This document shows positions 1-52,143 of a stretch of 52,143 bases of DNA, in pieces. How positions within the stretch are numbered: position 1 is the stretch's first letter; each line of letters starts with the position of its first letter. Location: positions 1-52,143 of the forward strand of contig ONMI01000038.1 in the NCBI GenBank assembly GCA_900318915.1, in the 5' to 3' direction. Below the pieces are notes generated by a model. It saw only the letters and a list, made by a program, of their open reading frames with translations, made no database searches and was not told the origin of the DNA. The stretch is from an uncultured Prevotellaceae bacterium. Its GTDB lineage: Bacteria; Bacteroidota; Bacteroidia; Bacteroidales; Bacteroidaceae. The position numbers and the translations under genes were made by a program.

Positions 1-33
1 AACGTGGTGAAAGCGACCTACTGCTACAAATAG
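1..33 (+). CDS. C-terminal tail of an unidentified gene (partial)
   Basis: Reading from base 1 gives ten codons (NVVKATYCYK) and a TAG stop at 31-33. A terminator-like hairpin begins 55 bases later, as expected for the end of a plus-strand gene that starts outside the window. Ten residues are too few to name a family, and a chance open stretch cannot be excluded. Confidence 0.25.
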   Translation, partial: NVVKATYCYK

Positions 34-88
34 GATGTTTATTCCGACCCGCCGCCAAGGGCGATGTAAAGGGCGAGGGGAATAAAAG

Positions 89-115
89 AAAAGGAGGCCA
101 ATATGGTCTCCTTTT
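89..115. terminator. Bidirectional hairpin terminator
   Basis: An 11-bp stem, AAAAGGAGGCC paired with GGTCTCCTTTT through one G-T wobble, encloses an AATAT loop. A-rich sequence on one side and T-rich sequence on the other let it work in both directions. On the minus strand it lies just after tRNA-Ser and is followed by CTTTTATT; on the plus strand it would end the gene whose tail is at 1-33. Confidence 0.7.
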
Positions 116-121
116 CGTTAG

Positions 122-209
122 CGGAGAGACCGGGATTCGAACCCGGGATACGCTTTTGACGTATACACGCTTTCCAGGCGTGCCTCTTCAGCCACTCGAG
201 CATCTCTCC
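122..209 (-). tRNA. tRNA-Ser (anticodon GGA)
   Basis: Read on the minus strand, the acceptor stem GGAGAGA (203-209) pairs with TCTCTCC (123-129) and G at 122 is the discriminator base. The anticodon stem CACGC/GCGTG holds the loop CTGGAAA, giving anticodon GGA, which reads UCC and UCU serine codons. A long variable arm, typical of class II tRNA-Ser, and the T-arm CCGGG-TTCGAAT-CCCGG are present. The CCA end is not encoded. The gene stands alone, with a -7 promoter element behind it and a terminator in front. Confidence 0.97.
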
Positions 210-222
210 TTGTAAGCGACTG

Positions 223-230
223 CAAAATTA
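223..230 (-). promoter_or_regulatory. -7 element for tRNA-Ser
   Basis: On the minus strand this reads TAATTTTG, matching the Bacteroidetes -7 consensus TAnnTTTG, 13 bases upstream of the tRNA 5' end. No clear TTTG -33 box lies at the expected 19-base spacing. Confidence 0.45.
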
Positions 231-330
231 TCCTTTTTTCACCGATTTAAGAAAAAAAACGGAACGATTCTTGGAAATTTAAGTTTTGTTAACGCCATTA
301 TCTACATCTCACCACCCTTTGAGAAATAAA

Positions 331-361
331 AGCAGCGGTGTCATGACATGCGACCGCTTCT
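331..361 (-). terminator. Terminator of the envelope operon
   Basis: On the minus strand AGAAGCGGT pairs with ACCGCTGCT (one mismatch) and is followed by the T-rich tract TTTATTTCT. It lies just past the stop codon of the PagL-like gene. A second perfect 7-bp hairpin, GGCTATA/TATAGCC at 371-390, straddles that stop codon, so transcription may meet two hairpins in a row. Confidence 0.55.
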
Positions 362-382
362 GAGCATAAAGGCTATACCAAT

Positions 383-1627
383 CTATAGCCGTATGGGGTA
401 GCTCACCACCAGTTCGGTATAATCGGCTTTGGTCATGTGGGCCTTGACACTGAAGCCCACTCCCATGCCATTCAGGCGGGGAAACAGATACTGCACCCCG
501 ATGCGCTCATAAAAAGGCTGTTCGGAACGTTTGGCCGTATGGCCCATTTCGCGGTAAAGATACCATCCGAGCGACATGGACAACTTGAGCCGACGGTAGT
601 AAGCCTCATGTTTCACGCCGAGTCCCAGTGACCAGGGGCTGTGCTTGTCGTCACGGCCGGCCCGCTTATCATAAGCCTCCACTTCAGAGGCATAGGGGCC
701 ATAAAACACATCGGCCTCTACCCCACTGGCCCATCGGCGGGCATAGCGGCACATCAGGCTGCCCTGAAAGGCGTAGGTGAGATAGTGTTTGAAATGGTCG
801 GTGCGATAGCCGGGCTCATCCGGCTTCAGTTCAAACTGCGTATGCTTCCAGTCTTCATAAAGGGTGCGGTAGCCCACCCCACCCGTGATATCGGCAAAGA
901 GGTAGGGCTTATGGGGAATGTGCTGCCTGCGGCTGTGAGGCAGGGAAGCCTCATAATAGGGTGTATAGCATACGGAGAGGGAGGGTCCGATGAAATTGGC
1001 GCCCTTGTTGGGCCGGTTGATGGCACCGTTGCTCAGATGCCAGTATTCCACTCCCGCCCTGATGCTCCACTCCGGGTCCACTTGATAAGCCACATGCAGA
1101 CCGGCGCCGAAATAGATGAGCCACCTTGAGCCGATGAGTTCATTGTCGATATTGTTGTGCAGGTCGTACTTGCGGTGGCTGTAGCCCACGCCCAGATTGA
1201 AGGTGTAATCCGCCTCCCAATGCCGGTTGCGGAAAAATGGTCGCGAGAAGAAGCCGTAAAACGCCAACGAGTTGCCCATCTGTGAGTCATAGTCCACCTC
1301 CTCAATGTGTGGCCACGACTCATCGGGCTGGCGGTGCATTTTGACACGGTGGTTAAGGCTGTACTTCACCCCGAGCCCCATAACAGGGTATCCGTAGTCA
1401 GCGTCATAGGCATTGCTGTCGGACGGCAGCGAAGCATGGCGCAACTCAGCAGCGATGGAGAAATTGGGTGCCGGGTCCATCCACTTGTTCTGATACCGGT
1501 CCATAACGATGACGGTGGCCGGATGGAGCTGGACGCCACCTCCCCAATGGCGCAGGGTGTCGCCCTCGTCGGCCGCCCGCATCGTGGCAGGGAACAGCAA
1601 ACAAAAGAGCAACAAGATCAGGGGCAT
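383..1627 (-). CDS. PagL-like acyloxyacyl hydrolase (lipid A deacylase family), outer-membrane beta-barrel
   Basis: The 414-aa product begins with a signal peptide (MPLILLLFCLLFPATMRA) and is rich in alternating aromatic strands, as in outer-membrane barrels. The segment EYWHLSNGAINRPN near residues 194-207 places His197 and Ser199 in the H-x-S arrangement of PagL-type lipid A 3-O-deacylases, followed by the small-residue-rich stretch GANFIGPSL. Known members remove an acyl chain from lipid A in the outer membrane and so alter LPS recognition. The protein is about twice the length of Pseudomonas PagL; the extra C-terminal half also looks like barrel strands and may be a second barrel or a family extension. 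The start codon overlaps the tatD stop region by 10 bases. Family assignment is fairly firm; the substrate is inferred. Confidence 0.75.
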   Translation of the reverse strand: MPLILLLFCLLFPATMRAADEGDTLRHWGGGVQLHPATVIVMDRYQNKWMDPAPNFSIAAELRHASLPSDSNAYDADYGYPVMGLGVKYSLNHRVKMHRQPDESWPHIEEVDYDSQMGNSLAFYGFFSRPFFRNRHWEADYTFNLGVGYSHRKYDLHNNIDNELIGSRWLIYFGAGLHVAYQVDPEWSIRAGVEYWHLSNGAINRPNKGANFIGPSLSVCYTPYYEASLPHSRRQHIPHKPYLFADITGGVGYRTLYEDWKHTQFELKPDEPGYRTDHFKHYLTYAFQGSLMCRYARRWASGVEADVFYGPYASEVEAYDKRAGRDDKHSPWSLGLGVKHEAYYRRLKLSMSLGWYLYREMGHTAKRSEQPFYERIGVQYLFPRLNGMGVGFSVKAHMTKADYTELVVSYPIRL

Positions 1628-2415
1628 TGCAGGCGTTTGAAGATTCGATACACATTGTCGGTGGTGACCCTTGCCACCTCATCGGGAGCCATGCCGTAGC
1701 ACTGTGCCAGACGCTCGATGATATGGCACACAAACGCGCTCTCATTGCGTTTGCCCCGCATGGGTACGGGTGCCATATAGGGAGCATCCGTCTCCAACAC
1801 GATGCGGGAGAGCGGTATCTGCGCCACGACTTCCGGCAGATGGCTTTTCTTGAAGGTGAGCACACCGCCTATGCCAAGCACAAAGCCATCAAACTGTAGC
1901 AGTTCGGCCGCCTCCTTGTCATTGCCGGTGAAGCAGTGGAAGACTCCGCCGGGGAGCGCATCGCGGTAGCGCCGCAGGATGGCCACCATCTCATTCTGTG
2001 CCTTGCGGCAGTGAATCATGAGCGGCAGACGGGTTTCGACCGACCATGCCACCTGCTGTTCGAAGGCATCAAGCTGCTCAGCCATGAACTCACGGCTCCA
2101 ATAGAAATCGAGTCCCACCTCGCCGATGGCTATGTAAGGTCCCGGCAGAAGACTGCGCATGTGGCCGAGCACCTCATTATAGTCGGCATGCACTTCTTCG
2201 GGATGCAGTCCCATCATGGGCCACACAAAACCCGGGTATGCGCTGCAGAGAGCCGCTATAGACTGCTCTGAGGCCGCATTGATAGCCGGCACAAGCACAG
2301 CAGCGGCTCCGGCCTCACGGGCACGCGCCACCACCTGTTCTCTGTCGGCGGAAAACTCCTCGCCGTCGAGATGGGCATGGGTATCGATGAACGTGTACAT
2401 TCCCTTCCGCATCAT
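1618..2415 (-). CDS. tatD: TatD family metal-dependent hydrolase (DNase)
   Basis: This TIM-barrel hydrolase of about 265 aa has the family's ordered metal-ligand motifs: DTHAHLDGEEF at the N-terminus, GEVGLDFYW near residue 95, MIHCRKA near 140, FHCFTGN near 165 and LETDAPYMAPV near 210. TatD enzymes are Mg2+-dependent 3'-5' exonucleases linked to DNA repair. The ATG at 2415 overlaps the upstream stop as TGATG, which suggests translational coupling. An internal ATG at 2400 (MYTFIDTHAHLD) fits homologous N-termini better and may be the real start. Three neighbours share the strand with overlaps or gaps of about 20 bases or less. Confidence 0.93.
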   Translation of the reverse strand: MMRKGMYTFIDTHAHLDGEEFSADREQVVARAREAGAAAVLVPAINAASEQSIAALCSAYPGFVWPMMGLHPEEVHADYNEVLGHMRSLLPGPYIAIGEVGLDFYWSREFMAEQLDAFEQQVAWSVETRLPLMIHCRKAQNEMVAILRRYRDALPGGVFHCFTGNDKEAAELLQFDGFVLGIGGVLTFKKSHLPEVVAQIPLSRIVLETDAPYMAPVPMRGKRNESAFVCHIIERLAQCYGMAPDEVARVTTDNVYRIFKRLQCP

Positions 2416-3407
2416 CAATACTCACGTTTCATCATCTCACCGGTATAGGCCAACAGTTCGGCTTTTCGTTCTGCCGGCAGCTGCACCTGGTCAAGATATT
2501 GGCGGCTCTGCTGGAAATAATATTTAATCTTGTCGATGGCCATCTTGTGTATGCCTATCTCGTTGTAGAGTTCGGTGACGACCGTGATTTTCTCCTGAGG
2601 GTCGGGCGACGGATGATTGACCCAATACTCCAGCTGTGCCCGCTGTGCCTCATTGGCCCTGGCGAAGGCATTGATAAGCATGTAGGTTTTCTTGTTCGAC
2701 ACGATATCGCCTCCGATGGCCTTGCCGAACACCTTGGTGTCGCCGTAGACATCGAGGAAATCGTCTTGCAGCTGGAAGGCCAGTCCCACCTGTTCGCCGA
2801 ATTTGTAGAGCAGGTCGGCATCGGCTTGGGGCGCGCCGGCCAGGATGGCCCCCATCTTGACGGCACATGCCAGGAGCACACTCGTCTTGAGGCGTATCAT
2901 CTCGATATACTCCTCCTCTGTGACATCATTGCGCTGTTCGAAGTCCATATCGTACTGCTGCCCCTCGCCTATCTGGAGTGCAGTCTCGGAGAAGAGGTCG
3001 AGCACAGGCTTCAGTTTGTCGCTGTCGCACTGCAACATCTGCTGATAGGCGAGTACCAGCATGGAGTCGCCTGAGAGGATGGCCGTATTGTCGTCCCACC
3101 GTTTGTGCACGGTGATATGTCCCCGCCGCAAGTCGGCCTTGTCCATCAAGTCATCGTGGAGCAAGGTATAATTGTGATAGGTCTCCAGGGCGCAGGCCGT
3201 GGAGAGTATGTGTTGCGGGTCGTCCTTGTACATATTGTAGGCGAGCAGCATGAGGATGGGGCGGATTCGCTTGCCACCTATGGAGAGCACATACTTGATG
3301 GGCTCATACAGGCTCTCCGGTGTACGACCTTCGGCTATATGAACGAGCCGTTCGTTGACCATTTGCAGGAGTTCGTTGGAATTGAGCATTATCGTATCTT
3401 TTTTCAT
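2415..3407 (-). CDS. Polyprenyl diphosphate synthase (geranyl/farnesyl type)
   Basis: This trans-prenyltransferase of about 330 aa condenses isopentenyl diphosphate with allylic diphosphates in the cytoplasm and feeds quinone and undecaprenyl carrier synthesis. It carries both aspartate-rich Mg2+ sites: LLHDDLMDKADLRRG (first DDxxD) and FQLQDDFLDVYGD (second). GGKRIRP near the N-terminus is the IPP-binding motif. The open frame extends upstream into tonB, so the start was placed at ATG 3407 (MKKDTIMLNSNELL); ATG 3389 is an alternative. Chain length cannot be set with certainty. The window also encodes IspH of the MEP pathway, which supplies its substrate. Confidence 0.88.
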   Translation of the reverse strand: MKKDTIMLNSNELLQMVNERLVHIAEGRTPESLYEPIKYVLSIGGKRIRPILMLLAYNMYKDDPQHILSTACALETYHNYTLLHDDLMDKADLRRGHITVHKRWDDNTAILSGDSMLVLAYQQMLQCDSDKLKPVLDLFSETALQIGEGQQYDMDFEQRNDVTEEEYIEMIRLKTSVLLACAVKMGAILAGAPQADADLLYKFGEQVGLAFQLQDDFLDVYGDTKVFGKAIGGDIVSNKKTYMLINAFARANEAQRAQLEYWVNHPSPDPQEKITVVTELYNEIGIHKMAIDKIKYYFQQSRQYLDQVQLPAERKAELLAYTGEMMKREY

Positions 3408-3427
3408 TGTTTTTTCAATCAGCTGAT

Positions 3428-4129
3428 TCAGAGTTTGAACACCACCGGTATATGCACCAGTGTGCGGCATGGCTTACCTTCGCTCACGCCCGGCTCCCAC
3501 CTCGGCATCATCCGCAATACGCGGAGCGCCTCTCTGTCGAGTGAGGCCTCGGCACTTTTCACCACCTTCACATCGGCGGTGGTACCGTCGCTGTTGACCA
3601 CAAAGGAAGCCATCACTGTGCCCTGTATTTTGGCCTGGCGGGCATTGGGAGGATATTTCAGGTTTCTCGACAGCCATTTCATGTACTCCATCATTCCCCC
3701 GGGGAAAGAAGGCAACTGCTCCACCACACGCAACACCGGCTTGGACGACTCATCATCGAGCACGGCCGGGGGCACGATGGGCGGCGGGAGGGGCCTTTCG
3801 GGTGCGTCGTCGACACTCTCAGCCTCCACCTGGTCGGCGGGTAAGTCGCGCACCTCGTCGGGGTTGTCGGCATCAACCAGCCGTTCGGCTACCTGATTGA
3901 CGGGGTCGGCAGGGGGCACATTGAGCTGGCTGCGGTCCTCCTCCGGCGGCATGAAAGCCAGATCCTGGGCCAGTTCCTCCATGGCATAGTCGTCGAGACT
4001 GGCCAGCGAGTCGCGGCTGGTATACTCGAGGGCCACCACCACCGCAGTGAGGGCCACAATGAGTCCCATAAGCCACCAAAGCGGCCTTTTATCCTCGAGT
4101 ACGGCTGTAGTGTTTTTTTTTATTTCCAT
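3428..4129 (-). CDS. tonB: Energy transducer TonB
   Basis: The 233-aa protein has a short cytoplasmic tail (MEIKKNTTAVLEDKR), one membrane helix (WWLMGLIVALTAVVVALEY), a proline- and acid-rich periplasmic linker, and a C-terminal TonB domain ending in VNSDGTTADVKVVKSAEASL, then EPGVSEGKP and HIPVVFKL. TonB passes proton-motive energy from ExbBD to outer-membrane transporters such as the SusC protein encoded at 38,834. The start MEIKK was chosen over an upstream frame extension because this N-terminus is typical of Bacteroidales TonB. It is the first gene of the tonB-prenyl synthase-tatD-pagL-like operon. No exbB or exbD is nearby. Confidence 0.9.
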   Translation of the reverse strand: MEIKKNTTAVLEDKRPLWWLMGLIVALTAVVVALEYTSRDSLASLDDYAMEELAQDLAFMPPEEDRSQLNVPPADPVNQVAERLVDADNPDEVRDLPADQVEAESVDDAPERPLPPPIVPPAVLDDESSKPVLRVVEQLPSFPGGMMEYMKWLSRNLKYPPNARQAKIQGTVMASFVVNSDGTTADVKVVKSAEASLDREALRVLRMMPRWEPGVSEGKPCRTLVHIPVVFKL

Positions 4130-4261
4130 TAGTCGGCGGGAGCCTTCGCACATCTGTTCTGCAATGATAATAATATGCAGAAAAATCCGTTATTATGACA
4201 GGATATGGGTGTGTCAGCTCATTTCAGAATACAAAAATACTGCAGATAATTGAAAAAAGTG

Positions 4262-4269
4262 TAACTTTG
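4262..4269 (+). promoter_or_regulatory. -7 element for porQ-cmk
   Basis: TAACTTTG fits the Bacteroidetes consensus TAnnTTTG and lies 21 bases upstream of the porQ ATG. The expected TTTG box about 19 bases further upstream is not recognisable. Confidence 0.5.
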
Positions 4270-4290
4270 CCGAGGAATTGAATAAAATCA

Positions 4291-5235
4291 ATGAAAATAA
4301 ACATTTTTTCGCTTTTCCTGCTTCTGGCTGCGCTGCCGGTCAGCGGTCAGGAGAGTGAGACCGTATACAACTTTCTGCGTCTGCCTGTCAGCGCCCGCAT
4401 AGGGGCGTTGGGAGGAGAGAACATCACGCTGATAGAAAACGACGCCTCGCTGATGTTCTCCAACCCCGCGTTGCTCTCGTCGGTGAGCGGCAAGACGGTG
4501 GGTCTGAACTACATGAACTACATGGCGGGCGTCAACTCGGCCAGTGCCTCGTACAGTGTTGCGCTCAGCGACAAGGCCACGGTGGCCGCCGGCGCACAAT
4601 ACATAGGCTACGGCTCCATCAAGGAAACCGATGCCGACAACAATGTGACGGGAGAATTCTCTCCCAAAGACATTGCCTTGAATGTATACTTCAGCTATAT
4701 GCTGTCGGAACGCATAGCCGGCGGTATAGCCGCCAAGTGCATCAACTCGTATATCGGCGACTATCACTCACTGGGCATGTGCGTGGACTTGGGACTCAAC
4801 TATTTCGACCCCGAGCGGGAGTGGTCCGTCTCACTGGCGGCGCGCAATCTGGGCGGTCAGCTCAGTGCCTACGACGATGAGTATGAGCGGCTGCCGTTCG
4901 ACCTGCAGGCAGGTGTGAGCAAACGGCTTGTCGGTGCCCCCTTCCGCATCTCGGCCACGCTGGTAGACCTGACCCACTGGGACTATAAATTCATCAACCA
5001 CCTGGTGGCCGGCGTAGACGTGTTCCTGTCACAGCAGATATGGCTGGGTGCCGGCTACAACTTCCGCAGGGCCAATGAGATGACCATACTGAGCGGCGAC
5101 GAAGAGAGCAGCCACGGTGCCGGTCTATGTCTGGGTGGCGGCATCGACCTGGAGCGTTTCTCTCTGAGCGCCTCATACGGCAAGTATCACGTATCGTCGA
5201 CATCATTGCTTTTGAATCTTTCATTCAGACTATAA
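4291..5235 (+). CDS. porQ: Type IX secretion system protein PorQ
   Basis: The 314-aa outer-membrane protein has a signal peptide ([19 protein letters not shown]) and the PorQ N-terminal signature [20 protein letters not shown] followed by [13 protein letters not shown], then alternating barrel strands ending in LLLNLSFRL. PorQ belongs, with PorU, PorV and PorZ, to the attachment complex that processes and anchors T9SS cargo at the cell surface. A likely cargo is encoded in this window: the C10 protease region ends in a Por sorting domain. cmk starts 5 bases after the stop, so the two genes are probably co-transcribed. No other T9SS component is visible here. Confidence 0.85.
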
Positions 5236-5240
5236 AAGAC

Positions 5241-5933
5241 ATGAGAAAAATCATTATCGCCATCGACGGACACTCGTCGTGTGGCAAGAGCACCATGGCC
5301 AAGGACCTGGCCAAAGCGATAGGCTACATCTATGTGGACACGGGCGCCATGTACAGGGCGGTGACCCTCTATGCCCTGCGCCATGGCATGATAAGCCAGG
5401 AGGGCGAAGTGGACAGCGCCGCCCTTGAAACCAGCATGGACGACATAAACATCAGTTTCAAGCTGAACAGTGAGACAAAGCGTCCCGACACCTGGCTCAA
5501 CGGAGCATGCGTGGAGCAGGAAATACGCACCATGGAGGTGTCGAACAATGTGAGCGCTGTTTCGGCACTGGGATTTGTACGTGAGGCTATGGTGAGGCAG
5601 CAGCAGGCCATGGGCCAGGAGAAAGGCATCGTGATGGACGGCCGCGACATAGGCACGGTGGTCTTTCCGCAGGCTGAGCTGAAGGTGTTTGTGACGGCCT
5701 CGGCCGAGGTGAGGGCACAACGCCGTTACGACGAACTGGTGCGTAAGGGCACTCCTGCCCCCTATGAGGAAGTGCTGGAGAATGTGCTACAGCGCGACTA
5801 CGCCGACAGCCACCGCGAAATCAGTCCGCTCCGCAAGGCCGATGACGCTATCACCTTGGACAACAGCGAGATGACCATCGAACAGCAGAACGAGTGGCTG
5901 CTGCAGCGTTATCATGAAACCGTGGGAGAATAG
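5241..5933 (+). CDS. cmk: (d)CMP kinase
   Basis: This 230-aa cytoplasmic kinase phosphorylates CMP and dCMP to the diphosphates using ATP. The P-loop GHSSCGKST lies near residue 9, followed by the family motif [29 protein letters not shown] and the C-terminal [12 protein letters not shown] segment are also typical. The frame is open upstream through the end of porQ, but the conserved N-terminus and the position just after the porQ stop fix the ATG at 5241. A porQ-cmk pair recurs, to my knowledge, in related genomes. Transcription should end at the hairpin at 5984-6018. Confidence 0.95.
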
Positions 5934-5983
5934 GCTGCCCCGATGAAAGGCGGCAAGACCTTTTCTCATACAGCACAGACATC

Positions 5984-6018
5984 AAAAAAAGCAGCGCTTC
6001 GAAAGGCGCTGCTTTTTT
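5984..6018. terminator. Bidirectional terminator between cmk and the protease operon
   Basis: GCAGCGC (5991-5997) pairs perfectly with GCGCTGC (6006-6012) and is flanked by seven A on the left and six T on the right. It can stop the plus-strand porQ-cmk transcript and the minus-strand operon that ends with the 67-aa gene. Confidence 0.9.
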
Positions 6019-6026
6019 GCGGGTTT

Positions 6027-6230
6027 TTATTTCCAGACATTCGGATTTTTCAGGTCGCTTCTCTCCGAATTGGACTCAAACTCCATGTAATTGGTAGGAG
6101 TGACATTGCCACCTACAGTGGGATCCTTCGGATCATCGGCACCGGGTTCTGATGTATTGGGCGTCTGCATAAAATACTCGTTGTCAATTTTTACAAGTTC
6201 TACTGCGGGAACTGAATAATTCTTTTTCAT
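6027..6230 (-). CDS. Small protein of 67 aa, last gene of the protease operon
   Basis: The product starts MKKNYSVPAVELVKIDNEYFMQ and continues with an acidic, proline- and asparagine-rich tail (TSEPGADDPKDP). It has no signal peptide, membrane helix or cysteine. Short proteins with an MKK-Y-x-x-P-x-x-E start are common in Bacteroidales, but I know of no assigned role. The gene begins 18 bases after the stop of the C10 protease region, is followed directly by the bidirectional terminator, and so is very probably co-transcribed. A protease inhibitor, chaperone or peptide precursor are all possible; none is shown by the sequence. Confidence 0.6.
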   Translation of the reverse strand: MKKNYSVPAVELVKIDNEYFMQTPNTSEPGADDPKDPTVGGNVTPTNYMEFESNSERSDLKNPNVWK

Positions 6231-6248
6231 AACAAATGCTTTTATTGA

Positions 6249-7964
6249 TTATTTAATAAATTTCTGTCCGTTTATCACATAAATGCCACGGGGCAGGTTG
6301 CCCAGTTCGACACGTCCGCCAGTCATCTGCACTTCAGCCACCTTGATGCCGCTCAGGTTGTAAACGCTCACCATGCCGTCGGCCGGAGTTTCAGAAATCA
6401 TTTCGATACCGTCTGTTCCGGCACCTACAATGACAAGGCTCTCAGGAGCATTGGCAACGCCTGTTCTCAGGCGGAAGTAGCCTCTGAAGGGATCCACCTC
6501 ATAGTTGCCGTAGTTGAAGCGCGAGCCTTCACTGTTGAGTCCCCAAACATCGGTCATCGAAGTCTTGGTGGTGGTACCTGCAAACATGTACACGTCGGAA
6601 GCGGCCATAATTTTGGCGCCGGAAATTATCTCCTGATTCTTTCCGGAGAAGACCATCTTCTTGCCCACGAGATTCCACTTGGAGCCATAGCTGGAACCAG
6701 GCACTGCGATAATGTAAGGCGTATTGGCCTTCATTTCATCCACGAAGTCGAAGGTAACGGCGTTGCCCGTCATGCCGACGAACTCTTTCAGCCAGAAGTT
6801 CTTTCCGGTGTCGGTAGAACTGTGGAACCAGTCGATTTGCTTGTCGCCCACCATCACCTTTTCGGCTTTGAAAGGCAGTGCCAGCGTGAACCATCCACCA
6901 TTGCTGGAGACTCCCTTATCGGGTGTAATGGCGAACTCGATGTCCTTGGCGGTGAAGGTGACGGGAGTAGCGAAGCTGAAGCCGTCATTCAGCGTCAGTT
7001 TCGTAGCTGTTCCATTCTTCACGATGTTCTTGCCGGTAAGACCAGAAGGAGTGGTATCGTTCGGGCCAAGTATATAGACTGTATTGGGATTGGCGTTGGG
7101 AACCACCTTCGTCACACCATTAGAACCTGTGACGCCCGTGAAGTCGACCGAAAGTGCCGACTCCGGAACATTATAGGGAGTGGAGGGAGCGGTGGCCACA
7201 ATTTTACCGTCATTATCATAATAGCTCACACCTGGCAACAGCTTGAATTTGGAGAACGGGTCGTTCTTGAGGCTCTGGTTCACATCAGCATAGTAGAACA
7301 CCACCTTGTAGCGGTAAGCATTGTTGTTGAGCTCGTAGAAGTCGATATCCAAGTCGGAAGTCTCGCCCGGTCCCAGCAGTAGCGTGTGGCGGTGCGACTC
7401 AGCGGTAAACTCAGAGGTTGAAGTAGAAGTCTGCTGGCGCAACACCACACCGATAGTACCGGAGAAGATGTGGTCCGGGTCGAGGTTGACAATTTTCACC
7501 TTACCGGTGATGCTGTTTCCATACACCTGATAGTAGTTGCTTCCCAGCATATCGCCCTTGTTGTTGATGGTTATCTCACCCACACCAAGATTGCGCACAG
7601 AGGAGCCGCTATTGATCTTCACCGTGGTGTAGCCGATATTGGTAGCACCGGTATAGTTGGTGGATGCTGCCAGGTACCAAGTGCCCGTTGAATTGGGAGT
7701 AAAGGCCATCTCCACTTCCACTTTCTCACCCGGAGAGAGATAGAGTCCCACAGCGTCTTTGTAAGAGCCGAAGGTATAGGCACTCTTGCTGGCCAGCAGA
7801 AACACGCGGTCGCAATAGTCGTCCTCTCCGGTGTTCTCGATTATTATGCGCACAGGTTGTTCCACATTTGTCAGACAGGAGCCAACGGCCTCAATCTTTG
7901 TTGCCTTGAGCGAAACGACGGGGTGCATCACCACATTGGAGATAGCGGTAGAGCCCTGACGCAC
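6249..7964 (-). pseudogene. C-terminal part of the C10 protease, out of frame, with T9SS sorting domain
   Basis: This 571-codon segment continues the protease protein after a frameshift. A TGA lies directly before its first GTG, and no signal peptide or plausible ribosome site precedes it. It contains Ig-like or CARDB-like beta-sandwich repeats (IENTGEDDYCDRVFLL, LSPGEKVEVEMAF) and ends in a type A Por secretion tail: VSVYNLSGIKVAEV, then GGRVELGNLPRGIYVINGQK. That tail directs export by the type IX system and is cut off at the surface. If the frameshift is real, this domain is not attached to the protease and the enzyme loses its export signal. If it is a sequencing error, the whole gene is 6249-9460, about 1,070 codons. 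Confidence 0.75.
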
Positions 7965-9460
7965 TCACGCCAGAAATTCTCGCCTTTCACCTTGCTCACA
8001 GGCACAAGCTTATAGGAGCCCTTCCTCACACCTGCGGCACTAAGGTCATCCTTATTCAATTTGTAGGTGAAATACTTCGAATCGAGCACATCGATCACGG
8101 CATTGGTATAGGGATTGCCCACCACTGTCAGGTTGCCGTTCTTGTCCTTCACAGCATAGCCATAAGAATAGGTGTTCTCTTCATTGGTATAGTTGTACAC
8201 CCTTGTGGTGAGCGAGTAGGTAGCCGAGTTAAAAGCTGTGATTCTGGAGCTCAGCACAGGCGTTGTATCCTCAAGCTGAAGGCCATTGAGCGGCTGAAGG
8301 CCCAGGTAAGCGGCCTGTTCCAGGGTCCAGCCCGTATCTTTGACCACGAGGCTGTTCTCCTCTTCCGGTTTTACGGCAGAGAGATGGAAATAGCCGTTAT
8401 TATTGCCCATCCATCCCCAGTTGCAATGATAGTAATCATCACCGTCGAATCCGTCGACCACAAAGACATGTCCACCTTCTTTAGAAGCACCTCTATAGAG
8501 CACGGGGCGGCCATTTGCTATCTCATTGTAAATCATATTGTCCCAATCGACCGTTGAATACGAAGTGCGGTAAGCGAGACGGTATCCGGGATAGAAATTA
8601 AAAAGTTTGGTGAGTGCGGGGCCGATGAATGCGAAAGTGCCCGACGACGATTTCTGTCTGTAAACAGTTCCGATGGAAGCTCCGCAATAGAACAAGAAGT
8701 CGGTAACAGCCTTGAGCTGGGTGTCCGACTCATTGCCCACATAAGAATCGAGCATGTTGTCCCAATCGATTTTGGTACCCTTTGCGATTGACTGCACCTT
8801 AATACCCGAAGAGGTGGTGTATCCATCGATATTGTCCTGCAAGGTCTTCACATTTCTGTTCTTATAGTAATACAGGAACTGAGCCATGCCTACAGCCGTA
8901 CAGCCAACAGCGCAATGCTCACCTGTAGAGGTACTGTAAATAGGGCAGGAACCGTTGTAAGGAGCATTCTGTCCCCACTTGCAGGTAACCATGGGTGAGA
9001 TGGCAGCTTTCACAGCTTTTGGGATATAGGCAGGAGCCGGCACAGGATCGCTGCTATAGTCGCTCTGGATATTGTCGGCCTTTGGCACACTGAGCATAGC
9101 CACCTGCTCAGAGAAGGATTGGAGCAGATGTGCGAGGTTTTCGGGAACATCATCCTGATTGAAAGAGCCCTCATCCGAGTAACCGAGGATGGGGTAACAA
9201 CGGTCGTCGCCAGAAACGATGACAAATCCTTTGTCATTACCGTTGTTGAAAACATAGTAAGCCGGAACCGAGGTTGATGACGAATGATTCAGGACGGTAG
9301 TGCTTTGTACCATTCTCAAATCCTCACTCACTTCAAATCCTCTTGCCTGCATGAACTCTTTCGCTTTCGACAAAGCTTCAACCCTGTCGACCGGAGAGCC
9401 CAGCGCTTTTGACACTACACACACGAGCAGTGCAAAAATCATCAATACATTTTTTTTCAT
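7928..9460 (-). CDS. C10 family (streptopain/SpeB-like) cysteine protease, frameshifted near its end
   Basis: The 510-aa product has a signal peptide (MKKNVLMIFALLVCVVSKALG), a SpeB-type propeptide with YYVFNNGNDKGFVIVSGDDR, and the catalytic domain. Catalytic Cys187 lies in HCAVGCTAVGMAQFLYYY and His331 in GGHVFVVDG; the Trp-rich motif CNWGWMGNNNGYF follows. The Cys-His spacing (144) is close to that of streptopain. C10 enzymes are secreted, self-processing proteases; those of Prevotella and Porphyromonas often carry a type IX tail. Here the frame breaks at about 7964-7970, giving a nonsense end (RALPLSPMW) while the sorting domain continues in another frame. The start overlaps the ispH stop by 4 bases. 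Confidence 0.85.
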   Translation of the reverse strand: MKKNVLMIFALLVCVVSKALGSPVDRVEALSKAKEFMQARGFEVSEDLRMVQSTTVLNHSSSTSVPAYYVFNNGNDKGFVIVSGDDRCYPILGYSDEGSFNQDDVPENLAHLLQSFSEQVAMLSVPKADNIQSDYSSDPVPAPAYIPKAVKAAISPMVTCKWGQNAPYNGSCPIYSTSTGEHCAVGCTAVGMAQFLYYYKNRNVKTLQDNIDGYTTSSGIKVQSIAKGTKIDWDNMLDSYVGNESDTQLKAVTDFLFYCGASIGTVYRQKSSSGTFAFIGPALTKLFNFYPGYRLAYRTSYSTVDWDNMIYNEIANGRPVLYRGASKEGGHVFVVDGFDGDDYYHCNWGWMGNNNGYFHLSAVKPEEENSLVVKDTGWTLEQAAYLGLQPLNGLQLEDTTPVLSSRITAFNSATYSLTTRVYNYTNEENTYSYGYAVKDKNGNLTVVGNPYTNAVIDVLDSKYFTYKLNKDDLSAAGVRKGSYKLVPVSKVKGENFWRECVRALPLSPMW

Positions 9461-10350
9461 ACTAAGCGATTTTTAACGATATTATTATTCTCTATTTGTT
9501 TCATAATCATGTCGCGGCATTCCTCCATGAGCCACTTGGGCGTACTGGTGGCGCCACAGATTCCCACAGAGTGGGCGTCGGTGAACCAAGCTGGAGATAT
9601 TTCCTCCGGACCTTCTATTTGGTAGCTTCTTGGGTTCACGCTTCGGCATTCGTTGAAGAGCACCTTGCCATTGCTGCTTTTCCGCCCTGAGACAAACAAG
9701 ACGATGTCGTGCTTGGAGGCGAAGTCGGCTATGTTGGGCATTCTGTTGGCCACCTGCCGGCAGATGGTGTCGAAGCTCTTGAACTCGGCCCCCTCGGCCA
9801 TGTGGTCTCTTATATAGCGGATGATGCTGTGGAACTCATCGAGCGACTTGGTGGTCTGCGAATAGAGATAGATGTCTCTGCTGAAGTCCAACTTGTCGAG
9901 CTCGTCCACATGCTCTATCACTATGGCCCTGTTGTTGGTCTGTCCGATGAGTCCCATCACCTCAGCGTGTCCGTTTTTGCCGAAGATGACAATCTGCGCT
10001 TCGGGGTTGGCCTCAAACTGCCGCCTTATGCGCCGCTGCAGCTGCAGCACCACCGGGCAGGTGGCATCCACTATCTCGATATGGTTCTGTGCGGCCTTCT
10101 CATAGGTCTCGGGCGGTTCGCCATGAGCCCTGAGCAGCATGGTGGCATTGTGCAGGTGTGTCATCTCCTCATGGTCGAGGGTGACGAGCCCCATTCTGCG
10201 CAGTCTCTCGCATTCCATTCCGTTGTGCACGATATCGCCCAGACAATAGAGCTTCTTGCCGGAGGACAATTCTTCCTCGGCTTTCTGGATAGCGGTGGTT
10301 ACGCCAAAGCAGAACCCGCTCCCCTTGTCTATTTCAACCTGCAACGTCAT
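9457..10350 (-). CDS. ispH: 4-hydroxy-3-methylbut-2-enyl diphosphate reductase
   Basis: This 297-aa enzyme makes IPP and DMAPP from HMBPP, the last step of the MEP isoprenoid pathway. The three cysteines that hold the iron-sulfur cluster are visible in GSGFCFGV (residue 14), DATCPVV and GICGATSTPKW. ALLRAHGEPP and the TTKSL segment are also family signatures. Its ATG overlaps the meaB stop by 4 bases, and its own stop overlaps the start of the protease gene by 4 bases, so an essential metabolic enzyme is translationally coupled to genes of unrelated function. Its product feeds the prenyl synthase encoded at 2415. Confidence 0.96.
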   Translation of the reverse strand: MTLQVEIDKGSGFCFGVTTAIQKAEEELSSGKKLYCLGDIVHNGMECERLRRMGLVTLDHEEMTHLHNATMLLRAHGEPPETYEKAAQNHIEIVDATCPVVLQLQRRIRRQFEANPEAQIVIFGKNGHAEVMGLIGQTNNRAIVIEHVDELDKLDFSRDIYLYSQTTKSLDEFHSIIRYIRDHMAEGAEFKSFDTICRQVANRMPNIADFASKHDIVLFVSGRKSSNGKVLFNECRSVNPRSYQIEGPEEISPAWFTDAHSVGICGATSTPKWLMEECRDMIMKQIENNNIVKNRLV

Positions 10351-11447
10351 TTCCTTATATTGTCGAAATAAGTTTTGAGCAGTTCGCCTGCAGCCGCAAA
10401 GGAGGTCTGCTCCCCTCTCAGCACTTTTTCCTCGCCCTTCTGGAGCAGTTGCTCAATGACCGGGTTTTGGTAGAAGCTGTTGCGCAGGTGCTCATTGATG
10501 GTCTCATACATCCAGTATTTGCTCTGTTCGTTGCGGCGGTAATCAAAATAGCCGTTAGCCTTCACAAAGTCGATATACTCGTAGACCATGTCCCATATCT
10601 CCTTGATGCCGGTTCCGAAGAATCCGCTGTAGCACATCACCTTGGGCATCCATCCGCTCTCCGACTTGGGGAAGAAGTGGAGTGCGTTGCGGTAGCTGGT
10701 GGCGGCCATGTGGCACTTGTCTACATTGTTGCCGTCGCACTTGTTGATGATAATGCCGTCGGAAATCTCCATGATACCACGTTTTATTCCCTGCAGCTCA
10801 TCGCCCGTACCGGCCAGCTGTATGAGCAGGAAGAAGTCCACCATCGAGTGGCAGGCTGTCTCGCTCTGCCCCACGCCCACCGTCTCGACGAATATCTTGT
10901 CGTAGCCGGCGGCCTCGCAGAGGATGATCGTCTCGCGTGTCTTGCGAGCCACACCGCCCAGGCTGCCCGCTGTGGGACTGGGTCGGATGAAGGCTTCGGG
11001 ACGCACCGACAGCTTCTCCATGCGCGTCTTATCGCCCAGGATGCTGCCTTTGGAGCGTTCGGAGCTCGGGTCGATGGCGAGCACGGCCAGTTTGCCGCCT
11101 TTGGTGTCGAGCACATGGCATCCGAAAGTGTCGATAGATGTGCTCTTGCCTGCACCCGGCACGCCGCTGATGCCGATTCTCACGGAGCGGCCGCTGTAAG
11201 GGAGGCATTTTTCTATCACCTCCTGTGCCATGGCCTGATGGGCGGGATTCACGCTCTCCACCAGGGTCACTGCCTGGCTGAGCACGGTGACATCTCCCTT
11301 GAGCACCCCCTCCACCATCTCGCCCACGGAGAACTCACGTCTTTTAAACTGTCTCCTCTTGAGATAGGGATTGATGATGGAAGGTTGTTCCACCCCCGAA
11401 TTTACGGTCAGCCCTTTATATTGTTTGTCATTTTCTGGATGTTCCAT
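10347..11447 (-). CDS. meaB: Methylmalonyl-CoA mutase-associated GTPase MeaB
   Basis: This 366-aa G3E-family P-loop GTPase loads and protects the adenosylcobalamin cofactor of methylmalonyl-CoA mutase. Visible motifs are the Walker A GISGVPGAGKST, AIDPSSERSKGSILGDKTRM, RPSPTAGSLGGVARKT, the ETVGVGQSE switch region and NKCDGNN as the base-recognition motif. Prevotella and Bacteroides make propionate from succinate through this mutase; the mutase genes themselves are outside the window. The gene lies 24 bases after the DUF1573 gene and overlaps ispH by 4 bases. Confidence 0.95.
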   Translation of the reverse strand: MEHPENDKQYKGLTVNSGVEQPSIINPYLKRRQFKRREFSVGEMVEGVLKGDVTVLSQAVTLVESVNPAHQAMAQEVIEKCLPYSGRSVRIGISGVPGAGKSTSIDTFGCHVLDTKGGKLAVLAIDPSSERSKGSILGDKTRMEKLSVRPEAFIRPSPTAGSLGGVARKTRETIILCEAAGYDKIFVETVGVGQSETACHSMVDFFLLIQLAGTGDELQGIKRGIMEISDGIIINKCDGNNVDKCHMAATSYRNALHFFPKSESGWMPKVMCYSGFFGTGIKEIWDMVYEYIDFVKANGYFDYRRNEQSKYWMYETINEHLRNSFYQNPVIEQLLQKGEEKVLRGEQTSFAAAGELLKTYFDNIRK

Positions 11448-11471
11448 ACATTTTTATATTGTGTCGGTCTT

Positions 11472-12575
11472 TTATTTCACATCGACGGTTATGATCACCT
11501 TCGGCTGGACGGGGTCGTTGGTTATCATCAGGATTCTCGGTTTCTGCCGCACATCCTTCAGTGTTTTCCTGTCGGCTGTGACCTTCAGTTTCACCGATTC
11601 GCCCGGTGCCACCTTGGCAGAGCTGAGCTCCACCGAAAGCCCTGCCGTGAACATCTGCAGAGCGGTGATGTCGAGGTCGGTCCGTCCCACATTCTCTATG
11701 GTGATGGTGCCTTTTTTCTTTTTCTTTCCGTCGAACGAGCCCAGGTTGAGCACGGCGTCCGAAATCTTCAGTTTGGGCGAGTAGGCCAGTTGCCGCTCAG
11801 AGATGTTTCTGGCTGCCGGCAGGAGCACTGCCCACACGTTGATTTCCTTGTCAGGACTGGTGCGGTCGCCCGGGTTCTGTCCCAGATAGACAGTGGTCTG
11901 GGTGAGTCCGTAGTCATGCAGTTGCTTCGACTCCAATGTTATCTGCACCACACCCTGTTTGCCCGGCGGTATGGCCGATGGCGACACCTCCGCCTTGAGG
12001 TAGTCGGGCAGGTGCATCACCACCGGGCGTATGATGTCGCCCGTGGTGTTGAGGATATGTATCTCCTGCATGGGCCGCTCGCCCTTGTTCACGTCGTCGA
12101 ACTCCAGGTCCACCTTGTCGGCCTTAAGTTTACCCAGCATGAATCCATAGTCGCCTCCATAGTTTCTCACCTCGTCGACCACCACTCCCTTGATGGTGAG
12201 TGTGATGGGGAGCGATGCTCCTGTGGTGTAGAGGTCGATATACTTTTCGAAATGCCCCAGCATGCGGGCGTCGTAGGTGGCAGAGACCACGAAGGGCTTG
12301 TTTTCCGTGATGGGTCCCCTCGGATAGCTCACGGTGGTACATCCGCAGCTTTTCTCCACCCCTTTTATGGTGACGTTGCCTTTCCCCTCGTTGACCAGTT
12401 CAAACTGCGCCGTGACAGGTTTCATGTAGACCACCTGTCCACAGTCAATGACCTGGTTGGACACCGCCACTCTTTGTGCGGCGACCACCACCGGCAGTAC
12501 GGCTGTCAAAGCCCCGAGGAGACACCTTTTTGTATTCCTTATTATATAATGGTTTTTAAATCTTTTCAAAATCAT
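11472..12575 (-). CDS. DUF1573 domain protein, exported
   Basis: The 367-aa product has a basic N-terminus and a hydrophobic export segment (CLLGALTAVLPVVVAAQ) followed by a DUF1573 domain: IDCGQVVYMKPVTAQFELVNEGKGNVTIKGV in two parts, then KSCGCTTVSYPRGPI. DUF1573 domains are Ig-like (ASH/MSP-type) folds, usually periplasmic, with no enzymatic activity known to me. A second Ig-like region near residues 150-240 and a third ending in VKLKVTADRKTLKD make a multi-domain beta rod. The gene starts 7 bases after the macroglobulin-like gene, suggesting that the two act together in the envelope, but no partner contact can be seen. Confidence 0.8.
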   Translation of the reverse strand: MILKRFKNHYIIRNTKRCLLGALTAVLPVVVAAQRVAVSNQVIDCGQVVYMKPVTAQFELVNEGKGNVTIKGVEKSCGCTTVSYPRGPITENKPFVVSATYDARMLGHFEKYIDLYTTGASLPITLTIKGVVVDEVRNYGGDYGFMLGKLKADKVDLEFDDVNKGERPMQEIHILNTTGDIIRPVVMHLPDYLKAEVSPSAIPPGKQGVVQITLESKQLHDYGLTQTTVYLGQNPGDRTSPDKEINVWAVLLPAARNISERQLAYSPKLKISDAVLNLGSFDGKKKKKGTITIENVGRTDLDITALQMFTAGLSVELSSAKVAPGESVKLKVTADRKTLKDVRQKPRILMITNDPVQPKVIITVDVK

Positions 12576-12582
12576 TCTTTTC

Positions 12583-15500
12583 TTATCTCACCACAAGGGT
12601 GTAAGCGGGAGCCATTCCCACATATTCCGGTGCATAGGCGCACTGAGCCTTGCAGGTTCCGGTGTCGTAGGTTCCGGCACGGTCTATATAGTATTCTGTT
12701 TCTATCACATGGGTGCCTTTCGGCATTCTGTCGAAGTAATAGCAGGTCTGGTTGTCCTGCGGTGCGCAGTAGCATCCGTTGCGGTAACCGCTCAACTGGC
12801 TGACGGGTTCCATGCAAGCAGCCCTGCGGTCCACCACCTGCACGAAGTCGAGGTCGCGTTCGGCCTTCATGGTGATGCGCACCCTGATGCGGTCGCCCAC
12901 CTTCAGCTCGGCGGGATTGCCCACAATCTCGCGTTTGACGGAGATTTCCGAGGCAGAGGCGGTCACCTCGGTGCTCTTCTGGTCGAACTGAGCATAGAGT
13001 GCGCCCCACGAGGTGCCTTGCGAAGTCTTCTCGGCGGCGAAGGCCTGTGAGCCGTTGGCCGGTACGGTGGTCTTGACATATCCCAATCCGGCAGTGGCAC
13101 CGTCGATGTGAATATTCTTACCGTTCAGGGTGAAGCGGGTCTGCTCGCCATTATCGAGCGCCTGCAGGTTTCCGTCGAGGAAGGCGTAGGCCGCATTGAC
13201 CGTATTGATATAGGTGTTCCAACTGTGTCCGCGCTTCTCATGGAGGAGCCATCTCTGCATTTCCTCCACGGTCTGCAGGTCATTGGGCCGTACGGCCTTG
13301 AAGGCCTCGATGGCGGCCACCTCAGTAGGAATCTTGTAATCGCACCATGAGTAGTAAGCACGCCTTGTATCGAAATAGCGTCCGGCCTCCTCGGTCATGA
13401 CGGAGTACTGGCTGATGCTCTCCACGAACTCATCGGCGAGTTGCTTTTCCTTGTTGGCGGCGAAGATGACAGCTGCCGTTGCCTTGCCGTAGATGGTGAA
13501 CTCGGTGGCCTTGTCGCGCAGCAGTCCGATGAAGTATTTCTGTGCGTCGTTCACTGCCGAGGGGAGTTTCCTTCCGTCGAGTGCGAAGATATACATAATC
13601 TGCAAGGCGGTCTCGCTGGGACGCACATGCTTCTTATTTTTCGCCTCTTTCTTGGTTTCCTTCATCTCTTCTACCAGGTACTTGCCCAGGAAGTCGAAAG
13701 CCGATTTCACCATCGGGGCGGTGTTTTGCTGATTGCCAATCATATGGTTCAGGCGAACGAGCGTCTGGGTGACGCTCACGGTCATGTAGGCACTGCCCGA
13801 CATGCCGGGCCACCAGCTCCACGAGCCGTCGCTGTTCTGCAGTTTTTTCATTTTGTAGAGGGCAGCCTGCAGGCGGCTGCTGAGCAGCGCCTCGTCGAAG
13901 TAGAGTGCCAGGTCGCGCTTCTGTGCCGTCTCGCTCTCGGCCACTCTCACCCAAGGCGTCTCGGAGAGCACGAGGTCTTTCAGTTCCTGGTTTTTCTCGA
14001 GCGGACTGGTCAGACTGCCGTTGTCCGCCTCTTGCTGCCATTTCATGACATTCTCGCGGATGGCGGGCGAAAGGCCCATGATATAGCTGCCGATGGTGTT
14101 GGCATAATAGGCCGAAGCCTGGCTCACCACGTCGTCGCTCACCAAGGTAGCGAGGCTGGGCATGGTCTGAACCACGAGCCAGGCCGGATTGTTGGTATAC
14201 TCCACGGTGAGTTTTCCGTCCTTGATGCCCTCTGCGAAGAGTTGGTCGAGTTTCACAGCCATCCGTCCGGGTCCATGTTGTGTGAAGGGATAAGTGCGGA
14301 GCACCATCTCATGGTCGGGCAGTACGGGCAGGTAATGCTGTTCGCCGTCGGAATAGCCTTTTCCGCTCACGGTCACCCTGCACACATAGAGGGGCAGCTT
14401 ACCGTCGGCCTTGACGTCGAAGAGCACGCTGCTGCCCTGTCCCGGATCCAGGCGGTAATTTTTGTTCTGCTTGTAGACCGTTTTCATCGTCTCCGGGTCG
14501 AGGAGTGCGAGGGTTGCCACACCGTTTATCGTCTTGTCGGTGTTGTTGAATACCCTTGCGGGCAGTGTGGCCATATCGTTGATGCGGAGGAAGCGCGGCA
14601 CATTGGGCTGCACCATGACGTCTTTCTGCGCCACAGCCTCGGCGGTTATCTGTCCGTGGTTCATCTCCTGGTCGGTAGCCAGTGCCATCATCTTCCAGGT
14701 GGTCACGCTTTCGGGCAGGGTGAATTTCATCACCACATTTCCTTTCTGGTCGGCCACCAGGTCGGGCAAGAAGAAAGCGGTCTCGCTGAGATTCTCGCGC
14801 AATGACACTTTTTCGCCCTTTGCCCCCGGTGCGGCCGGAGCCTCTTCCTGATCGGCGGTGGTGTTTGAGTCCATGGGTTTTTCATCCATGACCATTTCGG
14901 CCTTCAAGGCCTGCATCTCGGCCATCTCTCCGTTCATAGCCTCCACCCTGGCGCTCTTCATCCTAATGGGTCCTCTTCTTCCATTGTCCGACCAATCTCT
15001 GATATAATATGAGTCAACGGAGAACAAGCTCTCATAGAAATGGTTGAGCAGCAGCGCCGGCTCATTGAGCAGTTTGTAAGGTTCTTCGGCGCCCATGCCA
15101 TAGGAATTGTGCGACATGAAATTCCACCGCATAGTGGGCAACGGCAGGTAGAAAGTAGGCTCGAACGCCCATCCGTGCGAATAGACTTGGTCGAGCGACT
15201 TGTCGTACATCGTAGCCAAGAGTTGTGCCGGAGCGGGTGTTCCGTCGGGTCGTGTCACCTTTAGGGTCCACTGCTCCTTCTGTCCCGGCTGGAGTCGGTC
15301 GCGGAAGGTAGCCCACTCCAGTTTGAGTCGTTTATCGGGCAAAGGTCTCAGCAGCGACACCTGGTGGGTATAGGTTTTACCTTCCTTCACCCAGGCGTAG
15401 GTCACCACGATGCCGTTTCCATAACTGCTCTGATAAGTGAACGGTCTGGTAAGGATACTGTTGTTCAGGTCGAACGAGCCCTCCTCCAACACGGTTTCGC

Positions 15501-18072
15501 CGCTCACGACCGTATAGAGCACATGGGTGTCGGAGTTAGAGCTTCCTACCTGCACATAGACAGGTTTTCCATCGGCGGAGAAGTGGGAGTCGGAGACATA
15601 GAACCAGTCGTCGGTTTCCTCGCAGGGAGTCTTGTCGTCGAGGCTGAACATCACGAAGTGGCACTTGATGGTGTCGTTGCCGCAGATGGCGGTGAGCAGG
15701 TGTTTGCCCGAACCGAGCGTATTAGGGTCAAATCCAACGGGCACCACCTTGTTGGTCGGTGCGGTATACGCCTTGGGGCTGTTGTTGATATAATAAGTCA
15801 CCACGCCGTCGACATCGGCGCCGGCCATGTTCTTGTAGTCGAAGCGGACGGTTTTCAAACTGTCGCGTTCTGTCCTTTGGGGCAAGTTGCAGGCCAGCAC
15901 TGTGCTGCGCGAGCCGAGCGGCAGTGAGATTTCGGCCGAGTGGGTCTCGCCGCCGGTGTCGGTGACATCGGCCACGGCCGTAATGGTGTAGAAGGAATAG
16001 CTGCGGGTGGCACCCTCGGGCAGCACCATGGGCATATCGACGGAGAAGTAGCCGTCGCTGTCGGTAGTGGCATTACCCTCGAGCAGGGTGGTTCCGCGGC
16101 CTCTACTGCCGCCCCACCACCAAGCATTCTGGCGTGTGACGACGTACTTCACCTTGGCGTCCTGTACGGGCACGCCGCTGTACATCATGGCGCGTCCCTT
16201 CACCACCACGGTATCGCCGGCCTGGTAGGTCTCATGTATCTCGGGGAAGGTCACCTCATAGGTGGGACGCTTGTACTGCTCCACGCGGAAGCCCTTGCGC
16301 GTTCCGTTCACCTCGACGGTGAATAAGCCTGTGAGTCCGTTTTCCGGAAGGTCGAATTCAGTGGCCGCCTTGCCGAAGGCGTCGGTGACGACCTCTTTTT
16401 GGTCCACCACCTTGCGGTTGGCGTCACTCAGTGTCACGGTGACACTTTGATTTTCGAGACTGGTAGTGGTCAGTTTGCCGTCATGGTAATAGGCTATGAC
16501 GGCCACATGCACTTTCTGCCCCGGCCGGTAGATGGAGCGGTCGGTATAGAGATTGTAGACATCGCGCGACTGCTGGGAGTTGTAATTGCGGAAGGTGGTG
16601 TAGACAGCCTCTTCCGGGCAGAACCTGTCGGTCTCCGTATAGGCGAAGACTTTCTCTACTTGCTTAATATTGTTGGGTGCCACATACCGCGCCTCCCCTT
16701 TCTCGTCGCAGGTCAGCTCCACGGTCTCATGATAATTGCCCTCCTTGTTGGTGCGGTCATACACGTTGAGCCGGAGGTGAGCACCGGGCAGCGGCTGTCC
16801 GGTGGTGGCGCTCACCACAACATAGCGTGTGGTGTTCTGGGGCAGTCCCATGGCCAGCACCTGCACATCGCTCACATAGTAGAGTCCTCTCTCCACGGGG
16901 ATATTCTTGTTGTCGGTCTGCAGTTCCACCAGGTACATGCCTACGGGCAATTCCGGTATCTCCAGCGAGTCTTCTACGGTCTTGTAGGCCGGTTGTCCGT
17001 CATAGCGCCGTTTTTGCTGTATCTGGTTGAGGGGCATCATGGCCGCTTTTACGAGCGCGAGGTCTTTATCCGGCCTCAGGTCATAGTCTCTGGAGGCATC
17101 GAGCGAGAGGCGGGTCACGGTCATGGTGATTTCCTGCACGTTGCGCAGCGTCATGCCGGTCATTTTCTTCGATTTGGAGGGCAGATTCCACTCATTGCCG
17201 AAGTAGACATGAAAGTAAGGCTGCGTGATTTTCTTCAGGTTGTTGCGCAGGATGTTGATTCTGGGCCAGCTGCCCCACTTGCTCACAGCATAGTTGATGA
17301 AGTTGACCCTATCCTCCAGTCCCTCGTCGGAACTGTCCATGAGCGAGTAGCGGTAAACGGCCAGTTCACCGGCCACTTTGATATCGCCATAGACGGTAAG
17401 CAGCGAGTCGACGAGTCGTCTGCGTTCAGAAGAAGGCAGGTATTTGCCGCCGTTCCAATGTCCGGAGCGCACCATTTCGCAGGCTGTGAGGCAGGCGGCC
17501 GTGCGGAGCGAGGTGTTGCGGTAGTAGTTATGAAGCACAGCGTAGTCCTTGGCCTCATAGCCTATCACGCTGAGCAGGTCGTTGTCGAACCAGCGTCCGT
17601 CATAGCCGTTTTCAATGAGTTGCTGATATTCCGACACCTTATGGCGTGCCAGGAGTTCGGGCTGTTGAAGCGCAGCCTTGAAATAGGGCTCAGCCTTGCT
17701 GCGGCCCAGTTGGTAATTGTCTCTGTAGAGGCATCCGAGTACGGTGTTCCACACAGCGGCGAGTACGGGGTCCTTGGCCCTTGCCTCCTGTTCCATCCGC
17801 TCCAGCCGGGCCACTTGTCCTGATATGGAGTCGGGGGTGAGTGCACACATCACCTGGGTGTTGCGCAGCGATGCTTTCAGCAAATGTCCATACGATTTTT
17901 CACGACTGGCCTTGTCGATGATAAGGCTGAGTTTTTCCATTTCCGACTTGGGAAGGTCTTTTTTAGAGGCTTCTTCCACTTGCTTCCAAAGCGACTTATA
18001 CGACTGTCCGCTTACCGAAAACGGCAAGAGGCAGAAGATGGCCAATATGTAGTGAAAAAACTTCATTTGCAA
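12583..18072 (-). CDS. Alpha-2-macroglobulin family protein (large extracytoplasmic, thioester-less)
   Basis: The 1,829-aa product has a signal peptide (MKFFHYILAIFCLLPFSVSG), a helical N-terminal region, tandem macroglobulin MG domains (NLYTDRSIYRPGQKVHV, the MG2 signature, near residue 510), a central A2M domain (EKVSLRENLSETAFFLPDL, WKMMALATDQEM) and an alpha/alpha toroid (QNSDGSWSWWPGMSG). Bacterial macroglobulins are thought to trap foreign proteases in the periplasm. In thioester-bearing members a CxEQ motif begins the toroid; here the corresponding stretch before YYANT reads SDDVVSQASA, with no cysteine, so covalent trapping is unlikely. It is the first gene of the operon, behind a near-perfect promoter. 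Another M in the open frame (MQMKFF) precedes the chosen one by two residues. Confidence 0.9.
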   Translation of the reverse strand: MQMKFFHYILAIFCLLPFSVSGQSYKSLWKQVEEASKKDLPKSEMEKLSLIIDKASREKSYGHLLKASLRNTQVMCALTPDSISGQVARLERMEQEARAKDPVLAAVWNTVLGCLYRDNYQLGRSKAEPYFKAALQQPELLARHKVSEYQQLIENGYDGRWFDNDLLSVIGYEAKDYAVLHNYYRNTSLRTAACLTACEMVRSGHWNGGKYLPSSERRRLVDSLLTVYGDIKVAGELAVYRYSLMDSSDEGLEDRVNFINYAVSKWGSWPRINILRNNLKKITQPYFHVYFGNEWNLPSKSKKMTGMTLRNVQEITMTVTRLSLDASRDYDLRPDKDLALVKAAMMPLNQIQQKRRYDGQPAYKTVEDSLEIPELPVGMYLVELQTDNKNIPVERGLYYVSDVQVLAMGLPQNTTRYVVVSATTGQPLPGAHLRLNVYDRTNKEGNYHETVELTCDEKGEARYVAPNNIKQVEKVFAYTETDRFCPEEAVYTTFRNYNSQQSRDVYNLYTDRSIYRPGQKVHVAVIAYYHDGKLTTTSLENQSVTVTLSDANRKVVDQKEVVTDAFGKAATEFDLPENGLTGLFTVEVNGTRKGFRVEQYKRPTYEVTFPEIHETYQAGDTVVVKGRAMMYSGVPVQDAKVKYVVTRQNAWWWGGSRGRGTTLLEGNATTDSDGYFSVDMPMVLPEGATRSYSFYTITAVADVTDTGGETHSAEISLPLGSRSTVLACNLPQRTERDSLKTVRFDYKNMAGADVDGVVTYYINNSPKAYTAPTNKVVPVGFDPNTLGSGKHLLTAICGNDTIKCHFVMFSLDDKTPCEETDDWFYVSDSHFSADGKPVYVQVGSSNSDTHVLYTVVSGETVLEEGSFDLNNSILTRPFTYQSSYGNGIVVTYAWVKEGKTYTHQVSLLRPLPDKRLKLEWATFRDRLQPGQKEQWTLKVTRPDGTPAPAQLLATMYDKSLDQVYSHGWAFEPTFYLPLPTMRWNFMSHNSYGMGAEEPYKLLNEPALLLNHFYESLFSVDSYYIRDWSDNGRRGPIRMKSARVEAMNGEMAEMQALKAEMVMDEKPMDSNTTADQEEAPAAPGAKGEKVSLRENLSETAFFLPDLVADQKGNVVMKFTLPESVTTWKMMALATDQEMNHGQITAEAVAQKDVMVQPNVPRFLRINDMATLPARVFNNTDKTINGVATLALLDPETMKTVYKQNKNYRLDPGQGSSVLFDVKADGKLPLYVCRVTVSGKGYSDGEQHYLPVLPDHEMVLRTYPFTQHGPGRMAVKLDQLFAEGIKDGKLTVEYTNNPAWLVVQTMPSLATLVSDDVVSQASAYYANTIGSYIMGLSPAIRENVMKWQQEADNGSLTSPLEKNQELKDLVLSETPWVRVAESETAQKRDLALYFDEALLSSRLQAALYKMKKLQNSDGSWSWWPGMSGSAYMTVSVTQTLVRLNHMIGNQQNTAPMVKSAFDFLGKYLVEEMKETKKEAKNKKHVRPSETALQIMYIFALDGRKLPSAVNDAQKYFIGLLRDKATEFTIYGKATAAVIFAANKEKQLADEFVESISQYSVMTEEAGRYFDTRRAYYSWCDYKIPTEVAAIEAFKAVRPNDLQTVEEMQRWLLHEKRGHSWNTYINTVNAAYAFLDGNLQALDNGEQTRFTLNGKNIHIDGATAGLGYVKTTVPANGSQAFAAEKTSQGTSWGALYAQFDQKSTEVTASASEISVKREIVGNPAELKVGDRIRVRITMKAERDLDFVQVVDRRAACMEPVSQLSGYRNGCYCAPQDNQTCYYFDRMPKGTHVIETEYYIDRAGTYDTGTCKAQCAYAPEYVGMAPAYTLVVR

Positions 18073-18095
18073 AAAAATTAAGACGTCTTAGGCTG

Positions 18096-18126
18096 CAAAG
18101 ATAGCTTTTTTTTGTGATTGGTCAAA
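18096..18126 (-). promoter_or_regulatory. Promoter of the macroglobulin operon
   Basis: On the minus strand TTTG (18123-18126) is followed after exactly 19 bases by TATCTTTG (18096-18103), a full match to the Bacteroidetes sigma-ABfr-type consensus TTTG-N19-TAnnTTTG. The start codon of the macroglobulin-like gene lies 23 bases further on. Confidence 0.85.
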
Positions 18127-18217
18127 TTTTTTTGCGTTTTTTTGCGCGCTCGTGCATATAAAATGTCATTTGATGTTTTCAGCGAGTACTACCGCCAACT
18201 ACTGAAAAACTTATATT

Positions 18218-19513
18218 TTATTTTACAATAGAAGGATACAATGTAGTTTGTACAATCCCCCTTATAAACAGATAGACCACGAATGCCAGCCACAGAGCAT
18301 GGTTGCCCCAGGCCTGAGGCAGGAAAAAGACGAGCAGGAAGAAAACGGCTGTTGCCACGAGCGACGACACCAGCATGCCCTTGGTGGCCGTAAGGCCGAT
18401 GAAGACGCCGTCCCACACAAAGGCCGCCATGCCCGCCAAGGGTACAGCCAACGCCCATCCGAAGTAGTCCATAGCGGCTGATGTGACGTCGGCATCGTCT
18501 GTAAGTAAGTTTAAAAACGCCTGGCCACCAACCATATACACAACAGTAAAAGTAATCATTACCAATGCTCCCCATCCGAACACATGTCTCACGGTATCGC
18601 TGAGCGAAGACCTGTCGTGTGCTCCGAAGTATTTTCCGCACATCGCCTCTCCCGCGAACGCGAAGCCGTCCATGAAATAAGAATAGAGGATATAGAGTTG
18701 GGTGAGCAGCGTGTTCACAGCCAGTATCAAGTTGCCCTGTCGGGCGCCCATGGAGAGGAAGAAGAAATTGACGGTGACGAGGCAGAGCGTACGGATGAAA
18801 ATATCGCTGTTAATTTTGAAAAAACGCAACATTTCGCCCCAATTCAGTACTTTTTCCCAATTACCGTACTTACCCCATTTTCCGTAGTATTTGTAAAGTA
18901 GTACGACGGCCATTCCCGCTCCCGCATACTGTGCCAGCACCGTGCCGGCCGCCACGCCCCTGACCTGCCAGTGCAGGCCGAACACGAAGAGCAGACTGGC
19001 GGCGATATTGAAGAGGTTCTGGAAGATAGCCACCATCATGGGCAGTCGGGTGTTCTGCATGCCAACGAACCATCCGGAGAGGCTGTAGAGTACAAGGGTG
19101 GCCGGTGCCCCCCACACACAGATATGATAATACTGCGTGGCCAGAATCAGCGTATCGGGTGCCGGCCCCACGAGGGCGAAGGCCAGCCACCGTATGGGGT
19201 TCTGCGCCGCCAAAATAAGCAGTGCGATACCCAGCGCCACACAGAGCGAGCGCAGCAGCGAGTTGACCACGCCAGGCGCATCTCTCCGGCCCAGAGCCTG
19301 CGAGGTGAGTCCGCTGGTGCCCATTCGCAGGAAGCCGAAGAGCCAGTAGAGGATATTGAACACCATGGAGCCCACCGCAATGGCACCGATATAAGCGGCA
19401 TCGCCGATGTGGCCCACAATGGCCACATCGACGAGTCCCAGCAGCGGCACCGTGATGTTCGACACGATAGAGGGTACCGCCAGCCGCAGTATCTGTCGGT
19501 TGCGCGGCGACAT
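18218..19513 (-). CDS. MATE family efflux transporter (DinF-like)
   Basis: This 431-aa inner-membrane protein has about 12 predicted helices and opens with RQILRLAVPSIVSNITVPLLG, then DVAIVGHIG, the typical MATE entry. MATE pumps export drugs and metabolites in exchange for H+ or Na+. The second half repeats the fold (GARQGNLILAVNTLLTQLY, then DGFAFAGEAMCGKYFGA), characteristic of the DinF branch. The start codon overlaps the stop of the upstream alcohol dehydrogenase gene as TGATG, so the two are translationally coupled. The substrate cannot be read from sequence. Confidence 0.92.
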   Translation of the reverse strand: MSPRNRQILRLAVPSIVSNITVPLLGLVDVAIVGHIGDAAYIGAIAVGSMVFNILYWLFGFLRMGTSGLTSQALGRRDAPGVVNSLLRSLCVALGIALLILAAQNPIRWLAFALVGPAPDTLILATQYYHICVWGAPATLVLYSLSGWFVGMQNTRLPMMVAIFQNLFNIAASLLFVFGLHWQVRGVAAGTVLAQYAGAGMAVVLLYKYYGKWGKYGNWEKVLNWGEMLRFFKINSDIFIRTLCLVTVNFFFLSMGARQGNLILAVNTLLTQLYILYSYFMDGFAFAGEAMCGKYFGAHDRSSLSDTVRHVFGWGALVMITFTVVYMVGGQAFLNLLTDDADVTSAAMDYFGWALAVPLAGMAAFVWDGVFIGLTATKGMLVSSLVATAVFFLLVFFLPQAWGNHALWLAFVVYLFIRGIVQTTLYPSIVK

Positions 19514-20697
19514 CAGAAGTTGGCCAGTCGGAACACCTCTTCCATGTCGGGACGCTCGAGCACGCGTATGTTGCCCAACTTGAGTTTTCCGTCACGGCTG
19601 GCCTTGCGTGCCAGTTCCTTAATTTCGTCATCGGTCAGGGTGCGTCCTATCAGTTCCTTGACACCCACTGGCATGCCGATGGCATGGTAGAACTGCTCCA
19701 TGGCCTCGATGCCCTTCAGGGCTGTGCGCTCGGGGTTGGTGAAATCATTGTCCACCCCCATCACATTGACGGCGAAGCGGGCAAAACGCGACTCATGTCC
19801 GGGCAGCACAAAGCGTGCCCAGCTGCTCCAGATGGCAGCCAGTCCGGCGCCATGTGTCACGTCGAACATAGCACTCAACTCATGTTCCAGCTTGTGTGTG
19901 GCGAAGTCCTTGCATGTGCCGCACTCGGTGAGGTCGTTGTGCGACAGACTGCCGGCCCACATGATCTGCGCCCTTGCGCGGTAGTCCTCCGGGTCGCGCA
20001 GCACATCAAACACGCAGTCCTTCACGGTGCGCATGAGCGCCTCGGCGATGCCGTCGGTCAGCGTCATGTCCTCATGCACGGTGAAGTAGCGCTCCATGGT
20101 GTGCATCATGATGTCGGTAGCGCCGGCGGCGGTCTGATAGGGCGGCAGTGTGAAGGTACGCTCCGGATTCATAATACAGAAGCGGCAGCGGCACAGGTTG
20201 CTGTTGATACCCAGTTTCAGACCCGTTTCCTCGTTGGAGATCACGCAGCTGTTGCTCATCTCGCTGCCGGCGGCAGGAATGGTGAGCACGGCACCGATGG
20301 GCAGGCAAGCCTTCGGGGCATCCTTGCCGAGCCAGAAGTCCCACACATCACCCTCATAGGGCACGCCGTAGCCGATAGCCTTCGCCGAGTCGATCACGCT
20401 GCCTCCACCTACGGCCAGAATGAAGTCGACCTGTTCCTTGCGGCAAAGTTCGATACCTTCTCTCACCAGCGAGAGGCGGGGGTTGGGCACCACGCCGCCC
20501 AACATGACATAGGGTATGCCGGCCTCCTTGAGCAAAGCCTCCATCTTATCGAGCAGACCCGAGCGTTTGGCGCTCTTACCGCCGTAGTGAATGAGCACTT
20601 TCTTACCGCCATATCGCTTTACGAGCTGGGCCACCTGCTCCTCCGACTGTTTGCCGAAAACCACCTCGGTAGGAGCATAGAAATTGAAATCTTTCAT
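19513..20697 (-). CDS. Iron-containing alcohol dehydrogenase (YqhD/butanol dehydrogenase type)
   Basis: The 394-aa group III dehydrogenase reduces aldehydes with NAD(P)H. It shows the nucleotide-binding GGGSVIDSAKAIG, the metal-binding DIMMHTMERYFT and the histidine-rich segment THKLEHELS followed by FDVTHGAGLAAIW, in family order. The N-terminus MKDFNFYAPTEVVFGK is typical of BdhA/YqhD proteins, so ATG 20697 was chosen over the longer open frame. A good promoter lies 54 bases upstream. Coupling to a MATE exporter suggests a role in detoxifying aldehydes or related compounds, an inference from context only. Confidence 0.93.
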   Translation of the reverse strand: MKDFNFYAPTEVVFGKQSEEQVAQLVKRYGGKKVLIHYGGKSAKRSGLLDKMEALLKEAGIPYVMLGGVVPNPRLSLVREGIELCRKEQVDFILAVGGGSVIDSAKAIGYGVPYEGDVWDFWLGKDAPKACLPIGAVLTIPAAGSEMSNSCVISNEETGLKLGINSNLCRCRFCIMNPERTFTLPPYQTAAGATDIMMHTMERYFTVHEDMTLTDGIAEALMRTVKDCVFDVLRDPEDYRARAQIMWAGSLSHNDLTECGTCKDFATHKLEHELSAMFDVTHGAGLAAIWSSWARFVLPGHESRFARFAVNVMGVDNDFTNPERTALKGIEAMEQFYHAIGMPVGVKELIGRTLTDDEIKELARKASRDGKLKLGNIRVLERPDMEEVFRLANF

Positions 20698-20750
20698 GCT
20701 GTTGTTATTGTTGTTTGGGTTAGTTGATGCGGAAAAAAATGTTTGGAATG

Positions 20751-20780
20751 CAAAAATAGCCAAAAAAAAGCATACAGCAA
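20751..20780 (-). promoter_or_regulatory. Promoter of the alcohol dehydrogenase-MATE operon
   Basis: On the minus strand TTG (20778-20780) precedes TATTTTTG (20751-20758) by 19 bases, matching the Bacteroidetes consensus. The dehydrogenase ATG is 53 bases downstream. Confidence 0.7.
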
Positions 20781-20802
20781 CAAGTTTTTCAATTATTTTT
20801 CC

Positions 20803-20810
20803 TATCTTCG
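20803..20810 (+). promoter_or_regulatory. Possible -7 element for bcp
   Basis: TATCTTCG differs by one base from TAnnTTTG and lies 31 bases upstream of the bcp start. The -33 position has no TTG, so this is a weak candidate. It faces away from the dehydrogenase promoter, making the region a divergent control region of about 145 bases. Confidence 0.35.
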
Positions 20811-20841
20811 CAGCGTAAAAACACATCCTTTACGATTGATT

Positions 20842-21297
20842 ATGATACAAGTTGGCGAGAAGGCCCCTGACTATCTGGGGCGCGACGAGAATGGCCGGGA
20901 AGTACGTCTGAGCGACTTTGCCGGCAAAAAAGTGGTAATCTATTTCTATCCGAAGGACTCCACCCCCGGCTGTACCAGCGAAGCGTGCAACCTGCGCGAC
21001 AACTACCACACCCTGATGCGTGAGGGGTATGCTGTGGTGGGGGTAAGCGTGGACAGCGAACAGTCGCACCGGCGCTTCAAGGAGAAACACGAGCTGCCCT
21101 TCCCCCTCATCTCCGACACCGAAAAACAGCTGGTTCAGCAGTTTGGTGTCTGGGGCGAGAAGAAGATGGCCGGCCGCACCTATTTCGGTGTCTACCGCAC
21201 CACTTTCATCATCAGTGAGGACGGCACGGTGGAACGTGTCATCGGACCGAAGGATATCAAGGTAAAGAACCACACCGCACAGATTCTAACCCAATAA
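20842..21297 (+). CDS. bcp: Thioredoxin-dependent thiol peroxidase (Bcp/PrxQ)
   Basis: This 151-aa cytoplasmic peroxiredoxin reduces H2O2 and organic peroxides. The motif YPKDSTPGCTSEACNLRD contains the peroxidatic cysteine and, five residues later, the resolving cysteine, the spacing that defines the Bcp class. Length is normal for the family. The frame is open further upstream, but MIQVGEKAPDYLG matches the family start. The acyl-CoA synthetase gene follows after 28 bases on the same strand, so the two may be co-transcribed. Confidence 0.94.
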   Translation: MIQVGEKAPDYLGRDENGREVRLSDFAGKKVVIYFYPKDSTPGCTSEACNLRDNYHTLMREGYAVVGVSVDSEQSHRRFKEKHELPFPLISDTEKQLVQQFGVWGEKKMAGRTYFGVYRTTFIISEDGTVERVIGPKDIKVKNHTAQILTQ

Positions 21298-21325
21298 AAC
21301 ACTTTAACAATACATAAATAATACT

Positions 21326-23386
21326 ATGATTAACAAGCAGTTATTATCCCCCGATAGCATTGTAGTAATCGGAGGTTCCAACAATGTGCACAAACCCGGC
21401 GGTGCAGTGGTGCGCAATCTCATCAGCGGCGGCTACAAGGGTGTGCTGCGCGTGGTGAATCCCAAAGAAGACGAGGTGCAGGGCATCAAGGTGTTTCACG
21501 ACGCCAAGGAACTACCCCCCACCGACCTTGCCATTTTGGTCATACCTGCACGTTTCTGCCCCGACTCGGTAGAATATCTCGCTGCCGAGAAGCAAGTGCG
21601 TGCCTTCATCATCATCTCGGCTGGTTTCGGCGAGGAGACGGCCGAGGGCGCCGAGTTTGAGCACCGCATCCTGGAGTCGTGCGAACGCTACGGCGCCGCT
21701 CTGATTGGTCCCAACTGCATCGGTCTGCTCAATGCCAACCACCACAGTGTGTTCACCAAGCCGATACCCAACCTTAACCCCAAGGGTGTCGACTTCATCT
21801 CTGGCAGCGGTGCTACCGCCGTGTTCATCCTTGAGTCGGCCGTGATCAAAGGTCTGCAGTTCAACTCCGTATGGAGCATCGGCAACGGCAAGCAGATAGG
21901 CATAGAAGACGTGCTGCAATATATGGACGAGCATTTCGATGCAGAGCGCGACTCGCATGTGAAACTGCTGTATATAGAGAATATCTCCAATCCCGACAAG
22001 CTGCTCTTCCACGCCGGTTCGCTCATCCGCAAGGGATGCCGCATCGCCGCCATCAAGGCCGGCAGCAGCGAGAGCGGAAGCCGTGCCGCCTCATCGCACA
22101 CCGGCGCCATCGCCAGCAGCGACAGTGCTGTCGAGGCCCTCTTCCGCAAGGCCGGTATCGTGCGCTGCTTCTCCCGCGAGGAGCTCACCACCGTGGGCTG
22201 TATCTTCACGCTGCCGCCCATCACCGGCAAGAATTTCGCTATCGTGACCCATGCCGGCGGCCCCGGTGTGATGCTCACCGACGCGCTGAGCAAGGGCGGT
22301 CTGAACATACCGGCTCTCAACGGCCCTGTGGCCGACGAGTTGAAGGCCCAACTCTTCCCGGGCGCCTCCACTGCCAACCCCATCGACATTCTTGCCACCG
22401 GCACCCCCGAGCATCTTGGCATCGCCATCGACTACTGTGAGAAGCGTTTCGACAACATCGACGCCATCATGGTCATCTTCGGCACCCCCGGACTGGTACA
22501 GCTCTACGAGGCTTACGACGTGTTGCACAAGAAGATACTGGAGTGCAAGAAGCCTGTGTTCCCCATCCTGCCCAGTCTGCACACAGCAGGTCCTGAGGTG
22601 GAAGAATTCCTGCGCAAGGGCCATGTCAACTTCAGCGACGAGGTGGTGCTGGCCACCGCGCTCACCCAAATAATGAAGACCCCGGCACCGGCACCCCCCG
22701 AGATAGAACTCTTCGGTGTCGACGTGCCCCGCATCCGCGAGATTATCTCCGGCATCAAGGAGAACGGCTACATCTCGCCCGACCTCGTGCATCAGTTGCT
22801 CGAGAGCGCCGGCATTCCGCTCGTGCCCGAGTTTGTGAGTGCCGATGAGGAGGAGATTGTGGAATTTGCCAACCGCACTGGCTATCCTGTGGTGGCCAAG
22901 GTGGTAGGTCCGGTGCATAAGAGCGACGTGGGCGGTGTGACCCTCGGCATCCGCTCTCCGGAGCACCTTCGTCTGGAGTTTGCCCGCATGATGACCATTC
23001 CCGACGCCAAGGGCGTGATGGTGCAGAAGATGCTGAAGGGCACCGAGCTCTTCGTGGGTGCCAAGTATGAGCCCCGCTTCGGGCACACCGTGCTGTGCGG
23101 TCTGGGCGGTATCTTCGTCGAGGTGCTCAAGGACGTGTCGAGCGGTCTGGCGCCCCTGTCGTATGCCGAGGCCTACTCCATGATCCGCTCGCTCCGCGGC
23201 TACAAGATCATTGAAGGCACCCGTGGCCAGAAGGGCATCAACCAGAAGAAGTTTGCCGAGATTATCGTGCGGCTGTCCACCCTGCTCCGTTTCGCTACAG
23301 AGATCAAGGAGATGGATATCAACCCGCTTCTGGCCGATGAGGAGAACGTGACAGCTGTCGACGCCCGCATCCTGATAGAGAAATAA
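21326..23386 (+). CDS. ADP-forming acetate/acyl-CoA ligase, fused alpha-beta subunits
   Basis: The 686-aa protein joins a CoA-binding Rossmann domain (VIGGSNNVHKPGGAVVRNL near residue 13), a succinyl-CoA-ligase-like domain and a C-terminal ATP-grasp domain (YPVVAKVVGPVHKSDVGGV). The phosphorylated histidine is expected in RAASSHTGAIASSD near residue 257. The family conserves the energy of acyl-CoA thioesters as ATP: acyl-CoA + ADP + Pi to acid + CoA + ATP, or runs in reverse. Such enzymes act in fermentative acetate or propionate formation. Both halves look intact. The gene is followed after 12 bases by a 23-bp perfect hairpin terminator. Confidence 0.9.
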   Translation: MINKQLLSPDSIVVIGGSNNVHKPGGAVVRNLISGGYKGVLRVVNPKEDEVQGIKVFHDAKELPPTDLAILVIPARFCPDSVEYLAAEKQVRAFIIISAGFGEETAEGAEFEHRILESCERYGAALIGPNCIGLLNANHHSVFTKPIPNLNPKGVDFISGSGATAVFILESAVIKGLQFNSVWSIGNGKQIGIEDVLQYMDEHFDAERDSHVKLLYIENISNPDKLLFHAGSLIRKGCRIAAIKAGSSESGSRAASSHTGAIASSDSAVEALFRKAGIVRCFSREELTTVGCIFTLPPITGKNFAIVTHAGGPGVMLTDALSKGGLNIPALNGPVADELKAQLFPGASTANPIDILATGTPEHLGIAIDYCEKRFDNIDAIMVIFGTPGLVQLYEAYDVLHKKILECKKPVFPILPSLHTAGPEVEEFLRKGHVNFSDEVVLATALTQIMKTPAPAPPEIELFGVDVPRIREIISGIKENGYISPDLVHQLLESAGIPLVPEFVSADEEEIVEFANRTGYPVVAKVVGPVHKSDVGGVTLGIRSPEHLRLEFARMMTIPDAKGVMVQKMLKGTELFVGAKYEPRFGHTVLCGLGGIFVEVLKDVSSGLAPLSYAEAYSMIRSLRGYKIIEGTRGQKGINQKKFAEIIVRLSTLLRFATEIKEMDINPLLADEENVTAVDARILIEK

Positions 23387-23398
23387 AGGCAGCAGTAT

Positions 23399-23450
23399 CC
23401 ATAAAAAGAATCGGGAGGAACGATGAGGTTCCTCCCGATTCTTTTTATGG
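23399..23450. terminator. Long bidirectional terminator
   Basis: A perfect 23-bp inverted repeat (23399-23421 with 23428-23450) surrounds a six-base loop. The stem contains AATCGGGAGGAAC and its complement with A-rich and T-rich outer ends, so it can end both the acyl-CoA ligase and the glutamine synthetase transcripts, which converge here. Confidence 0.92.
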
Positions 23451-23465
23451 AAGCTTCCGGGCGGT

Positions 23466-24971
23466 TTATCCGCAGTGGAAGTAGTGCTTCACATATTTCT
23501 CCACCTCCTGTGGCATATTCTCAATGTCGTGGCGCAGGGTGGCATCGTGCATGCTGCGTAGTTGGGCAATGATGCTGTCTATCATGGCAGGCGAGAACAC
23601 CCCACCCTGCTCATAGTAGCTGCGCTGCCGTTCCAGGCAGTCGGCTGAGGCCACGCAGCTGTCGGGCAACTGTTCCAACTGGCGCAGGCGGTCCTCGTTG
23701 GCCTTGTCGTGTATGTTCACGTTCACATAGGTACGTTCGGCCACCTCGAGTGCATCGTCCATCTCAAATCCCACACGGCAAGCCACGCAGAGTCCTGCGA
23801 TGAGCTGATAGAGGTCGGCCGAACCGTCGGGGGAGCGCATCTCCACGGTCTGCTTGATGGAGGTGTCAAACTGCGACGGTTTCTCCAACGGGTTGGCCAC
23901 GCTCGACATGTCGACACCGGCTGTCCACCCCAGCGGCACGCGAACCAGTACGGAGCGGTTGCGGTCGCCCCAGCACACGTTGGTGGGCGCCTCCTGGTGG
24001 GGTACGAGTCGGAAGTAAGACATCGGATTCTTGTTGCCGAAGGCGGTGATGCTGGGAGCGAGGAGCATCATGCCGGCTATCATGCGGCGGGCCTCATCGC
24101 TCAGTTGTCCACCCGCCACCATGCAGTTTCTGCCGGCTTTCATAATGCGCATGTGTATGTGGAGGCCCGAGCCGGCTTTTCCTCTTGTGATTTTCGGTGC
24201 GAAGGTCACATTGAGCCCTGATTCATGGGCCAGATTTCTGATTACCCACTTGGCCAACATGAGCTGGTCGGCGGCCTGCTCGGCCCTGACGGGCAGGAAT
24301 TCAATCTCGTTCTGCTCGTATACCAGTCCGTCCTGCACGAAGTTGCCCACCTCAGAGTGACCATACTTGATTTGTCCGCCGGTCTGTGCGATGTAGGCCA
24401 TGCACTTGGCGCGGAATGCATTCATCTTGGCATAGGGAGCCGACTCATGGTATCCGTGTTGGTCGACGGCGGGGAAGGTATGGTCGTCAGGATAAATCAC
24501 ATAATATTCCAGTTCGCCCATGGCATGGAACTCCATACCCGTCTTCTCCGTGAAGAGGCGGCAGGCCTTCTGCAGGGTATGCTCAGGCGCGCTTTCCAGC
24601 AGATGGCCGTCTTTGTCGAAGAAGCTGCACAGCAAGCACAGCGTGGGCAGTTCGGCGAAGGGGTCGAGGAAAGCGGTGGCAAAGCGCGGTATCACGTAGA
24701 GGTCGCTGCTGCCGGCCTGCACAAAGGAGAAGAGGCTGCTGCCGTCTACCCGCTCGCCGCAGGTGAGAATGGTGTTCAGGTAGGTCAGATTGGTCACCAC
24801 GAAGTTGAGGGTCTTCAGTTTGCCGTCTCCTCCGGGATACATAAAGTTCACCATCTTGATGCCCTGCTCCTGTGCATAGCGCAGAATATCGGCTTTCGTA
24901 AACTCCGACGCGGGCTTTTGCAGATAGGCCACGATGGGGTTGGCATTCATTACCAAGTCGTTGTTGTTCAT
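23466..24971 (-). CDS. Glutamine synthetase family protein
   Basis: The 501-aa product has the beta-grasp N-terminus and a catalytic domain with the GS landmarks: TAFLDPFAELPTLCLLC, GELEYYV (metal-binding glutamates), GSGLHIHMR (ammonia/metal site), NRSVLVRVP (ATP/glutamate arginine) and EMRSPDGSADLYQLIAGL. GS makes glutamine from glutamate, ammonia and ATP; some relatives act on other amines. Length fits GS class I-like proteins. No adenylylation motif like that of enterobacterial GlnA was recognised. A near-perfect promoter lies 34 bases upstream and a shared terminator follows the stop, so the gene is probably monocistronic. True GlnA versus a gamma-glutamylamine-type relative is not resolved. 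Confidence 0.88.
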   Translation of the reverse strand: MNNNDLVMNANPIVAYLQKPASEFTKADILRYAQEQGIKMVNFMYPGGDGKLKTLNFVVTNLTYLNTILTCGERVDGSSLFSFVQAGSSDLYVIPRFATAFLDPFAELPTLCLLCSFFDKDGHLLESAPEHTLQKACRLFTEKTGMEFHAMGELEYYVIYPDDHTFPAVDQHGYHESAPYAKMNAFRAKCMAYIAQTGGQIKYGHSEVGNFVQDGLVYEQNEIEFLPVRAEQAADQLMLAKWVIRNLAHESGLNVTFAPKITRGKAGSGLHIHMRIMKAGRNCMVAGGQLSDEARRMIAGMMLLAPSITAFGNKNPMSYFRLVPHQEAPTNVCWGDRNRSVLVRVPLGWTAGVDMSSVANPLEKPSQFDTSIKQTVEMRSPDGSADLYQLIAGLCVACRVGFEMDDALEVAERTYVNVNIHDKANEDRLRQLEQLPDSCVASADCLERQRSYYEQGGVFSPAMIDSIIAQLRSMHDATLRHDIENMPQEVEKYVKHYFHCG

Positions 24972-25004
24972 AGTATTAGTTTAATTTAAATGTGATTCTG
25001 GCGA

Positions 25005-25035
25005 CAAAGATATAAATATTTGATAAATATGCAAA
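25005..25035 (-). promoter_or_regulatory. Promoter of the glutamine synthetase gene
   Basis: On the minus strand TTTG (25032-25035) is followed after exactly 19 bases by TATCTTTG (25005-25012), identical in both boxes and spacing to the macroglobulin promoter at 18096-18126. Confidence 0.85.
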
Positions 25036-25147
25036 AATTTTTTGCCATAAATACATCAAGACCCTGCTTCCTTCCATTTTTAGCCGACCAATCTACAAGC
25101 GGCAGAGGCGGTGTGGTGGAAGCAGAGACCTAACAAAACTTATTGTC

Positions 25148-26374
25148 TTACTGGTGTTTGCGCACCAGTTTGCTGATGGCTTTGTCGAGCGATTCTGAAG
25201 GTTCTATGATGTTGTAGTCTTTCCAGAACTCCGGGTCGCGGAAGTAGTCCACCTTGTCGTAGAAGGCGTCTTTCGAGTCGAAGGAGCTTCTTCCCGAGAT
25301 AGGCTGCACATTTTCCTCCTTGCGGTCGGTGACCACCATCTCGCAGAAGGCGGCGAAGGAAGTGGAGAAGAGCCGCCGTTTCCAGTCGCAGTTGAAGCGG
25401 AAGGTATTGCGTATGTAGCTAATGGTGGTGAGACCGTTTTCATATTTGTAGTCGATAAGGCACGACATCTCCTTGGGTTTGAATCTCACCCCTGAAGGTT
25501 TTCGCACCAGCATGTATTGGGTGGCCTTGGCCCTGTCGCTCATATCGAGTTCCAACTCGGCCCGTGTAAAGGCCAGCGTTTCGCGGTCTATGTAGAGTTT
25601 TCCGTAGTAGAGCGCGTAGGGCAGTACGTTGTCGGGCGAGATTTGCACCACATACTGCACCCGGTCGTCGATAGTGGCCATGGGAAGCATGGTGAAGCGG
25701 TAGTTGGCCAGGTCTTCCGGATTGAGCAGGAAGTCGAGGTTCTTGGCTATGTCGAGCTGTATGGGCTGCACGGGGCCTCCCATTACCTTCACGGTGAGGG
25801 TATCATTCTGTTTGGGACTGAGCAGCCGTCGCCCTTTTATGATGGCCACCTTGTCGCGGTAGTTGGCCTTATCGTAGGCGGTCTTGTACATATCCACCAC
25901 CCCTTCGGCCACGTACACGTAGTGATTGCGCTTCATGGCCGTCTCCCGATAAAAGCAGTTGTAGAGTTGGGGTGACTTGCTGTAGTTCTCGGGTATCTTG
26001 GAGATGGCAATATTCACCAAGTCGCGTGGATTCTCCGTCCACACCACAATTTCGCTGAGGCTGATAGAGGTAGGTGAGAGTTTAACGACCAGATCTTCCA
26101 GCCGGTTGCTGTTCACCCTCATTTTCTTGGTCTTATAGCCCAGGTGCGACACCACAATCACCTCAGGTGCGGCATCCACCTTGAGCGTGAAGAATCCGTC
26201 GTCGTTGGTCACCACCGAGATGCCCGAACGGGGGTCCGAGACACTGGCCTGCGGCACGAGGTCATTGTTTTCGGCATTCGTCACGGTGCCGCTTATCACC
26301 ACTTTCTGAGCTTGGCCCACAAGAGCCGCCATCAGCAGGAGAAGCGTAAACAGAGGTCTTGCTATGCTGTTCAT
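25148..26374 (-). CDS. Carboxypeptidase-like regulatory domain protein, exported
   Basis: The 408-aa product has a signal peptide (MNSIARPLFTLLLLMAALVGQAQ), a CarboxypepD_reg-like beta-sandwich at residues 25-110 (VVISGTVTNAENNDLVPQASV, NDDGFFTLKV, VVSHLGYKTKKMRV) and a long C-terminal region with beta-rich, barrel-like strands (YALYYGKLYIDRETLAFTRAEL). The layout resembles DUF5686-type envelope proteins of Bacteroidetes, shortened. Such N-terminal domains also open SusC transporters, but no plug or barrel domain of that type follows. The start was set at ATG 26374 because the signal peptide begins there. The gene stands alone behind its own promoter. Function is unknown. Confidence 0.75.
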   Translation of the reverse strand: MNSIARPLFTLLLLMAALVGQAQKVVISGTVTNAENNDLVPQASVSDPRSGISVVTNDDGFFTLKVDAAPEVIVVSHLGYKTKKMRVNSNRLEDLVVKLSPTSISLSEIVVWTENPRDLVNIAISKIPENYSKSPQLYNCFYRETAMKRNHYVYVAEGVVDMYKTAYDKANYRDKVAIIKGRRLLSPKQNDTLTVKVMGGPVQPIQLDIAKNLDFLLNPEDLANYRFTMLPMATIDDRVQYVVQISPDNVLPYALYYGKLYIDRETLAFTRAELELDMSDRAKATQYMLVRKPSGVRFKPKEMSCLIDYKYENGLTTISYIRNTFRFNCDWKRRLFSTSFAAFCEMVVTDRKEENVQPISGRSSFDSKDAFYDKVDYFRDPEFWKDYNIIEPSESLDKAISKLVRKHQ

Positions 26375-26407
26375 ATCATGGGGTGTTGAATTAAACTTTC
26401 TTCTTCG

Positions 26408-26436
26408 CAAAAATAAAAAAAAAATTTGAATAGCAA
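26408..26436 (-). promoter_or_regulatory. Promoter of the carboxypeptidase-regulatory-domain gene
   Basis: On the minus strand TTG (26434-26436) lies 18 bases before TATTTTTG (26408-26415), a good Bacteroidetes-type match. The ATG is 33 bases downstream. Confidence 0.6.
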
Positions 26437-26495
26437 TAGCACATTGAGAAATAAATAACAAATCTCCGTTTCCCTTTTCACTTTTTAGAAGAATC

Positions 26496-26517
26496 GTTAA
26501 GGTGTGTTCTATTAATT
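26496..26517 (+). repeat. Left terminal inverted repeat of the MITE-like element
   Basis: This is the 22-bp left end. It matches the reverse complement of 26678-26699 at 21 of 22 positions; the tenth base is T here and G on the other arm. Confidence 0.85.
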
Positions 26518-26677
26518 CTGTTTGATATTAAAGGCAGTATTCCATCGAATTTGTTTCGGTCGCTTTTTGTTTTTATTCGTGTGCATAGCGTCAAGTCTCA
26601 TCGGTCGTATAGCACGCTATACTCCCTCTTCAACTTACACTCTGCACACGACTAAAAATCAAAAATCGCCTCGACAT

Positions 26678-26699
26678 AATTAATAGAACCCACCTTAAC
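26678..26699 (-). repeat. Right terminal inverted repeat of the MITE-like element
   Basis: This is the 22-bp right end, followed immediately by the second AGAATC copy. It lies 26 bases beyond the NRPS stop codon, so the insertion did not cut the coding region. Confidence 0.85.
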
Positions 26700-26724
26700 A
26701 GAATCACCACCGGACTCTCTCACG

Positions 26725-29700
26725 CTACCCCCATTCCACGCCCAAACATTGCAGCAAGGCGGCGGTACGGGTACAATCAAATGCATTGAAATTGTTGACA
26801 CTGACCAATTGGAGATGGGCCATGGCGGGCAACAGTCCGCGTTCATTTTCACCCTCTGCTGCCATCTCCTCCACCATCTTACGGAAGGCCGCATAGTTTA
26901 CCGTCTTCACACAGATTTCATGGCGCGAGAGCAGTGCGCCCATGGTCATAACGGAGGGGTTGCCCACATGAGCCACCGGCGGCATTTTCACGGCGGCGGC
27001 CAGCCGGACGATGGCTGTCGACACGACATCCACGGGCGAGAGGTCTATGCGCACATCGGCCATGCCTTCCGGTATAACACCCAACTGTCCGCACAGCCGT
27101 TCCATCATCAGAAGGCCATTTTCCGTGGCATTATATTGAAAGCGTCCGTCATAGGACCTGCGGTCAAGATTGCCCACGCGCACCACGCAGGCATCGAGTC
27201 CTTTCTGCTCCATTCCCTCCAGCACCATACGCTCCGCCTCAAATTTCGACAGACTGTAAGGTTCTCCGAAATGCTGACCGATATAGAAATCTTGTTCCGT
27301 CAGTACAGGCACCTTATCCAGACCGCCGCCATGCAAACCCGCCACGCCAAGGGTAGAGACCTGCAAGAGGCGGGCACGGTGACTGCAACAGAAGTCAATG
27401 ACAGGCATCAAGGCATCCGTATTCACGGCCCGAAGCACGTCGGGCCTTGCAAAATGCCGCACCTCCGCCGCACAATTGATTACGGTGCGAATGCCGCAAT
27501 CGACGAAGGGACTCATGAAACGGCTGTCGGTCATATCGCCCGGAACCGCAACAATACGGTCAAGCCAAGCCGCAACGGTTTCCTCGCCGAAATAGAATTG
27601 GAGTCTGTCACGCAAGCGCCACAATGCCTGTTCCTTGGAGGCAGCCCTCACCAGACAATAAGCCGTGCCCTCACCTTCCGAGAGGAAAGCCTGCAGCACA
27701 TGTGCACCCAGAAAGCCGGTAGCGCCTAAAAGCAGTACATTCCCCTTGAGCGAACCTTTCTTCAGAGAAGCCGCCAAAGGAGCCGATTGCAAGAAATGGT
27801 TTTGTCTACTGCAATCGGACGTTATTATATAGGGTGCCACTTCGTCGGGCTGGAGCAAATGGGCTGCCAAAGCTCGCGGAGTGGGATAAGTGAAAACACG
27901 GCCATATTCCACTGCGCAATGCCCACGCTGCAACTGCGCCACCAAGGACATAACGGACAGCGAGGTACCTCCCAATTCAAAAAAGTCATCGTCAATGCCC
28001 ACCTCAGGCAAGCCGAGTGTCTGGGCAAAGGCAGCGCACAACTGCCGTTCGACCTTATTCCGAGGTGCTGCGTAAGATGGTCGAGGGCTGTCCTGGGGAG
28101 CCGGCAAACGACTGCGGTCGGTCTTTCCATTCCTGGTCAGCGGCAATTCATCCAAAAGCAGCCATTGAGACGGAATCATATAGGAAGGCAACCGCTGCCG
28201 CAGGCCGTTCGACAATTCATTGACCGATACAGCACGGTCGGCAGTATAATAGGCGCACAGACGTTCGCCCGCCCCCAGCCGATAAGGCATCACGCAGACG
28301 GCCGTGACATGAGGAAGCAGAGCGATTTGGTGTTCCACCTCCTCGAGGCTGACTCTATAGCCATTGACCTTAACCAACCGGTCGGCGCGCCCTACATATT
28401 CAAGCTGGCCCTCCCGGTTCCACCGCACAAGATCGCCCGTGCGGTAAACTGCCCGGTCCGTGAAACAGCACCGCAAGAACCTTTCGGCCGTGAGCCGCTG
28501 TTCCCGCCAATAGCCCAGGGCGGTCTGTGGTCCGGCGATGCACAATTCGCCCACGGCGCCTTGCGGAAGCAGGCATCCGTAGGGGTCAGTCACATAAGCC
28601 GCCAGATTGTCAAGCGGACGGCCTATGGGCACAGGGTCATGGTGTTGTCCGGGAAGTATTACAAAGTAGGTGGCATCCACGCAACATTCGGTGGGTCCAT
28701 AGGTATTGTAGACAGGGCAGGACACCTGCGGTGCTTTGTCCATTCTCTCGCCGCCGAGACAGAGGTAGCGGAGCGAGGTATGCGGCCGCTGAGCGATGAG
28801 CATGCCCAAGGCTGTGGTATAGCAGCCACCGGTGATGCAGTGGGTATCGATGAAACGTTGTATCCGCTCCACATCATGGCGCACCTCATCGGGCATAAGA
28901 AACAAGGTTCCTCCCACGGTGAGCACGGGGAAGAGGTCTTCTATCGAGGCATCGAAAGCCAAGGAAGAATGACAACTGATACGGCTCTGCCCGTCAAGAG
29001 GCCAGTGGCGCACCAGAAAATGTATCAGATTGGTCAGCGCCCTGTGGGGCACCATCACGCCTTTGGCCGGCCCTGTGGTGCCCGAGGTGTAAATCATATA
29101 GGCCGCTGCAGCAGGCGAGGTCTCATTCACCGGTGGCAGGTCTTGCCCATCGCCAGCAGACGGCAAGCAGTCGGGCCGCAATATCACGGCCGGTAAAAGT
29201 TCTTCAAGGATATGGTTCCGGTAGTCAGCAGGCCAGGCAGGCTCCAGGGGCACATAGGCTGCTCCCGTTCGCATCACGGCAATGGCGGCCACAAGGAAGC
29301 CACATACCGGCATGGCCTCGATGGCCACGAACGCCCCCTCTTTGGCACCCCTGCCTGAGAGCCAGCAGGCCAGGCGTTGTGAGGCTTGTTCTATCTGTGC
29401 ATAGGTGAGTTGTTCACAACCGTCGCTTACCGCCACTGCCTCGGGTGTTTGGGCGGCCTGCCTTAGGAAGAGGTCAATAAAGGTAAGGTGCTTGTCATAA
29501 TCAAGTCTCTCACCTTGAGAGAGAGCCATCAAAGCCATTGTCTCCTGATTGTCTACAATTTCTACCTTTCCGATATCGGCATGCGGATGCGACATGATGC
29601 TGTCGATACACACCTCCATGGCATGGGCCACCATCTTCACCGTGGCCGCATCCAACTGCTCCACTCCGGTATCCACCCGTATCTCATAGTCGGTACGGTG

Positions 29701-30801
29701 GCTGTACACCAAACAATTCAACTCATTGTCAGCCGCCTCTTTGGGCAGTTGTATTCCCTTGACCGTCTCTCCGCCCAGCGCCACCTCCTCCATAATATCC
29801 CCGCCCTGGAAGGCGAAAGTGACGGATGCCGACTGCTGCAGGTCTTTGCAGAAATGAGTATAGGGATAGGCGGCATGACGAACCGACTCCATTAAGGGCC
29901 GCCGAAGCCGCCGGATAAAATCGAGGGTTTCTCCCTCAGCGTCCACATCTACCACAAAGGGCACCGTACGCACGAACATGCCATAGGCATCGCGAAGTTT
30001 GCGGTCAAAACGGCCATGGCTCAAAGTGGCGAAGGCCACCTGCGGCTGACGGCTCAACTTGGCCATTACGATACAGAAGGCAGCCATGAAGAGCCAGTTG
30101 GGCTGCACTTGATGGTCCCGGCACCAACTGTCCACTCCTTCACGAGACAGCCAGACTGAGATAGATGTTGCACCATCCACCGACGGCACTGCAGGAGAGG
30201 GCAAAGAAGTGAAGGGCACCCCACTAAAAAGTTGCCCGTAATAGTCGCGGGCGGCACAATAGGCCGAAGATCCATCCTCCTTTTCTTCCGTTTCAGCAGC
30301 TTCGTAGAGCGTGCAGCGCTCCACATCGACAGTTTTTCCGGCAAAGGCGGCAGGAAGATCCCTGTCCATCAGGTTGCGGGCCAAGGTAAAACCGTCGGCA
30401 ATAATATGGTGAAAATCCATGAGCAACCACACATACTGCTCCGTTTCCACCACCTCAAAACGGCAGAGCGGCTCATGGCCAAAGAGGCGGAAAGGCTGCA
30501 CAAAACCGTCATTCAGATAGGCCGTAAGCTGCGATTCTTGCATGGTGCGGCGCACGATATCAATCCGCAAGCCGGGGTCGGAATATTGCCGCACCCGGCC
30601 TTCCGCGTCGACGATAAGTCTCGTTCTCAATGCCGGTCTGCACTCCACCACCCTACGCAGTGCCTCTTCCAACCGTCCAGGCTCCACTTTCTTAGAAAAA
30701 GGGATGGCCGACGGCAGGTTGTAGCGGGTGCACTGTGGCTGTTTGCGGCAAGCCATCAGTATACCTGTCTGTGCATGCAGCAGCGGATAGGTTTTCTTCA
30801 A
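26725..30801 (-). CDS. Single-module nonribosomal peptide synthetase, C-A-T-reductase
   Basis: The 1,358-aa cytoplasmic enzyme reads in order: condensation domain (residues 1-430, active site HHIIADG at 131-137); adenylation domain (about 450-860; YTSGTTGPAKG near 570, FDASIEDLFP, NTYGPTECC, YRTGDLVRW, NGKTDR); thiolation domain with the phosphopantetheine serine near 947 in FFELGGTSLSV; and a C-terminal thioester reductase (about 1010-1358; LLGATGFLGAH, catalytic YSLSK near 1183). The expected product is an amino acid, probably N-acylated by the first domain, released as an aldehyde or alcohol. My reading of the pocket residues (D-A-E-C-C-G-T-V-D-K) has two acidic positions, which might suit a basic amino acid; this is tentative. 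The gene starts 21 bases after the cotH-like gene. No PPTase or exporter is adjacent. Confidence 0.93.
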   Translation of the reverse strand: MKKTYPLLHAQTGILMACRKQPQCTRYNLPSAIPFSKKVEPGRLEEALRRVVECRPALRTRLIVDAEGRVRQYSDPGLRIDIVRRTMQESQLTAYLNDGFVQPFRLFGHEPLCRFEVVETEQYVWLLMDFHHIIADGFTLARNLMDRDLPAAFAGKTVDVERCTLYEAAETEEKEDGSSAYCAARDYYGQLFSGVPFTSLPSPAVPSVDGATSISVWLSREGVDSWCRDHQVQPNWLFMAAFCIVMAKLSRQPQVAFATLSHGRFDRKLRDAYGMFVRTVPFVVDVDAEGETLDFIRRLRRPLMESVRHAAYPYTHFCKDLQQSASVTFAFQGGDIMEEVALGGETVKGIQLPKEAADNELNCLVYSHRTDYEIRVDTGVEQLDAATVKMVAHAMEVCIDSIMSHPHADIGKVEIVDNQETMALMALSQGERLDYDKHLTFIDLFLRQAAQTPEAVAVSDGCEQLTYAQIEQASQRLACWLSGRGAKEGAFVAIEAMPVCGFLVAAIAVMRTGAAYVPLEPAWPADYRNHILEELLPAVILRPDCLPSAGDGQDLPPVNETSPAAAAYMIYTSGTTGPAKGVMVPHRALTNLIHFLVRHWPLDGQSRISCHSSLAFDASIEDLFPVLTVGGTLFLMPDEVRHDVERIQRFIDTHCITGGCYTTALGMLIAQRPHTSLRYLCLGGERMDKAPQVSCPVYNTYGPTECCVDATYFVILPGQHHDPVPIGRPLDNLAAYVTDPYGCLLPQGAVGELCIAGPQTALGYWREQRLTAERFLRCCFTDRAVYRTGDLVRWNREGQLEYVGRADRLVKVNGYRVSLEEVEHQIALLPHVTAVCVMPYRLGAGERLCAYYTADRAVSVNELSNGLRQRLPSYMIPSQWLLLDELPLTRNGKTDRSRLPAPQDSPRPSYAAPRNKVERQLCAAFAQTLGLPEVGIDDDFFELGGTSLSVMSLVAQLQRGHCAVEYGRVFTYPTPRALAAHLLQPDEVAPYIITSDCSRQNHFLQSAPLAASLKKGSLKGNVLLLGATGFLGAHVLQAFLSEGEGTAYCLVRAASKEQALWRLRDRLQFYFGEETVAAWLDRIVAVPGDMTDSRFMSPFVDCGIRTVINCAAEVRHFARPDVLRAVNTDALMPVIDFCCSHRARLLQVSTLGVAGLHGGGLDKVPVLTEQDFYIGQHFGEPYSLSKFEAERMVLEGMEQKGLDACVVRVGNLDRRSYDGRFQYNATENGLLMMERLCGQLGVIPEGMADVRIDLSPVDVVSTAIVRLAAAVKMPPVAHVGNPSVMTMGALLSRHEICVKTVNYAAFRKMVEEMAAEGENERGLLPAMAHLQLVSVNNFNAFDCTRTAALLQCLGVEWG

Positions 30802-30822
30802 GAGTATCAGTTTTTATTTGCC

Positions 30823-32283
30823 TTATTTATGCCATATTTTCCTTGTGGTTCCATCACTGTAGCGTACTATGTTAAGGCCTGGCCGCAAGTCATTGCGCCG
30901 GAAGCCTTCGGCAGAATAGATGCCTTGGGGCAAAGACGGGCAGCCAGCCTTTGCCGCGGTGATGGCCGACTGGCTGAATCCCAACTGCTCGTCGAGCCAC
31001 TCGATGCGGGCCTTGGCGAAGTTCTTTACATAGGCCACTTCCTCGGCATAGGTCGTGGCATCGAGATAGTAATTGTTGAACATCTCCTCTCCCCAGCGGG
31101 GCCATGCCTGATGGTCGCGGTCGGCGGCGCCATAGGCTGTCAGCAACGTGGAGAGCGAGTCGATGACAGCAGCCACATCGGCGTACCGTCCCACGGCATC
31201 ATTGTTCTTGTATGTCCAGATATCGGTCATATAGCCCGTATGGATATTCGGGAAGTCAGGCAGTCCCCATGCCAGGTCAAGGTCCCACAGCGTCATCTTG
31301 AAGTGCGGGTCCACACTGTCACGATACTTGTAGAGATAGGTGCTCAGCCGGTAGCCGTCGATATTGTTGGCTATCTCTGTCGACAGCTGGTAGTCGATAA
31401 ACGAGGTTACATCGATATACTTCCGGTAACCATGGTCGGCATCCATGAAATCGTCGGCTGCCAAGGCGTCCTCGAAGGCATCGAACCTATTGTCGATATA
31501 TTCCCGCTGCTCCTCGGTGATATCGTCGTAGGCCGGTTCCTTATACTGCATCCAGATGGTCTGGTTGGTAAAAACCTCACCGGCCGAGTTGGTAGGATGA
31601 TATTTACTGGCATGTGTCAGCGGCTCATCGTTGCGGTCTATGCAGACGATGTATCCTCCTGTGAGTTTATCACCACTGTCGCCAGCCTTCTTTATGTTCA
31701 GTCTGTCATCACCTCGGGCCACTTTCTCCGTCAGGCAATGCACGCCATAATAGACACCGTCGAGAATCAGTTCACAGAACCTGCTTTTCGGTACATATTC
31801 AAAATAGCCCTCCGCCAAAGAGAAAGAGAGCGCATTACGGATGAGCGAGCGGTCGTTATAAGGTGCCAGCAGTGCCCAGTCGTTGTCTGTTCCCATGCCC
31901 AACAGCGGAGCATTGCGCTTGGTACCATTGTTCTCATAACTGTCTGTCAACAGTTTGATGGAATAGGGCTTTTTAGCGGAATAAGAGAACGAAGAATTGC
32001 CCCGGTATCTGACACCGATATAGCCCTCATAATCAATGGTTTGATTGGGGTGTGCAAGCGTATCATCATAGTTTATCCCGTCCGGGTTGTTCACAATCTT
32101 CATCCATGCCGACACACGATTCTCTTTGTCGATCTCGTGCCCCAACGTGTTGATGAAGACAATGGGAAGGTTTGTCTCACCTATACGGATGTCTTTCACC
32201 TCTGGTGGATAATTCTGTGCCTGACTTAGACAAACTGCGTCAGCCCACAAGGCCAGCACCATCAAAAATTTCGTTAGCTGCAT
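30823..32283 (-). CDS. CotH kinase family protein, secreted
   Basis: The 486-aa product has a signal peptide (MQLTKFLMVLALWADAVCLSQAQ) and a CotH fold: GVRYRGNSSFSYSAKKPYSIKL (glycine-rich region and ATP-binding lysine), LTEKVARGDDRLNI, and the metal-binding motif LWDLDLAWGLPD. CotH of Bacillus is an atypical kinase that phosphorylates serines of coat proteins; many Bacteroidetes homologues are exported and their substrates unknown. The C-terminus (GIYSAEGFRRN, then GLNIVRYSDGTTRKI) is a tail I often see on exported Prevotella proteins and may be a sorting signal. It is the likely first gene of a two-gene operon with the NRPS. Whether the two functions are linked is open: one is extracytoplasmic, the other cytoplasmic. 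Confidence 0.85.
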   Translation of the reverse strand: MQLTKFLMVLALWADAVCLSQAQNYPPEVKDIRIGETNLPIVFINTLGHEIDKENRVSAWMKIVNNPDGINYDDTLAHPNQTIDYEGYIGVRYRGNSSFSYSAKKPYSIKLLTDSYENNGTKRNAPLLGMGTDNDWALLAPYNDRSLIRNALSFSLAEGYFEYVPKSRFCELILDGVYYGVHCLTEKVARGDDRLNIKKAGDSGDKLTGGYIVCIDRNDEPLTHASKYHPTNSAGEVFTNQTIWMQYKEPAYDDITEEQREYIDNRFDAFEDALAADDFMDADHGYRKYIDVTSFIDYQLSTEIANNIDGYRLSTYLYKYRDSVDPHFKMTLWDLDLAWGLPDFPNIHTGYMTDIWTYKNNDAVGRYADVAAVIDSLSTLLTAYGAADRDHQAWPRWGEEMFNNYYLDATTYAEEVAYVKNFAKARIEWLDEQLGFSQSAITAAKAGCPSLPQGIYSAEGFRRNDLRPGLNIVRYSDGTTRKIWHK

Positions 32284-32358
32284 ATTCTATATTTGTACGA
32301 TTTACTTTGTAACGGCCGGCAAGGTCTTTTCTTCCGGCATCAGCCATCACAGCGATTG

Positions 32359-32366
32359 CAAAAATA
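32359..32366 (-). promoter_or_regulatory. Candidate -7 element for cotH-NRPS
   Basis: On the minus strand this reads TATTTTTG, matching TAnnTTTG, 75 bases upstream of the cotH-like start. The -33 position reads TTTCG rather than TTTG. If real, the transcript has a leader of about 70 bases. Confidence 0.45.
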
Positions 32367-32459
32367 CTATTTTTTTGTAGAAGAAACGAAAACCGGCCGC
32401 TAAATAGAAGTCATTTGTAGGCTGGCGCATCTTCTCACGGTCAAGTTTTTCTCCTATGA

Positions 32460-32492
32460 TTTGTCAAATATAATATTTTTTGATTAGTTTTG
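32460..32492 (+). promoter_or_regulatory. Promoter of the first GH3 operon
   Basis: TTTG (32460-32463) and TAGTTTTG (32485-32492) are 21 bases apart, within the usual 19-21 range for Bacteroidetes promoters. The -7 element ends 43 bases before the GH3 start. No CCACTTTT box like those of the susC and second GH3 promoters was found here. Confidence 0.65.
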
Positions 32493-32535
32493 CAACATCA
32501 AACAGAAAAAACGCCCAAACACAATGTACTTCACC

Positions 32536-34725
32536 ATGAAAAGATTTTTCACCAGCATGGTCATGACCTTATCCGTCACCATCGGGGTCATGGCACAGGG
32601 ACTCCCCCCGTATATGGATGACTCAAAGCCCCTTGAGACCCGTGTGAAAGACGCCCTCTCACGGATGACCCTCGAGGAAAAAGTGGCTCTCTGCCACGCA
32701 CAGTCGAAATTCTCCTCGGCCGGTGTGCCTCGTCTTGGCATACCCGAGATATGGATGAGCGACGGTCCCCACGGCGTGCGCGCCGAGATAAACTGGAACA
32801 ACTGGGGCCACGCCGAGTGGACCAACGACTCGTGCACCGCTTTTCCTGCTCTCACCTGCCTGGCAGCCACCTGGAATCCCCAGATGTCGCTGCTCTACGG
32901 ACGCATGGTGGGCGAAGAAGCCCGCTACCGCAGCAAGGACATTCTGCTCGGCCCCGGTGTGAACATCTACCGTACCCCACTCAACGGCCGCAACTTCGAG
33001 TATATGGGCGAGGATCCCTATCTGGCCAGTGTGATGGTGGTGCCCTATGTGCAGGGACTGCAGAGCAATGGTGTGGCCGCCTGTGTGAAGCACTACGCCC
33101 TGAACAACCAGGAGCGGTGGCGCGGCCACATCGATGTACAGGTGAGCGACCGCGCCCTGCGCGAGATTTACCTGCCGGCCTTCAAGGCGGCCGCCACCGA
33201 GGGCGGTGCCTGGAGTTTCATGGGCAGTTACAACAAGTTCCGCGGCGAGCATGCCTGCAGCAACAAGATTCTGCTGCGCGACATCCTCAAGGACGAGTGG
33301 CAATGGGACGGCGTAGTGGTGACCGACTGGGGTGGTTGCCACGACACCTACACCTCGGCCATGCATGGTCTGGACATCGAGATGGGCACCGGCACCAACG
33401 GTCTTACCTCTGAGGCCGAATTCACCTACGACGACTACTACCTGGGCAAGGAATACCGCAAGATGCTCAAGGAGGGCAAAATACCCATGAGCGTGCTCGA
33501 CGAACAGGCCAGCCGCATTCTGCGCCTTATCTTCCGCACCTCCATGAATCCGCGCCACCCCTACGGCCGCTTCACCTGCCAGGACCACTACGATGCCTGC
33601 CGGCAGATAGCCGACGAGGGCATCGTGCTGCTGAAGAACGAGGGCGGTCTGCTGCCCATCGACGCCAACCGCTACAACCGCATCCTGGTGGTGGGCGAGA
33701 ACGGCACCAAGAGTCTGACCGAAGGCGGCGGCTCCAGCGAGCTGAAAGTGAAACGCGAAATATCGCCCCTCGAGGGTCTGCAGGCCGTTTACGGCAGCAA
33801 GGTGACCTACGCCCAGGGCTATCAGAGCGGCCGCTTCCTGTATGCCCGTGAAGACGCCGTCGACGAGGCCACCCAGCAACGGCTGCGCCGCGAGGCGGTG
33901 GAGAAGGCCCGCGAGGCCGACCTTATCGTCTTTGTGGGCGGACTGAACAAGAACTACCTGCAGGACTGCGAGGGCGGCGACCGCATACAGTACGGTCTTC
34001 CCTTCGGTCAGGAGGAGCTCATCGACGAGCTCGCCACCCTGAAGAAACCCATTGTGATGGTGCTGCTCACCGGCAACGCCGTGGCTATGCCGTGGCTCAA
34101 GAAGGTGGGTGCCGTGGTGCAGGGCTGGTACATCGGTTCTGAGGCCGGCGAGGCCCTCGCCGACGTGCTCAGCGGCGCCGTGAACCCGAGCGGCAAGCTG
34201 CCCTTCACTTTCCCCGTAAAACTGGAAGACAACGCCGCCCACTCTTTCGGTCAGCTGGCCTATCCGGGCGACAGCATCCGTGAGGAGTACATGGAAGACA
34301 TCCTGGTGGGCTACCGCTGGCACGACACCAAGAAGATTGCCCCGCAGTTCGCCTTTGGCCATGGTCTGAGCTACACCACTTTCAAATACAGCAAACCCGT
34401 GCTTTCCAGCAAGCAGCTCAGCGCCGGCGGCAAGATTACTGTGAGCGTTGACGTGACCAACACCGGCAGCCGCGAGGGCAAAGAGGTGGTGCAGCTGTAC
34501 ATAGGCGATGACAAATGCTCCGTGCTGCGCCCCGTGAAAGAGCTGAAACACTTCCATAAAGTGTCACTCAAGCCCGGCGAGACAAAAGAGGTGTCCTTCG
34601 TCATCACCCCCGACGACCTGCAATTCTACGACGGCGGATGGAAGACGGAACCGGGCAGTTTCACCGTGCACATCGGCTCCTCCTCGCGCGACATACGCGG
34701 CAAAGCACAGTTCCGCCTGCTCTAA
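32536..34725 (+). CDS. GH3 family beta-glucosidase
   Basis: The 729-aa periplasmic enzyme has a signal peptide (MKRFFTSMVMTLSVTIGVMAQ), the GH3 TIM barrel (residues 25-330), the alpha/beta sandwich and a C-terminal fibronectin type III-like domain (SVDVTNTGSREGKEVVQLY). The nucleophile is Asp264 in VVTDWGGCHDT; substrate-binding motifs GPGVNIYRTPLNGRNFEYMGEDPYL (in two parts) and VKHYALNN are intact. GH3 enzymes of this layout release glucose from the non-reducing ends of beta-glucans. ATG 32524 (MYFTMKRF) is an alternative start. It leads a three-gene operon and resembles the second GH3 protein encoded at 49976, especially around the active site. Confidence 0.93.
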   Translation: MKRFFTSMVMTLSVTIGVMAQGLPPYMDDSKPLETRVKDALSRMTLEEKVALCHAQSKFSSAGVPRLGIPEIWMSDGPHGVRAEINWNNWGHAEWTNDSCTAFPALTCLAATWNPQMSLLYGRMVGEEARYRSKDILLGPGVNIYRTPLNGRNFEYMGEDPYLASVMVVPYVQGLQSNGVAACVKHYALNNQERWRGHIDVQVSDRALREIYLPAFKAAATEGGAWSFMGSYNKFRGEHACSNKILLRDILKDEWQWDGVVVTDWGGCHDTYTSAMHGLDIEMGTGTNGLTSEAEFTYDDYYLGKEYRKMLKEGKIPMSVLDEQASRILRLIFRTSMNPRHPYGRFTCQDHYDACRQIADEGIVLLKNEGGLLPIDANRYNRILVVGENGTKSLTEGGGSSELKVKREISPLEGLQAVYGSKVTYAQGYQSGRFLYAREDAVDEATQQRLRREAVEKAREADLIVFVGGLNKNYLQDCEGGDRIQYGLPFGQEELIDELATLKKPIVMVLLTGNAVAMPWLKKVGAVVQGWYIGSEAGEALADVLSGAVNPSGKLPFTFPVKLEDNAAHSFGQLAYPGDSIREEYMEDILVGYRWHDTKKIAPQFAFGHGLSYTTFKYSKPVLSSKQLSAGGKITVSVDVTNTGSREGKEVVQLYIGDDKCSVLRPVKELKHFHKVSLKPGETKEVSFVITPDDLQFYDGGWKTEPGSFTVHIGSSSRDIRGKAQFRLL

Positions 34726-34758
34726 CCCAAGGACAGACACCTAAAAATGCCGCCTACC

Positions 34759-36243
34759 ATGCGAAAAAGACTCCACCATCTACTGCTCCTTCTGCCCTGC
34801 CTGCTGGCATGGGCAGCCTGTACGCCCACACCGAAAAACGCCGTGAAGGCCAACTCGCAACCCCGCATCTACCCCGACTACACCGGGGTGACCATACCTG
34901 CGGGCATCGCCCCGCTCAATTTCTCCATGGCCGACGACAGCGTTACAGCCGTCTACGTAGAGATGAAGGGCGAAAAGGGCGGACACCTGGTGGCGGCCGG
35001 CAGCTATGCCGACTTCGACACCGATGAGTGGCACGCCATCGTGGAGCAAAACAAGGGGGCGCGGCTCACCCTGACCGTAAGCGCCGAGAAAGGCGGTCGG
35101 TGGGTGGAATACCAGCCCTTCGCCATCTATGTGAGCAAGCACCGACTTGACGCCTGGGGACTCACCTACCGCCGCATCGCACCCGGCTATGAGATATACA
35201 GCCACATGGGGCTGTATCAGCGCAATCTCTCCACCTTCGACGAACAGCCGATTATCGAGAACACCCAGGTCGCTGGCATGTGCGTGAACTGCCACACCGC
35301 CAACCGCACCAACCCCGACCAGTATGTCTACCACATACGCGGCCAGCACGGCGCCACCTTCGTTCACCACGGTCAGGCCGACGATTATCTGCAGGCCAAG
35401 AACGAGGTGCTGGGCGGCTCCATGGTCTATCCCTACTGGCACCCCTCGGGCCGCTACTGCGCCTTCAGCACCAACAGCACCTCGCAGATGTTCCACACGG
35501 CCAAGAAAAACCGCATAGAGGTATACGACTCCAAGTCGGATGTCTTCGTCTATGACGTGGAGCACCAGACGCTGCTCAACGACTCGCTGACCATGCGCCA
35601 GGACTGGGCGGAGAACTGTCCCGCCTTCTCGCCCGACGGACGCTGGCTCTACTACATCACCGCCCGGCAGCAGGCCTACCCCAACGGCTACGACCATGAG
35701 CGCTACGACCTGTGCCGTGTGGCTTTCGATGCCGAGACAGGACGTTTGGGCGACACCGTCGACACACTGCTACGGGTGAGCGAGAAGGAGAAAAGCCTCA
35801 CTTGGCCACGTCCCTCCTACGACGGCCGCTACCTGATGTATACTCTAGCCGACTACGGCTACTTCACCGTGTGGCATCCCGAGGCCGACCTGTGGTTGCT
35901 CGACCTGGCCACCCTGGAGACCCGCCCGATGGATGAGGTGAACAGTCAGCGCGCCGAGAGCTTCCACAACTGGTCGGGCGACAGCCGGTGGTTTCTCTTC
36001 ACCAGCCGACGCGACGACGGTCTCTACACCCGCATCTACCTCTCGTGCGTCGACGACAGCGGCAAGGCCACCAAGCCCTTCCTTCTGCCGCAGCGCGACC
36101 CCAAGACCTACTACCGCGAACTGCTCTACTCCTACAACACGCCCGATTTCGCCTCCCGCCCCGTCCGGTACGACCGGCGCCAGGCCGGAATCGACATTGA
36201 GAGCGACAAGCGTGTATCCCCCACCACCAAGAAAATGCGATAG
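34759..36243 (+). CDS. Beta-propeller (PD40/TolB-like) lipoprotein with a CxxCH haem motif
   Basis: The 494-aa product has a lipoprotein signal peptide with a lipobox ending in AWAAC (Cys21) and no acidic residues after the cysteine, so it probably stays on the periplasmic side. A beta-sandwich region (about 35-120) precedes CVNCH at residues 175-179, a c-type haem attachment motif. TolB-like WD40/PD40 blades follow: PYWHPSGRYCAFST, PAFSPDGRWLYYIT, PRPSYDGRYLMYT, NWSGDSRWFLFTS. One haem and a propeller suggest an electron-transfer or sensor role, but no partner is evident. It sits 33 bases after GH3 and 16 before the M1 peptidase gene. An upstream ATG at 34747 is possible. Confidence 0.8.
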   Translation: MRKRLHHLLLLLPCLLAWAACTPTPKNAVKANSQPRIYPDYTGVTIPAGIAPLNFSMADDSVTAVYVEMKGEKGGHLVAAGSYADFDTDEWHAIVEQNKGARLTLTVSAEKGGRWVEYQPFAIYVSKHRLDAWGLTYRRIAPGYEIYSHMGLYQRNLSTFDEQPIIENTQVAGMCVNCHTANRTNPDQYVYHIRGQHGATFVHHGQADDYLQAKNEVLGGSMVYPYWHPSGRYCAFSTNSTSQMFHTAKKNRIEVYDSKSDVFVYDVEHQTLLNDSLTMRQDWAENCPAFSPDGRWLYYITARQQAYPNGYDHERYDLCRVAFDAETGRLGDTVDTLLRVSEKEKSLTWPRPSYDGRYLMYTLADYGYFTVWHPEADLWLLDLATLETRPMDEVNSQRAESFHNWSGDSRWFLFTSRRDDGLYTRIYLSCVDDSGKATKPFLLPQRDPKTYYRELLYSYNTPDFASRPVRYDRRQAGIDIESDKRVSPTTKKMR

Positions 36244-36259
36244 CCCACCTTAAACCTCC

Positions 36260-38602
36260 ATGCGCCACCTGCTCCACCTTTTGCTGCTCACCGTCACCGG
36301 TCTGCTGCCCGCACTTCTTCTGCAGGCCCAGATTCCTGTGGAATGCGGTGTAAGCGAGCCACTGGCCAGGCTGCGTGTGTCACAGGTAAGCGATGTGGCC
36401 TACACCCTGCACTTCGACCTTCCTGTGCAGAAACAGGAGGCGGTAAGAGGATCTACCAAAATATCCTTCACGTGGAACGACGGCGACGAAGACCTGCAAA
36501 TAGACTTCCAGGGAACGGTAAGCGGGGAGCATATCACCGTAAACGGGAAAAAGCGGCCGGTCTTGTACCATGACGAGCATATTGTGGTGAGCCGCAAGTG
36601 GCTCAAAAAGGGAAAGTTAAATCATGTCTATATCGACTTTGCAAGCGGAGACAAAGCCCTGAACCGCAACACTGACTATCTCTACACACTCTTCGTGCCC
36701 GACCATGCCCGGTCGGTCTTCCCCTGCTTCGACCAGCCCGATCTAAAGGCCCGTTTCTCCCTTTCGCTCACCCTGCCCGGGGAATGGACCGCCCTCAGCA
36801 ATGCCGACATCAAGGCAAAAGAAAACATAGGCAACGGCAGGCAGATGCTCACATTCGGCACTTCCGACCTGCTGCCCACCTATCTATTCTCCTTCACTGC
36901 CGGACGCTTCCAGACCCAAACAGCCGAACGCGACGGACGTACCCTCACGGCCCTCTATCGGGAAACCGAACCTAAAAAGGTGGCCCAGCTGGAGACGGTG
37001 TTCGACCAGATAGCCCTCTCGCTGCGGTGGCTCGAAGCCTATACCGGCATACAGCAGCCCTTCAAAAAATATGGGGTGGCCATCCTGCCCGGTTACCAGT
37101 TTGGCGGCATGGAGCACCCCGGCTGCATCCAGTTGCGCGACCAGACCGTATTTTTAGGCGAGCATCCCACCCCCGACGAACTGCTGAACCGGCTCAATCT
37201 GCTGGCCCACGAGACCTCGCACCTGTGGTTCGGTGACCTTGTCACCATGCGGTGGTTCAACGATGTGTGGACCAAGGAAGTGTTTGCCAACTTCATGGCC
37301 GACAAGATAGCGCGCGAGCAGTTTCCCGAAGTGAACCACGACATCAGCTTTCTGAAGGCCCATTATGTGCCGGCGCTGGCCACCGACCGCACCGACGGCA
37401 CCCACCCCATCCAGCAGCCGCTGGCCAATCTGAACGGCGCCGGTCTGCTCTACGGCAACATCATCTACCACAAGGCACCCGTCATGATGCGCAAGTTGGA
37501 AGAGCGCATGGGCGCCGCCCCCTTCCAACGGGCCCTGCAGCGCTACCTGCGCACCTACTCGTATGGCAATGCCACCTGGGACGACCTCATCGCTCTTCTC
37601 GACGAGGAAAGCCCTGCCGCCGGTATCAAGGCTTTCGATGCGGAATGGGTGAAAGGCAAAGGAGCCAAGGACCTGACCGTAGCCATCGACGAGGGAAACT
37701 TCGACCCCTTCGCCTACGGCCGCTACCGGCTCACATCCACTGACCGCCAATGGCTCTGCTCCCACTGGACCACCCTTCCAGCAACCCGCCGCTACGCCGC
37801 CATGATGTATCTCTACGAGAGTTGGCTGTGCCACCAGATGAGTCCGGGCGAGGCTTTCGACGCCCTCTTCGGCGGTCTCCAGACCCAGGACAACCCCCTT
37901 GTGGCCTCCACCTGCATCAGTTACCTGCTCAGCATCATAGCCGAGACAGATGGTGAGGAACGCCAGGACATGGAAGAACGCCTCTACCTACTGGGGCGCG
38001 CCGCCACCAACAACACCCTGCGGCGGCAGGTATTGCAGGGCATCGGCCGAACCGCCCTCTCGTCCCAACTCACCGACAGCCTCTACACCCTCTGGCTGAC
38101 AAAGGACGAGTCCCTCCTCAGCGAGCGCGACTATATGCGCATGGCCTTTCACCTGGCCATCCTGATGCCAGAGAAGTGGGAAAATATTCTGACCACCCAG
38201 CGCGGCCGGCTCGATGGGGCCGACCTGCTGCGCGAATTCGACTTCGTGAGCCGCGGCTGCAACCCCGACCCGGCCGTGCAGCAAGAACTTTTCAACTCGC
38301 TGCTGCTTCCTGAGAACCGCAGGGTGGAACCCTACGCCTCAGCCCTGCTCAGTCTGCTCAACCACCCCACCCGCGAGCCCCTGAGCAACCGCTATATTCT
38401 GCCGGCCCTCGAGATACTGGAGGAGATACAGCGCACTGGCGACATCTTTTTCCCGCTCGACTGGTGCCAGTCATTGCTCAGCGGCCATCACAGCCGTGAG
38501 GCCAGCCAACAGGTAAAGCAGTTTGAGGCTACCCATCCCGACCTGCCGGAGCCTCTGCTCAACAAGCTGCGGCAAGCCGCCTACAGGCTGAAAAACCACT
38601 GA
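36260..38602 (+). CDS. M1 family zinc aminopeptidase
   Basis: The 780-aa exported enzyme has a signal peptide (MRHLLHLLLLTVTGLLPALLLQAQ), an N-terminal beta-saddle and the gluzincin catalytic domain: HETSH at residues 317-321 and the third zinc ligand Glu340 in NDVWTKEVFANF. The exopeptidase motif, GAMEN in most family members, reads GGMEH at 282-286. A long helical C-terminal domain follows. M1 enzymes remove N-terminal residues from peptides. Its presence behind a beta-glucosidase gene is unusual for a glycan locus; it may process glycoprotein-derived peptides or simply share the transcript. No terminator was recognised behind it. Confidence 0.93.
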   Translation: MRHLLHLLLLTVTGLLPALLLQAQIPVECGVSEPLARLRVSQVSDVAYTLHFDLPVQKQEAVRGSTKISFTWNDGDEDLQIDFQGTVSGEHITVNGKKRPVLYHDEHIVVSRKWLKKGKLNHVYIDFASGDKALNRNTDYLYTLFVPDHARSVFPCFDQPDLKARFSLSLTLPGEWTALSNADIKAKENIGNGRQMLTFGTSDLLPTYLFSFTAGRFQTQTAERDGRTLTALYRETEPKKVAQLETVFDQIALSLRWLEAYTGIQQPFKKYGVAILPGYQFGGMEHPGCIQLRDQTVFLGEHPTPDELLNRLNLLAHETSHLWFGDLVTMRWFNDVWTKEVFANFMADKIAREQFPEVNHDISFLKAHYVPALATDRTDGTHPIQQPLANLNGAGLLYGNIIYHKAPVMMRKLEERMGAAPFQRALQRYLRTYSYGNATWDDLIALLDEESPAAGIKAFDAEWVKGKGAKDLTVAIDEGNFDPFAYGRYRLTSTDRQWLCSHWTTLPATRRYAAMMYLYESWLCHQMSPGEAFDALFGGLQTQDNPLVASTCISYLLSIIAETDGEERQDMEERLYLLGRAATNNTLRRQVLQGIGRTALSSQLTDSLYTLWLTKDESLLSERDYMRMAFHLAILMPEKWENILTTQRGRLDGADLLREFDFVSRGCNPDPAVQQELFNSLLLPENRRVEPYASALLSLLNHPTREPLSNRYILPALEILEEIQRTGDIFFPLDWCQSLLSGHHSREASQQVKQFEATHPDLPEPLLNKLRQAAYRLKNH

Positions 38603-38640
38603 AAACACCACCCAAAGAGGCCTTTGTCCCTCTATATGGC

Positions 38641-38657
38641 ATCCACCTTTTTGTAGG
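38641..38657 (+). promoter_or_regulatory. Candidate operator box 1 of susC
   Basis: The box ATCCACCTTTTTGTAGG contains CCAC(C)TTTT. Its CCAC begins 122 bases upstream of the susC -7 element, the same distance as the matching box of the second GH3 promoter. An 11-base palindrome, GTAGGACCTAC, overlaps its 3' end (38653-38663). Confidence 0.45.
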
Positions 38658-38718
38658 ACCTACTTTTTCATAGACAGCTGTTTTTCAGGCTTTTAGTCAA
38701 CAGCGAAGAGATTTGGAT

Positions 38719-38731
38719 ATCCACTTTTCGG
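38719..38731 (+). promoter_or_regulatory. Candidate operator box 2 of susC
   Basis: ATCCACTTTTCGG has CCAC 44 bases upstream of the -7 element and 78 bases after box 1. The second GH3 promoter has its box 2 at 45 bases and a box spacing of 77. Confidence 0.45.
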
Positions 38732-38764
38732 TTATTCAAGCTTTTCGTCGACCACATTTCTTTA

Positions 38765-38772
38765 TACTTTTG
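38765..38772 (+). promoter_or_regulatory. -7 element of the susC operon
   Basis: TACTTTTG matches TAnnTTTG and lies 61 bases before the susC ATG. The -33 position is a weak TTTT at 38742-38745, 19 bases upstream, as expected for a promoter that needs an activator. Confidence 0.6.
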
Positions 38773-38833
38773 CCCTGCAAACAGCCTGAATCCTAAATAT
38801 TGTATCTATTAAACTGATTTAAACATAAAACAC

Positions 38834-41800
38834 ATGAAAAAAGTAAGGTTACTATTTCTGTTGTCGGCATTCATCATGTCGATAACTGCCTTTGCCCAAT
38901 CATCGGGCACTGTGACTGACGAGAACGGAGACCCCATCATAGGCGCCTCCGTCATCGAGAGTGGAAACGCCAAGAACGGCACCGTGACCGATATCGACGG
39001 CCATTTCACCATCGATGTAGCCGAAGGCAGAAACCTCGTCATCTCCTATATAGGATATGAGACACAGACCGTGCCGGCCCGCCGCAACATGACCGTGGTG
39101 CTGAAAGAAGACCACCAGATGCTCAGCGACGTGGTCGTCATCGGCTACGGTGTGCAGAAGAAGAGCGTGGTGACGGCCTCCATCGCCAAGGTGGCCGCCG
39201 AAGACCTGGAGGGCAAGAGTCCCGTGCGTGTGGACAATGCCCTGAAAGGTCTGGCTGCCGGTGTGAACGTCACCTCCAGTTCCGGACAGCCTGGTGCAGC
39301 CCCCAAGGTTCGCATCCGCGGTGCCGGCACCATCAACGACAGCGACCCGCTCTACATCGTCGACGGCATGCCGATGGGCCAGGGCGGCATCGACTACCTG
39401 AACCCCAACGACATCGAGTCGATTGAAGTGCTCAAGGATGCCGCCTCGGGCGCCATCTACGGCTCGCGTGCCGCCAACGGTGTGATTCTCGTGACCACCA
39501 AGAAAGGCAAGAAGGGCAAGGCCAACATCAGCTACAACTTCTCGCAGGGCTGGCAGAGCAGCTGGCGGAAGCGCGACGTGACCAGTGCCACCGACTATGC
39601 CATCCTTCAGAATGAGATGTATGTGAACGGCGGCAGCGCTCCCCTCTATGCCGACCCCTACCACCTGACCGATGCCAACGGCGACCCCATCAACGGTTTC
39701 GGCACCGACTGGCAGGAGCTGGTGTTCAACGACAATGCCCCCGTGCAGAACCACGACGTGAGTGTGAGCGGTGCCACCGACAAGCTCAACTACTTCCTCT
39801 CCATGGGCTACTACACCCAGGAAGGTATCGTGGGCGGCAACTACGGCAAGTCGAACTATAACCGTATGTCGCTCCGCTCCAACAACATCTATAATGTATA
39901 CGACATGTCGGACGAGCGCAACTTCCTCAACAAGCTCGACATCACCGTCAATCTCTCCTACTCGCGCATCAAGGCCACCGGCATCAGCGAGAACTCCGAG
40001 TGGGGTACCATCCTGGGGTCAGCCCTCTACATGTCGCCCCTGCTGCCCGTGACGCTGAAAGGCGACATCGCCCAGCGGCAGATAGACAACTACGCCAGCT
40101 ACGACCTGCTGCGCGACGCCAACGGCGACCCCTACACCATACCCAACTATCTGGGTTCCTATCAGGAGATGAACAACCCCGTGGCCATGCTTGCCGTGCC
40201 CGAGACCAAGAACTGGACCCATAAGTTCGTGCCGCAGTTTGTCTTCGACCTGCAGCTGTGGGACAACCTGAAATACCACTTCAACTACAGCGCCGACCTG
40301 GCCTTCTGGGGCAGCGACGGTGCCGTACGTTCGCTCTACTACCTCTCCGGCAACAACAAGCAGGAGCACACCAGCGCCAGCGCCTCCAAATATCAGAGCA
40401 CTACCTGGCAGTTGGAGAACACGCTGACCTACGACAAGACCTTCGGCGACCACAGCTTTGCCGTAGTGCTGGGACAGTCGGCCATGAAGAGCAAGGGCGA
40501 CTATCTCTCCGGCAACCGCTGGAACCTGGTGAACCCCGACAAGCCCTCCATCAACTATGCCACCGGCGATGTGGTGGACGGCATCGCACAGTTTGGTGTG
40601 GCCGGTGCCCCCTGGGCCGAGCACACCCTGAGCTCCCTCTTCGCCCGTCTGAGCTACAACTATGCCGAGCGCTACATGCTGCAGGCCACCGTGCGCCGCG
40701 ACGGTTCGAGCCGCTTCGGTACCAACAACCGCTATGCCACCTTCCCCTCCGTTTCGCTGGGCTGGAACCTGCGCAACGAGCCCTTCATGGACGGCAAGGC
40801 CAGCTGGCTCTCCACCGCCAAGCTGCGCGCCAGCTGGGGTAAGAACGGTAACGAGAGCATCGGCGACTTCCGCTACACGGTGCTCACCGCCATGGGCAAC
40901 AACGTGCTGCTGGGCAAGGACGCCCTGAAATACATCGGCTCCAAGGCCAACGGCCTGGCCAATCCCGACCTGAAGTGGGAGGAGAGTGAGCAGACCGACA
41001 TCGGTATCGACCTCGGCTTCCTGAACAACGCCCTCACCTTCACGGCCGACTACTACATCAAGAAGACCAACGGCATGCTGCTCACCCAGCCCATCCCCAG
41101 CTATGTGGGCGAGACCAAGCCCATCGGCAACGTGGGCGACATGGAGAACTCCGGTTTCGAGTTTGAGCTGGGCTACAAGTTCCACATCGCCGATGCCCGC
41201 TTCGCCATCAAGGGCAACGCCACCTATCTGCACAACGAGCTGAAGAACCTGGGCAACGACACCGGCTATCTCGACTACGACAGCGTGCAGGGCATCTCCG
41301 GCGGCGGCACCCGCGCCATGAACGGCGAGCCCTTCCCCTTCTTCTTCGGTTACAAGACCGACGGCATCTTCCAGACCATGGACGAGGTGAACGCCTACAC
41401 CAACAGCACCGGCGGCCTGATACAGCCCGACGCACGTCCCGGTTTCGTTCGCTTCGTCGATGTGAACGGCGATGGTGCCATCACCCCCGACGACCGTACG
41501 AACATCGGTAACGGCACCCCGACCTGGACCTTCGGTCTGAACTTCAACGCCGAGTGGAAAGGTTTCGACTTCAACCTCTTCCTGCAGGGTGTGAGCGGCG
41601 CCGATGTGCTCGACGGCACCTACCGCAGCGATGTCTACTCCGGCAACTATCCCACCTGGATGCTCGACCGCTGGACCGGTCCCGGCACCTCGAACAAATA
41701 CCCCATGCTGATGCTGGGCGACGATGTGAACTGGCGCATGAGCGACCTCTACATACACGACGCCTCCTACTGCCGCATCAAGAACATCTCGCTGGGCTAC

Positions 41801-41998
41801 ACCCTGCCGCAGACCCTCACGAAGAAATTCTTCGTGGAGCGCCTCCGCTTCTTCGTCATGGCCGAGAACCTGGCCACCTGGACCAAATACTGGGGATTCG
41901 ATCCTGAAATCTCCTCCGGCGGCACCTCACTTGGTGTAGACCGCGGTATCTATCCGCAGGCACGCACCTACACCATCGGTTTCAACATCACCTTCTAA
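38834..41998 (+). CDS. SusC/RagA family TonB-dependent outer-membrane transporter
   Basis: The 1,054-aa protein has a signal peptide (MKKVRLLFLLSAFIMSITAFA), an N-terminal carboxypeptidase-regulatory-like domain (GTVTDENGDPIIGASVI), the plug domain with SDVVVIGYGVQKKSVVT, DNALKGLAAGVNV and GSRAANGVILVTTKKGK, and a long barrel ending in ARTYTIGFNITF. SusC imports oligosaccharides across the outer membrane with TonB energy while SusD acts as its lid. The other genes of the operon point to beta-glucan oligosaccharides. susD follows after 51 bases. Codon use strongly favours C-ending codons, as in highly expressed genes. Confidence 0.97.
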   Translation: MKKVRLLFLLSAFIMSITAFAQSSGTVTDENGDPIIGASVIESGNAKNGTVTDIDGHFTIDVAEGRNLVISYIGYETQTVPARRNMTVVLKEDHQMLSDVVVIGYGVQKKSVVTASIAKVAAEDLEGKSPVRVDNALKGLAAGVNVTSSSGQPGAAPKVRIRGAGTINDSDPLYIVDGMPMGQGGIDYLNPNDIESIEVLKDAASGAIYGSRAANGVILVTTKKGKKGKANISYNFSQGWQSSWRKRDVTSATDYAILQNEMYVNGGSAPLYADPYHLTDANGDPINGFGTDWQELVFNDNAPVQNHDVSVSGATDKLNYFLSMGYYTQEGIVGGNYGKSNYNRMSLRSNNIYNVYDMSDERNFLNKLDITVNLSYSRIKATGISENSEWGTILGSALYMSPLLPVTLKGDIAQRQIDNYASYDLLRDANGDPYTIPNYLGSYQEMNNPVAMLAVPETKNWTHKFVPQFVFDLQLWDNLKYHFNYSADLAFWGSDGAVRSLYYLSGNNKQEHTSASASKYQSTTWQLENTLTYDKTFGDHSFAVVLGQSAMKSKGDYLSGNRWNLVNPDKPSINYATGDVVDGIAQFGVAGAPWAEHTLSSLFARLSYNYAERYMLQATVRRDGSSRFGTNNRYATFPSVSLGWNLRNEPFMDGKASWLSTAKLRASWGKNGNESIGDFRYTVLTAMGNNVLLGKDALKYIGSKANGLANPDLKWEESEQTDIGIDLGFLNNALTFTADYYIKKTNGMLLTQPIPSYVGETKPIGNVGDMENSGFEFELGYKFHIADARFAIKGNATYLHNELKNLGNDTGYLDYDSVQGISGGGTRAMNGEPFPFFFGYKTDGIFQTMDEVNAYTNSTGGLIQPDARPGFVRFVDVNGDGAITPDDRTNIGNGTPTWTFGLNFNAEWKGFDFNLFLQGVSGADVLDGTYRSDVYSGNYPTWMLDRWTGPGTSNKYPMLMLGDDVNWRMSDLYIHDASYCRIKNISLGYTLPQTLTKKFFVERLRFFVMAENLATWTKYWGFDPEISSGGTSLGVDRGIYPQARTYTIGFNITF

Positions 41999-42049
41999 GG
42001 AGAGCTACTATCATACAATATGAACATAACGCATCAATTATCTGAGATT

Positions 42050-43567
42050 ATGAAAGCAAGAAAATATATGGCCATCAGTCTGATAGCTGCCGGTGCCCTG
42101 CTCACCACAGCCTGCAGCGACGACTTCCTTGATGTGACCAACCCCACCGGCGAACCCCTTGAGGAATACTACACCACCGACGCCCACATACAGGAGGCTC
42201 TCTACGCCGCCTACGATCCCATCCACTGGCCCGACTGGGGACTGGGACAATACAACGCGCTGAACATAGACGCCGAGATTATGGGCGACAACTTCTGGGT
42301 GGGCGGTGCCAACCGCGCCGACATGCACAACTGGCACCTGCTGGCCAACTACGAGGCCGATGAAAACAACACGCTCAGTTCGCTCTGGACCGTTGACTAC
42401 TCGGGTGTGAAGCGCTGCAACGACGTACTGAAGTATCTCGACTGGGCCGAGCTGACTCCCGCCAACCGCGCCAGCTATGAGGCACAGGCACGCCTGCTGC
42501 GGGTGTACTACTACAACAACCTGTGGCACTACTTCGGCAACATACCCTTCTACCTGGAGAACCTGTCCACCCCCTACACCACCACGCAGTATAAGGCCGA
42601 CGACGTGTATGCCGAGCTCATCGCCGAACTGGAGGCCGTGATCGACTCGAAGGCACTGCCCATGAAATGGGACGCCCTCAACTACGGCCGCGTGTCGCAG
42701 GCCATGGCCTACATGATGTATGCCGAGATGGTGATGTATCAGAACGACAACGCCCGCTACCAGAAAGCCCTGGGCTATATGCAGGAGCTCATCAGCGGTT
42801 CCGACTACAAGCTGAATCCCGACTTCGCCGCCCTCTGGACCACCGCCGGCGAGTGGTGCGACGAGTCGATATGGGAGATCAACTATGAGGACGCCAACAA
42901 CGACCGCGGCTGGAGCAGTCCGCTGGCCACCGGCGGCACGGTGATGCCCACCCTGATAGGCCCCAACGGCTTCCACTATCTGGCCGATTTCGGTTTCGAC
43001 GGCGACGGCTGGGGCTTCATGCCCGTGCGTCTGGAGACCTACAACATGTACGATACCGCCGACAAGCGCCGCGACGCCACCTGTCTCGATGTGCGCGGCA
43101 CCACCTACACCGAGCGCTACCAAGACACCCACATCTGGCTCAACAAGTACTTCCCGCGCAACGCCAACAATGCCGATGCCGGTTTCGACAGCAACCTCAA
43201 CTACGACAACAACCTGCGTGTGTACCGCTATGCCGAGACCCTGCTCAACGCCGCCGAGCTTCTGCTCGCCACCGGCGGCAGCGCCACCACCGCCGCCCAG
43301 TATGTGAACGAGGTTCGCGCCCGCGCCGGTCTGGGAGCCCTCAGCACCGTGACACTCGACGACATCATCCAGGAGCGCCGCCTCGAGTTTGTGGGCGAGG
43401 GCAAGCGCTACTTCGACCTCGTGCGCACCGGCAAGGCCGCGCAGGTACTCGTGCCCGACAGCTACGGCTACCGCACCAACTCTTGGACTCCGAAGAAGAA
43501 GTACATACCCATTGCCCAGGCCGAGCTCGACTCCGACCCCGCTCTGGTTCAGAACGATTATAAGTAA
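42050..43567 (+). CDS. SusD/RagB family glycan-binding surface lipoprotein
   Basis: The 505-aa lipoprotein has lipobox LLTTAC with Cys22 followed by SDDFLDVTNPTGEP, the usual SusD mature start; the acidic residues after the cysteine suit surface export. TPR-like helices follow (AQARLLRVYYYNNLWHYFG, the family signature near residue 145), and the C-terminus contains LDDIIQERRLEFVGEGKRYFDLVR, quoted here as two adjoining SusD motifs. SusD caps the SusC barrel and binds the incoming glycan. The start MKARKYM was chosen because the signal peptide begins there; the frame stays open 10 codons upstream. Confidence 0.96.
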   Translation: MKARKYMAISLIAAGALLTTACSDDFLDVTNPTGEPLEEYYTTDAHIQEALYAAYDPIHWPDWGLGQYNALNIDAEIMGDNFWVGGANRADMHNWHLLANYEADENNTLSSLWTVDYSGVKRCNDVLKYLDWAELTPANRASYEAQARLLRVYYYNNLWHYFGNIPFYLENLSTPYTTTQYKADDVYAELIAELEAVIDSKALPMKWDALNYGRVSQAMAYMMYAEMVMYQNDNARYQKALGYMQELISGSDYKLNPDFAALWTTAGEWCDESIWEINYEDANNDRGWSSPLATGGTVMPTLIGPNGFHYLADFGFDGDGWGFMPVRLETYNMYDTADKRRDATCLDVRGTTYTERYQDTHIWLNKYFPRNANNADAGFDSNLNYDNNLRVYRYAETLLNAAELLLATGGSATTAAQYVNEVRARAGLGALSTVTLDDIIQERRLEFVGEGKRYFDLVRTGKAAQVLVPDSYGYRTNSWTPKKKYIPIAQAELDSDPALVQNDYK

Positions 43568-43603
43568 GCATTCATCATCAAACGACCCATACAACCTACG
43601 ATT

Positions 43604-45523
43604 ATGAAAAAACTGTTTCAATATATAGCAGCAGCCTCGTTTGCAGGTCTTCTCATGACCGCCTGCTCGCCCGACAGCTTCGACGGTGCCGACGAGGCCG
43701 GCAAACCCACCATCGAGGGCACTGATTTCACCCTCGAGGTAGACCAGACCACCAATACCGTGACCGCCAAGGTGGCGGAGAAGGCAGGCCAGTACCCCTT
43801 GTGGTACATACCCGCCCTGACCGATGCCCAGAGCGACATCTACTCCACGCTGAACACCCTGCAGCGCACCTTCGTCTACGCCGGCGACTATGAGATCAAG
43901 CTGCGCGTGGCCAACCGCAACGGTGTGAGCGACGCCGAGGTGACCAAGACCTTCCACATCAACAACTCGCTCATCAACTTCTCCTCGCAGGAGAAGGCAC
44001 TGGCCGGTACCGAAGGCAAGACCTGGCGCATCAACTATGCCGAGCCCGCCCACATGGGCTGCGGCCCCTCGGGCACCGCAGGCACCGAGTGGTGGTCGGC
44101 CCAGCCCGGCGACAAAGCCGACTGGGGTGTCTATGACGACCGACTCACCTTCACGCCCGACGGCAAGTATGTGTACAATCCCGGCGAGGGCGGCACTGTG
44201 TATGTGAACACCGGCTCCAGCGTTTTCGCCCAGTACAACACCAACGACGGCAATGACTTCATGGCACCCGTGAGCGCCCAGGAGGCCACTTGGAAATTCG
44301 AGGCCAAGGGCAACGACGTGATGCTCACCTTGCCCGCCCAGACCCTCTTCCCCTACATCTCCAACGACGAGCAGTGGCAGAATCCCTCCTTCCGTGTGGA
44401 GAGTATCGAGAACACTGCGATGACCCTGATTTACGACAACGGCAACATCGCCTGGCGCTTCATGCTCACCAGTCTGGAGGACGGCCAGTCGGCCACTCCC
44501 GCCGGATTCCCCGGTTTCGACGCCAATGCCGACTACAACCTGTTCAAGACCTGCAACTACCAGATTACCACCTACTATGCCCACGGCGGCGGTTGGGAAA
44601 GCTACGGCGACCCCAGCTACACAGTCAACGGCAACAAGATTTCCATCCAGTATCCCGGTGAGACCGACCAGCAGTGGCAGAACCAGTTCACCTTCCGCAC
44701 CGACATGGTGGCAGCCGCCGACCAGCAGTACGACTTCTCCGTGGTGCTCGAGTCGTCGACCGACATCCCTGCGGCTACCGTGAAGATATGCGAGCTCGAC
44801 AACGACGAGGCTGAGAAGACCCTCATGCTCTACAACGCCAACATCAGTCTGAAGGCCGGTGAGCCCCGCGTGGTATCTGCCGGCAATCTGACCGGCATCG
44901 ACGTGAACGGCGTGAAGATTGTGTTCGACTTCGGAGGCAGTCCCGCCAACACCGATATGGTGATACGCGACATCGTGTTCAAGAACCACGCCGACGGCGG
45001 CGGCGACGCCCCGCTCTTCTACGACGACCCGGCCAACGCCTGGAAAGCCGTAGATGCCGAACAGGCCTTCAACATGAGCTTCTGGTGGGCCGATGCCGGT
45101 TGGTCACAGATTGGCGACCCGGGCTTCGCCGTGGCAGAAAAGGCCTATGGCGGCAAGGTGTACACCATCACCGCCAGTGCCGCCACCGCAGCCGAGTGGC
45201 AAGCTCAGAACGCATTCAACACCACCGGTCTGGCCGTTGCCGGCACCGACCTTGTAGACTTCTCGTGTGTGGTGACTCCCTCCGCCGACTCGCCCCGCGC
45301 CACCATCAAGCTCTGCCAGGTGGACGACGATGACAACACGCTCATCTACAAGAACGACATCAAGCTGGTGAAAGACGAGCCGCAGGTGCTCCGCTTCGAG
45401 AACGTGCAGCTGTCGAAGGGTGCCGACGCCGCAGCCGTGAAACTGATTTTCGACCTGGGCGGCTGTCCCGAGGACCTGGAGTTCAGTGTCACCGACATCA
45501 CCCTGATCAAGAAAGCACAGTAA
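43604..45523 (+). CDS. Surface glycan-binding lipoprotein with duplicated C-terminal domains
   Basis: The 639-aa product has a lipoprotein signal (LLMTAC, Cys21), a PKD/Ig-like domain (residues 30-125, EVTKTFHINN), a middle domain with YDDRLTFTPDGKYVYNPG and LTLPAQTLFPYIS, and two tandem domains of about 150 aa (312-462 and 484-638). The repeats share GW-x-x-x-GDP, ATxKxCxxD, a GEP/DEP-V turn and KxxFDxGGxP, so they arose by duplication; they look like beta-sandwich carbohydrate-binding modules. The position after susD is that of SusE/F-type glycan-binding proteins. Ligand inferred from neighbours: beta-1,3 or mixed-linkage glucan. The gene starts 36 bases after susD. Confidence 0.85.
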   Translation: MKKLFQYIAAASFAGLLMTACSPDSFDGADEAGKPTIEGTDFTLEVDQTTNTVTAKVAEKAGQYPLWYIPALTDAQSDIYSTLNTLQRTFVYAGDYEIKLRVANRNGVSDAEVTKTFHINNSLINFSSQEKALAGTEGKTWRINYAEPAHMGCGPSGTAGTEWWSAQPGDKADWGVYDDRLTFTPDGKYVYNPGEGGTVYVNTGSSVFAQYNTNDGNDFMAPVSAQEATWKFEAKGNDVMLTLPAQTLFPYISNDEQWQNPSFRVESIENTAMTLIYDNGNIAWRFMLTSLEDGQSATPAGFPGFDANADYNLFKTCNYQITTYYAHGGGWESYGDPSYTVNGNKISIQYPGETDQQWQNQFTFRTDMVAAADQQYDFSVVLESSTDIPAATVKICELDNDEAEKTLMLYNANISLKAGEPRVVSAGNLTGIDVNGVKIVFDFGGSPANTDMVIRDIVFKNHADGGGDAPLFYDDPANAWKAVDAEQAFNMSFWWADAGWSQIGDPGFAVAEKAYGGKVYTITASAATAAEWQAQNAFNTTGLAVAGTDLVDFSCVVTPSADSPRATIKLCQVDDDDNTLIYKNDIKLVKDEPQVLRFENVQLSKGADAAAVKLIFDLGGCPEDLEFSVTDITLIKKAQ

Positions 45524-45534
45524 ACCCATCCCAT

Positions 45535-45572
45535 ACGGGCCGCCCCCGCCGTTCCATTCGGGAGCGGCCCGT
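45535..45572 (+). other. Intra-operon RNA hairpin
   Basis: ACGGGCCGC (45535-45543) pairs perfectly with GCGGCCCGT (45564-45572), with a further CCC/GGG pairing inside. There is no T tract, so it is more likely an mRNA-stabilising or attenuating structure than a terminator. It sits 11 bases after the glycan-binding protein stop and 23 before the GH16 start. Confidence 0.55.
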
Positions 45573-45595
45573 TCAATCCGAACGACAACGAGACA

Positions 45596-46717
45596 ATGAA
45601 GAAGATACTATTTGCCGCAGCCCTGTTCTGCTCGCTGGCCGTCGCGGCCTGCGGCGGTGACGACGACGACACCCCCGCTGTGAGCGACAACATACAGTGT
45701 AGCCCCGAAGCGATAGACCTGCCCGCCACAGGCGGCACGGCCACCGTGAGCATCAACGCCAACCATGAGTGGGGCGCCACCGCCACGGAGACATGGGTGA
45801 CGCTCGACAAGAGCAGCGCCACCGGCCAGCAGACCACCATCGTGGTGTCGGCATCCGCCAATCCCACCACCCAGGCGCGCGAGGCCCTCGTGAACTTCAA
45901 GGCCGGTACCGCCCGCGCCACCCTCGTGGTGCGCCAGGCTGCCGGCGAGAGCAATACGGAGCCCGTATACCCCGCCCCCGAAGGCTACAAGCTGGTATGG
46001 CACGACGAATTTGACAGCGGCAGCGAACTGAACCCCGAGCACTGGACCCACGAGGTGCAAGGCTCAGGCTGGGTGAACAATGAGTTGCAGAACTATGTGA
46101 ACCACACCACCCCCGGCAACAACCTGGTGACCGAGGTGCGCAACGGTTCTCTCCGCATCAACTGCTTCAAAGAGGGCGGCAAGGTCTACTCAGGCCGTGT
46201 CTATGCCCATGTGCACTCCGGCTGGCAGTACGGCTACTTCGAGGCCCGCATCAAGCTGCCCAAGGGCAAGGGCACCTGGCCCGCCTTCTGGATGATGCCG
46301 GTGGACAACGACTGGAGCACCAACCCCTGGCCCATGTGCGGCGAGATAGACATCATGGAAGAGGTGGGCGTGGTGCCCAACGAGGTATCGTCGTCGGTTC
46401 ACACCCAGGACTACAACCACACCAAGAACACCCAGAAGACCCACAAGATGACCATCGACAAGGCCGAGGGTGAATTCCACACCTACGCCCTTGAGTGGAC
46501 CGCCACCTCCATCACCACCTATGTGGACGGACAGGTGCAGTTGGCCGTGACCAAGGCACAGTTGGGCAGCAGCCACAACCAGTGGCCTTTCCACTACGCC
46601 TTCTACCCCATCTTCAACCTGGCATGGGGCGGCGACTGGGGCGGCATGCAGGGCGTTGACGAGAGTGCCCTGCCCGTGACCATGGAAGTGGACTACCTGC
46701 GTGTTTTCCAAAAATAG
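45596..46717 (+). CDS. GH16 endo-beta-glucanase (laminarinase-like) lipoprotein with BACON domain
   Basis: The 373-aa lipoprotein has its lipobox cysteine at residue 19, followed by GGDDDD, the acidic pattern of surface-exposed Bacteroidetes lipoproteins. A BACON domain (about 33-118, QCSPEAIDLPATGGTATVSI) precedes the GH16 jelly roll, beginning YKLVWHDEFDSG. The catalytic E-x-D-x-x-E is GEIDIMEE with Glu250, Asp252 and Glu255. WVNNELQNYV and GTWPAFWMMP are typical of laminarinases and lichenases. It should make the first surface cut in beta-1,3 or beta-1,3/1,4-glucan. Precise linkage preference cannot be read from sequence. Confidence 0.93.
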   Translation: MKKILFAAALFCSLAVAACGGDDDDTPAVSDNIQCSPEAIDLPATGGTATVSINANHEWGATATETWVTLDKSSATGQQTTIVVSASANPTTQAREALVNFKAGTARATLVVRQAAGESNTEPVYPAPEGYKLVWHDEFDSGSELNPEHWTHEVQGSGWVNNELQNYVNHTTPGNNLVTEVRNGSLRINCFKEGGKVYSGRVYAHVHSGWQYGYFEARIKLPKGKGTWPAFWMMPVDNDWSTNPWPMCGEIDIMEEVGVVPNEVSSSVHTQDYNHTKNTQKTHKMTIDKAEGEFHTYALEWTATSITTYVDGQVQLAVTKAQLGSSHNQWPFHYAFYPIFNLAWGGDWGGMQGVDESALPVTMEVDYLRVFQK

Positions 46718-46768
46718 AAAGTTTGGTTTCTTTTTTCCTTCATATATTTTAATAGGATTCGAATAAGC

Positions 46769-47992
46769 GTGAAAAGAATTGTTTCAGTGATACTACTCCT
46801 GACACTTGCCTTGGGTCTCACAGCCAGACCCAAAGGCAAGTTTGTCAGGGTCGAGGGCCACAACCTGGTGAAACCCGACGGCACCCGACTTTTTATCCAA
46901 GGCACCAACCTGGGCAACTGGCTCAACCCCGAAGGCTACATGTTCGGCTTCAGCCGCACCAATTCGGCATGGATGATAGACCTGCTCTTCAAGCAGATGG
47001 TGGGTCCCGATGTGACCGCACAGTTCTGGGCCGACTTCAAGGACCACTACATCACCCGCGACGACATCCTCTTCATCCGCGACCAGGGTGCCAACACCAT
47101 CCGCCTGCCCTTCAACTACAAGCTCTTCACCGATGAAGACTACATGGGGCTCACCGCCCATCAAGACGGTTTCAAGCGCATCGACGATGTGGTGCGCTGG
47201 TGCCGCGAGGCGGGCCTCTACCTCATACTCGACATGCACGACTGCCCCGGCGGCCAGACCGGCGACAACATCGATGACGGCCACGGCTACCCCTGGCTCT
47301 TCGAGAGCGAGACCTCGCAGCAACTCTTCTGCGACATCTGGCAGCGCATAGCGCGCCGCTACCGCAATGAGCCGGTCATCCTGGGCTATGAACTGATGAA
47401 CGAGCCCATTGCCCACTATTTTGACAACAAAGAGGAGCTGAACCGCCGTCTGGAGCCGCTCTACAAACGCGCGGTGGCCGCCATACGGAAGGCCGACCCC
47501 AACCACATCATCCTGCTGGGCGGCGCCCGCTGGAACAGCGACTTCTACATGCTGACAGACTGGACCTTCGACACCAACATCATGTACACCTGTCACCGTT
47601 ACGGCGGTCCTGCCACCGCCGAGGCGATAAAAGACTATATCGACTTCCGCGACAAGAGCGGCCTGCCCATGTACATGGGCGAGTTCGGCCACAACACCGA
47701 CGAGTGGCAGAGCGACATGGTGAATGTATTGAAGACCAACAACATAGGCTACACTTTCTGGCCCTACAAGAAGGTAGACGGCTCGTGCATGATGGGCATA
47801 GACCGGCCTGCCGAGTGGGACAGCATCGTGGTGAAATATTCAGAGACGCCCCGCGGCACCTACAAAGAATGGCGCGAGGCCCGTCCCGACCAGGCCAAAG
47901 CCCGCCGGCTGCTGCAGCAGTTTATCGAGAACTGCCAGATAAAGAACTGCCATGCGCAGCAGAAATACATCCAGTCGATGGGTCTGAAATAG
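46769..47992 (+). CDS. GH5 family glycoside hydrolase (beta-glucanase/glucosidase type)
   Basis: The 407-aa exported enzyme begins at a GTG codon; a signal peptide follows (MKRIVSVILLLTLALGLTA). The TIM barrel opens with IQGTNLGNWLNPEGYM, has TIRLPFNY, DMHDCPGG, the acid/base Glu212 in ELMNEP and the nucleophile Glu305 in YMGEFGHN. GH5 is a broad family; the opening motif resembles exo-beta-1,3-glucanase-type members, and the neighbours agree with a glucan substrate. It starts 51 bases after GH16 and is the last structural gene of the core operon. The subfamily is not assigned. Confidence 0.9.
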   Translation: MKRIVSVILLLTLALGLTARPKGKFVRVEGHNLVKPDGTRLFIQGTNLGNWLNPEGYMFGFSRTNSAWMIDLLFKQMVGPDVTAQFWADFKDHYITRDDILFIRDQGANTIRLPFNYKLFTDEDYMGLTAHQDGFKRIDDVVRWCREAGLYLILDMHDCPGGQTGDNIDDGHGYPWLFESETSQQLFCDIWQRIARRYRNEPVILGYELMNEPIAHYFDNKEELNRRLEPLYKRAVAAIRKADPNHIILLGGARWNSDFYMLTDWTFDTNIMYTCHRYGGPATAEAIKDYIDFRDKSGLPMYMGEFGHNTDEWQSDMVNVLKTNNIGYTFWPYKKVDGSCMMGIDRPAEWDSIVVKYSETPRGTYKEWREARPDQAKARRLLQQFIENCQIKNCHAQQKYIQSMGLK

Positions 47993-48043
47993 CCTCCCCT
48001 CCCCCCTTTCAGTCAACAGGACAGCGGAAAAAGACGCAGATTT

Positions 48044-48074
48044 TTTGGTTTGCGAAAAATGTTTATTAACTTTG
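48044..48074 (+). promoter_or_regulatory. Promoter of the DUF6377 regulator gene
   Basis: TTTG (48044-48047) and TAACTTTG (48067-48074) are exactly 19 bases apart, a full Bacteroidetes consensus, 27 bases before the chosen start. The strong match suits steady expression of a regulator apart from its target operon. Confidence 0.85.
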
Positions 48075-48101
48075 CATGACCTATCAAGCAAACCTAACGT
48101 C

Positions 48102-49781
48102 ATGCAAACTATGCGAAACATCATAACCACAGTCCTGTTGACTGTTTTCACCGGGCTCCATGCCCAGCAGCCCACCCTCACCGAACTTTACCAACAGATA
48201 GACGAGGCCATAGAGCAGTCGCCTAAGTTCGTGGCCGACTACGAGGCGCAGATAAGCCGTGCGCGCACAGTCTATCTGCAGGAGCGCAATGCCGAGCGGC
48301 GCATGGAACAGGCCAAGGAACTCTATGAGTTGTACCGTGCCTACAACAACGACTCGGCCCTGGCTTATATCCAGCAGCACATCGCCCTGGCCGACAGTCT
48401 GGGGCATACCGAGAAGGCCGACCACGGCCGTGCCCTGCTCGCTTTCCAGTGTTCCACCGTGGGTCTCTACACCGAAGCGCTCCGCATCCTGCAGCCCATC
48501 AGCAGCCATCGTCTCTCAAAAGAAGATAAGTGCGACTATTACATCGCCTGCATGCATGTATATGGCGAACTGGGCTACTATACCCGTATCTCCTCCATGC
48601 GCGACCGCTTCTTCCAGCAGTCGGAACTCTACCGCGACTCCATCTTCCAGGTGGCCGACCCCAACTCGGAAGACTACCTGCTGCGCAAGGAGACCCAGCT
48701 CTATGCCGCCAAACAATATGAGGAAGCCCTGGCCGTGAACAGCCGACGGCTGAAGATGGCGCAACCCGGCACCCATGAATATGCCATCGTGAGCTACTAC
48801 CGCCATCTTATTTACATAGCTCAGGGCAACACCGAGCAAGGCAAATACTGGCTGGCGCAGTCGGCCCTCTGCGATATCCGCAACGCCGTGATGGACCAGG
48901 CCTCGCTCATCTCGCTGGCCGAACTGATCAATGCCGAAGGCAACTACGAGCAGTCGTACCGCTACATCCGCTTCACCTGGGACTGCAACAGCAGTTTCAA
49001 CACCCGCATGCGGTCGTGGCAGATCAACCCCATCCTCACGGTGATAGAAAAGAACTACGACAACGAGCTGAAGCGCAAGAGCCGCATTCTGAAGACCACA
49101 ATGACCGGCATCAGTATCCTGGCCCTGCTGCTGGCCGCCGCCCTGTTCTACTCATGGCGCGAGCGCAAGCAGCTGCGCAGAGCCCGTGCCGCCCAGGAGG
49201 AGTCGAACCGTGAGCTGAAGCGGCTCAACAGCCAGTTGGCCTCGCAGGCCGAAACCCTCTCCGAACTGAACAGCCAGCAGGCCGCCCTCAACGGGCAGCT
49301 CGCCGAGGCCAACCAAGTGAAGGAGGAATATATAGGTCGGTTCATGAGTCTCTGCTCGCAATATGTGAACAAGCTCGACGACTACCGCAAGATGGTGAAC
49401 CGCAAGATGAAGAACCGCGACCTGGACGAGCTGTTCCAGATTACCAAGTCGACCGAGCTGAAGGAGAAGGAGCTGGAAGAGCTGTATGAGAATTTCGATT
49501 CCGTCTTCCTGCACCTCTTCCCCACCTTCATCGACGACTTCAACGCCCTGCTCCAGCCCGAGCTGCAGATTCATCCCAAAGAGGAGCACCGGCTCACCAC
49601 CGACATCCGTATCTTCGCCCTTATCCGCCTGGGTATCGAAGACTCGTCGAAGATAGCCGAATTTCTGCACAAATCGGTGAACACCATCTACAACTACCGT
49701 GCCCGCATCAAGAATGGTGCCGCCGGCGACCGCGAGCACTTCGAGCAAGCTGTGAAAACCATTGGCCGCTACACGGTCTGA
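48102..49781 (+). CDS. Membrane-spanning DUF6377-type transcriptional regulator of the glucan locus
   Basis: The 559-aa product has an N-terminal export signal (MRNIITTVLLTVFTGLHAQ), a TPR-like helical periplasmic domain (about 30-320), one membrane helix (TTMTGISILALLLAAALFY, near 330-350), a coiled coil (NRELKRLNSQLASQAETL and on) and a C-terminal helix-turn-helix (RLGIEDSSKIAEFLHKSVNT, then IYNYRARIK). This layout allows it to sense a sugar in the periplasm and bind DNA directly, without the histidine kinase of hybrid two-component systems. Such regulators sit beside SusCD loci in Prevotella. It lies between the core operon and the second GH3 gene. Start could also be ATG 48111. Confidence 0.88.
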   Translation: MQTMRNIITTVLLTVFTGLHAQQPTLTELYQQIDEAIEQSPKFVADYEAQISRARTVYLQERNAERRMEQAKELYELYRAYNNDSALAYIQQHIALADSLGHTEKADHGRALLAFQCSTVGLYTEALRILQPISSHRLSKEDKCDYYIACMHVYGELGYYTRISSMRDRFFQQSELYRDSIFQVADPNSEDYLLRKETQLYAAKQYEEALAVNSRRLKMAQPGTHEYAIVSYYRHLIYIAQGNTEQGKYWLAQSALCDIRNAVMDQASLISLAELINAEGNYEQSYRYIRFTWDCNSSFNTRMRSWQINPILTVIEKNYDNELKRKSRILKTTMTGISILALLLAAALFYSWRERKQLRRARAAQEESNRELKRLNSQLASQAETLSELNSQQAALNGQLAEANQVKEEYIGRFMSLCSQYVNKLDDYRKMVNRKMKNRDLDELFQITKSTELKEKELEELYENFDSVFLHLFPTFIDDFNALLQPELQIHPKEEHRLTTDIRIFALIRLGIEDSSKIAEFLHKSVNTIYNYRARIKNGAAGDREHFEQAVKTIGRYTV

Positions 49782-49804
49782 ACACCGGCAGGCATTCACA
49801 TGCC

Positions 49805-49818
49805 ATCCACTTTTCATC
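49805..49818 (+). promoter_or_regulatory. Candidate operator box 1 of the second GH3 gene
   Basis: ATCCACTTTTCATC has its CCAC 122 bases upstream of the -7 element at 49929, exactly as susC box 1. It nearly repeats susC box 2 (ATCCACTTTTCGG). Confidence 0.45.
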
Positions 49819-49882
49819 AATCGGCAAACCCATATACCGAACTGAATATCAGTCTGTTAACGCATAGCGATATGACAATGGC

Positions 49883-49897
49883 ACCACTTTTTGTATT
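49883..49897 (+). promoter_or_regulatory. Candidate operator box 2 of the second GH3 gene
   Basis: ACCACTTTTTGTATT has CCAC 45 bases upstream of the -7 element and 77 after box 1. It matches susC box 1 (CCACCTTTTTGTA) apart from one base insertion; both are preceded by ATGGCA. Confidence 0.45.
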
Positions 49898-49928
49898 GTA
49901 TGGCTAAGCATACGCACACAAAAAGTCC

Positions 49929-49936
49929 TACCTTTG
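49929..49936 (+). promoter_or_regulatory. -7 element of the second GH3 gene
   Basis: TACCTTTG matches TAnnTTTG, 39 bases before the chosen start. No TTTG is found at the -33 position, as for susC, which fits activator-dependent transcription. Confidence 0.55.
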
Positions 49937-49975
49937 TCATATCAAACTATGCGTAAACATTTAACCTATTGCGAT

Positions 49976-52143
49976 ATGATGAAAAGAACCCTTCTGACAG
50001 CCCTTGTGCTGATAGGAACTGTCGCCAGCCGCGCACAGCAGCCAGCCTACCTCGACGAGACCTTGCCTATAGAGCAAAGAGTGGACGATGCCCTGCGGCG
50101 CATGACCCTCGACGAGAAGATAGCCGTGATTCATGCCCAGAGCAAATTCTCCAGCCCCGGTGTGAAACGACTGGGCCTGCCCGACTTCTGGACCGACGAT
50201 GGCCCGCACGGCGTGCGCCCCGATGTGCTTTGGGATGAGTGGGAACAGGCCGGTCAGACCAACGACTCATGCGTGGCCTTCCCGGCACTCACCTGTCTGG
50301 CCGCCACCTGGAATCCACAGATGGCTTTGCTCTATGGGCAGTCGCTGGGCGAGGAAGCCCTCTACCGCGGCAAGGACATGATACTGGGACCCGGCGTGAA
50401 CATCTTCCGCACCCCGCTCAACGGCCGCAACTTTGAATATATGGGCGAGGACCCCTATCTGGCCTCGCGTATGGTGGTGCCTTATGTGCAGGGCCTGCAG
50501 CAGAACGGTGTGGCCGCCTGCGTGAAACACTACGCCCTGAACAACGACGAAGAGTACCGCCACCAGGTGAACGTGGTAGTGAGCGACCGCGCCCTTCACG
50601 AGATATACCTGCCCGCCTTCAAGGCAGCCGTGACCGAGGGCAAGGCATGGGGCATCATGGGTGCCTACAACCTCTATAAAGACCAGCACAACTGCCACAA
50701 TGCCGTGATGCTGAACCAGATTCTGAAAGGCGAATGGGGCTTCGACGGCGTCGTAGTGAGCGACTGGGGCGGTTGCCACGACACCGACGAGGCCGTGCGC
50801 AACGGACTGGACATGGAGTTCGGCACCTGGACCGATGGTCTGACCATGGGCGCTACCAACGCCTACGACAACTACTATCTGGCGGCCGCCTACAAACAAG
50901 CCATCAAAGCCGGCAAGTACACCACCCGCGAACTCGACGAGAAGGTGCGCCGTGTGCTGCGCCTCTTCTTCCGCACCACGATGAACCGCCACCGCGGCTA
51001 CGGATTCCTGTGCTCGGACAGCCACTATGCCGCCGCACGCAAGATAGCCGGCGAAGGTATTGTGCTGCTCAAGAACGACCGCCAGTTGCTGCCCATCTCT
51101 CCTACAGCACAGCCACGGCTGCTCGTGGTGGGCGAGAACGCCGTGAAGATGATGACCGTGGGCGGAGGCTCCTCATCGCTCAAGGTGCAGCGGGAGATAT
51201 CGCCCCTCGACGGTCTGCGCGCCGTATACAGCCATGTAGACTATGAGCGCGGCTATGTGGGCGACACCGGCGGACAGTACAACGGAGTGACCACCGGCCA
51301 AGACTTGAGCGAGACACGCACTGCCCAACAGCTCATTGCCGATGCGGTGGCCAAAGCCCGCGAGGCCGACTATGTGATTGTATTCGGTGGTCTGAACAAG
51401 AGCGACCATCAGGACTGCGAAGGGCACGACCGCACCGACTATGGTCTGCCCTACGGCCAGAACCAGCTCATCGAGGCACTCGCCGCGGCCAACAAGAACA
51501 TTATCTATGTGAACATCTCCGGCAACCCCGCCGCCCTGCCGTGGCTCAAATCAGTAGCCGCCGTGGTGCAGGGCTGGTTCATCGGCTCCGAGGCTGGCGA
51601 GGCGCTGGCCGATGTAATCAGCGGTGCTGTGAACCCGAGCGGCAAACTGCCCTTCACCTGGCCCGCTGAGCTGAACGATGTGCCCGCCCACCGGCTGGGC
51701 GCCTATCCCGGCACCTGGCGTGCCGACCACAAGGTTATCGACGAGGAGTACAAGGAGGGAATCTTTGTGGGCTACCGCGGTGTGGAAAAATACAAGACCC
51801 GCCCGCTCTTTGCTTTCGGCCACGGCCTTTCCTACACCACCTTCCGCCTGGGCAAGGCACAGGCCGACAAGAATACGATATCGGGCGACGAGCCCCTTCA
51901 CATCACCCTCAGCGTGACCAACACCGGTCAGAAGGCCGGTGCCGAGGTGGTGCAGCTCTACCTGCACGATGTGAAAGCCAGTGTGGAGCGCCCTGCCAAG
52001 GAGCTCAAAGCCTTCGAGAAAGTATATCTGCAGCCCGGCGAGAGCCGCGACGTGACCTTCACCATCGACCGCCAGTCCCTCAGTTTCTACGACGAGACCC
52101 GTGGGCAGTGGACCGCCGAACCCGGAGCCTTCGAGGCCCTTGT
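49976..52143 (+). CDS. Second GH3 family beta-glucosidase, truncated by the window end
   Basis: At least 722 residues are present; the frame is open to the last base. A signal peptide (MMKRTLLTALVLIGTVASRAQ) precedes the GH3 barrel, with GPGVNIFRTPLNGRNFEY, VKHYALNN, the nucleophile aspartate in VVVSDWGGCHDT, the alpha/beta sandwich (LLVVGENAVKMMTVGGGSSS) and most of the fibronectin-like domain (HITLSVTNTGQKAGAEVV). Judging from the first GH3 protein, only the last few residues are missing. The two are clear paralogues but differ in linkers and loop regions (WTDGLTMGATNAY here), so they may differ in linkage or chain-length preference. An in-frame ATG at 49949 is an alternative start. Confidence 0.93.
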   Translation, partial: MMKRTLLTALVLIGTVASRAQQPAYLDETLPIEQRVDDALRRMTLDEKIAVIHAQSKFSSPGVKRLGLPDFWTDDGPHGVRPDVLWDEWEQAGQTNDSCVAFPALTCLAATWNPQMALLYGQSLGEEALYRGKDMILGPGVNIFRTPLNGRNFEYMGEDPYLASRMVVPYVQGLQQNGVAACVKHYALNNDEEYRHQVNVVVSDRALHEIYLPAFKAAVTEGKAWGIMGAYNLYKDQHNCHNAVMLNQILKGEWGFDGVVVSDWGGCHDTDEAVRNGLDMEFGTWTDGLTMGATNAYDNYYLAAAYKQAIKAGKYTTRELDEKVRRVLRLFFRTTMNRHRGYGFLCSDSHYAAARKIAGEGIVLLKNDRQLLPISPTAQPRLLVVGENAVKMMTVGGGSSSLKVQREISPLDGLRAVYSHVDYERGYVGDTGGQYNGVTTGQDLSETRTAQQLIADAVAKAREADYVIVFGGLNKSDHQDCEGHDRTDYGLPYGQNQLIEALAAANKNIIYVNISGNPAALPWLKSVAAVVQGWFIGSEAGEALADVISGAVNPSGKLPFTWPAELNDVPAHRLGAYPGTWRADHKVIDEEYKEGIFVGYRGVEKYKTRPLFAFGHGLSYTTFRLGKAQADKNTISGDEPLHITLSVTNTGQKAGAEVVQLYLHDVKASVERPAKELKAFEKVYLQPGESRDVTFTIDRQSLSFYDETRGQWTAEPGAFEAL

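Follow-up and report, generated by a model that had tools for sequence, protein, structure and literature searches.

Limits of the element and its target duplication

The window analysed here, 52,143 nucleotides of DNA from an uncultured Prevotellaceae bacterium, contains a hairpin-forming stretch behind an NRPS gene, and we asked whether this stretch is a mobile element, where it begins and ends and which transposase might move it. An earlier note had described it as a MITE-like element of 204 bp that encodes no transposase and is bounded by a 6-bp AGAATC target duplication. Its nature as a MITE was borne out but the limits were not: the element is a MITE of 194 bp (Table 1), which leaves no room for a transposase, and an open reading frame of at least 150 amino acids is neither present within it nor could it fit. 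We consider it very probable that this is a non-autonomous MITE of the IS5 family, IS1168/IS1169-like group, moved by a transposase made elsewhere.

The 22-bp inverted repeat with one mismatch on which the earlier limits were based was recovered in the computed repeats (GTTAAGGTG[T/G]GTTCTATTAATT) and can be extended to 26 nt at 92%. Its outer GTTAA/TTAAC is the palindromic TTAA duplication plus one flanking base and not element DNA; the terminal inverted repeats of the window MITE comprise 17 bp with one mismatch. The duplication was deduced from other elements, starting with a set of 44 short ones. Most of this set came from genomes G380 and G179, while G009, G010 and the own genome contributed a few. 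Outside their AGGTG..CACCT ends, the flanks read T-N-N on the left (T in 41 of 44) and N-N-A on the right (A in 40 of 44), and the terminal A and T are therefore part of a duplicated 4-bp TNNA target. A 2-bp duplication, seen in 35 of the 44 elements, was rejected as it became one of 4 bp once the terminal A/T was assigned to the target. The 4-bp flanks were identical in 34 of 44 elements of this set compared with 16% when flanks of different elements were paired, in 55 of 67 distinct elements that nearly all belong to the subfamily of the window, and in 96 of 123 distinct paired elements, with TTAA, TTTA and TATA as the commonest sequences. TNNA occupied the left flank in 98 and the right flank in 99 of these 123 elements; 27 lacked an exact 4-bp duplication and none had a 5-bp repeat at the same boundary.

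The direct repeat AGAATC does exist, but it lies outside the element, and its interpretation as a 6-bp target duplication was rejected because most of the paired elements show an identical 4-bp repeat instead. Its presence is unremarkable, since 13 of the 123 elements have some such 6-bp direct repeat within 20 nt outside the duplication.

Table 1. Features of the MITE and its neighbouring genes in the window
Feature	Position	Strand	Basis
MITE proper, without transposase	26501..26694	.	ends and duplication deduced from other elements
Left target-site duplication TTAA	26497..26500	.	4-bp rule, 96/123 elements identical
Right target-site duplication TTAA	26695..26698	.	same 4-bp rule, 96/123 identical
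Left terminal inverted repeat GGTGTGTTCTATTAATT	26501..26517	+	repeat computation on window
Right terminal inverted repeat GGTGGGTTCTATTAATT (read on - strand)	26678..26694	-	repeat computation
AGAATC, first copy, outside element, not target duplication	26490..26495	+	repeats; 123-element flank comparison
AGAATC, second copy, outside element	26700..26705	+	repeats; 123-element flank comparison
Variable insert of left arm, mostly unpaired, most divergent between copies; shortened in own copy L036	26521..26553	+	alignment
Left conserved box TTTCGGTCGCTTTT, also in Muribaculaceae copies bar single changes	26554..26567	+	two alignments
Left arm, main stem	26556..26596	+	helix 3
Central hairpin around GTATAGC-AC-GCTATAC	26603..26626	+	helix 4
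Right arm, main stem	26633..26674	+	helix 3
Right conserved box AAAATCGCCTCGAC, pairs with left box	26662..26675	+	alignments, predicted helices
CarboxypepD_reg-like domain protein, next gene downstream	25148..26374	-	start at internal ATG, inferred
Single-module NRPS: condensation, AMP-binding, PP-binding, NAD_binding_4 (C-terminal reductase-type domain)	26725..30801	-	domain search

Copies in the own genome and in relatives

The supposition that the host genome and its relatives harbor further copies proved correct. The own assembly, which comprises 3.38 Mb in 118 contigs and is 84.9% complete, contains 20 places that match the window element, and a 21-base end pattern with up to three mismatches found 23 ends compared with none for the reversed pattern. 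Thirteen of the 20 matches are cut off by a contig end and cover 97 to 174 bases, a pattern to be expected where a repeat interrupts an assembly. The own copies L053 and L051 keep one end and a stub of the other and have lost the middle.

When the whole element was used as query against 60 genomes including the own, four matched, namely the own genome, G009 and two with weak short matches. An 18-base end pattern with at most one mismatch matched 81 of 398 genus genomes, many of them with one or two hits, and for the reversed pattern one control hit was seen, in G216. End counts were highest in G200 (144), G380 (104), G179 (92), G109 (80) and G171 (76), and G198 had 37. As the interiors vary among genomes, the matches represent several MITE families that have their ends in common. 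Further families with the same 17-bp ends and other interiors were noticed at L011 (1410-1603), L057, L063 and L115-L154, and one such family occurs many times in G380 as copies of 194 bp.

When named genomes were scanned once with a 33-base pattern for the right end, 87 stretches were obtained, 80 of which entered the analysis. These 80 stem from MAGs of uncultured Prevotellaceae or Prevotella (SRR12081292_bin.73, SRR11784281_bin.96, RUG14088, RUG13201, RUG12198, Rumen_Coassembly_mag_1107, RGIG7584 and RGIG6036), from a Muribaculaceae MAG from horse faeces and from Candidatus Sodaliphilus limicaballi. These hosts suggest Prevotella as the own genus. At the level of the order, the end was present in 11 of 344 genomes, the own included, with 13 hits in the ten others; the reversed control gave about 11 hits, and the ends are therefore not enriched outside the genus in this sample. 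The Muribaculaceae copies come from the 33-base scan and not from the order-level sample. The window DNA had no match in plasmids, and two different patterns gave 0 and 2 matches in viral contigs.

Twenty selected copies in MAG SRR12081292_bin.73 are on average 99.9% identical (minimum 99.0%), a figure that leans high as the copies were chosen by a length of 192 and an inner motif, all having an exact right end, with exclusion of the 192-bp copy L252 that does not have the motif. This identity suggests a recent burst. In G200, 24 copies average 96% identity (79-100%), and the relatives of the window MITE look recently active. Two MITE copies of G200 (L212, 1347-1605, and L214, 1348-1605) share an additional segment of about 66 bp in the same interior position, which is either inherited from a common ancestor or a nested element. 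At L224 (3767-3800) and L259 (near base 85-100), TTAA or TTCA within the apparent terminus of another element is directly followed by an element end, which gives the impression that family members insert into each other's ends.

Empty sites

For 95 elements that have an exact duplication, the two flanks were fused with a single copy of the duplication between them, and the resulting sequences were compared against the collected loci; 22 hits, from six elements, spanned the junction. In the best case, an element at L294 (6570-6762) with TATA on both sides lies within a dispersed repeat, and two paralogous stretches on L274 of the same MAG, SRR12081292_bin.73, align without gaps and have TATA just once (97% over 184 bp and 98% over 129 bp); L315 gives the same match and is probably the same DNA as L274. 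A paralogous empty site is demonstrated for this sister copy. A second, weaker case is L140 compared with L112, with 83% over 110 bp, no gap and one TTAA. The dispersed repeat that served as the empty site has GGATTTGCAATCC-like units and was seen on L274 (7026-7209 and 3783-3911), L294, L217 and L285, the last of which, from bin.96, carries it more distantly than the bin.73 loci. At the window locus itself, the neighbour gene has matches of about 64-78% in many genomes. Among the matches listed for the other genus genomes (two candidates scored per genome) none reached the NRPS side, and the 3' part of the NRPS gene had no DNA match.

The proposed parent insertion sequence group

Insertion sequences with like ends, suspected in the earlier note, do exist. 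The closest autonomous elements are IS5-family insertion sequences of about 1.3 kb from the IS1168/IS1169 group, which resemble the MITE in their ends and in most cases have 4-bp duplications. In G149, one of the end matches is part of a 1,325-bp element with a 354-residue transposase (P0001, which has one extra leading residue). P0001 falls into the IS5 family (NCBIfam NF033581 transpos_IS5_4, 272 bits compared with a cut-off of 140) and contains the Pfam domains DDE_Tnp_1 and DUF772. Relatives were detected in 21 of 398 genus genomes at E 1e-20 and in 10 of 344 order genomes at E 1e-60. Those with 53-63% identity bear related ends, and nine IS5 relatives near 34% identity had no such pair of ends. 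Equal 4-bp flanks were found at the copies in G149, G083, G275, G232, L343 and L345 and unequal ones in G178; the relatives in G258, G259 and G119 are incomplete, being either truncated at a contig end or fragmentary. No solved structures were found for the transposase.

A motif-free scan, which looks for inverted ends with a 4-bp repeat and uses no prior end sequence, ranked such ends first at L155 (16 of 20 bases), L343 (16), L345 (15), L159 and L163 (13 each), with unrelated pairs reaching 14 of 20 so that the two values of 13 alone are not significant. The ends were GGTGAGTTCTAAAAATT/GGGGACTTCTAAAAATT for L343 and GGTGGGTTCTAAAAATT/GGGGACTTCTAAAAATT for L345. By the same scan the expected ends were unranked in L160, L162 and IS1169 (L355), different ends (GGGCACCTCTCAGAATT) appeared in L349 and in the three copies of G735, and no pair of ends emerged at the other order-level loci.

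In plasmids, the nearest named relatives were IS1169 (70.6% protein identity) and IS1168 (70.2%) of Bacteroides. The ends of IS1169 are GAGGAGTTCTATAAATT and GGTGAGTTCTATCAATT, and its right end differs from the MITE end by one mismatch in 16 scored bases. Over all 19 insertion sequence ends compared, there were 1 to 5 mismatches per 16 scored bases, and at most three in 14 of the 19. Ten out of 54,230 positions in seven insertion sequence loci matched the MITE end with up to three mismatches, which equals the number of insertion sequence ends scoring in this way. Beyond the 17-bp ends no similarity was detected (all z 2.8 or less) and the subterminal DNA is not in common. The MITE has only its ends in common with the insertion sequences, and its interior is a separate long palindrome.

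In the mechanism that we propose, a DDE transposase made elsewhere would recognise the 17-bp ends GGTGNGTTCTATTAATT, would move the 194-bp hairpin DNA and would insert it at AT-rich 4-bp targets, mostly TNNA, which would then be duplicated (here TTAA). We infer that the IS1168/IS1169 group, and not another, acts as the mover. Searches detected no P0001-like transposase in the own genome, G200, G380, G179, G109, G171 and G198, all of which are drafts, and an insertion sequence contig may have been lost from these draft MAGs. A search of 16 genomes with PF01609 retrieved other transposases, also in the own genome, and their neighbourhoods contained no such end pair.

Several other candidates for the autonomous element were discarded. 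L128 has 3317 bp between its ends, unequal flanks and open reading frames judged by eye, and L142, with 875 bp between its ends and an interior that reads N, was set aside. IS982-like fragments, named by eye, were rejected as parent, and so was an IS4-type open reading frame of G423, whose contig ends before a second element end.

Hairpin structure and gene context

The RNA of the stretch 26490-26705 folds far below shuffled sequences on both strands (z -10.2 and -9.4; 0 of 200 shuffles were as low). The second internal inverted repeat was found at 26564-26591 and 26637-26664 (28 nt, 82%), and the central palindrome GTATAGC-AC-GCTATAC is likewise present. Representatives at 96% identity numbered 19; ten Prevotellaceae copies were aligned, eight Muribaculaceae copies were treated apart and one member of another family was excluded. 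The ten-copy alignment has 61 predicted pairs, with 97.9% of the cells pairing. Two-sided changes affect 9 of the 61 pairs (16 cells), where shuffled alignments give 3.6 pairs and slid controls 0-3; the number of further pair types is not above shuffles. The eight Muribaculaceae copies keep the outer stem and the boxes and have one pair with a two-sided change. Selection on the fold and copying between the arms both explain the paired changes. The left box TTTCGGTCGCTTTT lay outside the query and recurs, apart from single changes, in copies from both Prevotellaceae and Muribaculaceae. The right end with its box AAAATCGCCTCGAC lay within the 33-base search pattern, so that its conservation is in part a product of that search.

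The window MITE sits between two minus-strand genes, encoding the NRPS and the CarboxypepD_reg-like protein. Its position behind the NRPS stop was confirmed: the distance between the stop codon and the MITE is 30 bases, and 25 bases separate position 26699 from the stop codon end (26725). The suggestion that the hairpin could stabilise or end the NRPS transcript gained no support, and the one terminator-like site (a compact G+C-rich stem followed by a T-run) found between 26350 and 26850 is located at 26825-26840, outside the element. The element has no Rfam match at the gathering cut-off; a tRNA was the sole hit in the window. The promoter motif type TTTG/TAnnTTTG had no match at the element.

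Gene context was evaluated with a crude ORF caller for 63 copies with a minimum length of 160 bp, among which one belongs to another family; six shorter ones had been dropped. The 58 copies that could be placed lie between tandem (36), convergent (13) or divergent genes (9), proportions that do not depart much from those at background TWWA sites (54.5%, 21.7% and 23.8%, respectively). A stop codon is within 60 bp in 58% of 62 copies compared with 33% of 831 TWWA sites, partly because an open reading frame runs into the element in 12 cases. The start-codon side shows no excess (35% within 60 bp, background 37%).

Elsewhere on the minus strand of the window, we noticed genes for a Peptidase C10 with an Inhibitor_I69 (Spi) domain (7928-9460) and for a large alpha-2-macroglobulin-like protein of 1829 residues (12583-18072). 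A TonB-dependent receptor and SusD-like pair (38834-43567, plus strand) and a glycoside hydrolase family 3 gene (32524-34725) possibly constitute a polysaccharide utilisation locus.

Alternative explanations

The MITE could be moved by a transposase of another family, its resemblance to IS5 ends being convergent or ancient. MITE-rich genomes were indeed searched without finding a transposase of the IS5 group, and in the Muribaculaceae genome G423 a MITE-like end (GGTAGGTTCTATTAAT) stands about 130 bp before an IS4-type transposase open reading frame (L334, 954-1887). The G423 insertion sequence, however, runs into the contig end with no second end seen, and its MITE-like end may be a MITE fragment beside an unrelated insertion sequence. 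Since, moreover, ends and 4-bp duplications agree with several copies of the IS5 group, we regard a mover from another family as unlikely. We see still less reason to assume a functional RNA or DNA hairpin, i.e. a transcript stabiliser, terminator or binding site that is selected behind genes and for which mobility is secondary. The very stable folds, the excess of two-sided changes over shuffles and the proximity to stop codons relative to TWWA sites, the 12 cases of genes running into the element included, speak for such a role. Against it stand copies of 99.9% identity at unrelated sites, the absence of both an Rfam match at the gathering cut-off and a terminator-like site at the element, and pair types that do not exceed those in shuffles; copying one arm from the other can also yield paired changes. 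This explanation is thus very improbable. Nothing was found in favour of plain intergenic DNA, or of a hairpin that arose by chance and was conserved where it stands, and dispersed copies with duplications together with the empty site refute it so that its probability is practically nil.

A more far-reaching proposal can be made. Rumen and gut Bacteroidales (Prevotella, Muribaculaceae) might harbor a superfamily of 'orphan' MITEs that expand into dozens of near-identical copies where no matching transposase is detectable. Paired changes would preserve their whole-length hairpin and paired inner boxes because movement, or persistence downstream of genes, depends on the folded DNA or RNA itself. 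We put this forward as a speculation that is rather doubtful at present.

Relation to known elements and implications

The 17-bp end of the MITE is nearly the same as that of IS1168/IS1169, IS5-family elements of Bacteroides fragilis, as exemplified by the IS1169 right end GGTGAGTTCTATCAATT, and relatives from this group have 4-bp duplications as the MITE does. The insertion sequences differ in being about 1.3 kb long, encoding a transposase and having no likeness to the MITE inside the ends; no 4-bp duplication was seen at the IS1169 copy examined. The MITEs BrickBuilt, MITE239, MITE464/PgRS and MITE700 of Porphyromonas gingivalis are also Bacteroidales MITEs with ends of IS5-family type, which are said to match ISPg elements of this family, and an empty site in other strains is described for a P. 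gingivalis MITE (PMC4596501). Their end sequences (GAGACC..., ACGTGAG...) are different, and BrickBuilt has tandem repeats. MITECca01 of Cardinium, of about 240 bp and with 169 mostly intergenic copies in one genome, resembles the window MITE as a Bacteroidota MITE of high copy number, but its parent belongs to the IS982 family and intact parents reside in the same genome (PMC9769881). PINSR, a 188-bp repeat of Prevotella intermedia/nigrescens, is similar in length, high copy number, intergenic location and occurrence in Prevotella; as PMC4755523 states that PINSR is without terminal inverted repeats, which the window element has, identity of the two was rejected.

We recognised no paper describing this MITE family in the open-licence PMC text, and the MITE population in Prevotella is apparently large and undescribed. 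An IS5-type MITE is an ordinary kind of element; the analysis supplies corrected limits and proposes a parent group for this population. The exact ends and the duplication rule allow copies to be annotated, and the element accounts for contig breaks such as those at 13 of the 20 own-genome matches. The near-identical copies provide a natural system for studying how MITEs move without a visible transposase gene in the genome.
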